A DNA stretch of 64,000 bases, from contig NZ_CP101322.1 of the NCBI RefSeq assembly GCF_024300625.1, forward strand, positions 2,431,992 through 2,495,991, read 5' to 3'. The stretch's first letter is position 1. Every line of letters starts with the position of its first letter. This document shows positions 1 to 64,000 of this stretch, piece by piece. The position numbers were made by a program, and so were the translations under genes. The stretch comes from Halovivax gelatinilyticus (GTDB taxonomy: Archaea; Halobacteriota; Halobacteria; Halobacteriales; Natrialbaceae). The notes beneath the pieces were generated by a model. It was not told where the DNA came from. It saw only the letters and a list, made by a program, of their open reading frames with translations, and searched no databases.

Positions 1-759
1 ACGTGCGAGGCCGCCCGCGACCGCGGCGTCGAACGCACGAGATTTTCGGTCCACGTCGAGAACGAGCGCACCGGCGAGTCGCTGCTGATCGACGCCAGTC
101 CCGACTTTCGCTACCAGTTTTTACGAGAGGGCGTCTCGCTCCCCGACGGGATCGTGATCACGCACGTCCACTTCGACCACCTCGACGGGCTCGGCAACGT
201 CTACCGGCTCGTCGACGACGTCCGCGTCTTCGCGCCGGACGAGGTCGATCCGCAGACCGGCCGGAGCGTCGCCGAGACCGTCGACGCCGACTACCACTAC
301 CTGGACGCGATCACCGTCTCGCCGGAGTCGCCGTTGTCCCCGTTCGAAACCTGTGGCTTCGAGGTGACGCTCGCCCCGGTCGACCACCCACCCCAGCTCT
401 GTTACGGCCTGGCCGTCGAAGATCCGGAGACGGGTGCGAAACTGTCGCTGTCGGGCGATACCTCGTACGACATCCCGGAGCCATCCCGGGAGGTGCTCGC
501 CGACCCAGACGTGCTGCTGGCCGACGCCATCGTTCCGGCACACCTCTGTGAGCACCACCCGATGGGCGGTCGCCACGCTGGAGCCGACGGCGTCCCCCGA
601 ACGTTCGGCACCAAACACATGACTCGCGAGGGCGCGCTCGCGCTCGCCGACGACCTCGACGCGACGGAAACCCGGCTCGTCCACGTGGCCCACTTCTACC
701 CGGTCGAGGAGGCGTTCGCAGAGCCGCTGGCGGTCGACGGCGAAGTGTTCGAGCTATAG
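1..759 (+). CDS. MBL-fold metal-dependent hydrolase, PhnP-like (5' truncated)
   Basis: The reading frame is open from the first base, so the gene begins outside the window; 252 residues are visible. The metallo-beta-lactamase metal motif reads THVHFDH (bases about 157-177). A further ligand motif SGDTSYD lies near base 450, and the histidine-rich segments EHHPMGG and HVAHFYP follow. The stretch IDASPDFRYQFLRE ahead of the metal motif is typical of the PhnP branch, which hydrolyses cyclic phosphodiesters such as phosphoribosyl 1,2-cyclic phosphate. No phosphonate genes are adjacent, so the substrate is unknown. Soluble and probably binuclear zinc or manganese, from family knowledge. A start at the internal ATG at 154 would delete a conserved beta strand and is unlikely. 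Confidence 0.85.
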   Translation, partial: TCEAARDRGVERTRFSVHVENERTGESLLIDASPDFRYQFLREGVSLPDGIVITHVHFDHLDGLGNVYRLVDDVRVFAPDEVDPQTGRSVAETVDADYHYLDAITVSPESPLSPFETCGFEVTLAPVDHPPQLCYGLAVEDPETGAKLSLSGDTSYDIPEPSREVLADPDVLLADAIVPAHLCEHHPMGGRHAGADGVPRTFGTKHMTREGALALADDLDATETRLVHVAHFYPVEEAFAEPLAVDGEVFEL

Positions 760-830
760 CGGTCTCCACCGCGCGTTAGTTCCCGCCCGTGAACGTTCGA
801 GAATTCGCTATACCTATCGACGAGCGTTCG

Positions 831-914
831 CTACTGCAGTCGAACGAGCACGATCAGAAACAGGAGTATCGCGCCGACGAACAGCCCGATGAGTGCCTCA
901 ATTTCATCGCCCAT
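831..914 (-). CDS. possible 27-residue membrane microprotein
   Basis: A short reading frame translates as MGDEIEALIGLFVGAILLFL followed by IVLVRLQ. It has an acidic N-terminus, one strongly hydrophobic segment of about 18 residues and a basic residue near the C-terminus, as in a single-pass membrane microprotein. It ends about 70 bases downstream of the MBL gene, on the opposite strand. No clear ribosome binding site is seen. The composition is unlikely for a random frame in GC-rich DNA, but no homologue is recognised from memory. Function unknown. Confidence 0.4.
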   Translation of the reverse strand: MGDEIEALIGLFVGAILLFLIVLVRLQ

Positions 915-1055
915 AACCGGTATCGGACCAACTCACACTTCGTTGTTGGGGTACACTCGCTACGACACCGCTGGGGGATGGCAGAGCGGATGATCGCGGC
1001 GGTGACATTGGGGCGGACGGTTGACCGATTAGAAGCGTACCCCGCGTCGACCGAC

Positions 1056-2078
1056 TCAGCTGCCGAATCGATCCAGTCCGGACTGGCGACGGCCGACCGC
1101 CTCCGGATCGGCGTTCCACGGGGTGAGCCGGTCGCGTTCGTCGGCCAGGTCGACGTTCGGTGCCGGCGCGTTCTCGTAGCCGGAACAGGCCGGTCCGCAC
1201 TCCGATGCGGCGTCGACGAGGCGGCCGAGGTAGCGACAGTAGGGAAGCGAGAGTCCCGTCGAAGCCTCGCCGCTGGGAGACGAACAGCCGGCGGCACACG
1301 CCGGGAACGAAAACGTCCGCCAGCCTTTGCCGTAGGCCCGCTCGGCGAGGCGCCGCCGGGCGTCGCGCTTGGCTTTCGCGGAGACGACCGCCACGTCGGT
1401 TCGTCCCGCGTGGTAGGAGACCGGTTCGATGCCCGGTTCGGCCACGTCGAGCGGTCGCGGTTCGCGAACGACTTCGACCGACACCGGGTCTTCTGGTCTG
1501 TTTCGGTGGACGCGCCAGACGCCGACGGCCTCGGGAATGCGATTCAGGTGTGCGCCGGTCACGTAACTCTCGGTCGCGAGGATCACCTCGTCGACGAGTC
1601 CGAGCGAGACGTCAGTTCGGAGCTGTCGTTCGAGGTCGCCGGGCGTCCCGAGGTCCGGTTTGTTCTCGATGGCGACGATTCGGCCGGCCCAGTCCGGGTA
1701 GCGGGCGACCTGTCTGATGCAGTCCCGGCCGCCCCTGCGCTCGCGTTCGAGAAAACCGATGTCGACGGCGCGCTCGACGGCGCGCCTGGCCCGATCGGGA
1801 TGGCAGTCGAACGCATCGCGAACCGGCGTCCACCGTCCCGTCCCGACGTCGGCACAGAGAACGGCGTCGGGGATCGCCTCCGGTGTGAGCGCCGTTCGAC
1901 GGTCGAACTGCGGGCCGGGTTCGATCAACACGACGTCGACGATGCGCCCGCCGGGGTCGGCGACGCTCGCACCGAGCTGGCGGGCGACGATCCCTTCACG
2001 GCGCGCCTCCAGCGTCGTACACAGCTCGAGTTCGAATGCGAACTCGGACACGACCGGTTGGAGGCGGCCGCGGGCCAT
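1056..2078 (-). CDS. DUF5787 family protein
   Basis: A 340-residue protein resembling the haloarchaeal DUF5787 family. The middle part (about residues 120-220) contains IVAIENKPDLG and DEVILATESYV, which look like a nuclease-like or restriction-like fold segment (E-x-K). This is suggestive only. A cysteine-rich patch FPACAAGCSSP followed by LPYCRYLG near residue 290 may bind a metal. It lies downstream of, and on the same strand as, the ArsR-like regulator gene with a 67-base gap, so the two may be cotranscribed. A longer frame on the plus strand over the same bases is an antisense shadow. Biochemical function unknown. Confidence 0.8.
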   Translation of the reverse strand: MARGRLQPVVSEFAFELELCTTLEARREGIVARQLGASVADPGGRIVDVVLIEPGPQFDRRTALTPEAIPDAVLCADVGTGRWTPVRDAFDCHPDRARRAVERAVDIGFLERERRGGRDCIRQVARYPDWAGRIVAIENKPDLGTPGDLERQLRTDVSLGLVDEVILATESYVTGAHLNRIPEAVGVWRVHRNRPEDPVSVEVVREPRPLDVAEPGIEPVSYHAGRTDVAVVSAKAKRDARRRLAERAYGKGWRTFSFPACAAGCSSPSGEASTGLSLPYCRYLGRLVDAASECGPACSGYENAPAPNVDLADERDRLTPWNADPEAVGRRQSGLDRFGS

Positions 2079-2145
2079 AAGAACGCGGATTCGGGTCGAT
2101 CGAGCGTCGTCACCGCTGCGATCAGGTACGAACGAGGTTGCCGGA

Positions 2146-3123
2146 TCAAGCGGTCCGGACGACCGACGTCTCGAGCACGTCCAGGTCTTCGGTGAGCGTC
2201 ACGTGGAGTTCGTCGCCGTCGAGCGGCATCCGGACGCGGAGGCGGGCGGGATCGCGGTCGAGTAGCTCGGTGTACGCGTCGGCGACGCACCACGGCAGGG
2301 TCCAGTACGGTTGCTCGTCGAGCGAGACGCCGCGTTCGCGGTGGAACGAGACGACGTCGGCGTGATCGAGCAATCGGAGTCCCGGGGCCGAACAGAGGGT
2401 GTGGCCACACTGGACGCACTCGTGGTCGACCCGGGTACCGACGCCGAGACAGCACGCCCCGTCGGATTCGACGACGCGCGTCTCCATCCGCCCGCTGCAC
2501 TCCGGACAGACGCCGTCGGCGGCCAGACAGTGGAGGTGGCGAACGCGCTGGTCGAACGCGTCTTCGATCTCGGCGGTGGTCCGGTCGTTGAGTCCGCCCG
2601 GCGGGAACTGGTACTCGCCGTGACCGTGTCCGCACGCCTCACAGCTGATCGAGAGGTGCTCCTCGACGTACCGCGCGAGAAGCGGTCCGTCACAGGCGAC
2701 GCACGACCCCTCGACGGAAAACGGTTCGACGCTCGGATGCTCGTTGAACGATCCGGCGATGATCGACCGAACGACCTTCTCGCCGGCGTGTTTGAAGTCG
2801 TAGCCGGACGCTGTCGACTCCTCGCTCGCCCCACCGTCGCCCGGTTCGACGTTGCGAACGAAGTGACCCTCCAGCTGCTGGAGGTGGTAGTTGAACTGGG
2901 CCGAATCGCGCATGCCGACCGCCCGTCGTAGCGCGGAGAACGATACCGGCCGTTCGTCGGCCGCCCACAGCGCCTCGAGGATCGACAGCCGCGTTTCGTT
3001 TCCGATCAGCGCGAACGCTTCGGCGGGGTCGAGACAGTCGGTACACGATAGAACGCTCCGATCGGCGCCGTCGACGCCGTCCGAAGCGAACGGATCGAAC
3101 GTGTCGCCGTCCGTTCTGCTCAT
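2146..3123 (-). CDS. ArsR-like winged-helix regulator with C-terminal zinc ribbons
   Basis: 325 residues. An N-terminal winged helix (about 30-100) carries the ArsR-like signature EAFALIGNETRLSILEALW and the recognition region AVGMRDSAQFNYHLQQLEG. The C-terminal half has several CxxC pairs (CVACDG, CEACGHG, CPECSG, CVQCGH) that should form zinc ribbons. This architecture is common for haloarchaeal transcription factors. A paralogue with the same layout lies at 20146-21138. The upstream sequence has an A/T-rich box about 27 bases before the ATG, consistent with a leaderless transcript, and an inverted repeat just beyond it. Target genes are unknown. Confidence 0.85.
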   Translation of the reverse strand: MSRTDGDTFDPFASDGVDGADRSVLSCTDCLDPAEAFALIGNETRLSILEALWAADERPVSFSALRRAVGMRDSAQFNYHLQQLEGHFVRNVEPGDGGASEESTASGYDFKHAGEKVVRSIIAGSFNEHPSVEPFSVEGSCVACDGPLLARYVEEHLSISCEACGHGHGEYQFPPGGLNDRTTAEIEDAFDQRVRHLHCLAADGVCPECSGRMETRVVESDGACCLGVGTRVDHECVQCGHTLCSAPGLRLLDHADVVSFHRERGVSLDEQPYWTLPWCVADAYTELLDRDPARLRVRMPLDGDELHVTLTEDLDVLETSVVRTA

Positions 3124-3146
3124 GGGGAAGCCGACGCGCCAGACGG

Positions 3147-3179
3147 GAAAATAGCTTCGCCAAAACTAACTTACGTTAG
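3147..3179 (-). promoter_or_regulatory. candidate promoter and operator of the winged-helix regulator
   Basis: Reading on the minus strand, an inverted repeat with arms CTAAC and GTTAG around a 4-base centre (3166-3179) lies just upstream of a TATA-like CTATTTTCCC (about 3147-3157). The TATA-like element is about 27 bases from the ATG at 3123. That spacing fits a leaderless haloarchaeal promoter. The repeat occupies the position where a repressor would block TBP/TFB, so autoregulation is possible. This is positional inference only. Confidence 0.35.
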
Positions 3180-3340
3180 ATCTCCGTCACTACGCGCTCG
3201 TGATTTCGACAGTACCGGTCAGTCACAAATACTTCGTGATCGGTTCGCCGTACGGTGATGAAGCCGGTCATTTCCGTGACGGCGATTGAGAAAGTATATA
3301 TCTTCACTGGCTAACACCTTCGCACTGACGAGGAATCGTG

Positions 3341-3979
3341 ATGGCGAATACCGAAATTGTCGACAACCGGTGGGGCGAGAAGCAAGCCGAAGACCAGATC
3401 CGAGAGCTCTTCTCGGAGGATGGAACCATCTACCTGGTCACGGGCTACTTCACCGCGAGTGGCTACCGCGTGTTGCGCCCCGACATCGAGACGTTCCTGG
3501 CTCGATCTCCCGAGAACCGACTGATCGTCATCGTCAGTCCGACCGCAGACCAGTTCGCCCCCGAGATCGTTCGCGATCTGGAGCGACTCGACACGGCCGA
3601 TCAGGTGGAACTTTACAAGTACCCCGACGGCTGTCTCCACGCGAAGCTCTACCTGCGAACCGGCGAGAACCCGGCCGCTATCATCGGCTCGGCGAACCTG
3701 ACGAAAGTCGGCTTTACGCAAAATGTTGAACTCAGCGTCAGATTCGACGACGACGCGCTCACCGACGAGGCGTTCGAGTCGTACCTGGAGTGGGTCGAGC
3801 AGCTCCGAGCTGCGTGTACGCCGATCCGTCGACGCGACGTCCTCCGACCGCTTCTCGTCCTGAACAGCGCGAGTATCTGGCTCAATAAAGCCCGCTTGCT
3901 CCCCCGACGAACGCTTATTCACCAGCCGGTCGTCTACGTCCTCCTGGTGATCATGATGCTGTTCGTCTTCGTGAGCTAA
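3341..3979 (+). CDS. phospholipase D-like domain protein with C-terminal membrane anchor
   Basis: 212 residues. One PLD-type half-site is visible: H100-x-K102 in CLHAKLYL, followed by IIGSANLT (G116, S117, N119). The usual aspartate four residues after the lysine is absent. One half-site implies the enzyme would need to dimerise, as in small PLD nucleases. The last 18 residues (QPVVYVLLVIMMLFVFVS) form a hydrophobic anchor. The start was placed at ATG 3341 with GAGG about 8 bases upstream; a GTG one codon earlier is possible. The PAP2 phosphatase gene follows after 11 bases on the same strand, so the pair may be an operon acting on lipids or nucleic acids at the membrane. Confidence 0.75.
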   Translation: MANTEIVDNRWGEKQAEDQIRELFSEDGTIYLVTGYFTASGYRVLRPDIETFLARSPENRLIVIVSPTADQFAPEIVRDLERLDTADQVELYKYPDGCLHAKLYLRTGENPAAIIGSANLTKVGFTQNVELSVRFDDDALTDEAFESYLEWVEQLRAACTPIRRRDVLRPLLVLNSASIWLNKARLLPRRTLIHQPVVYVLLVIMMLFVFVS

Positions 3980-3990
3980 CTGGTGATATC

Positions 3991-4737
3991 GTGATCGTCG
4001 CTACGTCGAGACGCAACGTCGGATTGATCGACTACCTCCAGGACGTCGTACCCGAGGCGCTCGCGTTCCCGGTCGCCCTCCTCACACAACTCGGGGCTAT
4101 CTGGTTCGCCGGCGTCGTCCTCGCGCTCGTCTTCGTCTTCGTCGACCGTCGAGACGCACTCGTCATCGCCGGTCTCTTCCTGACGGGGACGGGCATCTGG
4201 CGCAGTATCAAGATCCTCGCTCCCGTCCCGAGACCGGAACACACGCTGATCGAACTCTCACAGTTACCGTTCTACCTCCAGCCCATTTACGACACGCTGG
4301 TCGTCCAGAGCGGCCCCGGTTTCCCGAGCGGACACGCGGTCACGACGTCGGTGCTGTACCTGTCGCTCGCGGCCACGCTCACGATCTGGACCCGACCGCG
4401 GCGGTACGCCTTCGCCGTCGGCATGATCGCGCTGGTCGGACTGACGCGGATCACACTGGGCGTCCACTACACGCTCGACGTGATCGGCGGCGCGTTGATC
4501 GGCCAGACCGTCCTCATCTGTGGTGGCGTCCTCCTCGCCGCGTCGCCGATCGATCGCGTCACGACGGCGCTCGGCCTCGGTCTCGCGTCTGCGACGTTCT
4601 GTTTCCTGTCGAATCTCGCGGTGGATCCCGTCGGATTCTGGGAACTCGGACTCTTCGGCGGCGCCGTCACGTTGTTTGGCTGGTGGCGATACGGCGACCT
4701 CGAGGCCGTCGAGCTACCGCACTGGAAACCGACGTGA
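3991..4737 (+). CDS. PAP2-family membrane phosphatase
   Basis: 248 residues with about six hydrophobic segments. All three PAP2 motifs are present: K74-x6-R81-P82 (KILAPVPRP), P112-S-G-H115 (FPSGHAVTT) and R153-x5-H159-x3-D163 (RITLGVHYTLD). The histidine of the third motif is the expected phospho-acceptor, and the family removes phosphate from phosphatidate or polyprenyl pyrophosphates at the membrane. The start is GTG at 3991. Directly behind the PLD-like gene, it is likely cotranscribed with it. The lipid substrate is not determinable from sequence. Confidence 0.88.
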   Translation: MIVATSRRNVGLIDYLQDVVPEALAFPVALLTQLGAIWFAGVVLALVFVFVDRRDALVIAGLFLTGTGIWRSIKILAPVPRPEHTLIELSQLPFYLQPIYDTLVVQSGPGFPSGHAVTTSVLYLSLAATLTIWTRPRRYAFAVGMIALVGLTRITLGVHYTLDVIGGALIGQTVLICGGVLLAASPIDRVTTALGLGLASATFCFLSNLAVDPVGFWELGLFGGAVTLFGWWRYGDLEAVELPHWKPT

Positions 4738-4790
4738 TCGCCGGCTGGGCCCGATTGTGAGTCACCGGCTTAGAACAGTAGGTTTATCAA

Positions 4791-4800
4791 TCGCAGACGG
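4791..4800 (+). promoter_or_regulatory. likely promoter box upstream of the aIF2-gamma operon
   Basis: An A/T-rich element GTTTATCAAT sits about 35-40 bases upstream of the ATG at 4831, in the 93-base gap after the PAP2 gene. It is the only TATA-like element in that gap and would drive the five-gene operon that follows. The assignment rests on position and composition only. Confidence 0.35.
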
Positions 4801-4830
4801 CGAAATCACGGTAGAGATTACTCTCGTCCT

Positions 4831-6066
4831 ATGTCAGGAAACGACCAACCGGAGGTGAACATCGGGCTCGTCGGTCACGTCGACCACGGCAAGACCACGC
4901 TGGTTCAGGCGCTCTCGGGCGCCTGGACGGACCAGCACTCAGAAGAGATGAAACGCGGCATCTCGATCCGACTGGGTTACGCCGACGCGACGTTCCGTCA
5001 GTGTCCGGAGCTCGACGCCCCCGAATGTTATACCGTATCAGAGGAGTGTCCGGACGGTTCGAAGAGCGAACCCGTCCGGACCGTTTCGTTCGTCGACGCC
5101 CCGGGTCACGAGACCCTGATGGCGACGATGCTTTCTGGCGCGTCGCTGATGGACGGCGCCGTGCTCGTCGTCAGCGCGAGCGAGCCCGTCCCCCAGCCCC
5201 AGACCGAAGAGCACCTGATGGCGCTCGACATCATCGGCATCGAGAACATCGTCATCGCCCAGAACAAAGTCGACCTCGTCGACGCGGACCGGGCGCGCGA
5301 AAACTACGAGGAGATCCAGGCGTTCGTCGAGGGAACCGTCGCCGAAGACGCCCCCGTCGTTCCGGTCAGCGCCGGCCAGGACGTCAACATGGACCTGCTC
5401 ATCGCGGCGATCGAAGACGAAATTCCCACGCCCGAGCGCGATCCGGACGCCGATCCCCGGATGCACGTCGCCCGGAGCTTCGACATCAACAAGCCGGGAA
5501 CGACCGCGGAGGACCTCACGGGCGGCGTCCTCGGTGGGAGCCTCGTCGCCGGTGAACTCGCCGTCGACGGCTCGCTGGAGATCAGACCCGGTCGCCAGGT
5601 GACCGAAGGCGGCCAGTCCGAGTACGTGCCGATCGAAACGACGGTCCGGTCGTTGCAAGCGGGCGGCGAGTCGGTCGAGGTGGCGACGCCGGGCGGTTTG
5701 CTCGGAATCGGAACCGGTCTCGATCCGTCGTTGACGAAGGGAGACGCGCTGGCCGGTCGACTCGCCGGCCCGCCGGGAACGCTTCCGCCGACCTGGGAGT
5801 CATTTACGATGTCGGTCGAACTCCTCGACCGGGTCGTCGGGAACGACGAGGCCGACGGCGAGATCGACGAGATTTCGACCGGCGAACCGCTCATGATGAC
5901 GGTCGGAACGGCGACCACCGTCGGCGCCGTCTCGAGCGCGCGGTCGGGCGAGTGCGAAGTCCAGCTCAAACGGCCGGTCTGTGCCGAACCCGGCGCGAAG
6001 ATCGCCATCAACCGACGCATCGGCGCCCGGTGGCGCCTGATCGGGGTCGGAACCTTAGAAGAGTAA
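4831..6066 (+). CDS. eif2g: translation initiation factor aIF2 subunit gamma
   Basis: 411 residues, the normal family length. The GTPase core carries the P-loop GHVDHGKT (15-22), DAPGHE and NKVD. A cysteine cluster (CPELDAPEC...SEEC) after switch 1 is the zinc knuckle typical of aIF2-gamma. Domains II and III follow, ending in [19 protein letters not shown]. It binds GTP and, with aIF2-alpha and beta, carries initiator Met-tRNA to the small ribosomal subunit. It heads a run in which the stop codon TAA overlaps the ATG of the PIN gene, so translation is probably coupled. Confidence 0.97.
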
Positions 6067-6497
6067 TGACGACGCGCGTGGTCCTCGACACCAGTGCACT
6101 CATGATGCCCGTCGAACTCGACGTCCGCCTGTTCGACGAACTCGATCGGCTCCTCGGCGGCGGGCCGCGGTCGATCACCGACGGGGACGTCGACACGGAC
6201 GGCGGATTCAGTGCGGTCGTGGCCCAGCCGGTCCTCGAAGAACTCCGTCGACTCTCTGAGAAGGGAGGCACGGAAGGGACCGCCGCGAACGTCGGCCACG
6301 ACCTGGCGACCGAACGGTGCCTGGCCGTCGATACGGAAGAATCGTACGCCGACGACGCCCTGGTCGAACTCGCCCGGGAGGGAAGCGTCGACTACGTCGT
6401 CACGAACGACCGGCCGCTGCGCGATCGGGTGCTGGCGGAAGGAATACCGGTAATTGCATTACGCGGGAGAAACAAACTGGGAATCACTCAACCATAG
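6066..6497 (+). CDS. PIN-domain protein of the aIF2-gamma/Rpo7 cluster
   Basis: 143 residues. PIN acidic residues are visible in VLDTSALMMP (first Asp), VLEELRRL, DDALVELA and VTNDRPLRDR (last Asp), giving the metal-binding set of an RNase-type PIN domain. The gene sits between aIF2-gamma and Rpo7, a widely conserved archaeal position. That argues for a housekeeping role in RNA processing (Utp24/Nob1-like relatives) rather than a toxin of a VapBC pair; no antitoxin frame is adjacent. Start overlaps the previous stop by one base, and the next gene begins right after its stop codon. Confidence 0.9.
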   Translation: MTTRVVLDTSALMMPVELDVRLFDELDRLLGGGPRSITDGDVDTDGGFSAVVAQPVLEELRRLSEKGGTEGTAANVGHDLATERCLAVDTEESYADDALVELAREGSVDYVVTNDRPLRDRVLAEGIPVIALRGRNKLGITQP

Positions 6498-7067
6498 ATG
6501 TACAAACGGGTCAGACTAAAAGATACGGTAGAAGTGCCACCCGAGGAGCTCGGAGACGTCTCTCCGAACCTCGTAAAACGACTGCTTCAGGACAAACTGG
6601 AAGGGCGTATGGACGAGGAGGTGGGCTCCATCGTCTCGGTCACGACGGTCCACGACATCGGCGAGGGAACCGTCCTGCCGAATCGGCCCGGCGTCTACTA
6701 CGAGGCCGACTTCGACGCGGTCACGTTCGATCCGCAGATGCAGGAGGTCGTCGACGGCACCGTCGTCGAGGTCGTCGAGTTCGGAGCCTTCGTCGGGATC
6801 GGTCCGGTCGACGGACTGTTACACGTCTCACAGATCTCCGACGAGTACCTCGCCTACGACGGGGAGAATCAGCGACTCTCTTCGAGCGAATCGGATCAGG
6901 CACTCGGCGTCGAGGACGCGATCCGCACGCGGATCGTCACGAAGAGCATCGACGAGCGAAACCCGCGCGACTCGAAGATCGGGTTGACGGCGAAGCAAGT
7001 CGGTCTCGGCAAACACGGCTGGCTCGAAGCGGAACGCGAAGAGCGCGAAGCCGCCGCGGGTGAGTGA
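6498..7067 (+). CDS. rpo7: DNA-directed RNA polymerase subunit Rpo7 (E')
   Basis: 189 residues. The N-terminal tip domain (MYKRVRLKDTVEVPPE) is followed by a central S1-type RNA-binding domain (VVDGTVVEVVEFGAFVGIGP; GLLHVSQISDEY). Rpo7 pairs with Rpo4 to form the stalk of archaeal RNA polymerase, contacting emerging RNA and helping open-complex formation. It begins immediately after the PIN gene, and its stop overlaps the upstream region of spt4. Assignment is secure from both sequence and neighbours. Confidence 0.96.
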   Translation: MYKRVRLKDTVEVPPEELGDVSPNLVKRLLQDKLEGRMDEEVGSIVSVTTVHDIGEGTVLPNRPGVYYEADFDAVTFDPQMQEVVDGTVVEVVEFGAFVGIGPVDGLLHVSQISDEYLAYDGENQRLSSSESDQALGVEDAIRTRIVTKSIDERNPRDSKIGLTAKQVGLGKHGWLEAEREEREAAAGE

Positions 7068-7069
7068 TC

Positions 7070-7267
7070 ATGGCGACGAACCGACTCGTCTGCCGGGAGT
7101 GTCACCTCGTCAACGACGCGGATTCGGAGACGTGTGACTCCTGTGCCTCCTCGTCGCTCACCGAGGACTGGGCCGGCTACGTCGTCATCGCCCACCCCGA
7201 AGAGAGCGACATCGCGACCGAGATGCAGGTGACCGAACCCGGCGCGTACGCGCTGAAGGTCCGCTGA
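7070..7267 (+). CDS. spt4: transcription elongation factor Spt4
   Basis: 65 residues. Two CxxC pairs (VCREC; CDSC) form the single zinc finger of Spt4, followed by the conserved hydrophobic WAGYVVIAHPEESDIA segment. Spt4 dimerises with Spt5 to bridge the RNA polymerase clamp during elongation. The ATG at 7070 was chosen because it gives the usual family length; a GTG at 7064 would add two residues. It directly follows rpo7 with two bases between the stop and the start. Confidence 0.95.
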   Translation: MATNRLVCRECHLVNDADSETCDSCASSSLTEDWAGYVVIAHPEESDIATEMQVTEPGAYALKVR

Positions 7268-7268
7268 C

Positions 7269-7847
7269 GTGCCCGGTGAGGACGACCCTTCCGGACCGAC
7301 TGGCGACGGGCACGACGAGTGGCACGTGACGCTCCCGCCGTCGCTTCGCGACGACCTCAAATCGCCGCTAGGCCCCATCGAAACCGACGCAGAGATCCTT
7401 CTCGAGGACGTCTCCGGCCCGCTTTTCGCCGTCGGCGACGTCGTCACCTACCACCTGGTGCGAGCAGGAACCGAACCCGATCTCGCGCTCGTCGACGGCA
7501 TCACGAAGCGAGAGGCCGTCGACGACGACCTTCTCGAGACCGTCACCGACGGGTCGATCGTGACCGTCGACAACCCCCCGGCGACGATCACCGCCGACCT
7601 GGCGCGCGAAATCGTCTCGGCGATCGACGCGGACGAGCCGATCACCCTCTTCGTCGAGGGTGAAGAAGACCTCGCCGTGTTGCCGGTGATCGTCGCCGCC
7701 CCGGACGGTGCGAGCGTCGTCTACGGTCAGCCCGACGAGGGAATGGTCCACGTTGTCGTCGATGCGACCGTCAGAGCCGAGATTCGCGCGTTGCTCGACC
7801 GGTTCGACGGCGCGACCGAGCGCCTCCTCTCGATCCTCGAATCCTAG
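7269..7847 (+). CDS. GTP-dependent dephospho-CoA kinase (DUF359)
   Basis: 192 residues. Motifs of the archaeal GTP-dependent dephospho-CoA kinase family are seen: VGDVVTYHL, LVDGITKR, DNPPATIT, VEGEEDLAVLP and GQPDEGMVHV. The enzyme catalyses the last step of coenzyme A synthesis using GTP. It starts with GTG one base after the spt4 stop and closes the operon, its usual archaeal neighbourhood. Its TAG stop overlaps the stop of the convergent thioesterase gene within a shared CTAG. Confidence 0.92.
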   Translation: MPGEDDPSGPTGDGHDEWHVTLPPSLRDDLKSPLGPIETDAEILLEDVSGPLFAVGDVVTYHLVRAGTEPDLALVDGITKREAVDDDLLETVTDGSIVTVDNPPATITADLAREIVSAIDADEPITLFVEGEEDLAVLPVIVAAPDGASVVYGQPDEGMVHVVVDATVRAEIRALLDRFDGATERLLSILES

Positions 7848-8263
7848 GAGTCGACGAACGGATTCGATCCGTCGACGAGGTTCGTCTTGTAGACGCCGCG
7901 CGTCGACGCGAGTCGTCTATCGTCTTCGTCGGTGAGTTCGACCTCGACGACGCCCGTGTCGCGCCCGTAACGGACCACCTCGGCGGCGCCGTAGATGTCG
8001 TCAGTCGCGGGTCTGAAGTAATCGATGCGAACGTCGAGCGTCGGGCCGGGCGATCCCTCGACCGAGGCGATAGCCGCCGCCGACAGCGAGTCTGCCAGTC
8101 CGAACGCGACGGCCCCGTGAGCGAGCGTGGTCGACTCCGAGAGGGAGTGATAGTCTTCGAGTTCGATCGTGCCTTCGACGTAGCCTTCTTCGACGTGCGT
8201 GAGTTCGACGCCGAGGTGTTCGCCGAAGGGATACCGCTCGTTGAATCGGTCGAGAACGTCCAT
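7844..8263 (-). CDS. PaaI-type hotdog-fold thioesterase
   Basis: 139 residues. The region LGVELTHVEEGYVEGTIEL followed by TLAHGAVAFGLADSLSAAA is the hotdog core with the helix-proximal HGA motif of PaaI-like acyl-CoA thioesterases. The acidic residue in GLADS is a likely catalytic or structural residue, by family comparison. Start was placed at ATG 8263 (MDVLDRFNERYP); upstream in-frame sequence is charged and unlike the family. Likely hydrolyses acyl- or aryl-CoA esters in the cytosol; the substrate cannot be specified. Confidence 0.88.
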   Translation of the reverse strand: MDVLDRFNERYPFGEHLGVELTHVEEGYVEGTIELEDYHSLSESTTLAHGAVAFGLADSLSAAAIASVEGSPGPTLDVRIDYFRPATDDIYGAAEVVRYGRDTGVVEVELTDEDDRRLASTRGVYKTNLVDGSNPFVDS

Positions 8264-8454
8264 ATCGCCGACTCTCGTCGAGGTAGTATTACTATTGCGA
8301 CGCTCGACGTCCGAATCGAACCGTCGTCGTCCCGAATTGACCGCGAGCACTCTCGCGCTCGACGGCTACAGACCGTTCGCCGCCTTCGGTGAGCTGGAAC
8401 TGAGCGATGAGTTGGAACTGAGGGATTATGTACCCGCGCGTAAATCAGTCAGTC

Positions 8455-9540
8455 ATGTACGACTTCGCGGTCGTCGGCGTCGGGCCGGCCGGGGCCAGAT
8501 TCGCGCGACGCGCGGCCGAAAACGGCCACCGCGTCATCGCGCTTGAACAGGGTGAGATCGGATCGCCGCTGGCCTGCTCGGGTCACGTGAGCCGAGATAT
8601 CTGGTCGTTTACCGGCGAGGGTGCGCGCGAGCGACTCGCACAGAACGAAGTCTACGGCGCGCGCTTTCACGTCGACGGGCCGGGCGGTCGCGCCTACCCG
8701 TTCTACAAGGACGAACCGGTGTCGAACGTGATCGATCGCGTCGCGCTGGATCGACACCTCGCCGAGCTCGCCCGCGACGCCGGCGCGGACGTCCGCGACC
8801 ACCACACCGTGACCGACGTCGACGTGAGAGCGGATCGGGTCGTCCTCACCGCGTCCGGTCCCGACGGAACCGTCGAATTCGAGGCGAAGCTCGTCGCCGG
8901 CTGCGACGGGCCGCGCTCGCGCGTCCGCGACGCGCTCTCGCTTCCGGAACCGGACGAATTTCTCCACGGCGTGCTCGCCTTCGACGACGAACCGGATCAC
9001 GACGATTTCGTCGACGTCCACCTGACGGCACCGACGTTCTTCGCCTGGCGCATCCCGCGCGGGGACGCCGGCGTCGAGTACGGACTGGCCGCGCCGCCAG
9101 GCGTCGAGGTGAAAAAACACTTCGACGATCTGGTCGCCGGCTACGACGTGTCGGTCGCGAATCGCTGTTCGGGCGCGATTCCGATCGGCCCGCCGGAGCG
9201 GGTGACCGGCGATCGCGGCTTTCTCATCGGCGACGCGGCCGGCCAGACGAAACCGTTCACCGGCGGCGGCATCCTCTACGGGATGCGCTGTGGCGACCAC
9301 GCCGCCCGCGAGATCGATCCCGACCACCCTTCGACGGTCCGCGCCTACGAGCGCGCCTGGCGCGCCGACATCGAACGCGACCAGGCCTTCGGCCATCGAC
9401 TGCGACAGGCCTACTCGCTCCCCGAACCGGTCCAGCGGATCGGATTGCGCGCCCTCTCGGGGGAGATCGGCGTCCACATGGACCGGCCGACGTCGATGTT
9501 CACCCGCGAGCACATTCGGGCGATGTTTTCGATGAAGTGA
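8455..9540 (+). CDS. geranylgeranyl reductase-family FAD oxidoreductase
   Basis: 361 residues. The N-terminal FAD-binding Rossmann motif is VVGVGPAGARFARRAAENG. A second conserved dinucleotide element, CDGPRSRVRD, lies near residue 155. The C-terminal FAD motif is FLIGDAAGQTKPFTGGGI. This last segment is characteristic of geranylgeranyl reductases, which saturate the isoprenoid chains of archaeal lipids or quinones. ATG 8455 fits the family start better than the upstream ATG at 8428, which adds nine unrelated residues. Which isoprenoid it reduces is unknown. Confidence 0.88.
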   Translation: MYDFAVVGVGPAGARFARRAAENGHRVIALEQGEIGSPLACSGHVSRDIWSFTGEGARERLAQNEVYGARFHVDGPGGRAYPFYKDEPVSNVIDRVALDRHLAELARDAGADVRDHHTVTDVDVRADRVVLTASGPDGTVEFEAKLVAGCDGPRSRVRDALSLPEPDEFLHGVLAFDDEPDHDDFVDVHLTAPTFFAWRIPRGDAGVEYGLAAPPGVEVKKHFDDLVAGYDVSVANRCSGAIPIGPPERVTGDRGFLIGDAAGQTKPFTGGGILYGMRCGDHAAREIDPDHPSTVRAYERAWRADIERDQAFGHRLRQAYSLPEPVQRIGLRALSGEIGVHMDRPTSMFTREHIRAMFSMK

Positions 9541-9547
9541 CCGACCG

Positions 9548-10150
9548 CTATCGAACGCCGCCCGACTCTGGCGGCGTGTCGAGTCCGTTCGCTCCCCCGC
9601 GATTCCAGTATTCAAGGAAGAGATCGATCCCCGCGCCCATCCCGACGATCGAGAACGCGAACGCGAGAAGACCGCCGACGACAGGGACTCCGCCGACGAC
9701 CGCGGCGAGAACGACGGCGAGAAGATATGCTTGTCCCCAGTCGGGACGGACCGCGTGACCGACCGTGAGCAAGCAGATCACGACGCCGTAGACCAGCCCA
9801 AAGAAGAGTCCGATCGCGACGGGGGCTGCGATCACCACTCCGATCACGGAGATCACCCCGACCGCCATGAGGGCCACGGCTCCGATCAGGGCTCCCAGCC
9901 CGAGGAGGCAAGACCGAACCGGTTGCCGCCGAATTCGGTCGGTCACTCGTTCGGTGTGTGTTCGACTGCCGAACACGAGGAGCCCACCGACGACGAGCGT
10001 AAGGCTGGCCGTCATCAACGCGGATTCGACGCCACCGGACTCCCAGCGGATCTGGACGTTGAACCCGCCGGGCGTCGAGACCAGCAACTGACTGACGCCC
10101 GAGCGGAGTGTCGGCGCCGTCACTTCGCCCATCGACTCTCTACCGACCAT
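9548..10150 (-). CDS. multi-pass membrane protein of unknown function
   Basis: 200 residues with about four or five hydrophobic segments (near residues 45-60, 82-108, 110-125, 145-160 and 163-180), the second and third being glycine- and valine-rich. A soluble N-terminal part of about 40 residues precedes the first segment. No catalytic motif or familiar domain is recognised. The start could also be the ATG six codons downstream. It converges with the reductase gene, with only 7 bases between stops. Probably a haloarchaeal conserved membrane protein. Confidence 0.65.
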   Translation of the reverse strand: MVGRESMGEVTAPTLRSGVSQLLVSTPGGFNVQIRWESGGVESALMTASLTLVVGGLLVFGSRTHTERVTDRIRRQPVRSCLLGLGALIGAVALMAVGVISVIGVVIAAPVAIGLFFGLVYGVVICLLTVGHAVRPDWGQAYLLAVVLAAVVGGVPVVGGLLAFAFSIVGMGAGIDLFLEYWNRGGANGLDTPPESGGVR

Positions 10151-10268
10151 AGCTACTGCTGTCTGGGCTGATGTATCAACGTTCTGGATCTACGTGACGA
10201 ACTCGACTCGACCGACCGCTATCGAACGGTACGACCCGACGTCGATTCCGTATCGGAGACTCCGCGAT

Positions 10269-11372
10269 TCAGCGATAGTCGGGCAGCCTGGCGGACCGAT
10301 CCGAGCCGTCGACGAACGGAAGGTTGCGACGCGTCGCCGGCACCTCCTCACCGTCGACTCTGACGGTGACCGACGGCTCGTCCCGGTCGAAGTCGACGAG
10401 CGCGAACGCGAGCGGCGTTTCTGCCGTCGGACCGAACTCGGCCCGGGTCACCTCGCCGATACTCGCGTCGCCGGCGAAGACGGCTGCGCCCGATTCGGGT
10501 ATCGGTTCGTCCGGCTCGACGACGTCGAGTTCGAGGCCGATCAGTCGCCGACTCGGTTGACCGCGATTCTCGACGCGAGAGACGACCTCCTGGCCGACGT
10601 AACAGCCCTTCTCGAAGTCGAGGGCGTGTCGCAGGCCCAGAACGTTCGGTATCGTCCCCTCGAGTTCGGTCTCGAACAGCGGCGTCCCCGCTTCGAGGGT
10701 GAGCGTCTCCCAGGTTCGGTAGCCGAAGGGGGTCGTGTTCCCGGCCTGGATCGTCAGCAGCTCGAAGACGTCCTCGGCGTAATCGACGTCGCAGACGACC
10801 TCGTAGCCCTCCTCGCCGGCGAGTCCGTCGGTTCTGATCACGGTCACGCCCGCGTCGCCGATCGATCCGCGGACGAACGTCAGGTGGTCTTCGGGCGTGG
10901 CCGGCCCGGCCAGCACGCTGGCAACCTTCTCGGTCGCCCCCGGGCCGTGGACGCCGAACGTCGCGTACTCGTCGGTCGCGTCGGCGATCTCGACGTCCTG
11001 GATGAACACCTTCTCTCGCCACTCTGAGGCGAGCGATTCGGCCGCTGTCGGCGGCGTGAATAGCAGCAATCGCTCGCCGGCGTTGTAGACGTAGAGATCC
11101 AGCTCGATGCGGCCTTGCGGGTCACAGAGGACCGCGTAGCAGCCGCGGCCGTCCTCGGCTGGCACGCGATTCGAGACGACGTTGTCGACGTACTCGACCC
11201 GGTCTTCGCCCTCGACGACCACCACGCCGCGGGCCGTCTCGATGCAGCCGACGCCGTTTCTGACTGCCTGGTGGGCGCGCTCTGGCCGACCGTACTCCGA
11301 GACCACGGTCCGTCCGCCGCGCGATTCGAACGTCGCCCCGAGAGCAGCGTGTTTCGACTCGATGGCGGTCAT
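10269..11372 (-). CDS. YgfZ/GcvT-family folate-binding protein
   Basis: 367 residues. The YgfZ signature KGCYVGQEVVSR lies near residue 270, including the cysteine of the K-G-C-Y-x-G-Q-E motif, and the aminomethyltransferase fold covers the whole length (HGPGATEKVASVL, LAGEEGYEVVCD). YgfZ/IbaG57-type proteins use tetrahydrofolate and assist iron-sulfur cluster assembly or repair, while GcvT proper acts in glycine cleavage. No other glycine-cleavage genes are adjacent and the cysteine motif is intact, so the YgfZ role is favoured. Standing alone, with 120-base gaps on both sides. Confidence 0.88.
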   Translation of the reverse strand: MTAIESKHAALGATFESRGGRTVVSEYGRPERAHQAVRNGVGCIETARGVVVVEGEDRVEYVDNVVSNRVPAEDGRGCYAVLCDPQGRIELDLYVYNAGERLLLFTPPTAAESLASEWREKVFIQDVEIADATDEYATFGVHGPGATEKVASVLAGPATPEDHLTFVRGSIGDAGVTVIRTDGLAGEEGYEVVCDVDYAEDVFELLTIQAGNTTPFGYRTWETLTLEAGTPLFETELEGTIPNVLGLRHALDFEKGCYVGQEVVSRVENRGQPSRRLIGLELDVVEPDEPIPESGAAVFAGDASIGEVTRAEFGPTAETPLAFALVDFDRDEPSVTVRVDGEEVPATRRNLPFVDGSDRSARLPDYR

Positions 11373-11494
11373 TATCGGTCAGTCGGACGCCGACGACCTT
11401 TTACGTGACGATCAGGTCGACCCGTCGGCGCGTTCGGCTCCCACCGGCGTCAGTCCGATCGGGTCGGCTCGCGATGGCGTCGCTTGGAGTTCGG

Positions 11495-11788
11495 CTAGAA
11501 CGGGAGTCGCTCGCGCACCCAGTCGACGACCGACTCGTCGTCCGTCTCAGCGGGGTCGGGGACGACTCGGTCGGCCGGTTTTATCACGGTCCGGGTGCGC
11601 TGGCTGTCGACGACGATTAGCTCGTCGGCTTTGAGGTCGGCCAGCCCGGATTCGATCTCGTCGATCCCGACGCTGACGGCCGCCCGAAGTTCGAAGATGG
11701 TCATCCCCTCTTCGTTGCGTTCGACGAGCGCATCGAGTATCGCCACCTGGGTCTCTCCCCGGTCGCGATATTCCCGCTTGGCTCGCAT
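11495..11788 (-). CDS. DUF6432-like small winged-helix protein
   Basis: 97 residues from ATG 11788 (MRAKREYRDRGETQVAILDA). Residues about 10-65 form a predicted winged helix (AILDALVERNEEGMTIFELR, then IDEIESGLADLKADELI), and the C-terminus is acidic. It matches my recollection of the haloarchaeal DUF6432 family. It is divergent from the zinc-finger gene at 11914 with a 125-base shared upstream region. Likely DNA-binding; the target is not known. Confidence 0.75.
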   Translation of the reverse strand: MRAKREYRDRGETQVAILDALVERNEEGMTIFELRAAVSVGIDEIESGLADLKADELIVVDSQRTRTVIKPADRVVPDPAETDDESVVDWVRERLPF

Positions 11789-11913
11789 AGGTGTCTGTTC
11801 GCGGGGCCGGGATTTGACGTTTGCCGTTGTGAGCCGTTTCGACGATCCGATCTGCCGATCGACCGACGACTCAGGCGGTACGTTTTTTACCCCCGGGTCA
11901 GCTACCTCTCCCA

Positions 11914-12705
11914 ATGGCTGTCCGATGTTCGCTGCTCGGCCACTCGTTCGGGGAACTCGAGGTCGATCGCACGCGAGAGGAACGCGGAAGTGAGGTCGTC
12001 GTGACCGTCGAAGAGTACGAAGTCTGCGATCGCTGCGGTACGCGGAACGTACTGAGCGAGAACACGGAGGTCAAACGCATCGCACGGGCTACCGACAGCG
12101 CCGATTCGACTCGCGATCAGGAGGTCGAACCGCCTGCCGAACGCGAGGCGGAACCCGAAGGGGCCGAGGATCTGGCACCGTCCGACGCCGATGACGAGTC
12201 GCTCCCGACCGACGAAGCCGGTGAGCCGATCACCGACGACGCCGAAATCTTAGACGATTCTGACGGCGATCACGACGAACCGGAACGAGGCCACGGCGAG
12301 TGGCCGGCGTCGGACGACGTGGGGGCCGACGAGTCGGACGCGAACGACTCGTCGCCTGCCGAGTGGCCCGACGCCGGCGAACCCGAACCGGAGGATACCG
12401 GCGAACTGATCGACGACTCCGACGCCCCGCAATCGGACGACGCGGCGACCGATCCGGCCGAACCGACTGACGATTCCGTGCGAACGGACGAGACGCCGGC
12501 GACGCGGTCCGATCCGTCCTCGGGTATCGAGAGCGCGGGAGACGCACCCGAACCGGGAACGTCACCGTCGCGAGATGGCGTTCCGACCGAGTTTTTCTGC
12601 CCGCGCTGTTCGTTCGTCGCCTCGAGCGATCGCGGCTCGCTGCGCGCCGGTGACATCTGCCCCGAGTGCAAGAAAGGCTACCTCGGTGAGCGAGAACGTC
12701 GGTAG
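11914..12705 (+). CDS. DUF7093-like protein: two zinc fingers joined by an acidic linker
   Basis: 263 residues. The N-terminal domain MAVRCSLLGHSFGELEVDR with CDRCG and the C-terminal domain FFCPRCSFVASS...DICPECKKGYLG are both cysteine-pair zinc fingers. The roughly 150 residues between them are extremely rich in Asp, Glu, Pro and Ser and look disordered. This two-finger arrangement is seen in haloarchaeal conserved proteins of unknown role. The linker length probably varies between species. No enzymatic motif is present; a nucleic-acid or protein-binding role is a guess. Confidence 0.8.
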   Translation: MAVRCSLLGHSFGELEVDRTREERGSEVVVTVEEYEVCDRCGTRNVLSENTEVKRIARATDSADSTRDQEVEPPAEREAEPEGAEDLAPSDADDESLPTDEAGEPITDDAEILDDSDGDHDEPERGHGEWPASDDVGADESDANDSSPAEWPDAGEPEPEDTGELIDDSDAPQSDDAATDPAEPTDDSVRTDETPATRSDPSSGIESAGDAPEPGTSPSRDGVPTEFFCPRCSFVASSDRGSLRAGDICPECKKGYLGERERR

Positions 12706-12881
12706 ACGCCCCGTCTCGTACCACCCTCCGTTTGTACGGCTCGCGGCCGGTCCGACGGCCCCTGATGGCGGGATTGACCGGCGTAACTCCTCGAGTCGTT
12801 TTTTCGCCTGCCGTTCCTCGCGTATCGGCTGGTGCGGACGGATGAAAAGAGGTAAAGAGCCTCCCGTATTTCCAACGATCC

Positions 12882-13265
12882 ATGAAGGAGTACAAGATGC
12901 GTCGCGGTGAGTATCTCGAAGAACGGATTCCGGACATGGAAGCGTCGATCGAGGACTACTTCGGCCCGATCACGACCACCGAGGAGTTCAAGGGAAGCGC
13001 ACTCCACGTCGTCGAGGAACCCGACAACCCCGTCTTCGAACGCATCGTCGCCGGTGCGGTTTCGTACTCCGGAAAGAAGGACAAACTCGCCGTCGAGTTC
13101 CACGAGCGCGACCCGACCGAACTGGGCCCGGACGAACTCGAGGCGGCCGGCGACGCGGTCAACGCGAAAAACGACTTCCTCCTCGAAGCGACCGGACGAG
13201 ACGCGAAGGCGCGTCGCGATTCGCTCAAACGCTCGGTCGAAGACGATCCCGAACCCGACGTCTGA
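12882..13265 (+). CDS. DUF5611 family protein
   Basis: 127 residues beginning MKEYKMRRGEYLEERIPDME, matching the haloarchaeal DUF5611 family. It is a compact alpha/beta protein without cysteines, signal peptide or membrane segment. A conserved-looking KDKLAVEFHER strand lies near residue 70 and a basic helix (DAKARRDSLKRSVED) near the C-terminus. It stands alone, with a 176-base gap before it in which no gene is seen. Function unknown; soluble and cytosolic. Confidence 0.85.
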   Translation: MKEYKMRRGEYLEERIPDMEASIEDYFGPITTTEEFKGSALHVVEEPDNPVFERIVAGAVSYSGKKDKLAVEFHERDPTELGPDELEAAGDAVNAKNDFLLEATGRDAKARRDSLKRSVEDDPEPDV

Positions 13266-13376
13266 GCCGACCGACGCCGGTGAGCCGACCGACGCTTCGA
13301 TCGTGAGCGTCTCCACTGTGATCAGACGGTGGGTTACGACATTGGTACTCGTCTGGTGGAGAAACTCCCACTCGGC

Positions 13377-14979
<1,603 letters not shown>

Positions 14980-15078
14980 TCAATTCACACCGATCTATCC
15001 GATACTCGTTTTCCGGCCACCGAAACAAAGAGGCCGTTGATATCGGCACCGTCGGCCGTGATCGGACCGATCGGACTT

Positions 15079-15181
15079 CGTTCGCAATTCCGAGGATCCT
15101 CACAGCGTTCGGATCCGCGCCCCTCACGGGTCACTCCGTTCCCCGTTCGCAATTCCGAGGATCCTCACAGCGTTCGGATCC
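15079..15181. repeat. two copies of a 38-bp direct repeat
   Basis: The 38-base unit beginning CGTTCGCAATTCCGAGGATC occurs at 15079-15116 and again, identical, at 15144-15181, with starts 65 bases apart. Each copy contains the palindromes GAGGATCCTC and GGATCC. The second copy ends just before the stop codon of the acyl-CoA dehydrogenase gene (15187). The tract may be a transcription-termination hairpin region that duplicated, or a trace of recombination. Confidence 0.85.
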
Positions 15182-15186
15182 TCGTC

Positions 15187-16350
15187 CTACTCAAACGCCG
15201 CAATCCCAGTCAGATCCTGGCCGAGAATCAGCGTGTGGATGTCGTGGGTGCCCTCGTACGTATAGACGGTCTCCATGTTCGCCATGTGACGCATCGGCGA
15301 GTAGTCCAGCGTGATGCCGTTGCCGCCGAGCATCTCGCGGGCGACGCGGGCCTGGTCGCGCGCCATCCGGACGTTGTTGCGCTTGGCCATCGAGACGTGC
15401 TGGGGGCGCAGGTCGCCGCGTTCTTTGAGTTCGGCGAGTCGGTAGGCGAGTAACTGACTCGTCGTGATCTGGGTCGCCATCTCGGCGAGTTTGTCCTGTT
15501 GCAGCTGGAAGCGCGCGATCGGGCCGTCGAACTGGTCGCGATCGACGGCGTAGTCGCGGGCGGTCTCGAAGCAGTCGCGCGCTGCACCGACCGCACCCCA
15601 GGCGATGCCGTAGCGGGCCTGGGTCAGACACGACAGCGGCCCCTTCATGCCCTCGACGCCCGGCAATACGTTCTCCTCCGGGACGCGGACGTCGTTGAGT
15701 CCGATCTCGCCGGTGATCGACGCGCGAAGCGAGAGCTTCTCGTCGATCTTGTTCGTCGACACCCCGTCGCGATCGGTCTCGACGAGGAAGCCGCGGACCG
15801 GATCGTCGTCTGCGGATCGATCGCGCGCCCAGACGATCGCGACGTCGGCGATCGGCGAGTTGGTGATCCACGTCTTCGCGCCGTTGAGCACGTAGCCGTC
15901 CGAATCTCGCTCGGCGTGGGTCTGCATTCCCGACGGATTCGACCCGTGTTCTGGTTCGGTCAATCCAAAGCAGCCGACCGCCTCGCCGGTTCCCAGGTTC
16001 GGAAGCCACTCGTCTTTCTGCGCCTCCGAGCCGTAGGCGTGAATGGGGTACATCACGAGCGCGCCCTGGACCGAAGCCATCGAGCGGACGCCGGAGTCGC
16101 AGGCTTCGAGTTCCTGCATCAGCAGGCCGTACGCCGTCTCCGAGACGTTCGGCAACCCGTAGCCGTCGAGATTCGGGGCGAAGAAGCCGAGTTCGCCGAG
16201 TTCGGGGATCAGTTCGGTCGGAAACGTTCCGGCCTCGTAGTGGTCGGCGATGTCGGGCCGGACGCGGTCGTCGACGAAGTCACGGGCGGTATCGCGAATC
16301 AGTCGCTCTTCCTCGTCGAGGTCTGCCTCGAGCGAGACGTAATCGAGCAT
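15187..16350 (-). CDS. glutaryl-CoA dehydrogenase-type acyl-CoA dehydrogenase
   Basis: 387 residues. The acyl-CoA dehydrogenase fold is complete: CFGLTEPEHGSNP, WITNSPIADVAIVWARD, then the C-terminal TYEGTHDIHTLILGQDLTGI with the catalytic glutamate near residue 366. The TYEGTHDIH...TGI ending is characteristic of the glutaryl-CoA dehydrogenase group. Such enzymes convert glutaryl-CoA to crotonyl-CoA in lysine, tryptophan and aromatic breakdown using FAD. Start placed at ATG 16350; upstream in-frame codons do not match the family. It is divergent from the amidase gene, sharing a 150-base upstream region, so joint regulation is possible. Confidence 0.85.
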   Translation of the reverse strand: MLDYVSLEADLDEEERLIRDTARDFVDDRVRPDIADHYEAGTFPTELIPELGELGFFAPNLDGYGLPNVSETAYGLLMQELEACDSGVRSMASVQGALVMYPIHAYGSEAQKDEWLPNLGTGEAVGCFGLTEPEHGSNPSGMQTHAERDSDGYVLNGAKTWITNSPIADVAIVWARDRSADDDPVRGFLVETDRDGVSTNKIDEKLSLRASITGEIGLNDVRVPEENVLPGVEGMKGPLSCLTQARYGIAWGAVGAARDCFETARDYAVDRDQFDGPIARFQLQQDKLAEMATQITTSQLLAYRLAELKERGDLRPQHVSMAKRNNVRMARDQARVAREMLGGNGITLDYSPMRHMANMETVYTYEGTHDIHTLILGQDLTGIAAFE

Positions 16351-16500
16351 GCCCCATTCTGGGGCGAGCGGGGTCAAAAACGCTCCTATCGATCCGTCCC
16401 GATACCGCACCTGTCAGTCCGTCACGATGGTTGCGTCGGTCCGCTGAGTCGGACGACAGATTCAGGTCCGCCCCCCGAGATATCCCGCACGATCAGTGCC

Positions 16501-18009
16501 ATGTCCGCAGCCGTCACCGACTCGTTCGACGTACTCGATGCGACGATCGCCGAGATACACGCGGCCATGGACGACGGCGCGCTCACCGCCGAGTCCCTCG
16601 TCAGCGCCTACCTGCGCCGGATCGAGACCTACGACGACGACCTGAACGCGATTCTTTCGGTGAACGACGGGGCCAGAGAGCGCGCCCGAACACTCGACGA
16701 GCAGTTCGACCGCGACGGATTTCAGGGGCCGCTCCACGGGATTCCGATCCTGCTCAAAGACAACCAGGATACGCACGATATGCCGACGACGGCGGGCTCC
16801 GTCGCGCTCTCCGGGTCCACCCCGCCCGGCGACGCGTTCGTCGTCGAGCGACTTCGCGAGGCGGGCGCGATCGTCCTCGGCAAGACGAACCTCCAGGAAC
16901 TGTCGTTCGGCGTCGATACGATCAGTTCTCTCGGCGGCGAGACGCGAAACGCCTACGACGAAGAGCGTCGCCCGTCGGGGTCGAGCGGCGGCACGGCGGC
17001 GGCGATCGCCGCGAACCTCGCCACCGTCGGAACGGGTACCGACACCTGCTCGTCAGTCCGATCGCCGCCGGCGTTTAACGCCCTCGTCGGCGTCCGACCG
17101 ACGATGGGACTGGTGAGTCGGACGGGAATCGTCCCGCTCTGTGCCACGCAGGATACGGCCGGCCCCATCGCGCGAACCGTCGAGGACGCGGCGCGGACGT
17201 TAGCGGCGATCGTCGGCTTCGATCCCGACGATCCGATTACGGCCAGGGGCGTCGGTCAGGTTCCGTCGGACGGCTACGTCTCGCTCCTCGACGCGGACGG
17301 GCTCGACGGCGCTCGAATCGGCGTCGTCCGCCAGCTCTTCGGGCCGCAATCGGACGAGGTCTCCGTCGCCGAGACCGAACCGGTGACGGCCGTCGTCGAC
17401 GAGGCGATCGACGAACTGGCGGCGGCCGGCGCGTCGATCGTCGATCCCGTCGATATCGGGGACGTCGGGCATCTGAAGAGCGCTCGCGTGCTCCACTACG
17501 AGTTCGCCCGCGACTTCGACGCTTATCTGTCGAGCCGTCGACCCGACGTCGACGTCGACTCGCTCGCCTCGCTGGTCGCTTCGGGCACGCTCGCGCCCTC
17601 GATCGAAGCCAGGTTCGACGATGCGCCGATTCTTGGGACCGACGTCGACACGCTCTCTGAGAACGTCGGCTACCTGCGCCGGCTCGCCCGGCGAACCGAA
17701 CTCGCAGAGACCACGCTCGCCACGATGGCCTCTCACGACGTAGACGCGCTGTGTTATCCGCCGTCGACGGTTCCGCCGGTCACCCGGGACGAACACCAGC
17801 CGTTCGCGGAGATGAACTGCGAACTCGCGGCACACACCGGCTTACCCGCCATCGTCGTTCCGGCCGGCTACACCGACGACGGACTTCCGGTGGGGCTGGA
17901 ACTACTGGGACGCGCCTTCGACGAGGGTCGGCTGTTCGAACTGGCCTACGCGTACGAACAGGAGAGCGGTCACCGTCGGCCACCCGAGCGATTCGGCCCG
18001 ATCGAGTGA
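16501..18009 (+). CDS. amidase signature family hydrolase
   Basis: 502 residues. The Ser-cisSer-Lys triad is visible: Lys86 in ILLKDN, the cis-serine in PSGSSGG (about 161) and the nucleophile Ser185 in GTDTCSSVRSP. The usual GTDTGGSIR is altered to CSS, changing residues next to the oxyanion hole. The family cleaves a wide range of amides. It precedes the IDO gene by 225 bases on the same strand, so it is one of two candidate N-formylkynurenine deformylases in this region (the other is at 26054). Start is ATG 16501; the much longer upstream open frame is antisense to the dehydrogenase. Confidence 0.88.
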   Translation: MSAAVTDSFDVLDATIAEIHAAMDDGALTAESLVSAYLRRIETYDDDLNAILSVNDGARERARTLDEQFDRDGFQGPLHGIPILLKDNQDTHDMPTTAGSVALSGSTPPGDAFVVERLREAGAIVLGKTNLQELSFGVDTISSLGGETRNAYDEERRPSGSSGGTAAAIAANLATVGTGTDTCSSVRSPPAFNALVGVRPTMGLVSRTGIVPLCATQDTAGPIARTVEDAARTLAAIVGFDPDDPITARGVGQVPSDGYVSLLDADGLDGARIGVVRQLFGPQSDEVSVAETEPVTAVVDEAIDELAAAGASIVDPVDIGDVGHLKSARVLHYEFARDFDAYLSSRRPDVDVDSLASLVASGTLAPSIEARFDDAPILGTDVDTLSENVGYLRRLARRTELAETTLATMASHDVDALCYPPSTVPPVTRDEHQPFAEMNCELAAHTGLPAIVVPAGYTDDGLPVGLELLGRAFDEGRLFELAYAYEQESGHRRPPERFGPIE

Positions 18010-18189
18010 CCGATCGCTTCGAGACCTGAACCGAGGACTCGACACCAGTATCGTGGTCTACCCGACAGTCCTGTCCGTCTCACTCGCCGTCTGTTGTGTT
18101 ACGTACAGATACTATCTTTTTCTGACTGAGATCACCACAACTCGTCTGCAACCGGGACCGACGCGCAACGCTGGGCGGCGATGGCCGAA

Positions 18190-18199
18190 TATTTAAATA
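18190..18199 (+). promoter_or_regulatory. TATA-like promoter element of the dioxygenase gene
   Basis: A/T-rich element ATTTAAATAA in otherwise GC-rich DNA, 36-45 bases upstream of the ATG at 18235. The spacing would give a transcript start around 18220-18225 with a very short leader. It indicates that the dioxygenase gene has its own promoter despite the amidase gene upstream. Confidence 0.5.
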
Positions 18200-18234
18200 A
18201 ACCTTCATACGGGACGGCGTCGGAGTACGCCTGA

Positions 18235-19401
18235 ATGGGTGATTCGATCGCGGCCGTCCTCGACCGTCACGCCGTCTCGGCAGAGCGGGGTTTTCTCCCC
18301 GAGCGAGATCCGCTCGAGTCGTTCTCGGTCGATCGGTTCGGCGCGGACGAGGAGGCGACCCTGCTGGCGTACGACCGTCTCGCGGAGGAACTACCCGTGC
18401 GGTTGGAGGAGGGGACGTTTCGCGATAGCGTCGACGGGCTTTCGATCCCACCGGCGTCGCTCTACCCGTCGCTCACCGATCGGGAAGCGCGGCGGCTCTG
18501 TCTCCTGAGCGGTTTCTTCGCGAGCGCGTACGTCCACGAGATCGGTGCCGATCCGGTCTCGCACCTTCCGGAGCCGATTGCCGTCCCGCTCGTCGAAACC
18601 TCGCGGCGATTCGGTCGGAAACCGATCCTCTCTTACGACGTCCTCTGTCTGCACAACTGGCGACGGCGCGAACCGGGCGCGGACCTCACCGATCCGACGA
18701 ACCTGGAGTCTGTCGAACGGTTCACGACGCTCGACGACGAGCGGTGGTTCGTCGTCATCCACGTCGCGATCGAGGCGAGCGCCGGCGAGGCGCTTCGCGC
18801 CTGCGCTCGCGCCCAGCAAGCGGTCCGAGCGGCCGATCCCGACGCGCTCGTCGACGCGCTCGGGACGGTCGCCGATTCGATCGCCGCCCAGACGGCCATC
18901 ATGCGCCGGATGACCGAGCGCAACGACCCGGAGGCGTTCGCCCACCGGTATCGCCCGTACTACGAGGGATTCGACGACGTCGTCTACGAGGGCGTCCCCG
19001 GCTTTCGGGGCGATCCCCAGGCCTACCGCGGCGGCTCCGGCGCCCAGAGTTCGGTGTTGCCGTCGATCGACGCCGCGCTCGGGATCGACCACGCCACGAC
19101 GGAACTGATCGAGAAGCTCACCGACATGCGAAGCTACATGCCCGACGCCCACCGGGCGGTCGTCGACGCGTTCGACCGCGGCCCGGCCGTTGGTTCCTAC
19201 GTCGACGAGACCGGCCGGGACGACCTTCGAGAGGCGTACAACGCCTGTACCGAGGAACTCGCGACCTTCCGTCGCGTCCACTTCGGCCAGGTGATCCAGT
19301 ACATCCGTGCCGTCACCGGCGAGACGACCGGTACCGGCGGAACCGACTACATGCAATTTCTCCAGGAGATGCAAGAAGAGACCGCGGCCCAGAAGCGGTA
19401 A
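18235..19401 (+). CDS. indoleamine 2,3-dioxygenase family protein
   Basis: 388 residues. Hallmarks of IDO are clear: WFVVIHVAIEASAG, then GGSGAQSSVLPSIDAALGI, MRSYMPDAHRAVVDAF, the proximal haem histidine in RRVHFGQVIQYI (His349), and the C-terminal GTGGTD loop (366-371). The family opens the indole ring of L-tryptophan to N-formylkynurenine with O2 and haem. Length is normal. IDO is mostly known from eukaryotes and scattered bacteria; most prokaryotes use the unrelated-length tryptophan 2,3-dioxygenase. The kynureninase at 24527 supports tryptophan as substrate. Cytosolic, no signal peptide. Alternative indole substrates cannot be excluded. Confidence 0.9.
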   Translation: MGDSIAAVLDRHAVSAERGFLPERDPLESFSVDRFGADEEATLLAYDRLAEELPVRLEEGTFRDSVDGLSIPPASLYPSLTDREARRLCLLSGFFASAYVHEIGADPVSHLPEPIAVPLVETSRRFGRKPILSYDVLCLHNWRRREPGADLTDPTNLESVERFTTLDDERWFVVIHVAIEASAGEALRACARAQQAVRAADPDALVDALGTVADSIAAQTAIMRRMTERNDPEAFAHRYRPYYEGFDDVVYEGVPGFRGDPQAYRGGSGAQSSVLPSIDAALGIDHATTELIEKLTDMRSYMPDAHRAVVDAFDRGPAVGSYVDETGRDDLREAYNACTEELATFRRVHFGQVIQYIRAVTGETTGTGGTDYMQFLQEMQEETAAQKR

Positions 19402-19595
19402 CTGACGTAACTCACGACGATCTGTGCGCTACCTGGGACCTGTAGTGTTACTACTTCCTTCACATCAGTCGAGTTCTATGTTCAGCTCCTCGCTCGAGAC
19501 ATTGTTGGGTTTCGTCGCCGTCGGTACGTCTACAGCGATGAATGATGACCGATCAGCTTAATGACATGAATCTTGTAGAATGGATAGTCGAATTT

Positions 19596-20051
19596 TCAGA
19601 TAGTAGAGGGGTCGACTCCGAGTTGCTGAAACCAAGAGAGCGTGTCGTATTCCTCGATTCTCTCTACAATGTTTCCGTCTTTGAATCGGTCGATCATGAC
19701 GGCTGTTCCTTCAACCTCGTTGCCTGTCGGTTCGATACCCTGATACTCCCCTTCGTGTGTGGCTCGATACGATAAGTGCACGACGACGACATCATCTTCT
19801 GCTACCATCGTATGTAACGTAGCGTCGGTATCGGGGAGCGCCGAGAATCGACCTCGCATCAGATCTTTGTAATCATCTAGTCCTTCTAGTTCCATGAGTG
19901 GATCGGAGAACGTCAGGCCTTCATCCATCACGTCGTCCAAGGCGTCGAAGTCGTGAGTCGCCATCATTTCGAAGGTTCTTTCGACTGCTTTTTTGTTGGC
20001 TTCTCTGGTTTGTGCGTCGGTCGTCTCCGTAGTATCTGTGGGCTCGGGCAT
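19596..20051 (-). CDS. SnoaL-like polyketide cyclase-fold protein
   Basis: 151 residues. The cone-shaped SnoaL/NTF2-like fold is indicated by AVERTFEMMATHDFDALDDV at the N-terminus, GLDDYKDLMRGRFSALPD, VVVHLSYRATHEG and the closing DGNIVERIEEYDTLSWFQQL. Proteins of this type bind small hydrophobic ligands; the haloarchaeal ones are annotated as ester cyclases without known substrates. Start placed at ATG 20051. It opens an AT-richer stretch (about 19.4-24.4 kb) lying between the IDO and kynureninase genes. Confidence 0.8.
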   Translation of the reverse strand: MPEPTDTTETTDAQTREANKKAVERTFEMMATHDFDALDDVMDEGLTFSDPLMELEGLDDYKDLMRGRFSALPDTDATLHTMVAEDDVVVVHLSYRATHEGEYQGIEPTGNEVEGTAVMIDRFKDGNIVERIEEYDTLSWFQQLGVDPSTI

Positions 20052-20145
20052 ACAGACATAGACCACTATCTATGAGGTATTGGCCCTTCTGAGAAATCCT
20101 GTTCACTAGATCAACTGATAAAACAGGCGGACGAGAGAGGCCGTG

Positions 20146-21138
20146 TCAGCACGTACTCTCGACGACGGACAGTTTGTCATCGAAGGTCACTGTCAGTTCG
20201 TCGGGTTCATTGTTGATGGTGACCGTCACCCGAAGCGGATCGCTCGTTACTGCGGTCTGGAACTGCACTGCAATCACCTCCCCGAGTTCCCGGAATGACG
20301 ACGATAACACGTCGATATCCTGCTCGTGGAGAAACGTGATCACGGGCGTCAACCCCATAGCACACAGTTCGACCGGCAAGCGCTTCGCGTATCGACACGT
20401 GTCACAGCGGAGATCACCCCAGACAGGAAAGTCCGTCACACAGATGGTGCAGGATCGGTCACGTGTCGCATCGTGGTCCTCACAGATCGATACGGATGAC
20501 GTCAATGGACTGGCGCATTCACGACAGATCTTCCGCATCAGGTACGTCATATCCAGCATACACCGATAGTTGCCTGTCAAAAAGGCCTCGTCCGGCGTCC
20601 GATCGGTCAACCCAGCGGCCGGGAACGGGGTGTTAAAGACAGTCCCATCCGGGGTCGCATCCCCAAAATTGCCATCACAGTCAGTACACATGACCCGAAG
20701 CCACTGGTCTTCGTACACGGCCGTGAGGGTACCGCCACACACCGGGCATGGCGACTCGAGATCGTCGGGAACACTGGAATTTTGCTCCCCAGAAATCGCG
20801 ATGAGTGTTCGAAACACCTCCTTGCCGGCCCCGCTCAGTCGGTACCCCTCGTCGGTGTGTCGAACAAAGGATGGGATGAGTTGCGAGAGGTGGTAATTGA
20901 ATTGCCCGTTATCGCGAATACCGACGGCCTGTTGGAGCTCAGAAAACGAGATTGTCGTGGCGGTAGCCTCGATATCGTCGTATTCGTGGTGTGCGCCGGC
21001 TTCCCACAGGGATCTGAGGATGTCGAGGCGTGTGTCGTTGCCAAGGATAGCAAAGGCTTCATCGGGCGATAACCTCTCTAATTCGAATTCCGGACTTAAC
21101 TCGGTGCCGCCCATGCCATTCACTACCATACGAGGCAT
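20146..21138 (-). CDS. ArsR-like winged-helix regulator with zinc ribbons (paralogue)
   Basis: 330 residues with the same plan as the protein at 2146-3123. A winged helix (DEAFAILGNDTRLDILRSLW, AVGIRDNGQFNYHLSQL) is followed by zinc-ribbon cysteine pairs (CPVCGG, CTDCDG, CRECAS, CTIC, CDTC). A TATA-like GGATTATCC lies about 26 bases upstream of the first ATG, fitting a leaderless transcript from 21138; ATGs three and eight codons later are alternatives. It may regulate neighbours in the catabolic region, but nothing in the sequence proves this. Confidence 0.82.
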   Translation of the reverse strand: MPRMVVNGMGGTELSPEFELERLSPDEAFAILGNDTRLDILRSLWEAGAHHEYDDIEATATTISFSELQQAVGIRDNGQFNYHLSQLIPSFVRHTDEGYRLSGAGKEVFRTLIAISGEQNSSVPDDLESPCPVCGGTLTAVYEDQWLRVMCTDCDGNFGDATPDGTVFNTPFPAAGLTDRTPDEAFLTGNYRCMLDMTYLMRKICRECASPLTSSVSICEDHDATRDRSCTICVTDFPVWGDLRCDTCRYAKRLPVELCAMGLTPVITFLHEQDIDVLSSSFRELGEVIAVQFQTAVTSDPLRVTVTINNEPDELTVTFDDKLSVVESTC

Positions 21139-21670
21139 GTAAAGGCCACGTGTTGGCCGGATAATCCGACCGAAAAGTGGGGGAGCGAAGTAGTGGCTGT
21201 ATGTGGTGACCTACCTACGGTTGCTTCGTTGAGCAGATGGATTGATATATTCGCACATTGGATGTCGCACCGAGTTCTTCTCAAATTAACGTCAATTAGA
21301 CACGGTGGAATCGATGAGGGGGTGGAAGGTGTTCCGAATATGTATTATCATCAGAAATATATTTGAGGTCTCGCTTGATGTGTTGATACTCTGTATCTTA
21401 CACGCACGTTATGACCGCTGCCGGATAGGTTGAACGAGCCGTGCTGCATAGAGGGCGCGAACATAACACGGCGAGTATGCCTGTATAGTGAGTTTTAGGG
21501 TGGTAGTATTGAGCGAATTGATTCAAAATACGTTTGATATTGAAAAACCTTACTTAACTAACCCTCAAATCCGCGGAGGCTTTTTGAAACCGGCTTACTG
21601 CTGATTTCCTCAGCGGGAGAACGGCACCAAACCCATCGATATGCTTATATTATACGACCATTCACTCGTC
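21139..21670. other. AT-rich intergenic region without a supported gene
   Basis: About 530 bases, clearly AT-richer than the flanking genes. Stop codons are frequent in all frames. It contains the upstream region of the winged-helix gene on one side and of the lipoprotein gene on the other. No tRNA, inverted-repeat pair or transposase fragment was recognised. Confidence 0.5.
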
Positions 21671-22471
21671 ATGATGCGACGTAGAACACTTCTCGGCACC
21701 GTCGGCGCGGCGATACCCGTTACCGTCGCCGGCTGTACAGGTAGCGGTGACGATTCTGCTGATCAGCCAACTAATGGCGACGACGCTGGTTCGGAGCCGG
21801 GTGACGAAGCAGACGATAGCAGTACCGGCGATGACACCGACCCAGGTGAAGATCTGCCTGGTAAAGGAGAACTCACGACGCTCGAATCGATCACGACGGT
21901 CGACGACCGGTACGATCCCGATTCACACTCGTTCTCTGGTAGCGGTGGCGAGACAACCGACTACTTCGACCTTCGGGATTCGATCACGGTATTCATCGCC
22001 GAACACGACGGACAGGATCAATTCGGTCCAATGTTGATCGACGAGACGGGCCTGCGAGAGTTCCGGCCGATCTTAGAACACGATCCGTTCGAAGGGTCCG
22101 CGGCTATCGGTACGCCCGCGGACACCTACTACCTCGACATCGTCGCCGATGGCGACTGGTCGCTCGAACTCGCCCAGCCGGAGTCACCCGCCGACGCGAT
22201 TCACCAGCTACCCGTCGAGGTACAAGGCGAGGGCTACGACGTCGTTGGTCCCGTCCAGATCAACGGCACCGCGACGGTGCGGGGTCGACACGAAGCCGAA
22301 GGTGCCTTCGGTGTCGAGGTCCTCGACGAAGAAGGGCGAGGCGAACACGGTCAACTCGTCCCGGTCTTCAACGAATTGGGTCCGTTCGACGGGGAGGAGC
22401 ACATCGAGATCGACGCCGTCTGCTGGATTCACGTCCAGGCCGACAGTTCGTGGACGATCGAGATCGAGTAA
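21671..22471 (+). CDS. Tat-exported lipoprotein of unknown function
   Basis: 266 residues beginning MMRRRTLLGTVGAAIPVTVAG and Cys, a twin-arginine signal ending in a lipobox. An acidic, Ser/Asp/Gly-rich linker of about 50 residues follows, as in haloarchaeal surface lipoproteins. Two beta-rich repeats may follow (YFDLRDSITVFIAEHDG and LPVEVQGEGYDVVGPVQING), each ending in a WSLELA or WTIEIE strand, so the mature part is probably a duplicated beta-sandwich. Start chosen at ATG 21671; the following ATG is equally possible. No enzymatic motif. Confidence 0.75.
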   Translation: MMRRRTLLGTVGAAIPVTVAGCTGSGDDSADQPTNGDDAGSEPGDEADDSSTGDDTDPGEDLPGKGELTTLESITTVDDRYDPDSHSFSGSGGETTDYFDLRDSITVFIAEHDGQDQFGPMLIDETGLREFRPILEHDPFEGSAAIGTPADTYYLDIVADGDWSLELAQPESPADAIHQLPVEVQGEGYDVVGPVQINGTATVRGRHEAEGAFGVEVLDEEGRGEHGQLVPVFNELGPFDGEEHIEIDAVCWIHVQADSSWTIEIE

Positions 22472-22694
22472 ATTCGAAGACTTATCTCGGGATATTCCAT
22501 CTCGACTGTGGTGGCTATCGGGCTTACGGTGAGTGACATTCACTCCAGTCATGCACTGTTCCGCCGACCGGTGCCGGTACCCTACAACCAGCCGCCTTCA
22601 CTTTCGGCTGCTGTAGTGCACCCGGCCGTAGATGCCATCGGTTCGGAGTGAACCACTGTTATCCATTACAGAATCTCGGTCGTCCATTACAGTT

Positions 22695-22733
22695 GGCTCT
22701 GTTGAAACCCTTGGCTGGAGATAGGTTTCAACA
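22695..22733. repeat. hairpin resembling an insertion-sequence end
   Basis: The sequence GGCTCTGTTGAAACCC starts at 22695. TGTTGAAACC (22700-22709) and GGTTTCAACA (22724-22733) form a perfect 10-bp inverted repeat with a 14-base loop. The GGCTCTGTTGAAA start resembles terminal repeats I remember from haloarchaeal IS6-type elements, but no transposase gene is nearby. It could be a solo end or just a terminator hairpin. The 330 bases around it (22472-22803) hold no supported gene. Confidence 0.4.
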
Positions 22734-22803
22734 ATCGTGCTAATTTCAGAGCGCGAGTCTTACAGGTGGGGTAGACGGGAAGTGAAAAGCCCACGGCACT
22801 TGC

Positions 22804-23328
22804 TCAGAGCGTATGGCGGTAGACTGCCTCGGTACGTTCCTCACTGGCAAACGTTGTCGTCGTTGTTCCGTCCTGTACGAATCCGCGCCGTTCGTAGAAC
22901 GTTCGCGCACGCTCGTTGTCTGCCAGAACACTCGGTGCAATTCCGGACAGCCGAGATGGAGGAAGCGTAATGGCCTCCTTGAGGAGTTGCGTGCCGACAC
23001 CTTCGTTCCAGTACTCGGGTCGCACGTGGATGGCCGGCAGCTCGGCCTCGGATGGGGCGACGAAACTCTGGGTCTCCTCCGGAAGCCAGACGAGTTCGAT
23101 GACTCCAACAATCGTTTCACGGGAGATGGCGACGAGGAGGGCCATTTTCTCGTGTGCGAGCCGGTTGTGGATAAAATCCCGAAATTCCTCAGAAACGTCA
23201 GCATCCCAATCGAGGGCGTCTGGGGGTAAGAGCTCATCAAACGCTTCCCGTCTGCTTTCCCGCATGACCCGATATATCCCGGGCACGTCGTTGGGCTCGG
23301 GACGCCGGGTCAGTACCTCCTTTCCCAT
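22804..23328 (-). CDS. GNAT family N-acetyltransferase
   Basis: 174 residues with a complete GNAT fold. An N-terminal strand-helix VLTRRPEPNDVPGIYRVMRE is followed by VAISRETIVGVIELV. The acetyl-CoA-binding motif A region is PAIHVRPEYWNEGVGTQLLK, with the R/Q-x-x-G-x-G/A equivalent, and the ending NERARTFYERRGF is typical. Substrate unknown; GNAT enzymes acetylate amines of proteins, antibiotics or metabolites. It lies in the AT-richer accessory patch with no operon partner. Confidence 0.85.
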   Translation of the reverse strand: MGKEVLTRRPEPNDVPGIYRVMRESRREAFDELLPPDALDWDADVSEEFRDFIHNRLAHEKMALLVAISRETIVGVIELVWLPEETQSFVAPSEAELPAIHVRPEYWNEGVGTQLLKEAITLPPSRLSGIAPSVLADNERARTFYERRGFVQDGTTTTTFASEERTEAVYRHTL

Positions 23329-23689
23329 AGCCTGCAGAAACCCCGCTTCTCACAAGTAGCTTTTCCGCTGACGGCGCCGCTCGTGAGTCGATGGAGATGG
23401 AATGTGCAACGTAACCGATGCTGATATACTGTACTCATCCTCAGTATGCAGCACGTTGTTTCTGCCAGGTGTCGAAGAGGCGTTTTGTCGCTCCGGTGAC
23501 GCCTTCGCCCGAACTGAGCGATCACCCGTTCACAGATCAGGCAGGTTGTCTGTGTCACATTCGCGCTGTGAGTACAGCGTTGACTAGTTGAACCCCTTGT
23601 CGTGAGTGGTGTGACCGACGTAGCGGATGTCTTCATCAGCAACCGTTGAGGAGGAATCGAACGAGGGGTGATACGGTCAACGTGACTGC
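23329..23689. other. gene-free stretch with possible remnant reading frames
   Basis: About 360 bases. On the minus strand, around 23588-23680, a fragment reading STVADEDIRYVGHTTHDKGF ends in a stop. It looks like the tail of a former gene, but has no start. Another minus frame contains TTCLICERVI in low-complexity context. Neither is recognised. The region is best read as decayed accessory DNA. Confidence 0.35.
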
Positions 23690-24262
23690 TCAATATGAGG
23701 GAACGAGATGTCCGAGGAGCACTTTGAGATAGAGCAACGGAAGGAACCACTCGAGTCCGTGTGGGAAGATCACGACGTACAGTGCCAGCACGACTCCAAT
23801 TGTAACCAGACCCATCGCAACTGGCCGGCGCAGACGTTCTGAGACACCGAGTACGACGACGGCACTACCCAGGAGAAATCCGTACGCGACTGTGGCTTTC
23901 GCCCATGTCAGCGCAGGGAATACCGCCGCCAGAATAAACGGATGAATATGGAGTACAACAAATTGGAGCTGCGCTCTGTGACTGTGTGACGGCCTGTGCC
24001 ACCATCGACTTCCCGCGACCGTCGAAGTAGCAATGATTCCGCCTGCAATATCGAGACTGATCAGGAGAACGAGTACAATCTGGAGGGGACTCCAGCCGAG
24101 TTCGGCCACTTGCGCGTAGACGAAAACCCCGCCAGCAAAGACGAACGCGAACCCGAGGATGAGCCAATTCTCTACCCGTGTCGTATCCGGGCCAACGAGT
24201 CGATCCCAACCCCCACGTAACCCGGTTCGCGGTGGACTCGGAGGGTTCGTCCGTGAATTCAT
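23690..24262 (-). CDS. integral membrane protein of unknown function
   Basis: 190 residues with about five or six hydrophobic segments after a 30-residue proline-rich N-terminus. Segments include WLILGFAFVFAGGVFVYA and IVLVLLISLDIAGGIIA. A histidine-rich part, WWHRPSHSHRAQLQF and LHIHPFILA, lies between helices and might bind a metal or haem. Codon use is close to the host. No family recognised. It is the last gene of the accessory patch before the kynureninase gene, with 264 bases between and nothing recognisable in that gap. Confidence 0.65.
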   Translation of the reverse strand: MNSRTNPPSPPRTGLRGGWDRLVGPDTTRVENWLILGFAFVFAGGVFVYAQVAELGWSPLQIVLVLLISLDIAGGIIATSTVAGSRWWHRPSHSHRAQLQFVVLHIHPFILAAVFPALTWAKATVAYGFLLGSAVVVLGVSERLRRPVAMGLVTIGVVLALYVVIFPHGLEWFLPLLYLKVLLGHLVPSY

Positions 24263-24526
24263 GCGTATCCATCAACAGGTATCGAGATAACACCTCGGAC
24301 TGAGTCGAGACAACGAGTCCACTTCGAAGCAGGAATTCGTTCGAGATCGCCGTCCGACCGTGCCGCATTCACGCGCCGTACGCGGCGGGACGCTCGAAAC
24401 GTCTCACCGACTGCGGGTTTCGACAGGGCCGCCAGTAGCTGCGGTATCCGCGTCCGATCGAGCGGTATCGGGTCGACGAAGCCGGTTGCACCTGGACGAC
24501 CGACGACGGTACTCGTCGACCGACGT

Positions 24527-25864
24527 CTACGTCACGTCGCCCGCCGGATCGTACCGCTCGTACCGTTTCTCGTCGATGATCTCGGCGAGCGTCTCGACGA
24601 CCGCGTGGACGTCCTCGTAGCCCGTGTACAGCGGAACGGGGGCGACGCGGATGACGTTCGGTGGCCGGAAGTCGACGACGATCTCGCGGTCGCGAAGCGC
24701 CTCGCTAATGCGCATCGCCTCGGGGTGTTCGAGGGCGACGTGGCCGCCCCGGCGATCGGGATCGCGGGGCGTCCCGATCGTCACGCCGCGATCTGTCAGG
24801 TGCTCGTCGACGAGGTCGATCAGGTAGCCGGTGAGCCCGATCGACTTCTCGCGGATGGCGTCGATGCCGGCGTCGTTCACGGTCTCGAGCGCGCCGAACA
24901 GCGGGGCCGCGCTGAAGACCGGGATCGTTCCCGCCTGCCAGGCGCCGGCGTCGGCCGCCGGGGTGAACTCGAGGTTCATCTCGAACTGCGTCTCCTTGTC
25001 GTGGCCCCACCAGCCGGCGAGCGCGGGCGTCGTCTCGAAGTGCCGTTCGTTGACGTAGAGGCCGGCGACGGCGCCCGGTCCCGCGTTTAAGTACTTGTAG
25101 CCACACCAGACGGCGAAGTCGACGCCGACGTCCGAGAGGGCGTGGGGAACGACGCCGACCGAGTGAGCCAGGTCGAAGCCGGCGAGGATCCCCCGGTCGT
25201 GGGCCGCTTCGGTGATCCGCTCGACGTCGAACAGCTGGCCGCTGCGATAGAGCACCGAGGGCATGAAGACGATCCCGACGTCTTCGTCGTCCATCGCGGC
25301 CACGATGTCGTCCGTCTCGATCGTTCGGCCGTCTCGGCTCTCGACGAGGTGGAGGTGCTCGTCGGGATCGAGTCCGCGCTGGCGGAGCTGGGCCCGAATC
25401 GCGTAGTGGTCGGTCGGAAAGTCGAGGTCGTTGACGAGCACGCCGCGGTCGGCCGTCGGTCCGTCCCGTCGCTCGACGGCGTCCAGGAAGGTCCCGATCA
25501 GCGTGTGGATGTTGATCGTCGTGGAGTTGCCGACGACGACCTCGGCGGGGTCGGCGCCGACGAGCGGGGCGAGTTCCTCGCCGAGGCGCTCGCCGTACCA
25601 GAACCAGGGCGGGTCGGCTTCGGTCCAGCCGCGGATGCCCTGTTCGCGCCACTGGTCGACGGCCCGCTGGAGGCTCGCCTCGGCGGCGTCGGAGATCGGG
25701 CCGAGCGAGTTGCCGTCCATGTAGTAGGCGTCGGGGAGGTCGAACTGATCGCGATAGTCGGAAAGCGGATCGGCCTCGTCGCGTTCGCGGGCGTCCGATC
25801 GGCCCGCGTCTAGCTCGCGGTTCGCGTCGGCGCGCCCGTCCGTCGCGCCGTCGTGTTCGGTCAT
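24527..25864 (-). CDS. kynU: kynureninase
   Basis: 445 residues. PLP fold-type I kynureninase features are clear: YYMDGNSLGP near residue 48, the large-domain FDLAHSVGVVPH (Asp231, His234), the PLP lysine in CGYKYLNAGPGA (Lys257) and GWWGHD. The C-terminal domain ends VIRVAPVPLYTGYEDVHAVV. It splits L-kynurenine into anthranilate and alanine (or 3-hydroxykynurenine likewise). The N-terminal 30 residues are acidic and variable; the start at ATG 25864 is conventional. It is divergent from the alpha/beta hydrolase gene with 189 bases between, and shares the region with the IDO gene, supporting tryptophan catabolism. Confidence 0.95.
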   Translation of the reverse strand: MTEHDGATDGRADANRELDAGRSDARERDEADPLSDYRDQFDLPDAYYMDGNSLGPISDAAEASLQRAVDQWREQGIRGWTEADPPWFWYGERLGEELAPLVGADPAEVVVGNSTTINIHTLIGTFLDAVERRDGPTADRGVLVNDLDFPTDHYAIRAQLRQRGLDPDEHLHLVESRDGRTIETDDIVAAMDDEDVGIVFMPSVLYRSGQLFDVERITEAAHDRGILAGFDLAHSVGVVPHALSDVGVDFAVWCGYKYLNAGPGAVAGLYVNERHFETTPALAGWWGHDKETQFEMNLEFTPAADAGAWQAGTIPVFSAAPLFGALETVNDAGIDAIREKSIGLTGYLIDLVDEHLTDRGVTIGTPRDPDRRGGHVALEHPEAMRISEALRDREIVVDFRPPNVIRVAPVPLYTGYEDVHAVVETLAEIIDEKRYERYDPAGDVT

Positions 25865-26053
25865 GTGATCGACTGTCGCGACGAACCCACAGGTAGCTTT
25901 CGACGCGGCTCGGGACAGAGTGGGCCACCGCTGTCCAGACCCGTCGGCCGAATGCCAGATGTGGGCGGCGTCGAACCCGGATGAGCGCGCGGTCGGCGAC
26001 TCGACGGCCCCTTCGTCGGTGGACTCATCTACCAGTCTCCCGATCCGTTCCGT

Positions 26054-27022
26054 ATGGACGAGAGCCACGCCGAATCGAGCGCGACGGATCGGGACGCGAA
26101 CGCCGAACTCGATCCGGAACTGGCGGCGGTCATCGCGGAAATCGAGGCCGCGGGCGTCCCGCAGTGGTCGTCGCTGTCGGTCGAGAGCGCCAGACGAATC
26201 GAAGACGAGGTCTTCTCCGGTGGAGCGAGTCCCGAGCTGCGAACGGTCAGGGACCTCCGCATCGACGGTCCCGGCGGTGACCTGCCGGTCAGGGTCTACC
26301 GGCCCGAGCGGGAAGACCCGCCGACGCTTGTCTTCACGCACGGCGGCGGCTGGACGCTGGGAACGCTCGATTCGGCGGACAACATCTGTCGGGAACTCGC
26401 GAGTCGAGCGGCGTGTCTGGTCGTCTCGGTCGACTATCGCCTCGCGCCGGAACACCCGTTTCCGGCCGCGACCGACGACGCCTACGCCGCCCTCGCGTGG
26501 GCGGCAGACCACGCGGCCGAACTCGGCGGCGATCCCGACCGCCTCGGCGTCGCGGGGACGAGCGCCGGCGGGAATCTCGCCGCCGCGTCGGCGATCAGGG
26601 CGCGAGATGGCGGACCGACGCTGGCCGGACAGTTCCTCCTCTACCCGATGACCGACCGCCAATTCGATCGGCCGTCGTACGCGGAACACGGCGACGGGCC
26701 GCTGCTCACGGAGGCGGACGTCCGCTGGTTCTGGGAGCAGTACCTGCGCAGTCCGGTCGACGAGCACAACCCGTTCGCGACGATCTGTCGTCACCCGGAC
26801 CTGGCCGGCGTCGCGCCCGCGACGGTGGTGACCGCGGGTCACGACGTCCTTCGTGACGAGGGTGTGGCCTACGCGGATCGGCTAGACGAGGCCGGCGTCG
26901 ACGTCGACCACGCCCACTACCCGTCGATGGCCCACGGCTTTCTGAGCCTCACCGACAGCGTCTCGCGGGCCGACGAGGCGATGGACGGGCTAGCCGAGTC
27001 TATTCGCGAACGACTCGGGTAG
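26054..27022 (+). CDS. alpha/beta hydrolase (HSL-like), candidate arylformamidase
   Basis: 322 residues. Hormone-sensitive-lipase-type motifs: HGGGW (96-100) as oxyanion hole, nucleophile Ser170 in AGTSAGGN, an acid in AGHDVLRDEG and the histidine in SMAHGF (His294). The closest general class is the esterase/acetylesterase group. Eukaryotic kynurenine formamidase has this fold and an HGGxW motif. Because the gene is divergent from kynureninase, a role in hydrolysing N-formylkynurenine is plausible but unproven. Start at ATG 26054, about 190 bases from the kynureninase start. Confidence 0.88.
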   Translation: MDESHAESSATDRDANAELDPELAAVIAEIEAAGVPQWSSLSVESARRIEDEVFSGGASPELRTVRDLRIDGPGGDLPVRVYRPEREDPPTLVFTHGGGWTLGTLDSADNICRELASRAACLVVSVDYRLAPEHPFPAATDDAYAALAWAADHAAELGGDPDRLGVAGTSAGGNLAAASAIRARDGGPTLAGQFLLYPMTDRQFDRPSYAEHGDGPLLTEADVRWFWEQYLRSPVDEHNPFATICRHPDLAGVAPATVVTAGHDVLRDEGVAYADRLDEAGVDVDHAHYPSMAHGFLSLTDSVSRADEAMDGLAESIRERLG

Positions 27023-27207
27023 CGTCGACGGACAGCCAAACCGGCGGTTCGCCCACGTGAACCGTCTGCGCGTCCAACCCGCGTTTCCTCTACGCTGGTG
27101 GCGTTTCGAGTCCTGACTCACTTCCCAGGCGTTACTCTACCCCTTCACTGACTCCGAGACGATCGGTCTCGGTCAAGACGTATTTCCGTCGAGCGCAGTC
27201 CACAGAC

Positions 27208-28365
27208 TCAGGCGAACTCGAACAGCTCCGCCGCGGTCTCCATGTCCTTATCGCCCCGGCCGGAGAGGTTGACGAGGATGGTGTCGTGGTCGCCTTCCTC
27301 CGCCAGCTGAATCGCGCGAGCCACCGCGTGGCTCGACTCCAGTGCGGGGATGATGCCCTCGGTCTCGCTGAGTTCTCTAAACGCCGCGAGCGCGTCCTCG
27401 TCGTGGACGCCGTCGTAAGAGACGCGCCCCTCCTCCCGGAACATGGCGTGTTCGGGGCCGACGCCGGGGTAGTCGAGCCCGGCCGAGACGGAGTGAACCT
27501 CGACCTCGTCGTCGATGACGCGCGTCTTCATCCCGTGGATGACGCCGTCTCTCCCCTTCGCGAGCGGGGCCGCGTGTCGGGTCGAGTTCGCACCCTCGCC
27601 ACCGCCTTCGGCGCCGTAGAGGGCTACCTCCTCGTCGTCTCGGAAGGCGTCGAACAGCCCCATCGCGTTCGACCCGCCGCCGACGCAGGCGACCGCCGCG
27701 TCGGGGAGCCCGCCCGCTCGTTCGATGATTTGCTCTCTGGCTTCGTCTCCCAGTACCGACTGGAAGTCCCGGACCATTCGCGGGAACGGGTCCGGACCGA
27801 CGACGCTGCCGACGAGGTAGTGCGTGTCGTCGATGTTCTCGACCATGTCCTCTAGGGCGGCGTCGACGGCGTCGGCCAGCCCCTGGCCACCGCGGGTGAC
27901 CTCGTTCACCTCGGCGCCCATGAGTCGCATCCGGAAGACGTTCATCTGCTGGCGTTCGACGTCTTTTTTCCCCATGTAGATCTCCGTCTCGAGGTCGAAC
28001 AGCGCGCCGACCATCGCGGTCGCCGTCCCGTGCTGGCCGGCGCCGGTTTCTGCGATCAAGCGCTCCTTCCCGGCCTTTTTGGCCAGCAGCGCCTGTCCGA
28101 GGCAGTTGTTGATCTTGTGTGCGCCGCCGTGTAGCAGGTCCTCTCGTTTGAAGTAGATCTCCGCGTCGTAGCGGTCGCTCAGGTTCGCCGCGTGATAGAG
28201 CGACGTCGGTCTGCCGGCGTACTCGCGAAGCTGGTCGCGAAACTCGGCCTGGAAGGCCTCGCCCGTTCCGATCTCGTCGTAGGCCTCGGCCAGCTGCGAG
28301 AGCGGTTCCTCGAGCGGTTCCGGTACGTGTCTGCCGCCGTATCCGCCAAATGTGCCACTCGACAT
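27208..28365 (-). CDS. stand-alone tryptophan synthase beta subunit-like protein (TrpB)
   Basis: 385 residues. The TrpB fold is complete: the PLP lysine in HGGAHKINN (Lys84), catalytic Glu106 in [19 protein letters not shown] and [11 protein letters not shown], and the C-terminal [15 protein letters not shown]. The N-terminus [12 protein letters not shown] is shorter than usual. The segment normally GSGTLKDA is here GGQGLADA. No trpA, trpC or trpE is adjacent, so this is a separate, possibly redundant, TrpB beside kynurenine-pathway genes. It could make tryptophan from free indole and serine, or handle another amino acid side chain. It converges with the alpha/beta hydrolase gene. Confidence 0.9.
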
Positions 28366-28603
28366 GTTCGACCGGTGAATACATACCCCGCTAAATAAAG
28401 GTATGCTGTAACGTGGCATTCTCGGGCGGATGAGCGTGTCGCTCGACGCACGCCAGTGGCGGTGATTCGATCATCCGACCCGTCGCTACGCACGTTCGAC
28501 CATCGATGCACTGTATCGAACAATATTATACGATCGTGGGACTTATACTGACGATTCTGCCATGATCGTCCCTCGGACTGCCGGTTCGTCAACCGACTGC
28601 GGT

Positions 28604-28631
28604 ACAATTATGATATGTGGTGGTCAACCAC
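28604..28631 (+). promoter_or_regulatory. candidate promoter and operator of the CoA ligase gene
   Basis: TATA-like ACAATTATG (28604-28612) is followed by a perfect inverted repeat GTGGT-CA-ACCAC (28620-28631) that ends nine bases before the ATG at 28641. A repressor bound there would cover the transcript start. On the other side of the 275-base divergent gap, a TTTATTTAG box serves trpB. The assignment rests on position alone. Confidence 0.4.
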
Positions 28632-28640
28632 TCCCGTTAT

Positions 28641-30284
28641 ATGCAGGAGTCCATTCCGACCGAGATGCTCCCGGACCCCACCCATCAGCCGGACCTGTTT
28701 CACGCGTTGCCGGAGTTACACTACCCGGCGGAGCTGAACGCGGCCGTCGAGATGGTAGACCGTCACGTCGAATCTGGACGGAGCGAGGCGCCGGCGATCG
28801 TATTCGAGGGAGAGACGACCACCTACGGCGAACTGGCCGCGCGCGTCGACCGACTCGCGAACGCGTTGCTCGACCTCGGCGTCGAACCGGGCGATCGGGT
28901 CTTCGTTCGCTTTCCGAACCACCCGGAGTACGTCGTGAGCTGTCTCGCCACGCAGAAGATCGGCGCGATCACCGTTCCGTCGATGAAGTTACTCAGGGCG
29001 GCCGAGATCGGATACGTCGTCGAAGATTCCGGCGCGTCGGTCGCCATCGTCTACGACGACCTCCTCGATGAACTCGAACTCGCCATGGCGGATCACGACC
29101 TCGACTCGCTCGAGGAGATCGTTGTCGCCGAAGAAACCGGCGTCGAACACGACTATCACAGCTACCACGAACGCATCGAGGCGGCCAGCCCGGAGCTTGC
29201 CGCGCCGACGACCCGGCGAGACGACCTGGCGATGCTCGCCTACACGAGCGGGACGACCGGACAGCCGAAGGGGACGGTTCACACCCACCGTCAGCTGCTC
29301 GCCATCTGTGACGGCTACGCCCGCTACTGTCTCGATCCGACGCCCGAGGACGTGTTCGCGAGCAACGCGCCCATCGCCTTCACGTTCGGCTACGGGTTCG
29401 AGGTGGCGTTCCCGCTGCGCTTTGGCGCCACGTCGGTGCTCATCGAAGACCCCACGCCGGCGGACCTCCTCGCGGCGATCGACGATCACGACGTCTCGAT
29501 GCTCGCGTCGGTTCCGACGGCGTACAACCAGCTGTTCGCCGAACACGCGGACGAACTCGAGGCCGCCGACGTCTCCTCGCTCCGTCGGGCGGTCAGCGCC
29601 GGCGAACCGCTGCCGCCGAAGACCTACGAGCAGATCGGCGAGCACCTGGGCGTCGAGGCTTCAGACGGCATCGGCTCGACGGAGATGCTACACATCTTCA
29701 TCAGCCACCGCTATCACGACGAGATGGATCCGACGGCGACCGGATTTCCCGTCCCCGGCTACGAGGCGAAAGTGATCGATCCAGATACCGGCGAGACGCT
29801 TCCGCGCGGCGAACCGGGTCTGCTCGTCATCCGCGGACCGACGGGCGTGACCTACTGGGGGAAACCGAACGAACAGGCCGACGCCATCTTCGACGGTTGG
29901 AGCGCGCCGGGCGACATCTACGTCCACCGCGAAGACGGCCGATTCGAGTACGTTTCGCGCGCCGACGATCTGATCATCACGGGCGGCAACAACGTCGCCG
30001 GTCCCGAAGTGGAAGACGTCCTCTTAGAGCGCGAAGAAGTGTTCCAGGCGGCCGTCGTCGGCGCGCCCGACGAGAAACGCGGTCAGATCGTCAAAGCGTT
30101 CGTCGTCCTGGAAGCGGGCCACGAGGCGTCACCAACACTCACCGAGGCGCTACAGGAGTACGTCAAGGGCCAGATCGCCCCCTACAAGTACCCCCGAGAG
30201 ATCGAGTACTTAGAGAAACTGCCCACGACCGAGACCGGCAAGATCCAGCGGGCGAAACTCCGCGAGCGCGAGACGGAGTCGTAA
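28641..30284 (+). CDS. AMP-forming aryl-CoA ligase, 2-aminobenzoate-CoA ligase-like
   Basis: 547 residues, complete adenylate-forming fold. P-loop YTSGTTGQPKG (201-211), the aromatic/acyl pocket FGYGFEVAFPLRFGA, the A5 motif GIGSTEMLHIF, hinge region ADDLIITGGNNVAGPEVE and the catalytic C-terminal lysine in TTETGKIQR (Lys534). The GSTEMLHIF sequence and overall style resemble benzoate- and 2-aminobenzoate-CoA ligases more than acetyl-CoA synthetase. Anthranilate from kynureninase would be the natural substrate. It is divergent from trpB. Start ATG 28641 chosen because the preceding in-frame codons are unlike the family. Confidence 0.82.
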   Translation: MQESIPTEMLPDPTHQPDLFHALPELHYPAELNAAVEMVDRHVESGRSEAPAIVFEGETTTYGELAARVDRLANALLDLGVEPGDRVFVRFPNHPEYVVSCLATQKIGAITVPSMKLLRAAEIGYVVEDSGASVAIVYDDLLDELELAMADHDLDSLEEIVVAEETGVEHDYHSYHERIEAASPELAAPTTRRDDLAMLAYTSGTTGQPKGTVHTHRQLLAICDGYARYCLDPTPEDVFASNAPIAFTFGYGFEVAFPLRFGATSVLIEDPTPADLLAAIDDHDVSMLASVPTAYNQLFAEHADELEAADVSSLRRAVSAGEPLPPKTYEQIGEHLGVEASDGIGSTEMLHIFISHRYHDEMDPTATGFPVPGYEAKVIDPDTGETLPRGEPGLLVIRGPTGVTYWGKPNEQADAIFDGWSAPGDIYVHREDGRFEYVSRADDLIITGGNNVAGPEVEDVLLEREEVFQAAVVGAPDEKRGQIVKAFVVLEAGHEASPTLTEALQEYVKGQIAPYKYPREIEYLEKLPTTETGKIQRAKLRERETES

Positions 30285-30534
30285 TTCAACCCAGCGACGT
30301 GACGCGATCGACGTCGACGCGTTCGGCTGGGGGCGGTCGTATCCATTACTGGTCTCGATTCGGTTGGACGGAAACGCACCGTCGCCGGCGGTCGATTCGT
30401 TTCGCCCGAACGCCGGACGTGTACGAACCGTCGATACGCGGCCGGATCGTGAGCGCTCTGCTGGCGACGTGTCGACCTGCACGCCGCGGATAGGCACCCC
30501 CTTACTTAGCCGGCCGACGCCGAACGCACGAGCG

Positions 30535-31827
30535 ATGATTCCATCGAGACGGCGACTCGCAGAACACCTCGTTCCCGACGAGGGGATCGAGGTCGTCGCC
30601 TACGGACGGCTCGTCGACGAGTCCGTCCGCGGTACCGTCGTGATCGGACTGACCGATCGCCGGATACTCTGTCTCGCACCCGACGGCGATCTGGTCGACG
30701 TGGATTACGCGTCGATCTGTACGATCAGGAGTTTCATCCACTCGCGACTGACGTTCGACGGCGTCGACTCGCGGCTGATCGCCGCCGCCTTCGGTCTCCT
30801 GGCGGTGGCGTTCGCGCTCGCCGGCGCCGCCCTCGCCGCGCCGTCGAATCCGACCGAGGCCAGCGGTTCCGGGCTCGCGCTGGTGGTCGTGACGATCGGG
30901 GCGACAATCGTCTCGCTCGGCGCGAGTCGTCTCACCCGATCGGAGGCCGTCGACGAGCCGGTCGGCCGTCGGTATCCACCGTTCGGTGCACTCGCTCGGT
31001 TGCTGAAGTGGGGCTGGAACGGCGGATACGGACTGGTCGCGTGGGGTGTCGATCGAGTGCGTCGGGTCGTTCCACCGGCCGCAGCCGCGCTGCGGGCGAT
31101 CGTTCGATCGCTCGCCGGGTGGACGGTGCGAATAGGATTCTGGACGCTCGCCCTCGCTCGTCGCGTCGCGACCGGCGTGTGGGTGGGGTCGAGACCGGCC
31201 CGGAGGCGAGTTCGACGGACCCTCGATCCGGTTCGCGCGCGAGTCGACCCGCCGCTCCGTCGGGCGGGTGTCGACCGTCGGTTTCGGGTCGGCGCCGACG
31301 TCGCGTCCGATGCGTGGACGTCGCTCGACCGTCGGTGTCGCACGCTCTGGCGGATCGGCCGCGAACGCGCCGCCCGCGTGCGTGTCACCGTCGCCCATCG
31401 CCCGTCGGGGCGGTCCGTCGCGAGCCGACTTCGATCGCGCGCCCGAGGTCGATCGGGTAACTCGATCCGTCGGCCGACCCTCGCGGGCGGCCTTCGATGG
31501 CTCGCCTCTGCCGCGGCGCTCGTCGCGGTACTCGCGCTGGGCGCCATCCTGCTAAACGGCACCGGGCTGACCGTCGGTCTCTTCGTTGCGCTCTCGATCG
31601 GGTGCCTCTGGCTGGCTCGAATCGCGATCCGCGGCGAATCGGATCACCGCTGGATCGAGATCTCCAGACGCCGGGAACGAGAACTGACGGTCCACACGGT
31701 CGACGGCGATTCCGTTCGACTTCTGGTCGACGAGCGCTCGTCGATCGACACCGAACTCAGCCGGCTCGCGGCGACGGCATCTCGGCCGACGGACGATCCG
31801 ACGGTTCCCGAGGTGGTCGCCGGCTAA
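30535..31827 (+). CDS. membrane protein with PH-like N-terminal domain and arginine-rich loop
   Basis: 430 residues. The first 70 residues (IEVVAYGRLVDESVRGTVVI, then LTDRRILCL) resemble a bacterial PH domain fold. Two hydrophobic segments follow (about 85-135). Next comes a roughly 180-residue, strikingly arginine-rich region, then a second pair of hydrophobic segments (about 320-365) and a second, shorter beta-rich segment (RERELTVHTVDGDSVRLLVD). Such an arginine-rich segment is unusual in an acidic haloarchaeal proteome and suggests contact with nucleic acid or acidic lipids. No family recognised. Start at ATG 30535. Confidence 0.65.
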   Translation: MIPSRRRLAEHLVPDEGIEVVAYGRLVDESVRGTVVIGLTDRRILCLAPDGDLVDVDYASICTIRSFIHSRLTFDGVDSRLIAAAFGLLAVAFALAGAALAAPSNPTEASGSGLALVVVTIGATIVSLGASRLTRSEAVDEPVGRRYPPFGALARLLKWGWNGGYGLVAWGVDRVRRVVPPAAAALRAIVRSLAGWTVRIGFWTLALARRVATGVWVGSRPARRRVRRTLDPVRARVDPPLRRAGVDRRFRVGADVASDAWTSLDRRCRTLWRIGRERAARVRVTVAHRPSGRSVASRLRSRARGRSGNSIRRPTLAGGLRWLASAAALVAVLALGAILLNGTGLTVGLFVALSIGCLWLARIAIRGESDHRWIEISRRRERELTVHTVDGDSVRLLVDERSSIDTELSRLAATASRPTDDPTVPEVVAG

Positions 31828-32201
31828 CGGCATCTCCGACGGCGTCGCTCGGTTCGAATCGAATCGGTCGATTACCGCGGAGCGCTCGTCTCGCCCCGGA
31901 TTCGATCGTCGAACCGGGTCGAGGTGCGTTTCGCTCGTCGGTGATCGTCGAACGACGTTCCGAGGCAGATGCGACTGGCGACGGCACGTAACGGAGCGAG
32001 TCTGGAGCGACTTCGACCGATTGGCAACGGACGTCGGGTGAACTGATGGTCGATCGTAGCGATTCACTCGCACAAATACATCCGATCGGACGTAGGTATT
32101 TTACAGAACTTCCTTCAATTTTGGCACTCTCTAGGTGATACGTTGGTCTCCTTTTGCATTTGACCGGAATCCTTTTTGAACAGTCGTTCTATTGTGGGGT
32201 G
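31828..32201. other. intergenic region upstream of the ABC transporter binding protein
   Basis: About 370 bases. The first half has only short antisense frames with arginine- and serine-rich translations typical of noncoding GC-rich DNA. The last 100 bases are AT-rich, with TATTTTACAG near 32097 and TTTTTGAACAG near 32173; either may be the promoter of the binding-protein gene. Nothing else is seen. Confidence 0.4.
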
Positions 32202-33428
32202 ATGGCAAACGACACATCACGGACGCCGGTCGCTGGCGTTCGGCGTCGAACGATGCTGAAGGGGACAGGCGTTGCCGGCGTCTCGATGCTCGCCGGCTGT
32301 CTCGGTGGAGACGATGACGGCATTACGATCGGTGCCCTGCAGCCACTATCGGGTAATTTCGCGGCGTGGGGCGCCGCCCACGAGGCCGGTCTTGAGTTCG
32401 CCGTCGACGAGGTCAACGAGGAAGGATTTCTCGACGAGGAGGTGACCGTCGAATCCACCGATACGGAAAGCGATGCAGGCGACGCCGCGACGGCGTTTCG
32501 CCGTTTCGTCGAGGAAGACGGAGCCGTCGGCATTACGGGACCGGTCTCGAGCGACGTGGGGGTCCGGACGGCCCAGATCGCCGAAGAACTCGAGACGCCG
32601 ATGGTCTTACACATGGCGGGGACCCACCAGCTTCACACCACCCAATCGCAGTACTCGTTTCGGCTCGGATCGCTTCCCGCCCCGATGGACTTACAGCCCC
32701 AGGCCGACCTCATCGAGGAACGAGGTTACGAAACGATCGGTGCGATCGTCGCCGACTACGAGTGGGGGCGGACGGTCGAAGACCAGATCGAGGAACTGTT
32801 TCCGGCAGGAATCGACCTGACGGTCGAGGTTACCCCGCTCGGGGAGAGCGAGTTCACCCCGTACCTGCGGGATATGCCCGACGACCTGGACCTGCTCGTC
32901 GCCACCGGCCACCCACCGGGTTCCATCTCGATCCACGCACAATCCCGTGAGATCGGGTTAGAACACGAGCTGACGACGGGGGCCGGGTTGCCACCGAACG
33001 TGATATACGAGGCACTCGGTGAGCACGCAGAGACGTTCGCACACCTTCACGTAACGGACGTCTACGGGGATGCGTTCGCCGACGTGGCGAGTCGGTTCGC
33101 CGACGAACGCGGCGAACAGATGTCGACCCACGAAGGATACGGCTACATCGCCGGGCGCGTCTTCGCCGAAGCGATCGACACGGCCGACTCGACGGATTCG
33201 ACGGAGATCGCGGCCGCGATTCGCGATATCGAGTACGAGACGATCCTGGCGAACCCGCTCCGGTACAACGACTGGGGCGAGATCGACGACGTAAGCGCCT
33301 TCTTTAGTACGCTACACGAGGGCGGACCGGAGTACTTCCCGGACGGGGACTTCCACTTAGAAGAAGAGTACCAGAGCGATCCGATGTCGGCCGACCTCGT
33401 CGAACCGCTCGTCGACGACGAGCGGTAG
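32202..33428 (+). CDS. branched-chain amino acid-type ABC transporter substrate-binding lipoprotein
   Basis: 408 residues. Twin-arginine signal with RRR (14-16) and lipobox LAGC (Cys33). The mature part is a type I periplasmic-binding fold of the LivJ/AmiC type: ITIGALQPLSGNFAAWGAAH, GITGPVSSDVGVRTAQIAEE and the hinge segment GAIVADYEWGRTVEDQ. LivJ-type proteins bind amino acids, amides, urea or aromatic acids. It faces the livF/livG pair convergently and must work with the permeases at 35129-37110. Ligand unknown; given the neighbourhood, an aromatic amino acid or aminobenzoate is a possibility. Confidence 0.88.
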   Translation: MANDTSRTPVAGVRRRTMLKGTGVAGVSMLAGCLGGDDDGITIGALQPLSGNFAAWGAAHEAGLEFAVDEVNEEGFLDEEVTVESTDTESDAGDAATAFRRFVEEDGAVGITGPVSSDVGVRTAQIAEELETPMVLHMAGTHQLHTTQSQYSFRLGSLPAPMDLQPQADLIEERGYETIGAIVADYEWGRTVEDQIEELFPAGIDLTVEVTPLGESEFTPYLRDMPDDLDLLVATGHPPGSISIHAQSREIGLEHELTTGAGLPPNVIYEALGEHAETFAHLHVTDVYGDAFADVASRFADERGEQMSTHEGYGYIAGRVFAEAIDTADSTDSTEIAAAIRDIEYETILANPLRYNDWGEIDDVSAFFSTLHEGGPEYFPDGDFHLEEEYQSDPMSADLVEPLVDDER

Positions 33429-33508
33429 TGTCGACCGAAACGGTGTCCTCGTTGAACCGTAAACTGTCGCCTCTCTGATCCGAAAACCGTCTTCTCGTTG
33501 AATCGTGG

Positions 33509-34219
33509 TTACTTACGCAGGTACGCGTTTCGCACTCGATCGCTCTCGAGGAGCGTGGCTGCGTCATCGGCTGCAACGATACGGCCGTTCTCGATCACGT
33601 ACGCGCGTTCGGCCAGTTCGAGCGCCTTGTGTACGTGCTGTTCGGTGAGCAGTATCGTGATCTCCTCGCTGATCTCGGATACCTTTTCGAAGACGCGCTC
33701 GACGAGTTGCGGTGCGAGTCCGACCGACAGTTCGTCCAGCGCGAGGACGCTGGGTTTCGCCATGAGTCCACGTCCGATCGCGAGCATCTGCTGTTCGCCG
33801 CCGCTCAACGTCCCGGCGCGCTGTTGGCGTCGCTCTCCGAGGACCGGAAAGAGGTCGTATACCTCCCTTGCAGTACGTTCTCGCTCGGATCGCTGGGTGT
33901 ACGCGCCCATTTCTAAATTCTCCGCAACGGTCATTTCGGTGAAGAGGTTGCGGGCTTCGGGAACCTGGACGAACCCACGTTTGACGATTTGATCGGGCCG
34001 CAACGCCGACCCATCCTCTCCGAAGAGGGTGATCGACCCGTCTTCGATCGAGTGTAATCCCGAGAGAACCTGTAACAGCGTCGTCTTCCCGGCGCCATTT
34101 GGCCCGACGAGCGCGACGACTCGATCGGACTCGGTTATCTCGATCGAGACGTCCCACAACACCTGGAGATCGCCGTAGTAGACGTCGATATTCTCCGCTC
34201 GAATCAGCGACTCGGTCAT
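33509..34219 (-). CDS. livF: ABC transporter ATPase, LivF type
   Basis: 236 residues. Walker A is GPNGAGKTT (39-47), the signature LSGGEQQ and Walker B VLALDELSVGL, followed by the switch histidine in LLTEQHVH. Length and VQVPEARNLFTEMTVAENL segment are typical of LivF. The ATG overlaps the livG stop by four bases, so the two ATPases are translationally coupled. It energises import through the LivHM channel at 35129-37110. Confidence 0.92.
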   Translation of the reverse strand: MTESLIRAENIDVYYGDLQVLWDVSIEITESDRVVALVGPNGAGKTTLLQVLSGLHSIEDGSITLFGEDGSALRPDQIVKRGFVQVPEARNLFTEMTVAENLEMGAYTQRSERERTAREVYDLFPVLGERRQQRAGTLSGGEQQMLAIGRGLMAKPSVLALDELSVGLAPQLVERVFEKVSEISEEITILLTEQHVHKALELAERAYVIENGRIVAADDAATLLESDRVRNAYLRK

Positions 34220-34938
34220 ACGCCACCTCCGAGATACGCCTCGAGAACGCGTTCGTTTTGCTGGATTGCCGACGGTTTGCCGTCGGCGATGAGCGATCCC
34301 TCGTTGAGAACGAGCAGGCGGTCTGTCGTTCCCATGATCGCCTCGACGACGTGTTCGATCCACAGCACCGAGATGCCGAGTTCGTCCCGGATCCGTTCGA
34401 TTGTCGCCGTGAGCTCGTCGATCTCCGCCGGCGTCAGTCCACTCCCGATCTCGTCTAAGAGCAACAGTTTCGGGTCGCACGCGAGCGCCCGGGCGAGTTC
34501 GACGTGCTTTCGCTGGGCCATTGGTAACTCGTGAGCGTCGGTCTCCGCCTGTCCGTCGAGTCCAACGAACTCGATCATTCGATGTGCGTGATCGGTCGCC
34601 TCGTCGATCGATCGAGTAGCCTCCGCACCGAAGACGGCCCCGGTGAGAACGTTCTCGAGGACGGTCGACTCGTCGAAGGTCCGAACGATCTGGAACGTTC
34701 GAACGATGCCGTGGCCACAGATCTCGTTGGGTTTCGACCCGGTGATCGTCGTTCCGTCGAATCGAACGGTCCCGGAATCCGGGGTGTAGATTCCGTTGAT
34801 GACGTTGAAGAGTGTCGTCTTTCCGGCGCCGTTTGGCCCGATCAATCCGACGATCTCCGCGTCACCGACTGAAACACTCACGTCGTCGACGGCCACGAGT
34901 CCGCCGAATGTCTTGGTGACACCGGAGAGTTCGAGCAT
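34216..34938 (-). CDS. livG: ABC transporter ATPase, LivG type, with altered signature motif
   Basis: 240 residues from ATG 34938. Walker A GPNGAGKTT is intact, Q-loop and Walker B (LLLLDEIGSGL) are present, and the switch region is VLWIEHVVEAIM. The signature normally LPYGQQRR-like in LivG reads LPMAQRKHVE here, losing the glycine of the LSGGQ-type motif. Other Liv family markers (NVINGIYTPDSG) are normal. Upstream it shares a 190-base divergent promoter region with livH. Works with LivF as the ATPase pair. Confidence 0.9.
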   Translation of the reverse strand: MLELSGVTKTFGGLVAVDDVSVSVGDAEIVGLIGPNGAGKTTLFNVINGIYTPDSGTVRFDGTTITGSKPNEICGHGIVRTFQIVRTFDESTVLENVLTGAVFGAEATRSIDEATDHAHRMIEFVGLDGQAETDAHELPMAQRKHVELARALACDPKLLLLDEIGSGLTPAEIDELTATIERIRDELGISVLWIEHVVEAIMGTTDRLLVLNEGSLIADGKPSAIQQNERVLEAYLGGGV

Positions 34939-35128
34939 AGCGAGGCGAAAACGCTCGACCACCAAATAGTTTTTTGCGATATATCGCCCTGGCGTCCCGA
35001 TCGGGCCGACGCGGCAAATTCCGACGAACCACACCCTGTTCCGTTCTCGTTGGATAATTTCGGCGTGCTAGTAATATGCATATTTCGGTAAAGTATAAGC
35101 ACCGGTCGGCGAAAGTACCCGGAAGTTG
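34939..35128. promoter_or_regulatory. divergent promoter region of livGF and livHM
   Basis: 190 AT-rich bases between the two transcription units. Towards livG (minus strand) lies the box CGCAAAAAACTATTT, about 30-45 bases from its ATG. Towards livH (plus strand) GTAAAGTATAAGC lies about 30-40 bases upstream of ATG 35129. The region also has TATGCATATTT near 35074. A single regulator could control all four transport genes from here. Confidence 0.5.
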
Positions 35129-35986
35129 ATGGAGGTCCTCACACTCGCCGAAATCGCCGTCGATGCCCTCGCGAGAGGGTTGTTGTTCGCCCTCCTCGGT
35201 GCCGGAATAACGCTGGTGTTCGGGCTCGGTAACGTGTTGAACCTCTCACTCGGGGTCTTCGCCGTCATCGCCGTCATCGTCGGGAGCGAACTGGTCCCGG
35301 TGGTGCCAAACGCCGCCATCGCGGCGATCTGTGGCATCGTTGCCGTCGCCGCACTCGGCCTGGCGACGGACCGCGCCCTCCTCTCGAGCGTCTATCGATC
35401 CGACGGCGAAGAACGCATTCTACTCGGGATTTTCGTCACGCTCGGACTGGCCATCATGCTCGACGGCCTGTTGTACGCCGAATACCCGCTCCAGTACGGG
35501 ATCCCCCACGGCGTCGACACCATGACCGTCGCCGGCGTGATGATTCGTGGATCGTCGTTGGTGGTTATCGTCGTCGCCGCTTCGATCCTGCTCGCCTTAT
35601 TTTTGTTTCTCCGTCGGACGACCCTCGGCAATGCGACACGCACGATCTTCCAGGACGAGACCGGTGCGCTTCTCTGTGGGATCAATCCCCGTCGAATTCG
35701 GAGCCTGATTTTCGTTCTTAGCGTTTCGCTCGCCGGGGTTGCCGGTATTCTCTGGAGCCTTCAATCGACCGTCGGCGCCGAATCGGCCTTCGAATTTACC
35801 ATCTACGCGATCATCGTCTCCATCGTTGGCGGCGTCAGAAACATCGAAGGGACCATCGTCGCGGGCCTGTTGCTCGGCTTTATAAGCGTCTTCGGAAACT
35901 ACTTTATCGGCTCGTACGAGGCGATGATCCTGTTGTTCGCATTCGCCGTCGCCGTGCTGATTATTCGACCGGAGGAGGTTGCATGA
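35129..35986 (+). CDS. livH: ABC transporter permease, LivH type
   Basis: 285 residues with about eight hydrophobic helices. LivH hallmarks are GLLFALLGAGITLVFGLGNV at the N-terminus and the conserved GGVRNIEGTIVAGLLLG near the C-terminus. It forms half of the membrane channel of a high-affinity amino-acid-type importer. ATG 35129 is preferred over TTG 35126. Its stop overlaps the livM start by four bases (ATGA). Confidence 0.92.
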   Translation: MEVLTLAEIAVDALARGLLFALLGAGITLVFGLGNVLNLSLGVFAVIAVIVGSELVPVVPNAAIAAICGIVAVAALGLATDRALLSSVYRSDGEERILLGIFVTLGLAIMLDGLLYAEYPLQYGIPHGVDTMTVAGVMIRGSSLVVIVVAASILLALFLFLRRTTLGNATRTIFQDETGALLCGINPRRIRSLIFVLSVSLAGVAGILWSLQSTVGAESAFEFTIYAIIVSIVGGVRNIEGTIVAGLLLGFISVFGNYFIGSYEAMILLFAFAVAVLIIRPEEVA

Positions 35987-37110
35987 CCGACGAGACACCG
36001 GCATCCGGTCCCGATGAGTCAGACCCGTCGCGTGAGACTCCCTCCACCAGTCCCGCTTCGGATTCCCGTACCGAGCGTGCTGGCTGGGGTCCGCTCGAAC
36101 GGGTCCACGAGGCGCTCGACCCGTACGCCGATATCGCGCTCGGCGTGCTCATTCTCGCCATTCTCCCGCAGCTGATCGTCGAGGCAGGAACGACGTACCA
36201 GGCCCGACTCCTCACCCTCTTTCTGACGTTCGCATTATTCGTGGTCGCCCTGAACATCGTCTTCGGTCACACCGACCAGCTGTTTCTCTTCGTCGGGGCG
36301 CTGGCGGGAATCGGGGCCTACACGACGGCGCTGCTCGCAGAGGCGGTCGGCGTCTCAGCGTGGCTATTTCTCCCGGTCGGCGGCCTCGCCGCTGGCCTAC
36401 TCGGCATGCTCGTCAGTTACATTTCGGCCCGCCGAGGCATGACGGTGATCGTTATCGCTATTCTCACACTCAGTCTCCAACTCGCGATCATGGAGTTCTT
36501 CGTCGGGGCTCGGACCATTACGGAGGGAAGTACGGGCTTTTTCTTCGCCGACCTCGAGCTGACGCTCCTTACGGAAACGGTCGGATTTGAACGATACGTC
36601 GCTCACTATTACGTCCTGTTAGCGTTCCTGGCCGCGCTCTTGATCCTGTACCGGACACTGATGACGTCGAAGTACGGTCTCGCGTTCACGGCTATTCGTC
36701 AAGACGAAGTGGCCGCCGAATCGATCGGGATCGACGTCGTCTGGTACAAGACGATGGCCGGCTTTCTCGCCGCGATGTGTATCGGCCTCGTCGGTCCGCT
36801 GTACGCCCACGGGGAGGGATGGATCGAACCGTCGATGTTCGCGTTCGACACGATCGACGTCCTCGTGTTGATCATGCTGGTCATCGGGGGAATGCGGACG
36901 ACTTGGGGACCGATCGTCGGCGCTGGCGTGATCATCTACCTCGAAGAGCAACTCCACGCTGCCGGCCAGTGGCGAATGTCGATCCTCGGCCTGCTGTTGA
37001 TCGTGCTCTTTCTGTACTTCAGGGAGGGGATCGTCCCGAAAACCCGTGAACTTCGGGAGTCGGACGTCTGGACCCGCGGACTCCCTGCTATCGTCGACCG
37101 ATTCCGGTGA
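35983..37110 (+). CDS. livM: ABC transporter permease, LivM type
   Basis: 375 residues. A hydrophilic N-terminal extension of about 45 residues, rich in Ser, Pro and acidic residues, precedes the membrane core. LivM family features follow: ALNIVFGHTDQLFLFVGALAG, the EAA-like cytoplasmic loop GLAFTAIRQDEVAAESIGI and GGMRTTWGPIVGAGVIIYLEE. With LivH it makes the transmembrane pathway. Overlap with livH shows coupling. The N-terminal extension is longer than in bacterial LivM. Confidence 0.92.
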   Translation: MTDETPASGPDESDPSRETPSTSPASDSRTERAGWGPLERVHEALDPYADIALGVLILAILPQLIVEAGTTYQARLLTLFLTFALFVVALNIVFGHTDQLFLFVGALAGIGAYTTALLAEAVGVSAWLFLPVGGLAAGLLGMLVSYISARRGMTVIVIAILTLSLQLAIMEFFVGARTITEGSTGFFFADLELTLLTETVGFERYVAHYYVLLAFLAALLILYRTLMTSKYGLAFTAIRQDEVAAESIGIDVVWYKTMAGFLAAMCIGLVGPLYAHGEGWIEPSMFAFDTIDVLVLIMLVIGGMRTTWGPIVGAGVIIYLEEQLHAAGQWRMSILGLLLIVLFLYFREGIVPKTRELRESDVWTRGLPAIVDRFR

Positions 37111-37270
37111 GGATCACTCGGCGCACAGCGATAGTTCCAGACAGCGTGTTCTCCAATGCGTGAACGGCTGATGGCAGTTCGCTGGTCGAATTAGCACGTC
37201 GAGACCGCGGCGGTAACAACAGAAAGCGGTGTGGTCTTCGTCTGTTCGGTCACGCGCCGCGTTGAGACAG

Positions 37271-37999
37271 TTACTCTCCTCCCATCTCGCCCACGCTGCT
37301 GGGCGTCGTGGCGTCTGCCTGTTGCCGGGTCGTGACGAACTCGGTGAAGTTATCGAAGACGAGTTTCGCGTTCGTCGCGCGTCGATAGTTCTCGTCGGTG
37401 ATCCCGTCGAGAACGGCCTCGCGACGGTCGGGCTCTAGGTCTTTTTCGGCCGTCAGGTCGCGGGCGCTTTGTGCGTCGTACTCGGGGTGAAACTGCACGC
37501 CGAAGACGGACCCGGCCCGGTAGGCGTGATTCGAGTACTCGTTTCTGGCGAGCTCGGTGGCGTCGGGCGGAAGCTCGACGACCGCGTCGGAGTGGGTCGT
37601 AAACGCGAGAAACCGCTCGTCGATGCCCTCGAAGAGGATCGACTCGTCGGTCGCGCGCTCGATCTCGTTGTACCCGATCTCGTAGGCGCCCATGTTGGCG
37701 ACCTCGCCGCCGAGGACGTCGGCCAGTAGCTGGTGTCCCCAGCAGATGCCGAGACAGGCCAGCCCGCGTTCGATCGCGCCGTCGACCCACGCCTTCGTCT
37801 CGTCGATCCAGGCTTCGTCCCAGTAGACCGACGATCGCGACCCAGTGACGACGACGCCGTCGAAGTCGTACGTCTGCGGTAGCGACCCCGTCGTCACGTC
37901 GAACTCCGCGAGCGAAGCAGACAGCTCGCGTCGGAAGTTTCGCGGGACGTTTTCGTCCCCGTGACTGGCGTCGAGCATCGCGAGTCGCGGACGTCGCAT
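37271..37999 (-). CDS. class I glutamine amidotransferase domain protein
   Basis: 242 residues. The glutaminase triad is present: Cys86 in LGICWGHQLLA and His171-x-Glu173 in GVQFHPEYD. There is no partner synthetase domain, so it resembles stand-alone GATase proteins annotated as GMP synthase-like or gamma-glutamyl peptide hydrolases. It might hydrolyse glutamine or gamma-glutamyl compounds. It converges on livM with a 160-base gap. Specific role unknown. Confidence 0.88.
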   Translation of the reverse strand: MRRPRLAMLDASHGDENVPRNFRRELSASLAEFDVTTGSLPQTYDFDGVVVTGSRSSVYWDEAWIDETKAWVDGAIERGLACLGICWGHQLLADVLGGEVANMGAYEIGYNEIERATDESILFEGIDERFLAFTTHSDAVVELPPDATELARNEYSNHAYRAGSVFGVQFHPEYDAQSARDLTAEKDLEPDRREAVLDGITDENYRRATNAKLVFDNFTEFVTTRQQADATTPSSVGEMGGE

Positions 38000-38434
38000 T
38001 CGGTGGCATACTCACGACGGGCCGCCAATAGGCTTTGTGTTCCACTGGCGTGGAACTCGTCGATCTAACGTAATTCGTCCGCATTCAGGTGCGATCGTCC
38101 AGCGGTACATCTCGTTCTCCGTCTCCCGGCGCCAATCGGTCGCCGCTGTCAGGTGGTGGAATTCACCATCGGACCGATACGAATCTCTCATGAGTGTACA
38201 TAGTCAGACATTACCGTCGTCGAGCGATTGGGTGACACGACGCCCTCGCTCGGCGAGGCGATCGCGTGCGACGGCGACAGCCCGTCATCTCGACCACGAT
38301 CGACACGCGGACGAATCTCTCCCCGTCGGATAACGTCGACATACTCGACGGCACCGACGGGAAAGGCGACGCAACTCTCGCAACGGTGGTTGCTGCTTTT
38401 TGTCGACATGGCTGTACGAACAACCGAATTCACG
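38000..38434. other. intergenic region before the sugar dehydrogenase gene
   Basis: About 430 bases. A minus-strand frame (38188-38433) starting MNSVVRTAMSTKSSNHRCES has acceptable codons but no recognisable domain and overlaps the likely promoter zone. An in-frame upstream extension of the dehydrogenase (from 38228 or 38408) is also open but would push the Tat motif far from the N-terminus. Nothing firm can be assigned. Confidence 0.35.
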
Positions 38435-40570
38435 ATGACTGACCGAGAGACGAGCGGGGGCGAGCGGCACCGATCGCGGCGGAACGCGCCGGACGAAGGC
38501 GGCCGATTCCACAGACGGCGGTTCCTTCAGGGGGTGGCGGCGACCGGCGCCGTGGCGGGGTTGAGCACCGTTGCGGTATCACAGGTCGACCCGGACGAGA
38601 CGATCGAACTCGACGGGCAGAGCGACGGCTGGATCGGGCGCGCTCCCGAAGCGATAGAAGACGAGCGCAACCCGACGCTGGAACTCGAATCGGGCGAGAC
38701 CTACGAAGTGGTCTGGGAGAACGTAGACGGCGTCGCCCACAACTTCGTCATCATCGACGAAGCGGGCGAACACCTCCTCGAAACGGACCTCGTGAGCGAG
38801 GAAGGCGAGACGCAGTCCGTCGAGTTCGAGGCGGACGCCGAGATGACGGAGTACTACTGTGCGCCCCACCCGCAAACGATGCGAGGCGAGATCGCGATCG
38901 ACGAACCCGTCGACGAGGTCGATCCCGAGGAGCCCGAGCGCTACTTCCCCGAGGGCCCGACCGTCGGGGCGAACCCGGTCGCCGAGGGGTTGATCGCACC
39001 GACCGACTTCGCCGATCCGCCGGGAACCGAGTACCGCTTCGTTACCGACCAGACGGGGGAGATCTACGCGATCGGCGAGGAGGGTCGAGCGGACGACCCG
39101 TGGTTCGACATCGGCTACCGGATGGTCGCGGTGGCCGAGGACTTCTACGGCGACGACTACGCCGATCCTGACCAGGACTACGACGAGCGCGGACTGGTCG
39201 GCATCGAGTTCCATCCGGAGTACGAGGAGAACAACCGGTTCTACCTCAATTACAGCGCCCCGCCGGTCGATGAGATGCCCGACACCTGGTCGCACGTACA
39301 GGTGATCTCGGAGTTTCAGACCGACGAGCCCGGAGAGGGCCCCGACCCGGACTCCGAGCGACGAATCATCGCGTTCTATATGCCCCAGTACAACCACAAC
39401 TCGGGGCCGATGGCGTTCGGGCCCGACGGCTACTTCTACGTGCCGATGGGCGATGGCGGCGGTGCCGACGACCGGATGGACGGTCACGTCGACGACTGGT
39501 ACGACGAGAATCAGGGTGGAAACGGTCAGGACACGACGCGGAGTTTACTCGGCGGCGTCCTCAGAATCGACGTCGATAGCGAACCGACCGAACACCCGGC
39601 GCGCGGCTCGTTCGTCCACCTCGACCTGGACGAGGAGGCGGGGGCGCCAGAAAACGGCGATGGCTACGCCATCCCCGACGATAACCCGTTTTCCGAGGGC
39701 GAAGATCTCGAAGGCGAGGGTCTCGAGGAGTACTACGCGTGGGGACTTCGCAACCCGTTCGGCATCACGTTCAGCGAGGACGAGCGGCTGATCGTCGCCG
39801 ATCCCGGCCAGGTGCTCTACGAGCCGGCCTATCAGATCGAGAGCGGTGGAAACTACGGGTGGAACGTCCGCGAGGGGTCACACTGCTTTAGCACCGAAAC
39901 GCCCGCCACGCCGCCGGACGACTGTCCGATCGAAACGCCCGAGGACGTTCGCGGCGGCGAGCCGTTGATCGATCCGGTCGTCGAGTACCCGCAGGTGTAC
40001 GAGGGCGAACCCGTCGGCATCGTCATCGTCGGCGGTCACACGTACGAAGCGGATGCGATCGAGGAGCTGGAGGGGAAGTACATCTTCGGCGACTGGACCG
40101 ACGACCAGGGCCGCGTGCAACCCCGCGGTCGCGTCTTCGCGGCGACTCCCGAGGACGTGCCGCTCGTCTCGGAAGAGCGCGGCGAACACGGCAGTCGCCC
40201 GCGCGAGGATCTCTGGGAGATGGAAGAGGTGCTCTTCGATGGCAGCGAGGACGGAAATCTCCAGCACTTCGTCCGCCAATTCGGCCGCGACCGGGACGGC
40301 ACCGTCTACGTCCTCGCCAACCGGGTCGGGGTTCCGGACGGCGACACCGGCGTCGTTTTCGAACTCGTTCCCGAGGGAGAAGGCGTCGAACTCGACGAAC
40401 CGGACGTCGACGAGCAAGACGACGAAGAACCCGAGAACGACGTCGCACCGGACGACGAGGAAGAGCCGGAGGAACCCGAGAACGACGTCGCGCCGGACGA
40501 CGAAGAACCGGAGGAACCCGAGAACGACGTCGCACCGGACGACGAAGAGCCGGGGGACGAAGACGAGTAA
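38435..40570 (+). CDS. Tat-exported cupredoxin and PQQ-type sugar dehydrogenase fusion
   Basis: 711 residues. The Tat motif is HRRRFLQGVAATGAVAGL (26-43). A cupredoxin domain follows (about 55-155) with a full type-1 copper set: His102 (GVAHNFVII), Cys142, His145 and Met149 (YYCAPHPQTM). Next is a six-bladed glucose/sorbosone dehydrogenase domain (about 170-660), with GDGGGADDRMDGH, GLRNPFGITF and SGGNYGWNVREG. The C-terminus is a tail of about 50 acidic residues with three copies of an EEPENDVAPDDE-like repeat. The fusion would oxidise an aldose outside the cell and pass electrons straight to the copper site. Start ATG 38435 chosen to place the Tat motif near the N-terminus. Confidence 0.88.
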   Translation: MTDRETSGGERHRSRRNAPDEGGRFHRRRFLQGVAATGAVAGLSTVAVSQVDPDETIELDGQSDGWIGRAPEAIEDERNPTLELESGETYEVVWENVDGVAHNFVIIDEAGEHLLETDLVSEEGETQSVEFEADAEMTEYYCAPHPQTMRGEIAIDEPVDEVDPEEPERYFPEGPTVGANPVAEGLIAPTDFADPPGTEYRFVTDQTGEIYAIGEEGRADDPWFDIGYRMVAVAEDFYGDDYADPDQDYDERGLVGIEFHPEYEENNRFYLNYSAPPVDEMPDTWSHVQVISEFQTDEPGEGPDPDSERRIIAFYMPQYNHNSGPMAFGPDGYFYVPMGDGGGADDRMDGHVDDWYDENQGGNGQDTTRSLLGGVLRIDVDSEPTEHPARGSFVHLDLDEEAGAPENGDGYAIPDDNPFSEGEDLEGEGLEEYYAWGLRNPFGITFSEDERLIVADPGQVLYEPAYQIESGGNYGWNVREGSHCFSTETPATPPDDCPIETPEDVRGGEPLIDPVVEYPQVYEGEPVGIVIVGGHTYEADAIEELEGKYIFGDWTDDQGRVQPRGRVFAATPEDVPLVSEERGEHGSRPREDLWEMEEVLFDGSEDGNLQHFVRQFGRDRDGTVYVLANRVGVPDGDTGVVFELVPEGEGVELDEPDVDEQDDEEPENDVAPDDEEEPEEPENDVAPDDEEPEEPENDVAPDDEEPGDEDE

Positions 40571-40987
40571 CGCCGCTTCGTCGTCTGCTCAGTCAGTAGT
40601 CGGTTGCGGTATCGCCCGTCGGCGCCGGGGTGTGGTCGTCCGTGCCGATCGAACTGCATCGAGGTAGCGGTATCAGCGCATATCGGTCCGCCGCCGGTCG
40701 ACGCCGGTTCGGTACCAGTCCGGTCCGTCGTCGATCTGGTCTGTTGGCCGGTCGAATCGGACTCGCGAGCGGTTCGCCTCGCGAGCTCGGCGTAGCTCAC
40801 CCGATCGTCGTCGGTCGTTCCATCGGGTGCGTACCGGCCGTCCTCGGAGACGGCGATCGGGGCCGTCCGGTCACCCCACCAGGCTGCCCGAGCGCGGAGC
40901 GAGGGTCACGGTCGGAGCCGCGATAGCGGCGACGGTACAATCCGTCCACGTAGATACTGGTGCCGGGTCCTGCGCTGGAGTCTGCGC
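40571..40987. other. gene-poor gap between dehydrogenase and hydrolase
   Basis: About 415 bases between two convergent genes. Only short frames with arginine- and serine-rich translations are found on either strand. No tRNA, repeat pair or clear hairpin stands out. Confidence 0.4.
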
Positions 40988-41764
40988 TCACTCGTCGAAG
41001 CGCGCCGCGAGATCGCCCAGCAGGAGATCGTTGACCGCCCGCGAGCGCTCGACGTAGGCGAGGTGGCCGCCGTCGATCGGCCGTAACTCGCCGCGCGGGA
41101 GCGCGTCTGCGAGGGCGCGACCCGAGTCGGGCGGGACGAGCGCGTCGTCGGCGCCGTGATAGATTGTCACGGGGATCGTCACCCCGTAGCCCCACTCGGT
41201 CGCGTCGAACGGTTCGAGCGCCGCGACCTGCGCGTCGAAGCCAGCGCTGGTGGCGTCGCCGTCGCTTCGCCACTCGATGATACCGTCGAGGACGTCCGGC
41301 TGTTCGGCCAGGAACGCCTCCGAGAGGAGCGATCGCGTTCGCGCTTCGATCACGTCGGGGTCGTCCGGCGGGGCGAATAGCGGGTCGAGATCGAAGTCGG
41401 CGCCCCGGACGCCGGTTCCGAGCAGGGTGAGGCTCCCGATTCGGGTGGCGTTCCGGGCCGCCCGGAGCGCGATCGCTCCGCCCAGTCCGGCGCCGACGAC
41501 GTGGGCGCGCCGGGCGTCGACGGCCGCGAGGATCGCTCGGAGGTCGCCCGCGAGCTGGTCCATGGCGTAGGGTCCCGCCGGTCGGTCGGATCGCCCGGTC
41601 CCCCGGAGGTCCCAGACGACGCTTCGGTACGGCCCCGCGACGGCGGCGTGCTGCCAGCCCCAGGACCACCCGCCGAGGCCGGCGTCGGGGACGAAGACGA
41701 CGGTCGGGCCGTCGCCGGCCGCTTCGTAGAAGAGCGTGACGTCACCGCTCGACGCTGTTGGCAT
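40988..41764 (-). CDS. alpha/beta hydrolase lacking the nucleophile serine
   Basis: 258 residues with the complete fold: VVFVPDAGLGGWSW (oxyanion region), VVWDLRGTGRSDRP, then the nucleophile elbow VVGAGLGGAIAL, the acid region IYHGADDALVPP and the histidine in IDGGHLAYVERS. The elbow normally reads G-x-S-x-G-G. Here Gly93 replaces the serine. The acid and histidine are kept. It may be a non-hydrolytic relative, for example a binding or cofactor-free enzyme, or an inactivated paralogue. The codon is unambiguous in the sequence (GGA). Confidence 0.85.
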   Translation of the reverse strand: MPTASSGDVTLFYEAAGDGPTVVFVPDAGLGGWSWGWQHAAVAGPYRSVVWDLRGTGRSDRPAGPYAMDQLAGDLRAILAAVDARRAHVVGAGLGGAIALRAARNATRIGSLTLLGTGVRGADFDLDPLFAPPDDPDVIEARTRSLLSEAFLAEQPDVLDGIIEWRSDGDATSAGFDAQVAALEPFDATEWGYGVTIPVTIYHGADDALVPPDSGRALADALPRGELRPIDGGHLAYVERSRAVNDLLLGDLAARFDE

Positions 41765-41999
41765 ACCTCACGTTCACCGGTCGCCGGAGACGACGCTTTC
41801 GGTTCGTCGGTTGGTGTTGTTCAGATACTACTGTGAGTAATCGTTCCTTCGTTAGAGCCTCAAAAGCCCCCTTTTACTCCCCCCAGTTGGTTTGTGCCGG
41901 TCACCGCTGCGTCTCTGAACACGGCCCGTCGGTGGAGCCCGCGGGTGTGACTCGCCCGCCCCGACATCCTCCAGCACGCGTTCGTCTCTTCGGCGCCGA

Positions 42000-42158
42000 T
42001 TACCAGAGCTGCGCTCGCGGGGTGTCACAGCTGTCACAGACCACCGCCCGGTTTCCCTTGTACGTCCCGAGTTCGAGTTCGCCGCGCTCGCAAACGGGAC
42101 AGTCCTCGCCCCGTAACCGTCGCAAGATACCGCGCTCGCCCAGTTCTGCGTTCGCCAT
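42000..42158 (-). CDS. small CPxC zinc-finger protein, HVO_A0556-like
   Basis: 52 residues from ATG 42158 (MANAELGERGILRRLRGEDC). Two cysteine pairs (CPVC and CDSC), 20 residues apart, form one zinc finger, and the C-terminus ends TPRAQLW. The ending and spacing match the haloarchaeal small zinc-finger group called HVO_A0556, from memory. Such proteins are often regulators of motility or biofilm formation, but the role here is unknown. Confidence 0.75.
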   Translation of the reverse strand: MANAELGERGILRRLRGEDCPVCERGELELGTYKGNRAVVCDSCDTPRAQLW

Positions 42159-42280
42159 ACCACCTGCTCTCGCCGAGCCGACCGATACCGGTTGACCATG
42201 CCTATGCAACCAGTGAGGTGCGGTAGAACGGGCCACGGCGAAACCGGGTCACCTTTCTCGGTCGTCGGCGAGGTTCACCC

Positions 42281-42877
42281 ATGCGACAGTTCGTCTGTCT
42301 CGGCCACGACGTCCCGACCACGCCGTCGTTCTCGCTCGACGACCTCGCCGGCGGTGCCGGTCGGCTCGACGCGCTCTGTCGGTCGCTCACGGCCGCGTTG
42401 CTCGTCTCCCACGGCGTCCGCGAGGACGTCCGCGTCCACCTCGTCCTCCAGGACGAGTTGACGATCGAAGTCGACGGGAGCGAGGTTCGCCGACTCAATC
42501 CCGACGAGCGCTCGACCGCCGCCCGCATCCGGACCGCTCTGGACCACCGGGACGAGGCGATCGGGGCGCTTCCGGCCGAACCGAGCCCCGGATTCGCGGT
42601 CTATCGCCGCGGCTTCGCGGAGACGCTGGAGACCGTCGCGGCGTCGGGAACGATCGTCCAGCTCCACGAAGACGGCGAGCCGGTCGATTCCGCCCCGCTG
42701 CCCGACGAGCCCACGTTCGTACTCTCGGATCACGGCGACTTCACCGACGCCGAGCGGGACGTCCTCGATTCCATGGCCGACCGGCGCGTGCGTCTGGGAC
42801 CGATCGCGTTGCACGCCGACCAGGCCATCACGATCGCCCACCACGCGCTCGACACGCAGGGCTACGCGCGATTTTGA
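42281..42877 (+). CDS. trmY: tRNA (pseudouridine(54)-N(1))-methyltransferase TrmY
   Basis: 198 residues. The sequence starts MRQFVCLGHDVPTTPSFSLD and ends in the SPOUT-type knot LSDHGDFTDAERDVLD and IALHADQAITIAHHALD, as in TrmY. It methylates N1 of pseudouridine 54 in tRNA T-loops, an archaeal modification. The tRNA-Pro gene begins 49 bases downstream on the same strand. Assignment is firm from sequence and taxonomic range. Confidence 0.92.
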   Translation: MRQFVCLGHDVPTTPSFSLDDLAGGAGRLDALCRSLTAALLVSHGVREDVRVHLVLQDELTIEVDGSEVRRLNPDERSTAARIRTALDHRDEAIGALPAEPSPGFAVYRRGFAETLETVAASGTIVQLHEDGEPVDSAPLPDEPTFVLSDHGDFTDAERDVLDSMADRRVRLGPIALHADQAITIAHHALDTQGYARF

Positions 42878-42890
42878 ACGCGACAAAGCA

Positions 42891-42899
42891 AGAATTATA
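42891..42899 (+). promoter_or_regulatory. box A-like promoter of the tRNA-Pro gene
   Basis: AATTATACC lies about 27-35 bases upstream of the 5' end of the mature tRNA. Given a short 5' leader this suits an archaeal tRNA promoter. No other A/T-rich element is present between trmY and the tRNA. Confidence 0.5.
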
Positions 42900-42925
42900 C
42901 CCGGCCGTCGCCTTCCTCCGATTGC

Positions 42926-42998
42926 GGGCCGGTGGGGTAGCTTGGTATCCTTCGGCCTTCGGGTGGCCGTAACCGCAGTTCGAATCTGCGCCGGCCCA
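42926..42998 (+). tRNA. tRNA-Pro (CGG anticodon)
   Basis: 73 bases fold as a complete cloverleaf. Acceptor stem GGGCCGG pairs with CCGGCCC, discriminator A. The anticodon stem is CGGCC/GGCCG with loop TTCGGGT, giving anticodon CGG, and G37 follows it as expected for proline. The T stem is CGCAG/CTGCG with loop TTCGAAT. No intron and no encoded CCA. A hairpin-rich, degenerate tract directly follows, as is common where tRNA genes serve as integration sites. Confidence 0.95.
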
Positions 42999-43190
42999 CT
43001 TCTCCCGCACCGCAATACGAGGAGCGATGCGTGGCGCGATAGCGCCACGAGGACGCGAACGGCCACGCCGTGAGCGACAGTGACGAGTCTGCGGTGCGTG
43101 GAGAGTGGATCCACGCAGATGCGAATCAGGGAGGAGCTTCGCTCCGACCGTGGTTCGCAATCTTCGCCGGCCACTAGATAGAAACCCCGT
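42999..43190. repeat. hairpin-rich tract with degenerate copy of the tRNA 3' end
   Basis: About 190 bases. A perfect hairpin CGTGGCGC-GATA-GCGCCACG lies at 43030-43049. Another, CGTGGA with TCCACG, lies near 43100-43120, and GGAGC-TTC-GCTCC lies near 43132-43146. Near 43153-43177 the sequence GTTCGCAATCTTCGCCGGCC resembles the tRNA 3' part GTTCGAATCTGCGCCGGCC with an insertion and changes. This looks like a worn attachment site. Alternatively it is tRNA transcript-termination structure. Confidence 0.55.
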
Positions 43191-43332
43191 TTCCCGCATT
43201 TCCCGATGGGTAGCTGCCGAATTTCAGGAGTTTGTGTGAGGTCTCTGGGACAGCTGCTCGCAAAGATCGAGCCGATAGAGAAGAAAGATCATACATCGAA
43301 ACATATTCGCCACCACTCTCGGAGGGTAGCGC

Positions 43333-43494
43333 ATGAACGAAGCTCTTTACCAACCACTTACGCTACTGCTTCTCTCGTATCTCACGGCTTTTGTGATCGT
43401 GCTATCGGTCACGTTTCTGAGTCTCGGAGCTGTGCTCGGTGCTGTGGTTCTCGGTTCCGCGATCGCATTCGTGTCCATCTTCGGCGTCGAGTAA
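43333..43494 (+). CDS. 53-residue membrane microprotein
   Basis: Translation starts MNEALYQPLTLLLLSYLTAF and continues VIVLSVTFLSLGAVLGAVVL. There are two hydrophobic helices separated by a short turn with glycine, and a terminal GVE. A strong ribosome binding site GGAGG sits seven bases upstream of ATG 43333. The SD, hydrophobic periodicity and codon use support a real gene. No homologue recognised. It lies in the tRNA-adjacent variable region. Confidence 0.65.
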   Translation: MNEALYQPLTLLLLSYLTAFVIVLSVTFLSLGAVLGAVVLGSAIAFVSIFGVE

Positions 43495-43903
43495 CGAGCA
43501 TTCCATCCGCTGTGCGACTCGTTCGATGGCTACCATCATCGGTCGGTGGCCTACCCAGAAGGAGCGAGAGACCATGCAAGCGCGACAGGGCGACCGTTCG
43601 GTCGCTACGGGGCTGAGCCCGATGTCCAGGATGACCTAAATCGGGGTCTACTGGTCGACGGAGACGGTACGAGAGCTCTTCGAGTTCTTCATGTTCCCAC
43701 GCTGTCGCCAGTCTCTCCGCTACTTCTGGCGGCCTGTGGTTTTCACCAGGTGATGTTCGATACTCACCCCGGATTCGATCTCTTCATTTCAGAGTTTACA
43801 CACGACTGGTGGTTTGCTGGCCAAGTCGAGTATACGCTGGGAACGGGCAAAAGCACGCCGTAGGACCCTGCGGGAAATCACTTCGAGAGTGACAGCGGAC
43901 CGG
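43495..43903. other. variable region with no supported gene
   Basis: About 410 bases. A plus-strand frame (43546-43863) reads MAYPEGARDHASATGRPFGR and onward, ending DWWFAGQVEYTLGTGKSTP. An overlapping frame has YWSTETVRELFEFFMF. Neither alone looks intact. This may be a frameshifted remnant, but no family is recognised. Confidence 0.35.
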
Positions 43904-44340
43904 CTACGGTCTGAACACACAGGGGCTGAACAGGACGGTACTTCCAGATGAGCCGCCTGGTCGAAGGCGACGAGTGCGAGCGGTGGACGTCGGACACCTA
44001 GCGGCGCTGTCTAGAGTGTATTCGTGAGATGTGGCGAGTTCGAGTGATGTTTTGTTACTCAGCATTATTATCTCGGTGGTTATCCCCATCTGTTCCCGGT
44101 TGAAGTCGCCCCAGTCGCGCGTCTCGTTACTGAGGTAAGCGATGAGCAGCACCACGATCGTGGCGACGAACCCAATGGATCTCGACGCCTGCGGCGGCGT
44201 ACAGCACGCCGGCCAGATCGAAGTTGATCGTTCGAAATCACGGCCGATTCGATACCTCCCATTAGGAGGGAGACAGCAATGAACAACGGTGATATCAGTG
44301 CTTCAATCAGGTCTACTCCACGTTCTTGTGACCTTGCCAC
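43904..44340 (-). pseudogene. broken membrane-protein gene
   Basis: A minus-strand frame begins MARSQERGVDLIEALISPLF with IAVSLLMGGIESAVI as a hydrophobic segment (44340 to about 44230). The sense then moves to another frame reading FDLAGVLYAAAGVEIHWV. It moves again to GFVATIVVLLIAYLSNETRD (about 44170-44100), continuing to a stop at 43904. Piecing the three frames together gives a plausible two- or three-helix membrane protein, so at least two frameshifts have accumulated. The family is unknown. Confidence 0.55.
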
Positions 44341-44569
44341 GGGTCAGTACCCAGGTGTGACTGTCTTGATTCGTGACTCAATCTCAGAAAGTAGCATTTA
44401 AATGAACATTTGGGGAAGTTGGCACCAGTGAGTTTGTGTGCTGTTTTTGTATATTCTGGTCGGGAGCCTCGTAGCCCGGTCGCCAACCCTGTTATGCAAG
44501 GTTGTATCGGTGGTACAGACAGCAGAAAGAAGAAATTCGTCCGATACTTTGACGCTTCTCGGACGCTAT

Positions 44570-45034
44570 TTAGCTAAGATCCCAATCGGTGTGGTCAAGG
44601 TCAACACTGCTACTGACGATGATTCCATCACTCGGCTCGTGAACCAGCTGAACTGTTACAGTCTCTCCATCTAGGTCCGCAGATCCACTGAATCCACTTG
44701 CGTCAACGCTCTCGTGATCTCCAACACCAAAGCTACTCTGGGTAGTTGGGAAGTCTTTATTAGCATCCTCGCCTTGTATATTTACAACAACATCTTCAGC
44801 TTGAAACGAATCTCCTCCATCGTGAGAAAAGGATATTGTGTCATCGTCCACAGAGATATCGATCTGTGAATTTGGCGTAGATTCGCTTCCCGGCCCGATG
44901 TCCATCACGAAGGCAGCGATCACGGCTGCCAGAATGACGGTGATGGCAACCATTAGGATAACTCCTATTACGGGAGAGACCGCGCGTTTGTCGTCCGTTC
45001 CCACCAGCTTGTCGCGTAGTGTGCGTCCGTTCAT
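44570..45034 (-). CDS. archaeal type IV pilin / PilA-like protein
   Basis: 154 residues from ATG 45034. The prepilin motif [20 protein letters not shown] puts the PibD-type cleavage between Arg17 and Ala18. The following hydrophobic helix runs to about residue 41, and the remainder is an acidic beta-rich head domain ([29 protein letters not shown]). An SD-like GAGGTG lies about 9 bases upstream. The protein is an adhesion or surface pilus subunit. No assembly ATPase is nearby, so it probably uses a system encoded elsewhere. Confidence 0.88.
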
Positions 45035-45061
45035 TGTTCTTGTCACCTCGACGAGTTGAAC

Positions 45062-45093
45062 GGAAAACTTATCGTGTGGTTCGGTGACCACAC
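45062..45093 (-). promoter_or_regulatory. candidate promoter and operator of the pilin gene
   Basis: A perfect inverted repeat GTGTGGT-TCGGTG-ACCACAC (45074-45093) lies directly upstream of ATAAGTTTTCC (about 45062-45072 read on the minus strand), a TATA-like element 28-38 bases from the pilin ATG. The inner arms GTGGT/ACCAC match those upstream of the CoA ligase gene at 28620. The repeat is positioned for a regulator that competes with TFB. A Lrp-family gene lies 1.5 kb away. Confidence 0.45.
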
Positions 45094-45761
45094 GCACGAC
45101 GGGCGAGGAAATGGGCTAATATCCCGCTCGGCCGTCCATCGTCGTTTTCCGATTCGACTGTCGGGTACGAGAGAGTCAACAGCACTCCGATAGTATAAAT
45201 GTATCTGCCACATAGCCTCACTTGACAGTATAGCAATCGGAAATATTCCCGTCTGAAGATTTCCAAGGGGGTGAAGAACGGGTCCAAGGGCCGATTGAAA
45301 TCCCTCACACGTCCGAAATTGACTTCGAAACCTCCCAACTTCGATCCCTAAAATAGTACCGATAACCGCACGACTCGATACGAATACCGACTCGACGGGT
45401 GAGTAATCGGCACTGGCAACCAAACGGTGACGATGCGCGCACCTCTACACGTCAGGATATGCACACGTTCGAACCAGGGTTGGCCCGTTGGTTCGACTCC
45501 CCCTATCGATACCTATCGTGCCCGACGATCTCGCGACTAGCCAAGACGCTCCACTCACAGATCACCGCCGATATACTGCGAAGGCGGTGAAACGGACGCT
45601 AGCGAGCGGTCGCCGCAGAACCGGCAATCCACGCCGCTCGGCCGGCCAGCACCCTTTTCTCAATTCGATCGGAATCGGCACAGGTGACCCAACAGATATC
45701 CGGAAAGCTATCGAATCGAGCCGACTGCGACCGTCTCCCCGATGGAGGATCGCGGTAACGC
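45094..45761. other. intergenic region upstream of the pilin gene
   Basis: About 670 bases, AT-richer near the pilin and GC-rich towards 45760. The longest frame (45043-45423, minus) has no start context, no domain and overlaps the pilin promoter. No gene or repeat is supported. Confidence 0.4.
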
Positions 45762-45959
45762 ATGTCGCGAGCAAAACGAATCGGCCAGTTCGTTGCCGTC
45801 GCCCTGCCGAGCCTGTTCATGCTGCTGTGGACGCTCGACGCAGCGCTCGTCCTCGGTGAGGACGTTTTCGTCATTGCGCTCTTGCAAGTGGTCTTCATCG
45901 CCGTGTTCATGTGGCGCTGGCACGCCCCGCCGCAACCGAGCGATTCGGACTCGTTGTGA
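45762..45959 (+). CDS. 65-residue membrane protein
   Basis: Sequence starts MSRAKRIGQFVAVALPSLFM and has two hydrophobic helices (about 9-30 and 33-50) with a basic N-terminus and a short polar C-terminus (WHAPPQPSDSDSL). Codon bias is that of the host. No homologue recognised. It stands alone between the pilin region and the HalOD1 gene, with about 220 gene-free bases after it. Confidence 0.6.
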   Translation: MSRAKRIGQFVAVALPSLFMLLWTLDAALVLGEDVFVIALLQVVFIAVFMWRWHAPPQPSDSDSL

Positions 45960-46179
45960 GGAATCGACGTTCATCGACGCGGGCGAGCATCAATCTCTCG
46001 ACCGACCCCATCCGTCGACGATGAGTGCGCGACGCGGCGCTAAGAGGCGTAAACGATCGTAATCGCGAGTGTACCCACTATCTGACTCAGTTTCGGAGGC
46101 GACGATTCCCGAAACAACGCAGAAAATCCAGCATATGATCGCGCTATAACGGCCAGATCGAGCGAAGCGAACCTGCTTC

Positions 46180-46440
46180 TCAGGATACCTGCGTACCGTT
46201 GTCTACAATCGAGACATATCCATCAGAGAATACGCTGACCTCGAATGTCTTGTAGTTGAATATGATCTTTCCAAGCCCCTTCTTATCCGCGAAAAGAGTT
46301 TCCAGGGCCTCAGTATCTACGACGTCGTACAACGGAGGAGAGAGTTCGAGGGGATCGATACCTTCCGCTTCGGCGACCGATTCAACGACTGTCTGAGTGA
46401 CGCTGCTCTCACCAACTTCGTCGGCGTGAATCGCTCTCAT
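46180..46440 (-). CDS. HalOD1-domain protein
   Basis: 86 residues, almost entirely a HalOD1 output domain: VVESVAEAEGIDPLELSPPL with YDVVDTEALETLF and closing FNYKTFEVSVFSDGYVSIVD. The domain is haloarchaea-specific and often follows receiver or HTH domains as a presumed signalling output; here it is on its own. Direct function unknown. The Lrp gene lies 78 bases upstream on the same strand, so the two may share a transcript. Confidence 0.85.
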   Translation of the reverse strand: MRAIHADEVGESSVTQTVVESVAEAEGIDPLELSPPLYDVVDTEALETLFADKKGLGKIIFNYKTFEVSVFSDGYVSIVDNGTQVS

Positions 46441-46518
46441 AACAACTGTACCCCGCTGACCTACTTAAACATGTTGTCTGTTACACATTTACCAGCGGTA
46501 CTTAAACCGGTCTGGCAA

Positions 46519-47007
46519 TCAGCCAACGTCGTCCTCGTCTGCGAATTCTTGGCCAAAATGATTGTACGGTTTCGCCTGTTCCTGCTTCATGATCTCGACG
46601 CGTTCTATCTGGACACCTCGGGAATCCAGTTCTGCGAGGCTCTCCTCTATGCCGTCCTGGCTGTGTCCGACCAACTCTAACGACAGGTTCGCATTGCTTG
46701 ACAGTAATTCTCGGACGCTCACGACGCCGGATATTTCCATGATTTCATCCACTCGGTCCGCTCTCTCTGATATGGGAACGGTCGCAGTTACGAGCAGATG
46801 GTGGCCGAGTCCGGCTTTCGTGTAGTCTACGATCGTGTGGTACCCCTTGATAACGCCCTCCTCTTCGAGCCTGTCGATCCGATTCGTTACCGTGCTCGAA
46901 GAGACGCCGACCTGATCGCCGATATCGGCGACGGTCCGTTTCCGGGCGTCCTGCTGAAGCAGGTAAATGATCCCTTTGTCTACGTTGTCGATTTCATCGG
47001 GGCTCAT
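46519..47007 (-). CDS. Lrp/AsnC family transcriptional regulator
   Basis: 162 residues. The HTH is at the N-terminus (NVDKGIIYLLQQDARKRTVA, then VGVSSSTVTNRIDRLEEEGV), followed by the RAM/ligand-binding beta-alpha-beta domain (HLLVTATVPISERADRVDEI, SVRELLSSNANLSLELVGH). Start at ATG 47007. Lrp-type regulators sense amino acids and control amino-acid metabolism or pili, from family knowledge. The nearest candidate targets are the HalOD1 and pilin genes. Confidence 0.88.
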   Translation of the reverse strand: MSPDEIDNVDKGIIYLLQQDARKRTVADIGDQVGVSSSTVTNRIDRLEEEGVIKGYHTIVDYTKAGLGHHLLVTATVPISERADRVDEIMEISGVVSVRELLSSNANLSLELVGHSQDGIEESLAELDSRGVQIERVEIMKQEQAKPYNHFGQEFADEDDVG

Positions 47008-47177
47008 ATTCACCGTTCTCTCTGTAAGCGAACGAGCGAAAAGACGCTTGCCCGCGTGATCAACGAATGCTGACCGCACTGATACAGCCCGTTCGAATTC
47101 CGTCCGCCCCCTCAACCCGGTCTGACTAGTGATTTACACGGCGAGAGCTTCCCCGTCACCGACCGAGTCTCGACCTC

Positions 47178-47522
47178 CTATATGTCGAGGCTCGTCGGCG
47201 GGACGCGACAGCCACAGGGCGTGACCATGCTGGTCATCGGCCCGGCGATGGTGACGCCGATGACGGGCCCGCCACACTTCGGACAGTCGGGTGTCCAGCG
47301 GGGCCGTCTGGGGTAGCCGCCGTTCTCACTCCAGTCGTCGGACCCGGGTTTGTCATCGGATCTGTTCTCGCACCGCTCGTCTCCGCCCGACCGGTCGCAC
47401 CGATTCTCGTCCGGGTCCGAGCCATCGTTATCACTAATTCCGCCGCTTCCGGCCGTCTCGCTGCTGTTTTCGGACACGTTGCTCCCGAGACGCTTATGGT
47501 GGTGTACACTATATCTGGTCAT
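47178..47522 (-). CDS. small protein with C-terminal cysteine motif
   Basis: 114 residues starting MTRYSVHHHKRLGSNVSENS. The middle is low-complexity (Ser, Asp, Gly, Asn, Arg). The C-terminus carries CPKCGGPVIGVTIAGPMTSM and then VTPCGCRVPPTSLDI, a probable zinc-binding C-x2-C plus C-x-C arrangement. Function unknown. A histidine run near the N-terminus may also bind metal. A similar pattern has been seen by me in haloarchaeal small proteins, without a name I can give. Confidence 0.55.
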   Translation of the reverse strand: MTRYSVHHHKRLGSNVSENSSETAGSGGISDNDGSDPDENRCDRSGGDERCENRSDDKPGSDDWSENGGYPRRPRWTPDCPKCGGPVIGVTIAGPMTSMVTPCGCRVPPTSLDI

Positions 47523-47964
47523 GCTTCTGGAACCTCTCGGTTCGGAAGCGCGTCTCGGGTGCTGCGACACCCGGGACATTTCTGAGCGCACGTCCCCGCG
47601 ACTGAGTGGAGACGCACTTCCAGTGTGACGTGTGATCCGATTAAACTTATAGCTAATTGATATCGCCGGACAACAGGCCTGTATCACAACAATTCGGCTG
47701 ATATCCGAGTCACTACCATTTTCTAAACTCACGGCGGACCAACACCCCGATTCCGAAAGCCGATGTGACGTGTGACCGCATTCGAAACGCACGCCCATCA
47801 ATCGCAACCGATCACCACCGACCACGTACCCACCGCCTAGCCACCGGCGTCCTCGTCTTCAGTGGAGAGCACACCCAGCGGACAGCAGGTGCGTATCTGC
47901 GTTCAACGCCCGAAGAAGAGGAGGGGGAGTCTGTGCGTATGGAGGGAGTTCGCGAGGTGCGCCG
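47523..47964. other. gap upstream of the small cysteine-motif gene
   Basis: About 440 bases. Minus-strand extension of the neighbouring frame (to 47825) has no plausible start region. Several short frames on both strands have arginine- and serine-rich translations. No signal is supported. Confidence 0.35.
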
Positions 47965-48282
47965 TCAGGTCTCGCGCCACTTGTGGCCACACTCGACGCA
48001 GGTTAACAGTCGAACCTCGTAGGACCCGCCGGGCTTGGGAATCATCTCGTAGGAGGCCCGGTCGCTGTCGCAGTCGTCCGCTGGACAGGGCACTTCCATC
48101 CTCTCGGTGGTGTCCTGGGTCACGTCGGCCACGGCAGGCGCCCCGTCGTCTCGCTGGCCCTCCCGGATCGCCATCGCCGCTTCCGCCTGCGATTCCCGCG
48201 GGTTCTCGTTCTCACACGAGCGACACACCCACGTCTCGCCCTCCGTGTGCATCATCGACCCGCACTCGTCGCAAAATTGCAT
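47965..48282 (-). CDS. TFS-like RPB9/TFIIS zinc-ribbon protein
   Basis: 105 residues with two zinc ribbons: CDECGSMM...WVCRSCENEN at the N-terminus and CPADDCDSDRASYEMI...CVECGHKWRE at the C-terminus. This is the archaeal TFS layout. The C-terminal ribbon normally carries an Asp-Glu pair used for transcript cleavage. Here the corresponding hairpin reads KPGGSYEVRLLTC, without an evident DE, so cleavage activity is doubtful. A second such gene lies at 52613. Confidence 0.85.
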   Translation of the reverse strand: MQFCDECGSMMHTEGETWVCRSCENENPRESQAEAAMAIREGQRDDGAPAVADVTQDTTERMEVPCPADDCDSDRASYEMIPKPGGSYEVRLLTCVECGHKWRET

Positions 48283-48767
48283 TGTACCTGAATCTAGGAA
48301 CGTGGCAGATATAGGTTTTTTATTCGACTCCGGTCGACGCAGCGAGCGGTACCGGGCATTCCCGACGTCGATACACTGGCGATAGCGCTCGTCAGTCCCA
48401 CCGTCTCTCCCTTCGCTTCGAGGGAGTGGCGTCGCCATTTCGTTTACCGGGCGACCGACGATCAGGCCCGACCGAATCATCGGGACCGATTTACTCGCTC
48501 GATCCGCTCGCCCACTTCGATCCCGATCCGCCTGACCAAACCGACCGCCCGATACGCTCACCCTAGCCGCCCGTTCTCGCGCGTTCACTGATCGTACCGC
48601 CGACAAATCCTCCGCGCTCGTCGATCTGACCGACACCGTTCGGAACTGACCCGTCCGTCGCGCTGACGGTGTACGACAGACCTGTCACTCGTGTGGCTCG
48701 CATACTCAATTACCAACCGAAACATAACAAACCCCTCCGCTACGGTGGCTTCGGCGTACACTCACGC
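48283..48767. other. intergenic region without supported gene
   Basis: About 480 bases between a TFS-like gene and the NodB-like lipoprotein gene, which diverge. AT-rich elements GAACGTGGCAGATATAGG (near 48298) and TTACCAACCGAAACATAAC (near 48709) may be the two promoters. No further gene is seen. Confidence 0.4.
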
Positions 48768-50015
48768 ATGAATCGACGCACCTATCTGACGATGTCCGCA
48801 GCGACGGCGACCCTGGCCGTCGCCGGTTGTGCGGGTGACGCCGGCAGTGACGACGACTCGAACGAAACCGACGGCGACGACAGCTACGGCGACTTCGACG
48901 AGGACGAACCGTCGGAGGCGCCGCCGGACCTCGCGGGAACCTGGGACGACTTCGAGGACTTAGACGACTGGGCGCCGATGGACGGCTCGCTCGACGCCGA
49001 TACGGACCAGTACTTCGAGGGATCCCAATCAGCGCTGATCAGCGTCCCGGAATCGGCCAACAGCGGACGGATCATCCGCACGCTCTCTTCGCCGCTCGAC
49101 TGCTCCGAGGTGGTCCCCGGCCTGGCGATGGCGTCGGACGGCCCCGGCGCGCCGTCGATCCAGCTGTGGGACGAAGACGGCGCCAAAGCCGAGTACCGCC
49201 AGGAGACCGACGCCACCCACCCGTTCGTCCGTCGAAACTTCGGCCTCTCGAAGTACGAAGGCGACGTCGACCTCTCCCGGATCGGCGAGATTCACGTCGT
49301 CCACTGGACCGGCGACGAGTTCGAGGGGCAGCTCTGGGTCGACGACCTCTACTTCTCCCCGCGGAGCGAGGAGGGCAAGATCCAGATTCAGTTCCACGGC
49401 GGCTACGAGGAGGACTACACCGTTGCGTACCCGATCCTGGCCCAACACGATCTCGAAGCGACGACGTTCGTGGCTACGAATCGCGTTCGCGAGACCCAGA
49501 ACGCCGAGGGCGACCGGCTGACCGTCGAGCAACTCGACGAACTCGCCGACGCCGGCTGGACCGTCGGTAGCTACGGCCGCCGGGGGTTACAGTCCACCGA
49601 CGTCGACCCGGACGAGCGCGAAGCCGACGTCTACGAGGCCGTCGATTGGCTCAACGACCGCGGTTACGACGGCGCCGGCTTCTTCGCGTTCCCTGGTGGC
49701 CGGATCGAGGATCGGGGGTACGAGGCCGTCACCGAGGCGCACGACCTGGCGTTCGCGGGTCGCTTCCCGTCGCAGGGCCACGCCGCGAATCCCCACCTCT
49801 GTCCGCGGATGACGAACCCAGATCCGGAGGAGGCGCTGAACCTGCTGGAGTGGACCGCGACCGTCGGCGGAATCACGACGATCGCGTTCAATCGCGTCGA
49901 TTCGGAGGCACAGACCGCCCTCGAGGCCCTCGCGAGCGAGCTGTCCGCGTACCAGGAAGAAGACGTGCTCGAGGTGATCACGCCCCAGGAGATGGTAGAC
50001 GAGTACGTCTTCTGA
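48768..50015 (+). CDS. NodB-like polysaccharide deacetylase-fold lipoprotein with lost catalytic residues
   Basis: 415 residues. The signal MNRRTYLTMSAATATLAVAG leads to Cys at the lipobox. An acidic linker follows, then a beta-sandwich-like part (DWAPMDGSLDADTDQYFEG) and a NodB fold (about 215-415). The motif usually TFDDGY reads IQFHGGYEEDY here, and the usual H-x3-H metal motif is replaced by VGSYGRRGLQ. The catalytic Asp and metal His therefore appear missing, so deacetylase activity is doubtful. It may bind polysaccharide instead. The end of the protein is intact. Confidence 0.8.
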   Translation: MNRRTYLTMSAATATLAVAGCAGDAGSDDDSNETDGDDSYGDFDEDEPSEAPPDLAGTWDDFEDLDDWAPMDGSLDADTDQYFEGSQSALISVPESANSGRIIRTLSSPLDCSEVVPGLAMASDGPGAPSIQLWDEDGAKAEYRQETDATHPFVRRNFGLSKYEGDVDLSRIGEIHVVHWTGDEFEGQLWVDDLYFSPRSEEGKIQIQFHGGYEEDYTVAYPILAQHDLEATTFVATNRVRETQNAEGDRLTVEQLDELADAGWTVGSYGRRGLQSTDVDPDEREADVYEAVDWLNDRGYDGAGFFAFPGGRIEDRGYEAVTEAHDLAFAGRFPSQGHAANPHLCPRMTNPDPEEALNLLEWTATVGGITTIAFNRVDSEAQTALEALASELSAYQEEDVLEVITPQEMVDEYVF

Positions 50016-50096
50016 GGTTCACAACAATCCGCCGGCCCCGCCGAACCGGGTAACGCCGGTCCGGCCCGAGTCTTCGCACCCCGTTTTTCCGTCGGT

Positions 50097-50232
50097 CGTT
50101 GCGCCCGATCCGATCGATCGTTGCGCCCGATCCGATCGATCGTTGCGCTCGCCCGTTCCGATCCGTCGACGGTTCGTTTCCCGTCGATCGGTACGCTCGC
50201 CGTCAAATCCGTCGACGGTTCGTTTCCCGTCG
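50097..50232. repeat. tandem and direct repeats between convergent genes
   Basis: A 22-base unit (CGTTGCGCCCGATCCGATCG and AT) starts at 50097, 50119 and 50141, the third copy only partial. It is followed by two copies of a 26-base unit starting ATCCGTCGACGGTTCGTTTC at 50161 and 50207. The tract fills the gap between two convergent stops and probably contains terminators. Repeat number may vary among strains. Confidence 0.85.
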
Positions 50233-50233
50233 G

Positions 50234-50734
50234 TCAGTCGGCGACTCGAACCTCGACCTCGTCGCGGGCGGTCGCCAGTCGGAAGGTCGGTACGGTTCGG
50301 TACTCGACCTCGACGACGCCGGTCCGGCGGAGCCGCTTTAGGCCCGAGCGAACGTCGTCGACGTCCGGATCCAGATCCGTCTCCGCGCGGACGCGTTCCA
50401 GTACGGCGACGACGCTCACCGACCGCTCGTCGGGACCGGGGACGACGTCGAGGATCGCCGATTGCAACCCGTCGACGCTAATTTTCGAGGGAACGGCGCC
50501 TTCTTCGGTGCTCTCGACGCCCGGTTCGACGTCGACGAGGTCGGCCGCCTCGGGCGTCGCCCTGATCAGGCTGTTGTCGTCGCGAAAGTAGTACTCCGAG
50601 AGTTCGGATTCGAGGTACTGGTGGACGTCGCTGCCGCTTTCTAGGTCCCACCTGTCCTGCAGTTCGCTGTTTTTCGTCGGTTGCAGCTGCACCACGTCGG
50701 CGAGGCGATCCAGCGCCTCCTCGGAGAGGGTCAT
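50234..50734 (-). CDS. DUF5797 family protein
   Basis: 166 residues starting MTLSEEALDRLADVVQLQPT. The N-terminal part resembles a winged helix (LQPTKNSELQDRWDLESGSD, HQYLESELSEYYFRDDNSLI), and a second similar unit follows (about 110-165). It matches the haloarchaeal DUF5797 family. Two winged helices suggest DNA binding, but nothing is known of targets. Start at ATG 50734. Confidence 0.85.
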   Translation of the reverse strand: MTLSEEALDRLADVVQLQPTKNSELQDRWDLESGSDVHQYLESELSEYYFRDDNSLIRATPEAADLVDVEPGVESTEEGAVPSKISVDGLQSAILDVVPGPDERSVSVVAVLERVRAETDLDPDVDDVRSGLKRLRRTGVVEVEYRTVPTFRLATARDEVEVRVAD

Positions 50735-50792
50735 CGTTCGACCGTACGAGAAATCAGTACTTTTGCGTTGCGCACTGTCACCGTCCGACGAC

Positions 50793-52094
50793 TCATTCGG
50801 CCAGCGACGGCCGGTCGGCGACCGCCGCATCCAGGGTTTCGTCGACCTGCGTCGCGACGAGTACCACCCCGACCAGCGCGAGAAGCGAGGCGAACGCGAA
50901 CGGGACGATGAACCCGAAGCCGACGAGAAAGCCCGAGACGAGCGGACCGATCGCGATCCCGAACCCGAACGCCATCGTCAGGACCGACAGCGTCGTCCCG
51001 GACTCGCCCTCCGGCGCCAGGTCGCCGGCGAGTGCGAGTCCCGGCGCGAACACCATCGCCCCGGCGATGCCCTGGCCGAGCCTGGCGACGAACATCGTCT
51101 CCGGCGTCGTGACGACGCCCTGCGCGAGCGTCGTCGGGATCAACAACACCATGCCCCAGAGGATGAACGGTCGGCGACCGATGCGATCGCTGGCGCCGCC
51201 GACGGGCGTCTGGAGGGCGATCTGGGCGAAGATGAACGCGGCGAACTGGAGGCCGAACCAGGTCGAGCCCTGATCGAGTTTGGCGTTGACTTCGTTTTGG
51301 AGCGTCGCGAAGAGGGCGATCCCGATCATCATGAACAGGGTGACGATGCCGAGCGTGATCACGGGATTGAGCAGGTTGTCGCCGCGGGGATCGGTGATGC
51401 GTATCGACGGCGACCCGCCGGCCGTCGCCTTGGTCCGCTCGGGGTCGCTGATCAGCACCGAGACCATCGCGAGGCTGACGAGGGCGGTGACCGTCGCGAT
51501 CAGGAACGCCATCTCGAAGCCGCTCACGGTGAACGACGGGGTTCCGAGCGACAGCTCGTAGGGTCCGGCGGCGACGACCGCGCCGGCGGCGACCGGCCCC
51601 GCGCCGAAGCCGACCAGTCGAAACGTGTTGTAGATACCCATGCTGCCGCCGCGGTGACCGGCCGTCGCGAGTTCGTTTATCAGGGCGACTGATGCCGGGA
51701 CGATGAACGCGACGCTGACGCCCTGGAGCGCCCGGATCACGACGAGCGAGAGGTAGGATCCGGCAAAGAGGTAGAGGAAGTTCGTCGTCGCCAGGCCGGC
51801 GAGGCCGATCACGATAAAGCGCTTTCTGGCACCCCGGCTATCGGAGAGGCGACCCGTAAACGGCTGTAACAGGCTGTTCAACAGCCCGTACAACGAGAGG
51901 ATGATCCCGATGACCATCGCCTCCTCGAGCCCGAACGTCTCGCCCGTGACCACGTCGCTCGCGACGTACAGCGGGATCACGATGATGAGAAACGAGTTGC
52001 CGATGCCGTCGGCGAGTCGGGCGAACGCCAGCGCGAAAATTCGTCGGTCCACCGCGAACGCCGCGCGAACCCGCGAAGTCACCGACTGGCGCAT
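50793..52094 (-). CDS. MFS transporter
   Basis: 433 residues with about twelve hydrophobic helices. The first-half signature LQPFTGRLSDSRGARKRFIV and second-half GGASDRIGRRPFILWGMVLL match MFS motif A. The central loop holds SDPERTKATAGGSPSIRITD. Family-level similarity is with multidrug or sugar exporters. It lies upstream of the DUF5797 gene on the same strand, 58 bases apart. Substrate unknown. Confidence 0.9.
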   Translation of the reverse strand: MRQSVTSRVRAAFAVDRRIFALAFARLADGIGNSFLIIVIPLYVASDVVTGETFGLEEAMVIGIILSLYGLLNSLLQPFTGRLSDSRGARKRFIVIGLAGLATTNFLYLFAGSYLSLVVIRALQGVSVAFIVPASVALINELATAGHRGGSMGIYNTFRLVGFGAGPVAAGAVVAAGPYELSLGTPSFTVSGFEMAFLIATVTALVSLAMVSVLISDPERTKATAGGSPSIRITDPRGDNLLNPVITLGIVTLFMMIGIALFATLQNEVNAKLDQGSTWFGLQFAAFIFAQIALQTPVGGASDRIGRRPFILWGMVLLIPTTLAQGVVTTPETMFVARLGQGIAGAMVFAPGLALAGDLAPEGESGTTLSVLTMAFGFGIAIGPLVSGFLVGFGFIVPFAFASLLALVGVVLVATQVDETLDAAVADRPSLAE

Positions 52095-52265
52095 TCGATG
52101 AGAGTTCGGCGCGGATCCTCAAGTGCATTTCGAACCGAAATACGACTTCGATCGATCGCGTCGCTCCACGGACCGACGGTGCGACTCGCGTCCGACTCGT
52201 CGGCCGACGTGACGGTCAACCCGATCACGGCGAGCGTTCATTCCCGTCGGCGTCCTAGGGCACCC

Positions 52266-52523
52266 ATGAGCGAACCGATCACCCTGAACGAACTCGGTGC
52301 CACGCTCGAAACACTACCCTATCCGGTCACGCGGAGCGACGTCGACGACCGACTCGGCGACCGACGACTTCAGCTCGCAGACGGCGAGACGACGATCGGC
52401 GAGACGCTCGATCACGTCGAGTCGGAGCGATTCGACTCCGAGAACGAACTCGAATCGGATCTGTTCGCCGCGCTCCCTCGAAACGCCGTCGGCGAACCCT
52501 ACCAGTCCGAAGGCGAAGGCTAG
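52266..52523 (+). CDS. DUF5789-like small protein
   Basis: 85 residues starting MSEPITLNELGATLETLPYP. It is acidic, with a regular pattern of short helices and the segment VTRSDVDDRLGDRRLQLADG. It matches my memory of the haloarchaeal DUF5789 family. No enzymatic motif. It diverges from the MFS gene and lies upstream of the second TFS-like gene on the same strand with a 90-base gap. Confidence 0.78.
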   Translation: MSEPITLNELGATLETLPYPVTRSDVDDRLGDRRLQLADGETTIGETLDHVESERFDSENELESDLFAALPRNAVGEPYQSEGEG

Positions 52524-52612
52524 CCCCGCGGCGACGAGGTGGCCGGCGCTACCGTCGTCTTCGCGCGCCAAACACGTCGTTTAAGTCCCTCGGCATGCCA
52601 TTTCGGACAACG

Positions 52613-52921
52613 ATGGAGTTTTGCGACGAATGCGGTTCGATGATGAAAGCCGACGACGGGCTGTGGGTCTGTGGCAGCTGTGAGTTCACCAAAGCAAAAG
52701 ACGACGCCCAGGCGTACGTCGTGACCGACGCTCAGGAGTCGAGCGAAATTATCGAATCCTCCGAGGAAAATTCGCTCCCAGAAACCGAAGTACAGTGTCC
52801 GAACTGCGAGAACGACACCGCCTACTGGTACCTCCAGCAGATCCGGTCGGCCGACGAATCGGAGACGCGCTTTTTCATCTGCACCGAGTGCGAGCACAAG
52901 TGGCGCGAGGACGACCACTAA
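52613..52921 (+). CDS. TFS-like RPB9/TFIIS zinc-ribbon protein (second copy)
   Basis: 102 residues starting MEFCDECGSMMKADDGLWVC. The N-ribbon CDEC...CGSC and C-ribbon CPNCENDTAYWYLQQI...CTECEHKWRE are complete. The C-terminal hairpin carries RSADESETRFFIC, with an Asp-Glu pair where TFIIS-type proteins hold their catalytic acids. Transcript cleavage by RNA polymerase is therefore plausible for this copy, unlike the copy at 47965. ATG 52613 chosen; the more upstream ATG adds six residues. Confidence 0.88.
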   Translation: MEFCDECGSMMKADDGLWVCGSCEFTKAKDDAQAYVVTDAQESSEIIESSEENSLPETEVQCPNCENDTAYWYLQQIRSADESETRFFICTECEHKWREDDH

Positions 52922-53024
52922 CGAACGCGTTCTCGGCCTCTGGCGGCGTCGAACCCCTCCCCGTGGATGAAAGAGGCAGTCGACAGAGCCGACGGCGAGT
53001 CGACCTCGCCGCCCGGAGAATCAG

Positions 53025-53780
53025 TCACTCGTTTCGCGCGAGCGTCAGGTAGCCCGTGTGACCCACGGGTGCCGTCGAGGGCCGCGAGCCCCGCTCGTCG
53101 AAGTCCATCTCTCGCTGGATCGTCTCGCGCGTTCGGACGTTCGCCAGCCCGGCGTCGGTGGCGGTCTCGACGACCTGTCGCGCGTTCTCGACGAACGGGC
53201 TGTAGACGGCGAGAAAGCCGCCCTCGACGAGCAGGTCCGGCGCTCGCTCGACGACCGTCGCGGCGTCGCCCGTGTCGAGGGTCACCACGTCGAACGACGG
53301 CGCGCCGTCGGCGATCTCGTCACACAGCTCGTCGAGCGCCGCCGTGAGGTCGCCCGTCCGCACCTCGACTCCGTCCGCGACGTCCGCGAGCGCCATGTTT
53401 GCTCTCGCCACCTCGGCGAAGTCCGGATCGCGCTCGTAGGTGCGAACCGACGCCCCGGCTCTGGCCATCGAGGCGGCGAGCACGCCAGTCCCCGTTCCCG
53501 CGTCGAGAACCCGATCACCCGTGCCGACGCCGGTCTCGCCGATGACCAGCCCGACGTCTCTGGGCACCATCGGCGCGCCCGTCCGCTCGAAGTGGTGAAA
53601 GAGATCCGGGCCGCGAAGCGCGCGAACGTGAAACTCGGTCCCCAGGTGGGTTTCGATCGTCGCTCCCGGCTCGACGTCTTCGGGGACGTCGAGCACGCCG
53701 AGGTCGGTCCCGAACTCCTCGCCGGGGGAGACGAGGTACTCGCGGTCCTCGTAGACGACGAGGACGGGAGACGGGCTCAC
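53025..53780 (-). CDS. trmI: tRNA (adenine-N1)-methyltransferase TrmI
   Basis: 251 residues. An N-terminal beta-rich domain ([20 protein letters not shown]) precedes a Rossmann methyltransferase with the SAM motif [19 protein letters not shown], the acid of motif II in [11 protein letters not shown] and [11 protein letters not shown]. This is the TrmI architecture, which methylates A57/A58 in archaeal tRNA T-loops. The start ATG overlaps the NAC gene stop by four bases, giving the NAC-TrmI pair. Confidence 0.92.
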
Positions 53781-54148
53781 TCCAGGTCGGCGACCGCGGC
53801 CGCCAGGTCCCCGCCGTGGCGTTCGAGTGCATCGCGCGCGTCGTCCTCGCTCGCGCCGGTGCGCGTCGCGACGAGTTCGACGTCGTCCTCGTCGAACGCG
53901 CCCCCGCTGGTGTCGGCGGCCTCGGCGTCGCCGCCGGTCCGTTCGCGCTCTTCCGGCGAGCCGATCACCTGGTAGGTCTCCTGGCCCCGGGCGTCCATTC
54001 GCGTGACGTCCGGTGCGTCGAAGACGAGATCGTGATCCGGCGTTCGGATGATCACTTCCTCGGCATCGAGTTCGTCCATGTCGATGCCCATCTGTTTCAT
54101 CATCTGTTCCATCTTCCGCGGATCGAGACCGCCGCCTCCACCAAACAT
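53777..54148 (-). CDS. nac: archaeal nascent polypeptide-associated complex protein (NAC)
   Basis: 123 residues starting [20 protein letters not shown]. The NAC domain ([20 protein letters not shown], then [12 protein letters not shown]) is followed by a low-complexity linker and a C-terminal UBA domain ([20 protein letters not shown]). It binds the ribosome exit and shields nascent chains. Immediately upstream of trmI with a four-base overlap. Confidence 0.94.
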
Positions 54149-54213
54149 AGTCGAGAGGTTACCACGCGCGGCCAAAAGGCTGACGACCGCCGACGGCGGG
54201 TTCGTCCGGGCGT

Positions 54214-54690
54214 TCACTCCTCGGGCCCGACGCTGGATCTGACTTTCACCGCCATCCCGGTCTCGAAGTCGCGGATCGATCCGGCGTCGAGGGCGGCGCG
54301 ACCGACGGCGAGCAGCGTCCCGTCGACGTGTTCGACGACCACTTCGTCGCCGGCGCGGACCGCCGGGTCGACCCCGCGGACGAACTTCGCGAAGACGTTC
54401 TTTCCGTCGCGGACGAACGGCTCGCTCTCGTCGTCGACGACGACGCGTCCGACGGGCGGGTCGAACGCCGCCGCGAGCCGACGGCCGCCTTCGAGGCCGA
54501 GCGTGAATCGGCCGTCCGTTCCGTACGAGACGAGGCGATCGCCGTCGACGTGGATCTGCTGTGGCCGTCCGCTTCCGGTGCGGGTGATCGTCGGCGACTC
54601 GGCCGGATCGAACAGGGCGGTCCCCGCTCCCGCACCGAACTGGTACTCGGCGACGTACCTGAGCGCGGCCAGTTCCCGTTCGTCTGTCAT
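54214..54690 (-). CDS. PUA-domain RNA-binding protein
   Basis: 158 residues. The C-terminal half is a PUA domain: [40 protein letters not shown]. The N-terminal part ([30 protein letters not shown]) is a typical preceding domain in archaeal pseudouridine or archaeosine-related PUA proteins. It stands upstream of NAC by 65 bases on the same strand and may be part of the same tRNA-modification operon. Substrate unknown. Confidence 0.82.
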
Positions 54691-54908
54691 CGGCCGTTCT
54701 TCTCGGCGGCCGGGTGAAAGGCTATCGACTCAGTCGGCGGGATCGCCGACCCGGCGGTGATGTGGGACATGGACCCGCTCGGTCACCACGACGATCGGCG
54801 GACGGCCGACGAAGAAAATAAGACAATCTCCGCTCTCAGCTTATTTTCGAGCACAGGACTGATAAAACGGTGAGGTTATTACTGGTCGAAGGATAGAATT
54901 GGCAATAA

Positions 54909-55091
54909 ATGGACGGTACGCAGATCGGACTCGGCGTTTGTCTCATCGGAACGGCATCTCTCCTACTGGTCGGTCGATCGCAGGCCCCGTCGGATTCGGT
55001 GGTCTACGGCATGGCGGGTCTCGCCGTGGCGCTGACGATCGGCGCGGTCGCCATCGCGGCCATCAGAAACTGCGAGACGCGGGCGATCTGA
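54909..55091 (+). CDS. 60-residue membrane protein
   Basis: Starts MDGTQIGLGVCLIGTASLLL. Two hydrophobic helices (about 7-22 and 32-52), polar turn RSQAPSDS and C-terminal RNCETRAI. An AT-rich element GGTTATTAC is located about 35 bases upstream of the ATG. No homologue recognised. It converges with the NYN-domain gene, leaving only two bases between stops. Confidence 0.6.
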   Translation: MDGTQIGLGVCLIGTASLLLVGRSQAPSDSVVYGMAGLAVALTIGAVAIAAIRNCETRAI

Positions 55092-55093
55092 GT

Positions 55094-55591
55094 CTAGAGC
55101 AAGAATCGATCGACGTCTCCGTCGAGGTCGACGAAGCTGTCGGCTTCTTCGATCAGCTCTTCGGCCGTCGACGATTCGAACGCCATCACTTCGGGTCTGA
55201 CCCCTTCGTGGCGGAGGTGTGAACAGAGTCGCGAGAAGTCCCCGTCGCCGGTACACAGCACGATCGAGTCGACGTGGTTGGCGAGCGTGACCGCGTCTAA
55301 GCTCATCCCGACGTCCCAGTCGGCCTTCTTCGACCCGTCGGGAAACCGCTTTATGTCCTTGATCTTGGTCTCGAAGCCGATGTCGACGAGCGCGTCGAAG
55401 AACGACTCCTCTTCGGGGGAGTCTGCGCGGATGACGTAGGCGATCGCGCGCGTGAGCTGTCGGTCGCCGACGGCGGCGTCGAGAAGCGAGGCGTAGTCGA
55501 TGTTCCGGCTGTGGAGGCTCTGGGCGGAGTGATAGAGATTCTGCGCGTCGACCAGCACGGCGACCCGCTGGCCTGGGTGAACGTTAGACAT
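55094..55591 (-). CDS. NYN-domain (LabA/PIN-like) RNase-type protein
   Basis: 165 residues from ATG 55591. The PIN-like metal set is visible: Asp in VLVDAQNLYHS, KKADWDVGMSLDAV and CTGDGDFSRLCSHLR. This is the LabA/NYN family, probable RNases. The C-terminus ELIEEADSFVDLD is typical. No neighbour suggests its target. Cytosolic. Confidence 0.88.
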   Translation of the reverse strand: MSNVHPGQRVAVLVDAQNLYHSAQSLHSRNIDYASLLDAAVGDRQLTRAIAYVIRADSPEEESFFDALVDIGFETKIKDIKRFPDGSKKADWDVGMSLDAVTLANHVDSIVLCTGDGDFSRLCSHLRHEGVRPEVMAFESSTAEELIEEADSFVDLDGDVDRFLL

Positions 55592-55697
55592 GTTCACACC
55601 GAACACTCACACGGACAAAGCACTTTCGAGCGAGGACGTCGACCTGTGATGGAAAACCGGTTCCGATTCGTCGAACCGGTTCGATCCGGGTTCGAGG

Positions 55698-56522
55698 TTA
55701 GCTCCGGAGCTTCGCGATGCGCTTTTCGGTCGGTGGGTGCGTCGAGAAGATGCTCTGTAGCAGGCTCCGGTCGGCGTTGAAGATGCACAGCGCGGCAACG
55801 GTGTCGTTCGTCTGCTGGTCGCGACCTTCGGCGCCGGCCGAAATCTTCTCGAGCGCGCGGGCCAGTGGATCGCCGCTACCGATCGCGTCCCGGGCGTCGT
55901 CGTCCGCGACGTACTCGCGGTAGCGCGAGATGGCCATGACGAAGATCATCACCAGCAGGTTGGCGATCTGCGAGGCGGCCATCGCGAGGATCCAGGTCCC
56001 CATGTTCCGTTCGCCACCCATCAGGACCGCGAAGTAGGCGACGTAACCGACGATCATGCCGATCGACTGGCCGACGACCATCGTGATGACGTCGCGGTTT
56101 TTGATGTGGGCGATCTCGTGGGCGATGACGCCCTCGAGCTCGTCGTTGTCCAGGATGGCCATCAGCTCGTCCGAAACGACCACCACACCGGCGCCCTTGC
56201 GACCGACTGCGAACGCGTTCGGGACACCCATCTGCTGTCTCATCAATCGTGGGGTTGGGACGCCCATATCCCTGGCGAGCGATTCGGTCATGTGGTGGAC
56301 GTGCTGGTACCGCGGGTCGTCGGGCATGTCTTCTGCTCCCCGTAGCGCCATCCACTTCCCGATCTTGTACTGGAGCGCCGGGACGATCAGGATCCCGACG
56401 GCGAGGATGATCCACAGGTTAAAGCCCGTCATCGCGGCGATTGCGGTCGCTGCCACGAGGTAAAAGGCGAACAGAATGGCGCCGACGACGACCATTCTGA
56501 CCTTCAAGCCGAAGTCTGTCAT
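55698..56522 (-). CDS. htpX: HtpX-type membrane zinc metalloprotease
   Basis: 274 residues. Two hydrophobic segments at the N-terminus, zinc motif HEIAH (135-139), the third ligand in SRYREYVADDDA and further membrane segments (VVGQSIGMIVGYVAYFAVLM, TWILAMAASQIANLLVMIF). Length is that of HtpX. It degrades damaged membrane proteins. Start at ATG 56522; the preceding nine codons in frame (MTLAYLLVH) are possible but unlikely. The upstream region is AT-rich. Confidence 0.92.
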   Translation of the reverse strand: MTDFGLKVRMVVVGAILFAFYLVAATAIAAMTGFNLWIILAVGILIVPALQYKIGKWMALRGAEDMPDDPRYQHVHHMTESLARDMGVPTPRLMRQQMGVPNAFAVGRKGAGVVVVSDELMAILDNDELEGVIAHEIAHIKNRDVITMVVGQSIGMIVGYVAYFAVLMGGERNMGTWILAMAASQIANLLVMIFVMAISRYREYVADDDARDAIGSGDPLARALEKISAGAEGRDQQTNDTVAALCIFNADRSLLQSIFSTHPPTEKRIAKLRS

Positions 56523-57035
56523 GTGCACCAATAGGTAAGCGAGCGTCATAAATTACGTGATAGGGGTAGTATATTGGTAACGCATGCCAATAATCTCGAC
56601 CGGTCGCCGAACGCGATGCTGTGTTACGGACGGGGCCGGTTCGCCTAATTCAGAGGGTCGGTCCAATGACCGAATCTCGAACCGTCCACGTACTGGTCCG
56701 AGACGCAACGGCTAAGTACTCGGACCGAATCAATCCTGCTAATGCGACCAGTCGCTCACGGCACGTCGATGCCAGCCGTGAGCGACGCTACCGCCGACCG
56801 TCGGCTCCCGGCTATCGGCGGCTCGACAGCTTTTAAATTCGGTAAAAAACGCTCCTATTAGTGCTCGGAGCGGGCGTGGCGTCCCCGTTTCGGGTGCACT
56901 CGGATTCGACGACGAACTGATCGAATCCACCGCTGTGGATTTTCGACACCAGATCGGCCGTTTCGACCCGACAGATCGAACCCGACGGGTCGAGTGCGGC
57001 CACCCGGGCCATTGGCCCACCCGAACCCAGACCAG
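56523..57035. other. divergent intergenic region between htpX and dapA
   Basis: About 510 bases. The first 60 bases (AATTACGTGATAGGGGTAGT, then ATATTGG) contain the htpX promoter. Towards dapA an A/T-rich AATTCGGTAAAAAACG lies near 56837. A minus-strand frame at 56833-57012 (MARVAALDPSGSICRVETAD onward, 59 residues) has good codon bias but no recognised domain and may be noncoding. Confidence 0.4.
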
Positions 57036-57959
57036 ATGACCCACGACGTAGACCTGACCGGCGTCTTCCCGGCGATGTGCACGCCGTTCGACGCCGACGG
57101 CCGTATCGACTTCGAAACACTCCGCGCCGACGCCAGCCGACTCGAAGCCGCTGGCGTGGCGGGCCTCGTCCCCGTCGGCTCGACGGGCGAGTCCGCGACG
57201 CTCACCCACGACGAACACGTCCGCGTGATCGAGGCCGTCATCGACGCCGTCTCCGACGTTCCCGTGATCGCCGGCACCGGTTCGAACAACACCCGCGAGG
57301 CGCTCGAACTCTCCGAGCGAGCCGCAGACGCGGGCGCCGACGCCCTGCTACTCATCTCGCCGTACTACAACAAGCCCGAACAGCGCGGACTGGGCGACCA
57401 CTACCGGGCGATCGCCGACGCGATCGACGTCCCGCAGATCATCTACAACGTCCCCTCTCGGACGGGCCAGACCGTCGAACCCGACACCGTCGTCGACCTC
57501 GCCGCCCACCCGAACGTCGCGGGCTACAAGGCCGCGGAGGGCGACCTGAACGCCATCGGCGAGATCGCAGAGCGGACCCGAGACGAGGACTTCTCGATCC
57601 TCTCGGGCGACGACGCGCTCACGCTCCCGATCTGTTCGGTCGGCGGGACGGGCACGATCAGCGTCGTCGCGAACGTCGAACCCGCGCGAACGGTCGCGAT
57701 GGTCGAGGCGGCCCTCGACGGGGAGTACGAACGCGCACGCGGCCGACACCACGAACTCGGCCCCCTCTACCGAGCGCTCTTCGTCGAGACGAACCCGATT
57801 CCCGTCACGGAAGCGCTGGCGATCCGCGAGGACTTCCCGCCACACCTCCGGCCCCCGCTCTCGCGTCTCGCTCCCGAACACCGCGAGGAACTCCGGGCGG
57901 TGCTCGAATCGTACGACCCGATCTCACCCGAGGCGACGACGCCGGTGAATCACCGATGA
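57036..57959 (+). CDS. dapA: 4-hydroxy-tetrahydrodipicolinate synthase
   Basis: 307 residues. Family motifs: GSTGE (48-52), the active-site Tyr137 in IIYNVPSRTG and the Schiff-base lysine Lys165 in VAGYKAAEGD. The enzyme condenses pyruvate with aspartate semialdehyde, the entry to DAP-type lysine synthesis. First gene of a six-gene operon, with its stop overlapping the dapB ATG. Length is normal. Confidence 0.95.
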   Translation: MTHDVDLTGVFPAMCTPFDADGRIDFETLRADASRLEAAGVAGLVPVGSTGESATLTHDEHVRVIEAVIDAVSDVPVIAGTGSNNTREALELSERAADAGADALLLISPYYNKPEQRGLGDHYRAIADAIDVPQIIYNVPSRTGQTVEPDTVVDLAAHPNVAGYKAAEGDLNAIGEIAERTRDEDFSILSGDDALTLPICSVGGTGTISVVANVEPARTVAMVEAALDGEYERARGRHHELGPLYRALFVETNPIPVTEALAIREDFPPHLRPPLSRLAPEHREELRAVLESYDPISPEATTPVNHR

Positions 57960-58834
57960 CCGACGGCGAACGATTGACGCTGGGCGATCCTCGCCATTCG
58001 ACGGTGGCCGACGATCGACGATCGACGGTGGCCGATACCGAACGATCGACGATGACCGACGGCCGACGATCGATTCGGCTCGGCGTCACCGGCGCGACCG
58101 GCCGCATGGGGCGGGAAGTGCTCGCCGCCGCGAGCGATCGACCCGCGTTCGAGGTCGTCCTCGCCGTCGCCCGTTCTCCCCCGGACGAGCCGATCGAGGC
58201 CGTCGAGATCGAGTCGGCGGACGCGTTCGACCGGCTCGTCGCCGACCGCGAACCTCACGTCGTCGTCGACTTCACCGCACCCGTGTCGACGGCGACCTAC
58301 GCCGACGCCTGCGCGGACGCCGGCGTCGCCTTCGTCACTGGCACGACCGGACTCGACGACTCCCACGAGCGCCGCCTACGAGCCGCGAGCGAGCGAATCC
58401 CACTCCTGCGCGCGGCGAACTTCTCGCGCGGGATCGCCGTTCTCGACGCGCTCTGCGCCCGGGCGGTTCGGAGCCTTCCCGACTACGATATCGAACTCGT
58501 CGAAACCCACCACGCGGGAAAGCGAGACGCCCCGAGCGGGACCGCGCTCTCGCTCCTCGAGACCGTCGAATCGGAACGCGACGCGAGCGAGCGCGTCCAC
58601 GGTCGCGTCGGCGACTCTCCTCGCGACGCCGACGAAATCGGCGTCCACTCGATCCGAGCGGGCGCCATCGCCGGCGAGCACGAGGTTGTGCTCGCGGGCG
58701 ATCACGAGGAACTCCGCCTGACCCACCGTGCCGGTGACCGCGGCGTGTTCGCCGCCGGGGCGCTCGACGCGGCGGCCTGGCTCGCCGGCCGCGATCCCGG
58801 TCGGTACGCCTTTGCCGAGGTGATCGAAACATGA
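57956..58834 (+). CDS. dapB: 4-hydroxy-tetrahydrodipicolinate reductase
   Basis: 292 residues if started at ATG 57956, which overlaps the dapA stop. The NAD(P)-binding motif is GVTGATGRMGRE and the catalytic region ETHHAGKRDAPSGTA. The enzyme reduces the DapA product to tetrahydrodipicolinate. The first 32 residues are unusual: RSTVAD-like units repeat (PRHSTVADDRRSTVADTERS) before a second in-frame ATG at 58052. Canonical DapB begins near that second ATG, so either start could be used. Confidence 0.93.
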   Translation: MTDGERLTLGDPRHSTVADDRRSTVADTERSTMTDGRRSIRLGVTGATGRMGREVLAAASDRPAFEVVLAVARSPPDEPIEAVEIESADAFDRLVADREPHVVVDFTAPVSTATYADACADAGVAFVTGTTGLDDSHERRLRAASERIPLLRAANFSRGIAVLDALCARAVRSLPDYDIELVETHHAGKRDAPSGTALSLLETVESERDASERVHGRVGDSPRDADEIGVHSIRAGAIAGEHEVVLAGDHEELRLTHRAGDRGVFAAGALDAAAWLAGRDPGRYAFAEVIET

Positions 58835-59667
58835 GCGGCCTCGAATCGGCCATTAACGGCCTGTGGACGCGCTACGATGCAGACCGGATCGACGCGTCGA
58901 CGGCGACCGAATCCGACCTCGAAACGCTCGACACCTTCCTGGACGCGCTCGAATCGGGCGAAGTACGGGCCGCCGAGGCCCGGAACGGCTCCTGGGAGGC
59001 CAACGAGTGGGTAAAGCGGGGGATCTTGCTCACATTCGGCCTGCGTCAAACCACCGCCCGCGAGTACGGCGACGTCGCGTACAACGACGTCCTCCCGCTC
59101 GCCGACACCGCCTCCTACGGCGATCGCGTGACGCGAAACACGCCCGACGGCACGGTCGTCCGCCGCGGGGCCCACGTCGGGAGCGACTGCATCCTGATGA
59201 GTCCGTCGTTCGTCAATATCGGCGCCCACGTCGGCGACGGGACGCTCGTCGACTCCTGTGACACCGTCGGTTCCTGCGCCCAGATCGGCGCTGACGTCAA
59301 GCTCGGGGCGAATACGCTGATCGGCGGCGTGCTCGAACCGGTCGAGGACGCGCCGGTCGTGATCGAAGACGGCGTCTCGCTTGGCGCCGGCTGTCGCGTC
59401 ACCTCTGGTTTCGTCGTCGGCGAAGATTCCGTCGTCGGCGAGAACACGCTCCTCACCCCGCGCATTCCGGTGTACGACCTCGTCGACGAGGAAGTCAGAT
59501 ACGGTCGACTGCCGCCGGAGCGACGGGCGTTCACCCGCTTCGTCGAGTCGTCGATCGGCGACCACGACCTCTTCGACGGCGGCGCCTACAAGCCGGCGGT
59601 CGTCGCCACGACGCTCGAAGACCGTACCCTCGAGGCGACCGAACGCGAGGGGGTGTTACGATCGTGA
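58831..59667 (+). CDS. dapD: 2,3,4,5-tetrahydropyridine-2,6-dicarboxylate N-succinyltransferase
   Basis: 278 residues. The left-handed beta-helix hexapeptide repeats are visible (RRGAHVGSDCILMSPSFVNI, GAHVGDGTLVDSCDTVGSCA, QIGADVKLGANTLIGGVLEP), ending with IEDGVSLGAGCRVTSG. It transfers succinyl from succinyl-CoA to tetrahydrodipicolinate, committing the cell to the succinylase route. Overlaps dapB by four bases and lysA by four bases. Confidence 0.94.
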   Translation: MSGLESAINGLWTRYDADRIDASTATESDLETLDTFLDALESGEVRAAEARNGSWEANEWVKRGILLTFGLRQTTAREYGDVAYNDVLPLADTASYGDRVTRNTPDGTVVRRGAHVGSDCILMSPSFVNIGAHVGDGTLVDSCDTVGSCAQIGADVKLGANTLIGGVLEPVEDAPVVIEDGVSLGAGCRVTSGFVVGEDSVVGENTLLTPRIPVYDLVDEEVRYGRLPPERRAFTRFVESSIGDHDLFDGGAYKPAVVATTLEDRTLEATEREGVLRS

Positions 59668-61046
59668 GCGACGAGGCTCCGATCGCCACGCCGTCGATCG
59701 CGACGGACGCGGACGAACGCGTGCGACGCCTCGGCGACTGGGACGACGCCTCGCTGCGCTCGCTGGCCGACGAGCACGGCACGCCGCTTTTCGTCCTCGA
59801 TCTCGACCGCGTCCGGGCGAACTACCGCCGGCTTTCGGCGGCGTTTCCCGACGCGGAGATCTGCTACGCGGCGAAGGCGAACGCGCTCTCTGACGGCCTC
59901 GAGACGGTGCTCGACGAGGGAGCGACGATCGAGTGCGCCTCGGCGGGGGAGGTTCACCGCGCGCTCGCGGCCGGGGCGTCCGGCGACCGAATTCACTACA
60001 CGGCGGTAAATCCGCCCCGGGCCGACCTCGCCTACGTCGTCGACGCGTGGACCGACGAACCCGATCTGACGATAACGGCTGGCGCCCGGGACACGGTCGA
60101 CCGACTCGCGGAACTCGGCTACGACGGCCGACTCTGTCTGCGCGTCAACCCCGGCGTCGGCGCCGGCCACCACGAGGCCGTTCGGACCGGGGGCGACGTC
60201 ACGTTCGGCATCCCCGCCGATCGGATCGTCTCGGTGGCCGAGTCCGCCGTCTCTCGCGGATTCGACCTCGTCGGCGTCCACGCCCACGTCGGCTCGGGCG
60301 TCCTCGACGACGAGCAGATCGACGCCCACCGGCGGTTCGTCGACCGCGTCGCCGCCATCGCGACGGACGTCGACGCGGCGGTCGACTCGCTCGAGTTCGT
60401 CGACGTTGGCGGCGGATTCGGCGTTCCCTACCGCGAGGACGATTCGCCGCTCGATCTCGCGGCGGTGGCGAACGCCACGCGAACGGGCCTCTCCGACCTC
60501 GACGCTCGACTGGTGATCGAACCCGGACGATACCTCGTCGCCGACGCCGGCGTCCTGCTCTCGCGGGTGAACACGGTCAAGGAGACGCCGGAGACGACGG
60601 TCGTCGGCGTCGACGCGGGGATGTCGACGCTGGCCCGACCGGCGCTGTACGACGCCTACCACGCGATTCGGCCGCTCGCTCGCGACGAAGCCAGTTGCGT
60701 CGACGAACGCGAACTCGTCGGACAGACCGTCACCGGCCCGATCTGTGAGAGCGCGGACGTCTTCTGTACGGACCGATCGCTTCCGAGGCTCGAGCGCGAC
60801 GACGTCGTGGCGATCGGCAACGCCGGCGCCTACGGCTACGAGATGGCGAGCGCGTACAACTCGCGCCCGCGACCGGCCTCGGTCGTCGTGGACGACGGCG
60901 ACGCCCGGATCGCCCGGCGACGGGAGACGCTGGCCGACCTGACCCGACTCGAACGGGGAAGACCCGACGGCGGGACGGACCGGTGGACGGAATTGACTCG
61001 CGGGTCGGCGACCGATTCGACGAGGATTCCCGAGGTGGGCGAATGA
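59664..61046 (+). CDS. lysA: diaminopimelate decarboxylase
   Basis: 460 residues from GTG 59664. The PLP lysine is Lys71 in CYAAKANALSDG, and the fold III decarboxylase features are HVGSGVLDDE, DVGGGFGVPY, IEPGRYLVADAG and the CESADVFC segment that holds a catalytic cysteine. It converts meso-DAP to lysine, the last step. Its C-terminal tail (RGKPDG-like, acidic) is longer than usual. Overlaps dapD by four bases and dapF by four. Confidence 0.94.
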   Translation: MSDEAPIATPSIATDADERVRRLGDWDDASLRSLADEHGTPLFVLDLDRVRANYRRLSAAFPDAEICYAAKANALSDGLETVLDEGATIECASAGEVHRALAAGASGDRIHYTAVNPPRADLAYVVDAWTDEPDLTITAGARDTVDRLAELGYDGRLCLRVNPGVGAGHHEAVRTGGDVTFGIPADRIVSVAESAVSRGFDLVGVHAHVGSGVLDDEQIDAHRRFVDRVAAIATDVDAAVDSLEFVDVGGGFGVPYREDDSPLDLAAVANATRTGLSDLDARLVIEPGRYLVADAGVLLSRVNTVKETPETTVVGVDAGMSTLARPALYDAYHAIRPLARDEASCVDERELVGQTVTGPICESADVFCTDRSLPRLERDDVVAIGNAGAYGYEMASAYNSRPRPASVVVDDGDARIARRRETLADLTRLERGRPDGGTDRWTELTRGSATDSTRIPEVGE

Positions 61047-61993
61047 GCACCGTCGCCGCGGATCGAACCGTCGCGGTCGCGAAGTACCACGGCACCGGAA
61101 ACGACTTCGTCGTCGTCGACGCCGACGAGCCGGTCGCCGATCGGCGAGCGTTCGCTTCGCGCGTCTGCGATCGGACGGACGGCCTCGGCGCCGACGGGGT
61201 CCTCTTTCTGGCACTCGAATCGCAGTTTACGCCACCACGCGTGGTGATGACGCTCGTTCAGCCCGACGGCTCGACGGCGCCGATGTGTGGAAACGGCGCT
61301 CGCTGTGCTGCGGCGTGGGCGATGGCACGAACCGGGGAAAATTCCGTCATGATCGACACGCAGGCCGGCTCCCGCCGGGCCGAACGAATCGAACCCGCAT
61401 CGGAAGGATCGGGCACCGTCGACGAGAGCCGGATCTCGGTCGAGATGGGTCGTCCGTCGTTCGAACCTGCCACCGTACCGGTGTCTGCCGACGATCCGAT
61501 CGTCGATCGACCGCTCGCCGACCTGGGTATCGAGCCCGACGGGATGGACGTCGAGGCCGCGACGCTCACCGCGACGGCCGTGAACACCGGCGTCCCGCAC
61601 GTCGTCGCGTTCGTCGACGACGTCGATTCCGTCGACCTCTCCCGGCTCGGGCCCGCGGTTCGCCACGCCGAGGCGTTCCCGCGGGGAACCAACCTCACCG
61701 TCGCGAGTCCGGATCGCGACCGGGCGAACGACGATCGTCCGGCGTTTCGCCAGCGGACGTACGAGCGGGGCGTCGAAGCCGAGACGGCCGCGTGTGGCAC
61801 CGGCGCCGTGGCGATCGCGACGGCCGCCATCGAGACCGGCCGGATCGACGAGGCCTCGTCGATACTCGTCCGACCGCCCGGCGGCGACCTGTCCGTCGAC
61901 TTCGACGATCTCGGTCGCGCCGTCCTCGCCGGTCCCGTCGTTCGCGAGTTCGAAACGCAGGTGTCCGTTCAGCGTGCGGGATCCGACCGATGA
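61043..61993 (+). CDS. dapF: diaminopimelate epimerase
   Basis: 316 residues. The two active-site cysteines are in APMCGNGARC and TAACGTGAVAIA, and the N-terminal KYHGTGNDFVVVD is the family start. It converts LL-DAP to meso-DAP. Overlaps lysA and dapE by four bases each, with no other gene between. ATG 61043 chosen at the overlap. Confidence 0.95.
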   Translation: MSTVAADRTVAVAKYHGTGNDFVVVDADEPVADRRAFASRVCDRTDGLGADGVLFLALESQFTPPRVVMTLVQPDGSTAPMCGNGARCAAAWAMARTGENSVMIDTQAGSRRAERIEPASEGSGTVDESRISVEMGRPSFEPATVPVSADDPIVDRPLADLGIEPDGMDVEAATLTATAVNTGVPHVVAFVDDVDSVDLSRLGPAVRHAEAFPRGTNLTVASPDRDRANDDRPAFRQRTYERGVEAETAACGTGAVAIATAAIETGRIDEASSILVRPPGGDLSVDFDDLGRAVLAGPVVREFETQVSVQRAGSDR

Positions 61994-63153
61994 CCGCCCG
62001 CACAGACGCCGACCGCCAATCTGGATCGTTCGACCCGATCGACTTTCTCGAGGCCGCTGTCGCGATTCCATCGTGTTCGTCGGTCGAACGGATGCGCGAG
62101 TTCGTCCGTTCGACGCTCGAAGCGAGCGACGTCGACGTCCGCGTCGACGACGCCGGCACCCTCCTCGCGAGTCGCGGTCCGACCGGTTCGGACGGAACGC
62201 ACCTCGTCTTCAACACCCACCTCGATACGGTCTCACCGCACCTCGACGTCGAGTGGTCCGACGACGGATCGCGGCTGTTCGGTCGCGGTGCGTGCGACGC
62301 GAAGGGACCGCTCGCGTCGATGCTCGCCGCGTTTCTCGCGGCAGACATCGGTGACGGTCGGCTTTCGCTCGTGTTGACGCCGGACGAGGAAGTGTATTCG
62401 ACCGGCGCCTACGCGCTGGCGAACCCCGATGACGGGTCGGCACAACCCGCACCGCCGTTCGGAACCGCAGACGCCGTGATCGTCGGCGAGCCGACGGGCC
62501 TCGACGTCTGCACCGCCGCACCCGGCCGGTTCGAGGGTACGATCGAACTACGCGGCGAGCGCGCTCACGCCGCCGAGCCCGAGACCGGAGCGAACGCGGT
62601 CGACGCGCTCGGTGACGTCGTACAGGCGCTCCGGACGTTTCACGACCGACCGGCGGCCCCGACGGCTCACCCGCAACTCGGCGAGCCGACGCTCACGCCG
62701 ACGGTCGTCGAGGGCGGCGAGGCGACCAATCAGGTGCCGGCGAGCGCCGGTATAACCGTCGATCGCCGTCCCGTCCCGCCGGAGACCCCTGAATCATTTC
62801 GCGCCTCGCTCGTCGACCACCTGCGAGCGCACTGTCCGCCCGGCGTCGACGTCTCCTTCTCGTTCACCGAGCGGCCGACGCCGTTCTTCGAGGCCTGGGC
62901 GACCGAACCGTCGGAACCGATCGTCGAGACGCTCGCCGCGGCGGCCGGCGGCGAGGTTCGCCCGTTCGGGGCGGCGACCGAGGCGTCGTACTTTTCGCCC
63001 CGCGCCCCGACGGTCGTCTTCGGACCGGGTGTGCTCGCCGACGCGGAGGGGCCCGTCGCCCACGCCGATCGCGAATACGTCCGGGTGGACGACGTTCGCG
63101 CGGCCGCCGAGGCGCTGGAAACGACGGTTCGAGCGTTTTGTGGCGGGGTATGA
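61990..63153 (+). CDS. dapE: succinyl-diaminopimelate desuccinylase (M20 peptidase)
   Basis: 387 residues. Metal and catalytic residues of the M20 family appear in FNTHLDTVSP, RGACDAKGPL, TPDEEVYSTGA, VGEPTGLD and a C-terminal HADREYV. It hydrolyses N-succinyl-LL-DAP to LL-DAP and succinate. The aminotransferase DapC/ArgD is not in the window and must be elsewhere. Last gene of the dap operon. Alternative members of the family, such as ArgE-like, cannot be wholly excluded, but the context decides. Confidence 0.92.
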   Translation: MTARTDADRQSGSFDPIDFLEAAVAIPSCSSVERMREFVRSTLEASDVDVRVDDAGTLLASRGPTGSDGTHLVFNTHLDTVSPHLDVEWSDDGSRLFGRGACDAKGPLASMLAAFLAADIGDGRLSLVLTPDEEVYSTGAYALANPDDGSAQPAPPFGTADAVIVGEPTGLDVCTAAPGRFEGTIELRGERAHAAEPETGANAVDALGDVVQALRTFHDRPAAPTAHPQLGEPTLTPTVVEGGEATNQVPASAGITVDRRPVPPETPESFRASLVDHLRAHCPPGVDVSFSFTERPTPFFEAWATEPSEPIVETLAAAAGGEVRPFGAATEASYFSPRAPTVVFGPGVLADAEGPVAHADREYVRVDDVRAAAEALETTVRAFCGGV

Positions 63154-63202
63154 AGCCGGCCGACTGATCTCCCGTCGGACGCGATGACCGCTACCTGATC
63201 TC

Positions 63203-64000
63203 TCAGACGGTTTCGAGGTCGTTCGTCGGAATCGTTCCTTGAACCCGTCCGAACCGGCCAGTTAGATCGTATGCGGGATCGGTCGGTCTTGTCAGTCCAT
63301 GTGTCTGGCCCATCAGCGAGTCGAGCCGTTCGACGGAGGCGTCCGTGTCGTCGGTGAAGGCGACGGTCATCGTAATATTCGTCGTCGCACCGTCGATCGC
63401 GTACGTGTATCCGATCGCGGGAGTCGTCTCCAATTCGCTGTCGGTGACGCCGTAGGTGGGTCCTGGCGACTGGACGTAACCGAGGTGACCGGGAGGAAGT
63501 CCTCTCACGACGACCGAGAGTGCCTGGCGGGACGGTTCGAGGAGGCCGTTTCCACATCCGCGGCCGCTGGCGGGATCGATTCCGTGTTGTCCGTTCGCAC
63601 AGTGGTACTGGTCGTAGACGGCGGAAACGGGGCGGTCGGAGTCGACCGATTCGAGCAGCCAGTCGTGATCGAACCCGATCGCCCGTCTCCCGTCCAGCCG
63701 ATACACGTCGAACGCTCCGCTGGTCGCGGTCGGTTCGATCGCGTGCGACTCGAAGAACTCGAGCTTTCGCGCGACGTCGATCGAACCCCGAAGGGCCACG
63801 ACACCGATCGAATCGGACGCGGTCCAGATCTGTTCGTCGACGCGTTCCAGCGCCGGGAACGGGTACGGGGTGTTTCGAAACGGGGCGAACTGACTCTCGA
63901 TGTACCCTTCGGGAAGGTGCGTCGAGACGGCTCGAAGTTCGTCGATCGACGCACCGCCGACCGCCGCGTGCGATGTCGGCTGGAGCGCTCGAAAATCGAG
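63203..64000 (-). CDS. unknown protein, 5' end beyond the window
   Basis: The minus-strand frame stays open to base 64000, giving 266 C-terminal residues. No cysteine motif for metals. A repeated style of short beta segments is present: RRAIGFDHDWLLESV, SVVVRGLPPGHLGYVQSPGP, YTYAIDGATTNITMTVAFTD. A single pair of cysteines (CANGQHGIDPASGRGC) could form a disulphide, suggesting an exported protein, though the signal region is not in view. No family recognised. It is convergent with dapE. Confidence 0.7.
   Translation of the reverse strand, partial: LDFRALQPTSHAAVGGASIDELRAVSTHLPEGYIESQFAPFRNTPYPFPALERVDEQIWTASDSIGVVALRGSIDVARKLEFFESHAIEPTATSGAFDVYRLDGRRAIGFDHDWLLESVDSDRPVSAVYDQYHCANGQHGIDPASGRGCGNGLLEPSRQALSVVVRGLPPGHLGYVQSPGPTYGVTDSELETTPAIGYTYAIDGATTNITMTVAFTDDTDASVERLDSLMGQTHGLTRPTDPAYDLTGRFGRVQGTIPTNDLETV

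Follow-up and report, generated by a model that had tools for sequence, protein, structure and literature searches.

An IDO-family gene and a split kynurenine cassette in the haloarchaeon Halovivax gelatinilyticus

INTRODUCTION

Indoleamine 2,3-dioxygenases (IDOs) are haem enzymes by which animals and fungi open the ring of tryptophan, and IDO has been investigated mainly as an animal immune enzyme. The initial annotation of a 64,000-nucleotide stretch of the Halovivax gelatinilyticus genome (contig NZ_CP101322.1, positions 2,431,992 to 2,495,991; the whole stretch is hereafter called the window) proposed that one of its genes encodes an archaeal IDO standing in place of tryptophan 2,3-dioxygenase (TDO). 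The locus therefore raises two questions: whether the protein belongs to the IDO family, and whether it starts the degradation of tryptophan. The second is not trivial. Distant IDOs have been doubted as true tryptophan dioxygenases because the purified ones are slow; among characterised IDOs, those from two of the family's three branches, the enzyme of the alphaproteobacterium Erythrobacter litoralis among them, act very slowly on tryptophan, and the active branch comprises mammals, fungi, Gemmatimonas and S. scabiei (PMC4217691). Among openly accessible papers, we found none relevant to haloarchaeal IDO or kynurenine pathways. The family is already known and RefSeq names several haloarchaeal proteins IDO, and the family assignment is therefore ordinary; what is notable is the archaeal setting, the transferable kynurenine cassette and a TDO-like distal histidine.

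FOLD AND HAEM POCKET

The open reading frame begins with ATG and runs through 388 codons without an internal stop (Table 1), and its product is an IDO-family enzyme. Among the Pfam profiles, PF01231 alone matches the protein (residues 10–357, E 1.3e-77, 261.8 bits against a curated cut-off of 26 bits), with no match to the TDO profile PF03301, and a single-sequence search of the PDB retrieves human IDO1 at about E 1e-39. The features from which the initial annotation had argued, AQSSV (within GAQSSV, 269–274), YMPDAHR (301–307), the haem histidine (His349) and GTGGTD, are all found in the translation, and the protein is indeed longer than a bacterial TDO such as 2nox, which has 281 residues. 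Its place in the IDO family is borne out by the profile, the fold and the pocket residues.

An AlphaFold2 model built from an alignment of eight sequences reached a pLDDT of 87.9 and a pTM of 0.88; an earlier model from two sequences (pLDDT 53.8) was poor and was set aside. The predicted fold is that of IDO. Its best matches in the PDB are human IDO1 and IDO2, including L-Trp complexes (TM 0.88 over 386–391 columns, rmsd 2.1–2.5 Å), and among the fold matches listed the best 50 are human IDO1 or IDO2 without exception, with no PrnB among them.

Table 1. Positions of the features discussed, counted from the first nucleotide of the window
Feature	Position	Strand	Basis
IDO family protein, 388 aa	18235..19401	+	ORF, Pfam, PDB match, fold
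TATA-like box TATTTAAATA, 36 bp before the IDO ATG	18190..18199	+	sequence; TTTAWATA count
Codon of distal His176 (human IDO1 Ser167 position)	18760..18762	+	alignment
Codon of Arg240 (human IDO1 Arg231)	18952..18954	+	alignment
GGSGAQSS loop, G266–S273 (human GGSAGQSS)	19030..19053	+	alignment
Codon of putative proximal haem ligand His349 (human His346)	19279..19281	+	alignment
GTGGTD motif, residues 366–371	19330..19347	+	translation, alignment
AT-richer block separating IDO from kynureninase; limits approximate	19450..24480	.	GC, comparison with other Halovivax
Kynureninase KynU; start inferred at MTEHDG	24527..25864	-	TIGR01814 371 bits (cut-off 246), PF22580
Alpha/beta hydrolase, HSL family (HGGGW, GTSAG); candidate N-formylkynurenine formamidase	26054..27022	+	PF07859, NF058653
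Second TrpB paralogue; true start probably near 28365	27208..28419	-	TIGR00263 549 bits
Benzoate-CoA ligase family AMP-forming ligase; candidate anthranilate-CoA ligase	28617..30284	+	TIGR02262 381.6 bits (cut-off 375.25)
Liv-type ABC transporter: binding protein, two ATPases on the minus strand, two permeases	32154..37110	.	profile matches

At about 30% identity, the Halovivax protein shares with human IDO1 and IDO2 not only the fold but also the proximal histidine, the substrate arginine, the Ser263 position and the GTGGT loop; the Halovivax gene differs in sitting in a prokaryotic catabolic cassette. Arg240 corresponds to human Arg231, which binds the substrate carboxylate, and GTGGTD is the flexible loop that closes on the substrate. 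Tyr126, Phe163 and Phe226 of human IDO1 are also retained in the alignment, in which Phe227 is replaced by Ala, Phe164 by Val, and Cys129/Val130 by Leu/Cys. Across the relatives aligned, the proximal histidine is invariant, and the arginine, GTGGT and a Ser or Thr at the 263 position are kept. The alignment thus gives no sign of the pocket loss that the initial annotation had named as an argument against IDO, and the protein is predicted to bind haem.

A HISTIDINE ON THE DISTAL SIDE

The distal residue, on which the initial annotation did not comment, is His176, the histidine of TDO and MarE, instead of the serine found in human IDO1, and the distal helix reads F-V-V-I-H-V-A-I-E against the human F-F-L-V-S-L-L-V-E. 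A distal serine is a trait of animal IDO1, and membership of the IDO family does not require it. All 15 haloarchaeal relatives carry the distal histidine, as do three alphaproteobacterial plasmid proteins and six complete viral-contig relatives, the last of which were retrieved with a pattern that already includes this residue. Because the histidine occurs in all prokaryotic relatives sampled, it is a trait shared across this prokaryotic part of the family and not a peculiarity of the Halovivax gene. The proteobacterial homologues of Methylocystis and Sphingobium (35–37% identity) resemble the Halovivax protein in the distal histidine, the GTGGT loop and the proximal histidine, but have no kynureninase nearby. 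With the haloarchaeal IDO, nature itself provides a test of how exchanging the distal Ser for His affects the enzyme. In MarE, replacing the distal histidine cuts substrate affinity about 20-fold (PMC11904535).

The likeness to MarE bears on the nature of the enzyme itself. The MarE distal helix, F-Q-V-T-H-L-I-T-E as read from the H55A primer, has the same F-x3-H-x3-E pattern around its H55 (PMC11904535), and a degree of monooxygenase activity is known for IDO too (PMC12921851), so that a PrnB- or MarE-like haem enzyme catalysing a monooxygenation or a rearrangement instead of a dioxygenation could be imagined. PrnB belongs with IDO to the same superfamily of haem-dependent aromatic oxygenases, but shares less than 20% identity with it and performs other chemistry (PMC11791213). 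We regard such an enzyme as scarcely credible here. A profile of these IDO-family proteins matches human IDO at about 1e-73 to 1e-77 and PrnB at only E 0.1, the loop is GTGGT of the IDO/TDO kind where MarE has SLGGR (PMC11904535), and a kynureninase lies in the same cassette. A PrnB-like identity, which the initial annotation had raised as the outcome that would overturn its proposal, was rejected on these profile scores and on the fold matches listed. TDO 2nox aligns with the same profile over 52 residues only (E 0.0085); TDO, which probably catalyses the same reaction, differs from the Halovivax IDO in family, length and architecture.

THE KYNURENINE CASSETTE

The genes around the IDO gene, which the initial annotation had left aside, suggest a route. 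In the proposed scheme, the IDO would use its haem to open the indole ring, converting L-tryptophan and O2 to N-formylkynurenine. Deformylation by the alpha/beta hydrolase encoded in the cassette would then yield kynurenine, from which the kynureninase, an enzyme expected of a kynurenine-to-anthranilate cluster and present in the window, would release alanine and anthranilate. Finally, the CoA ligase would turn anthranilate into anthraniloyl-CoA, activating it for degradation. The IDO would stand where many bacteria have TDO. Since genes for the steps that follow lie in the same cassette, the IDO most likely starts tryptophan degradation, and we consider it probable that a haem-dependent IDO initiates a pathway running through the cassette to anthraniloyl-CoA. 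The cassette is the main argument for a true tryptophan dioxygenase; that tryptophan is the true substrate, and that the hydrolase and the ligase act as proposed, we infer.

For the second step, the hydrolase is the strongest candidate for a formamidase, because alpha/beta hydrolases act as arylformamidase in many eukaryotes (PMC4217691) and no KynB-type cyclase/formamidase was found in the Halovivax genome. NCBIfam names it a relative of hormone-sensitive lipase, and the formamidase role is therefore putative. Of 18 IDO-less loci, 13 likewise have the hydrolase adjoining kynureninase, as do most haloarchaeal loci read. The amidase adjoining the IDO gene (16501–18009) was also considered as the formamidase and was rejected, being conserved neither beside IDO nor beside kynU. 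A search for 3-hydroxyanthranilate dioxygenase gave no match, and its controls likewise gave none. The Liv-type ABC transporter is a possible importer for the pathway; in Natronococcus (G264), too, a Liv-type binding protein and ATPases come after the cassette.

Some observations speak against the proposed scheme: slow IDO branches are known, the proteobacterial relatives have no kynureninase nearby, Phe227 is replaced by Ala, and a Halovivax genome (G208) has the other cassette genes but no IDO. The protein could be an IDO fold from a low-activity branch that opens another indole (tryptamine, 5-hydroxytryptophan or a modified Trp), with the kynureninase acting on a substituted kynurenine. The existence of low-activity branches (PMC4217691) and a distal pocket unlike that of human IDO1, with His176 and with Ala at the Phe227 position, would fit this reading, which is nevertheless rather improbable, as the linkage to kynureninase and hydrolase recurs with no indole-modifying gene conserved beside it, and the substrate Arg and the GTGGT loop are retained.

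In addition to a TrpB encoded elsewhere in the genome, a further complete copy is repeatedly met within the IDO/kynU cassette or close to it. This holds for the window, whose genome has its other TrpB at C1:725945, and for L026, L028–L031, L040, L041, L074, L090 and L092.

Its presence in most Natrialbaceae and also in Haladaptatus clusters could be explained by indole salvage, in which the cassette TrpB would join external indole and serine to tryptophan, and IDO and KynU would carry it on to anthranilate. We find this quite improbable: in three genomes (G239, G180 and G071), the stretches read have no TrpB beside IDO, and indole uptake is without direct support. Tryptophan degradation started by the IDO remains the preferred reading of the cassette.

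DISTRIBUTION AMONG HALOARCHAEA

A class-wide profile search covered 292 genomes of class Halobacteria from 77 genera. IDO occurs in 12 of these genomes (8 genera), and TDO (PF03301) in none of the 292, including H. gelatinilyticus, although two control genomes gave a match. With no TDO in any haloarchaeon sampled, the description of an IDO in place of TDO fits. Kynureninase exceeds its cut-off in 135 of the 292 genomes. It is present in 11 of the 12 with IDO against 124 of the 280 without (Fisher p 0.0012, an optimistic value given that the genomes are related), and in 10 of the 12 it lies within 10 kb of the IDO gene, in six within about 300 bp. On the Haladaptataceae plasmids (Haladaptatus and Halomicrococcus), kynU stands beside IDO in all four cases. 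Apart from the cassette copy, G264 and G251 each possess another kynureninase.

The IDO cassette is mobile and often borne on megaplasmids. The RefSeq-named haloarchaeal IDOs share 63–65% identity with the Halovivax protein in Natrialbaceae (Natronococcus, Natronosalvus) and 41–42% in Haladaptatus, and lie in the same cassette; they are found on megaplasmids near kynU, whereas the Halovivax gene is on the 3.7-Mb main contig, 5 kb from kynU. That a haloarchaeal IDO shares a transferable and repeatedly found cassette with kynureninase, within a class lacking TDO, provides a strong context for a true catabolic role.

One cassette may branch differently. Kynureninase is missing from the genome G119 (L029, C7), which keeps IDO and the hydrolase; in the vicinity of its IDO lie genes for an aminotransferase, the alpha subunit of a Rieske dioxygenase and a dihydrodiol dehydrogenase resembling HcaB/BphB. 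These neighbours possibly represent transamination to kynurenate followed by ring hydroxylation, an archaeal kynurenate (quinoline) route. If this is right, IDO and the hydrolase would form a common upstream module with kynureninase as one of two exits, kynurenine would be common to both settings, and the occurrence of that module in both would argue that the product of IDO is N-formylkynurenine.

The hydrolase–kynureninase pair may also have had a life of its own, as a salvage module for N-formylkynurenine and kynurenine arising from light- or radical-driven tryptophan oxidation (or for imported kynurenine), to which a mobile IDO was added later in a few lineages. We consider this unlikely; if true, a module for repair or scavenging would have become a pathway dedicated to degrading tryptophan once it gained IDO, an enzyme that combines the IDO fold with a distal histidine like that of TDO.

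More than 120 of the 292 haloarchaea possess kynureninase, usually beside the same hydrolase, and have neither IDO nor TDO (e.g. L075–L089, L091 and L093), which exposes a gap, as these organisms carry kynureninase without a known kynurenine-making enzyme. The conserved neighbours of kynU in IDO-less genomes include no alternative dioxygenase. Elsewhere in the same phylum, two loci (L097 and L098, of G473 and G406) match the C-terminal portion of the IDO profile weakly, below its cut-off, and contain an in-frame TGA.

THE SPLIT CASSETTE AND THE PROMOTER REGION

Where other Halovivax carry IDO, the gene converges with kynU at a distance of about 220 bp (<250 bp), against 5 kb in the window. The intervening block has a GC content of 49–61%, compared with 60–72% in the flanks, and its ORFs encode SnoaL-like, HTH regulator (DUF7347/DUF7351), lipoprotein, GNAT and membrane proteins. 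Its low GC content and its absence from the other IDO-bearing Halovivax make it likely to be an insertion. A search for mobile-element repeats at its ends found only short, chance-like repeats.

The gene has, as the initial annotation had noticed, a TATA-like box of its own. The pattern TTTAWATA has no second site in the window (0.11 expected per shuffle), and the sequences preceding the orthologous genes do not conserve the box. At about the same position, six Natrialbaceae IDO genes (L026, L027, L028, L030, L031 and L032) are preceded by an imperfect palindrome, ATGTGTC-N7-GGAYAAAT (two mismatches at most), which in the stretches read occurs mainly 5' of IDO and is possibly an operator or a promoter. 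It is absent from the H. gelatinilyticus window. The split of the cassette and the missing palindrome could suggest that the 5-kb insertion stranded a gene that is now degenerate or unexpressed. Such an outcome is very improbable for an intact ORF with all pocket residues, its own TATA-like box and 73% identity to the IDO of H. asiaticus.

EVOLUTION

The initial annotation had suggested that phylogeny could reveal a bacterial or eukaryotic origin, a question that the tree answers in part. The haloarchaeal IDOs group as a single clade, supported at 91/99 when human IDO1 is included and at 100/99 when it is left out, and have the distal histidine in common with the bacterial relatives; the donor cannot be named from a tree that is thinly sampled outside haloarchaea (besides human IDO1, three bacterial and six viral-contig proteins). 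The clade has two subgroups, Haladaptataceae with G081 and Natrialbaceae with G180. Because G081 and G180 belong to other families (f4 and f3) than the window genome (f1), these groupings point to transfer. In the kynureninase tree, the Natrialbaceae cassette copies likewise group with the G180 copy (97/97), indicating that IDO and kynU moved as a unit, at least there.

A Halovivax genome without IDO (G208) retains TrpB, the hydrolase, kynureninase and an acyl-CoA dehydrogenase in the same order. Its kynureninase is nested inside the Natrialbaceae cassette group, which is consistent with IDO loss, and the remaining genes indicate that the cassette can serve without IDO.

Full-length IDO homologues with the distal histidine also occur on six IMG/VR contigs of 58–511 kb that are classed as viral (L100–L105). 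One of them, the L103 homologue, has no match in named phage records, and adjoins a PD-(D/E)XK/Cas4-like nuclease and a Toprim protein.
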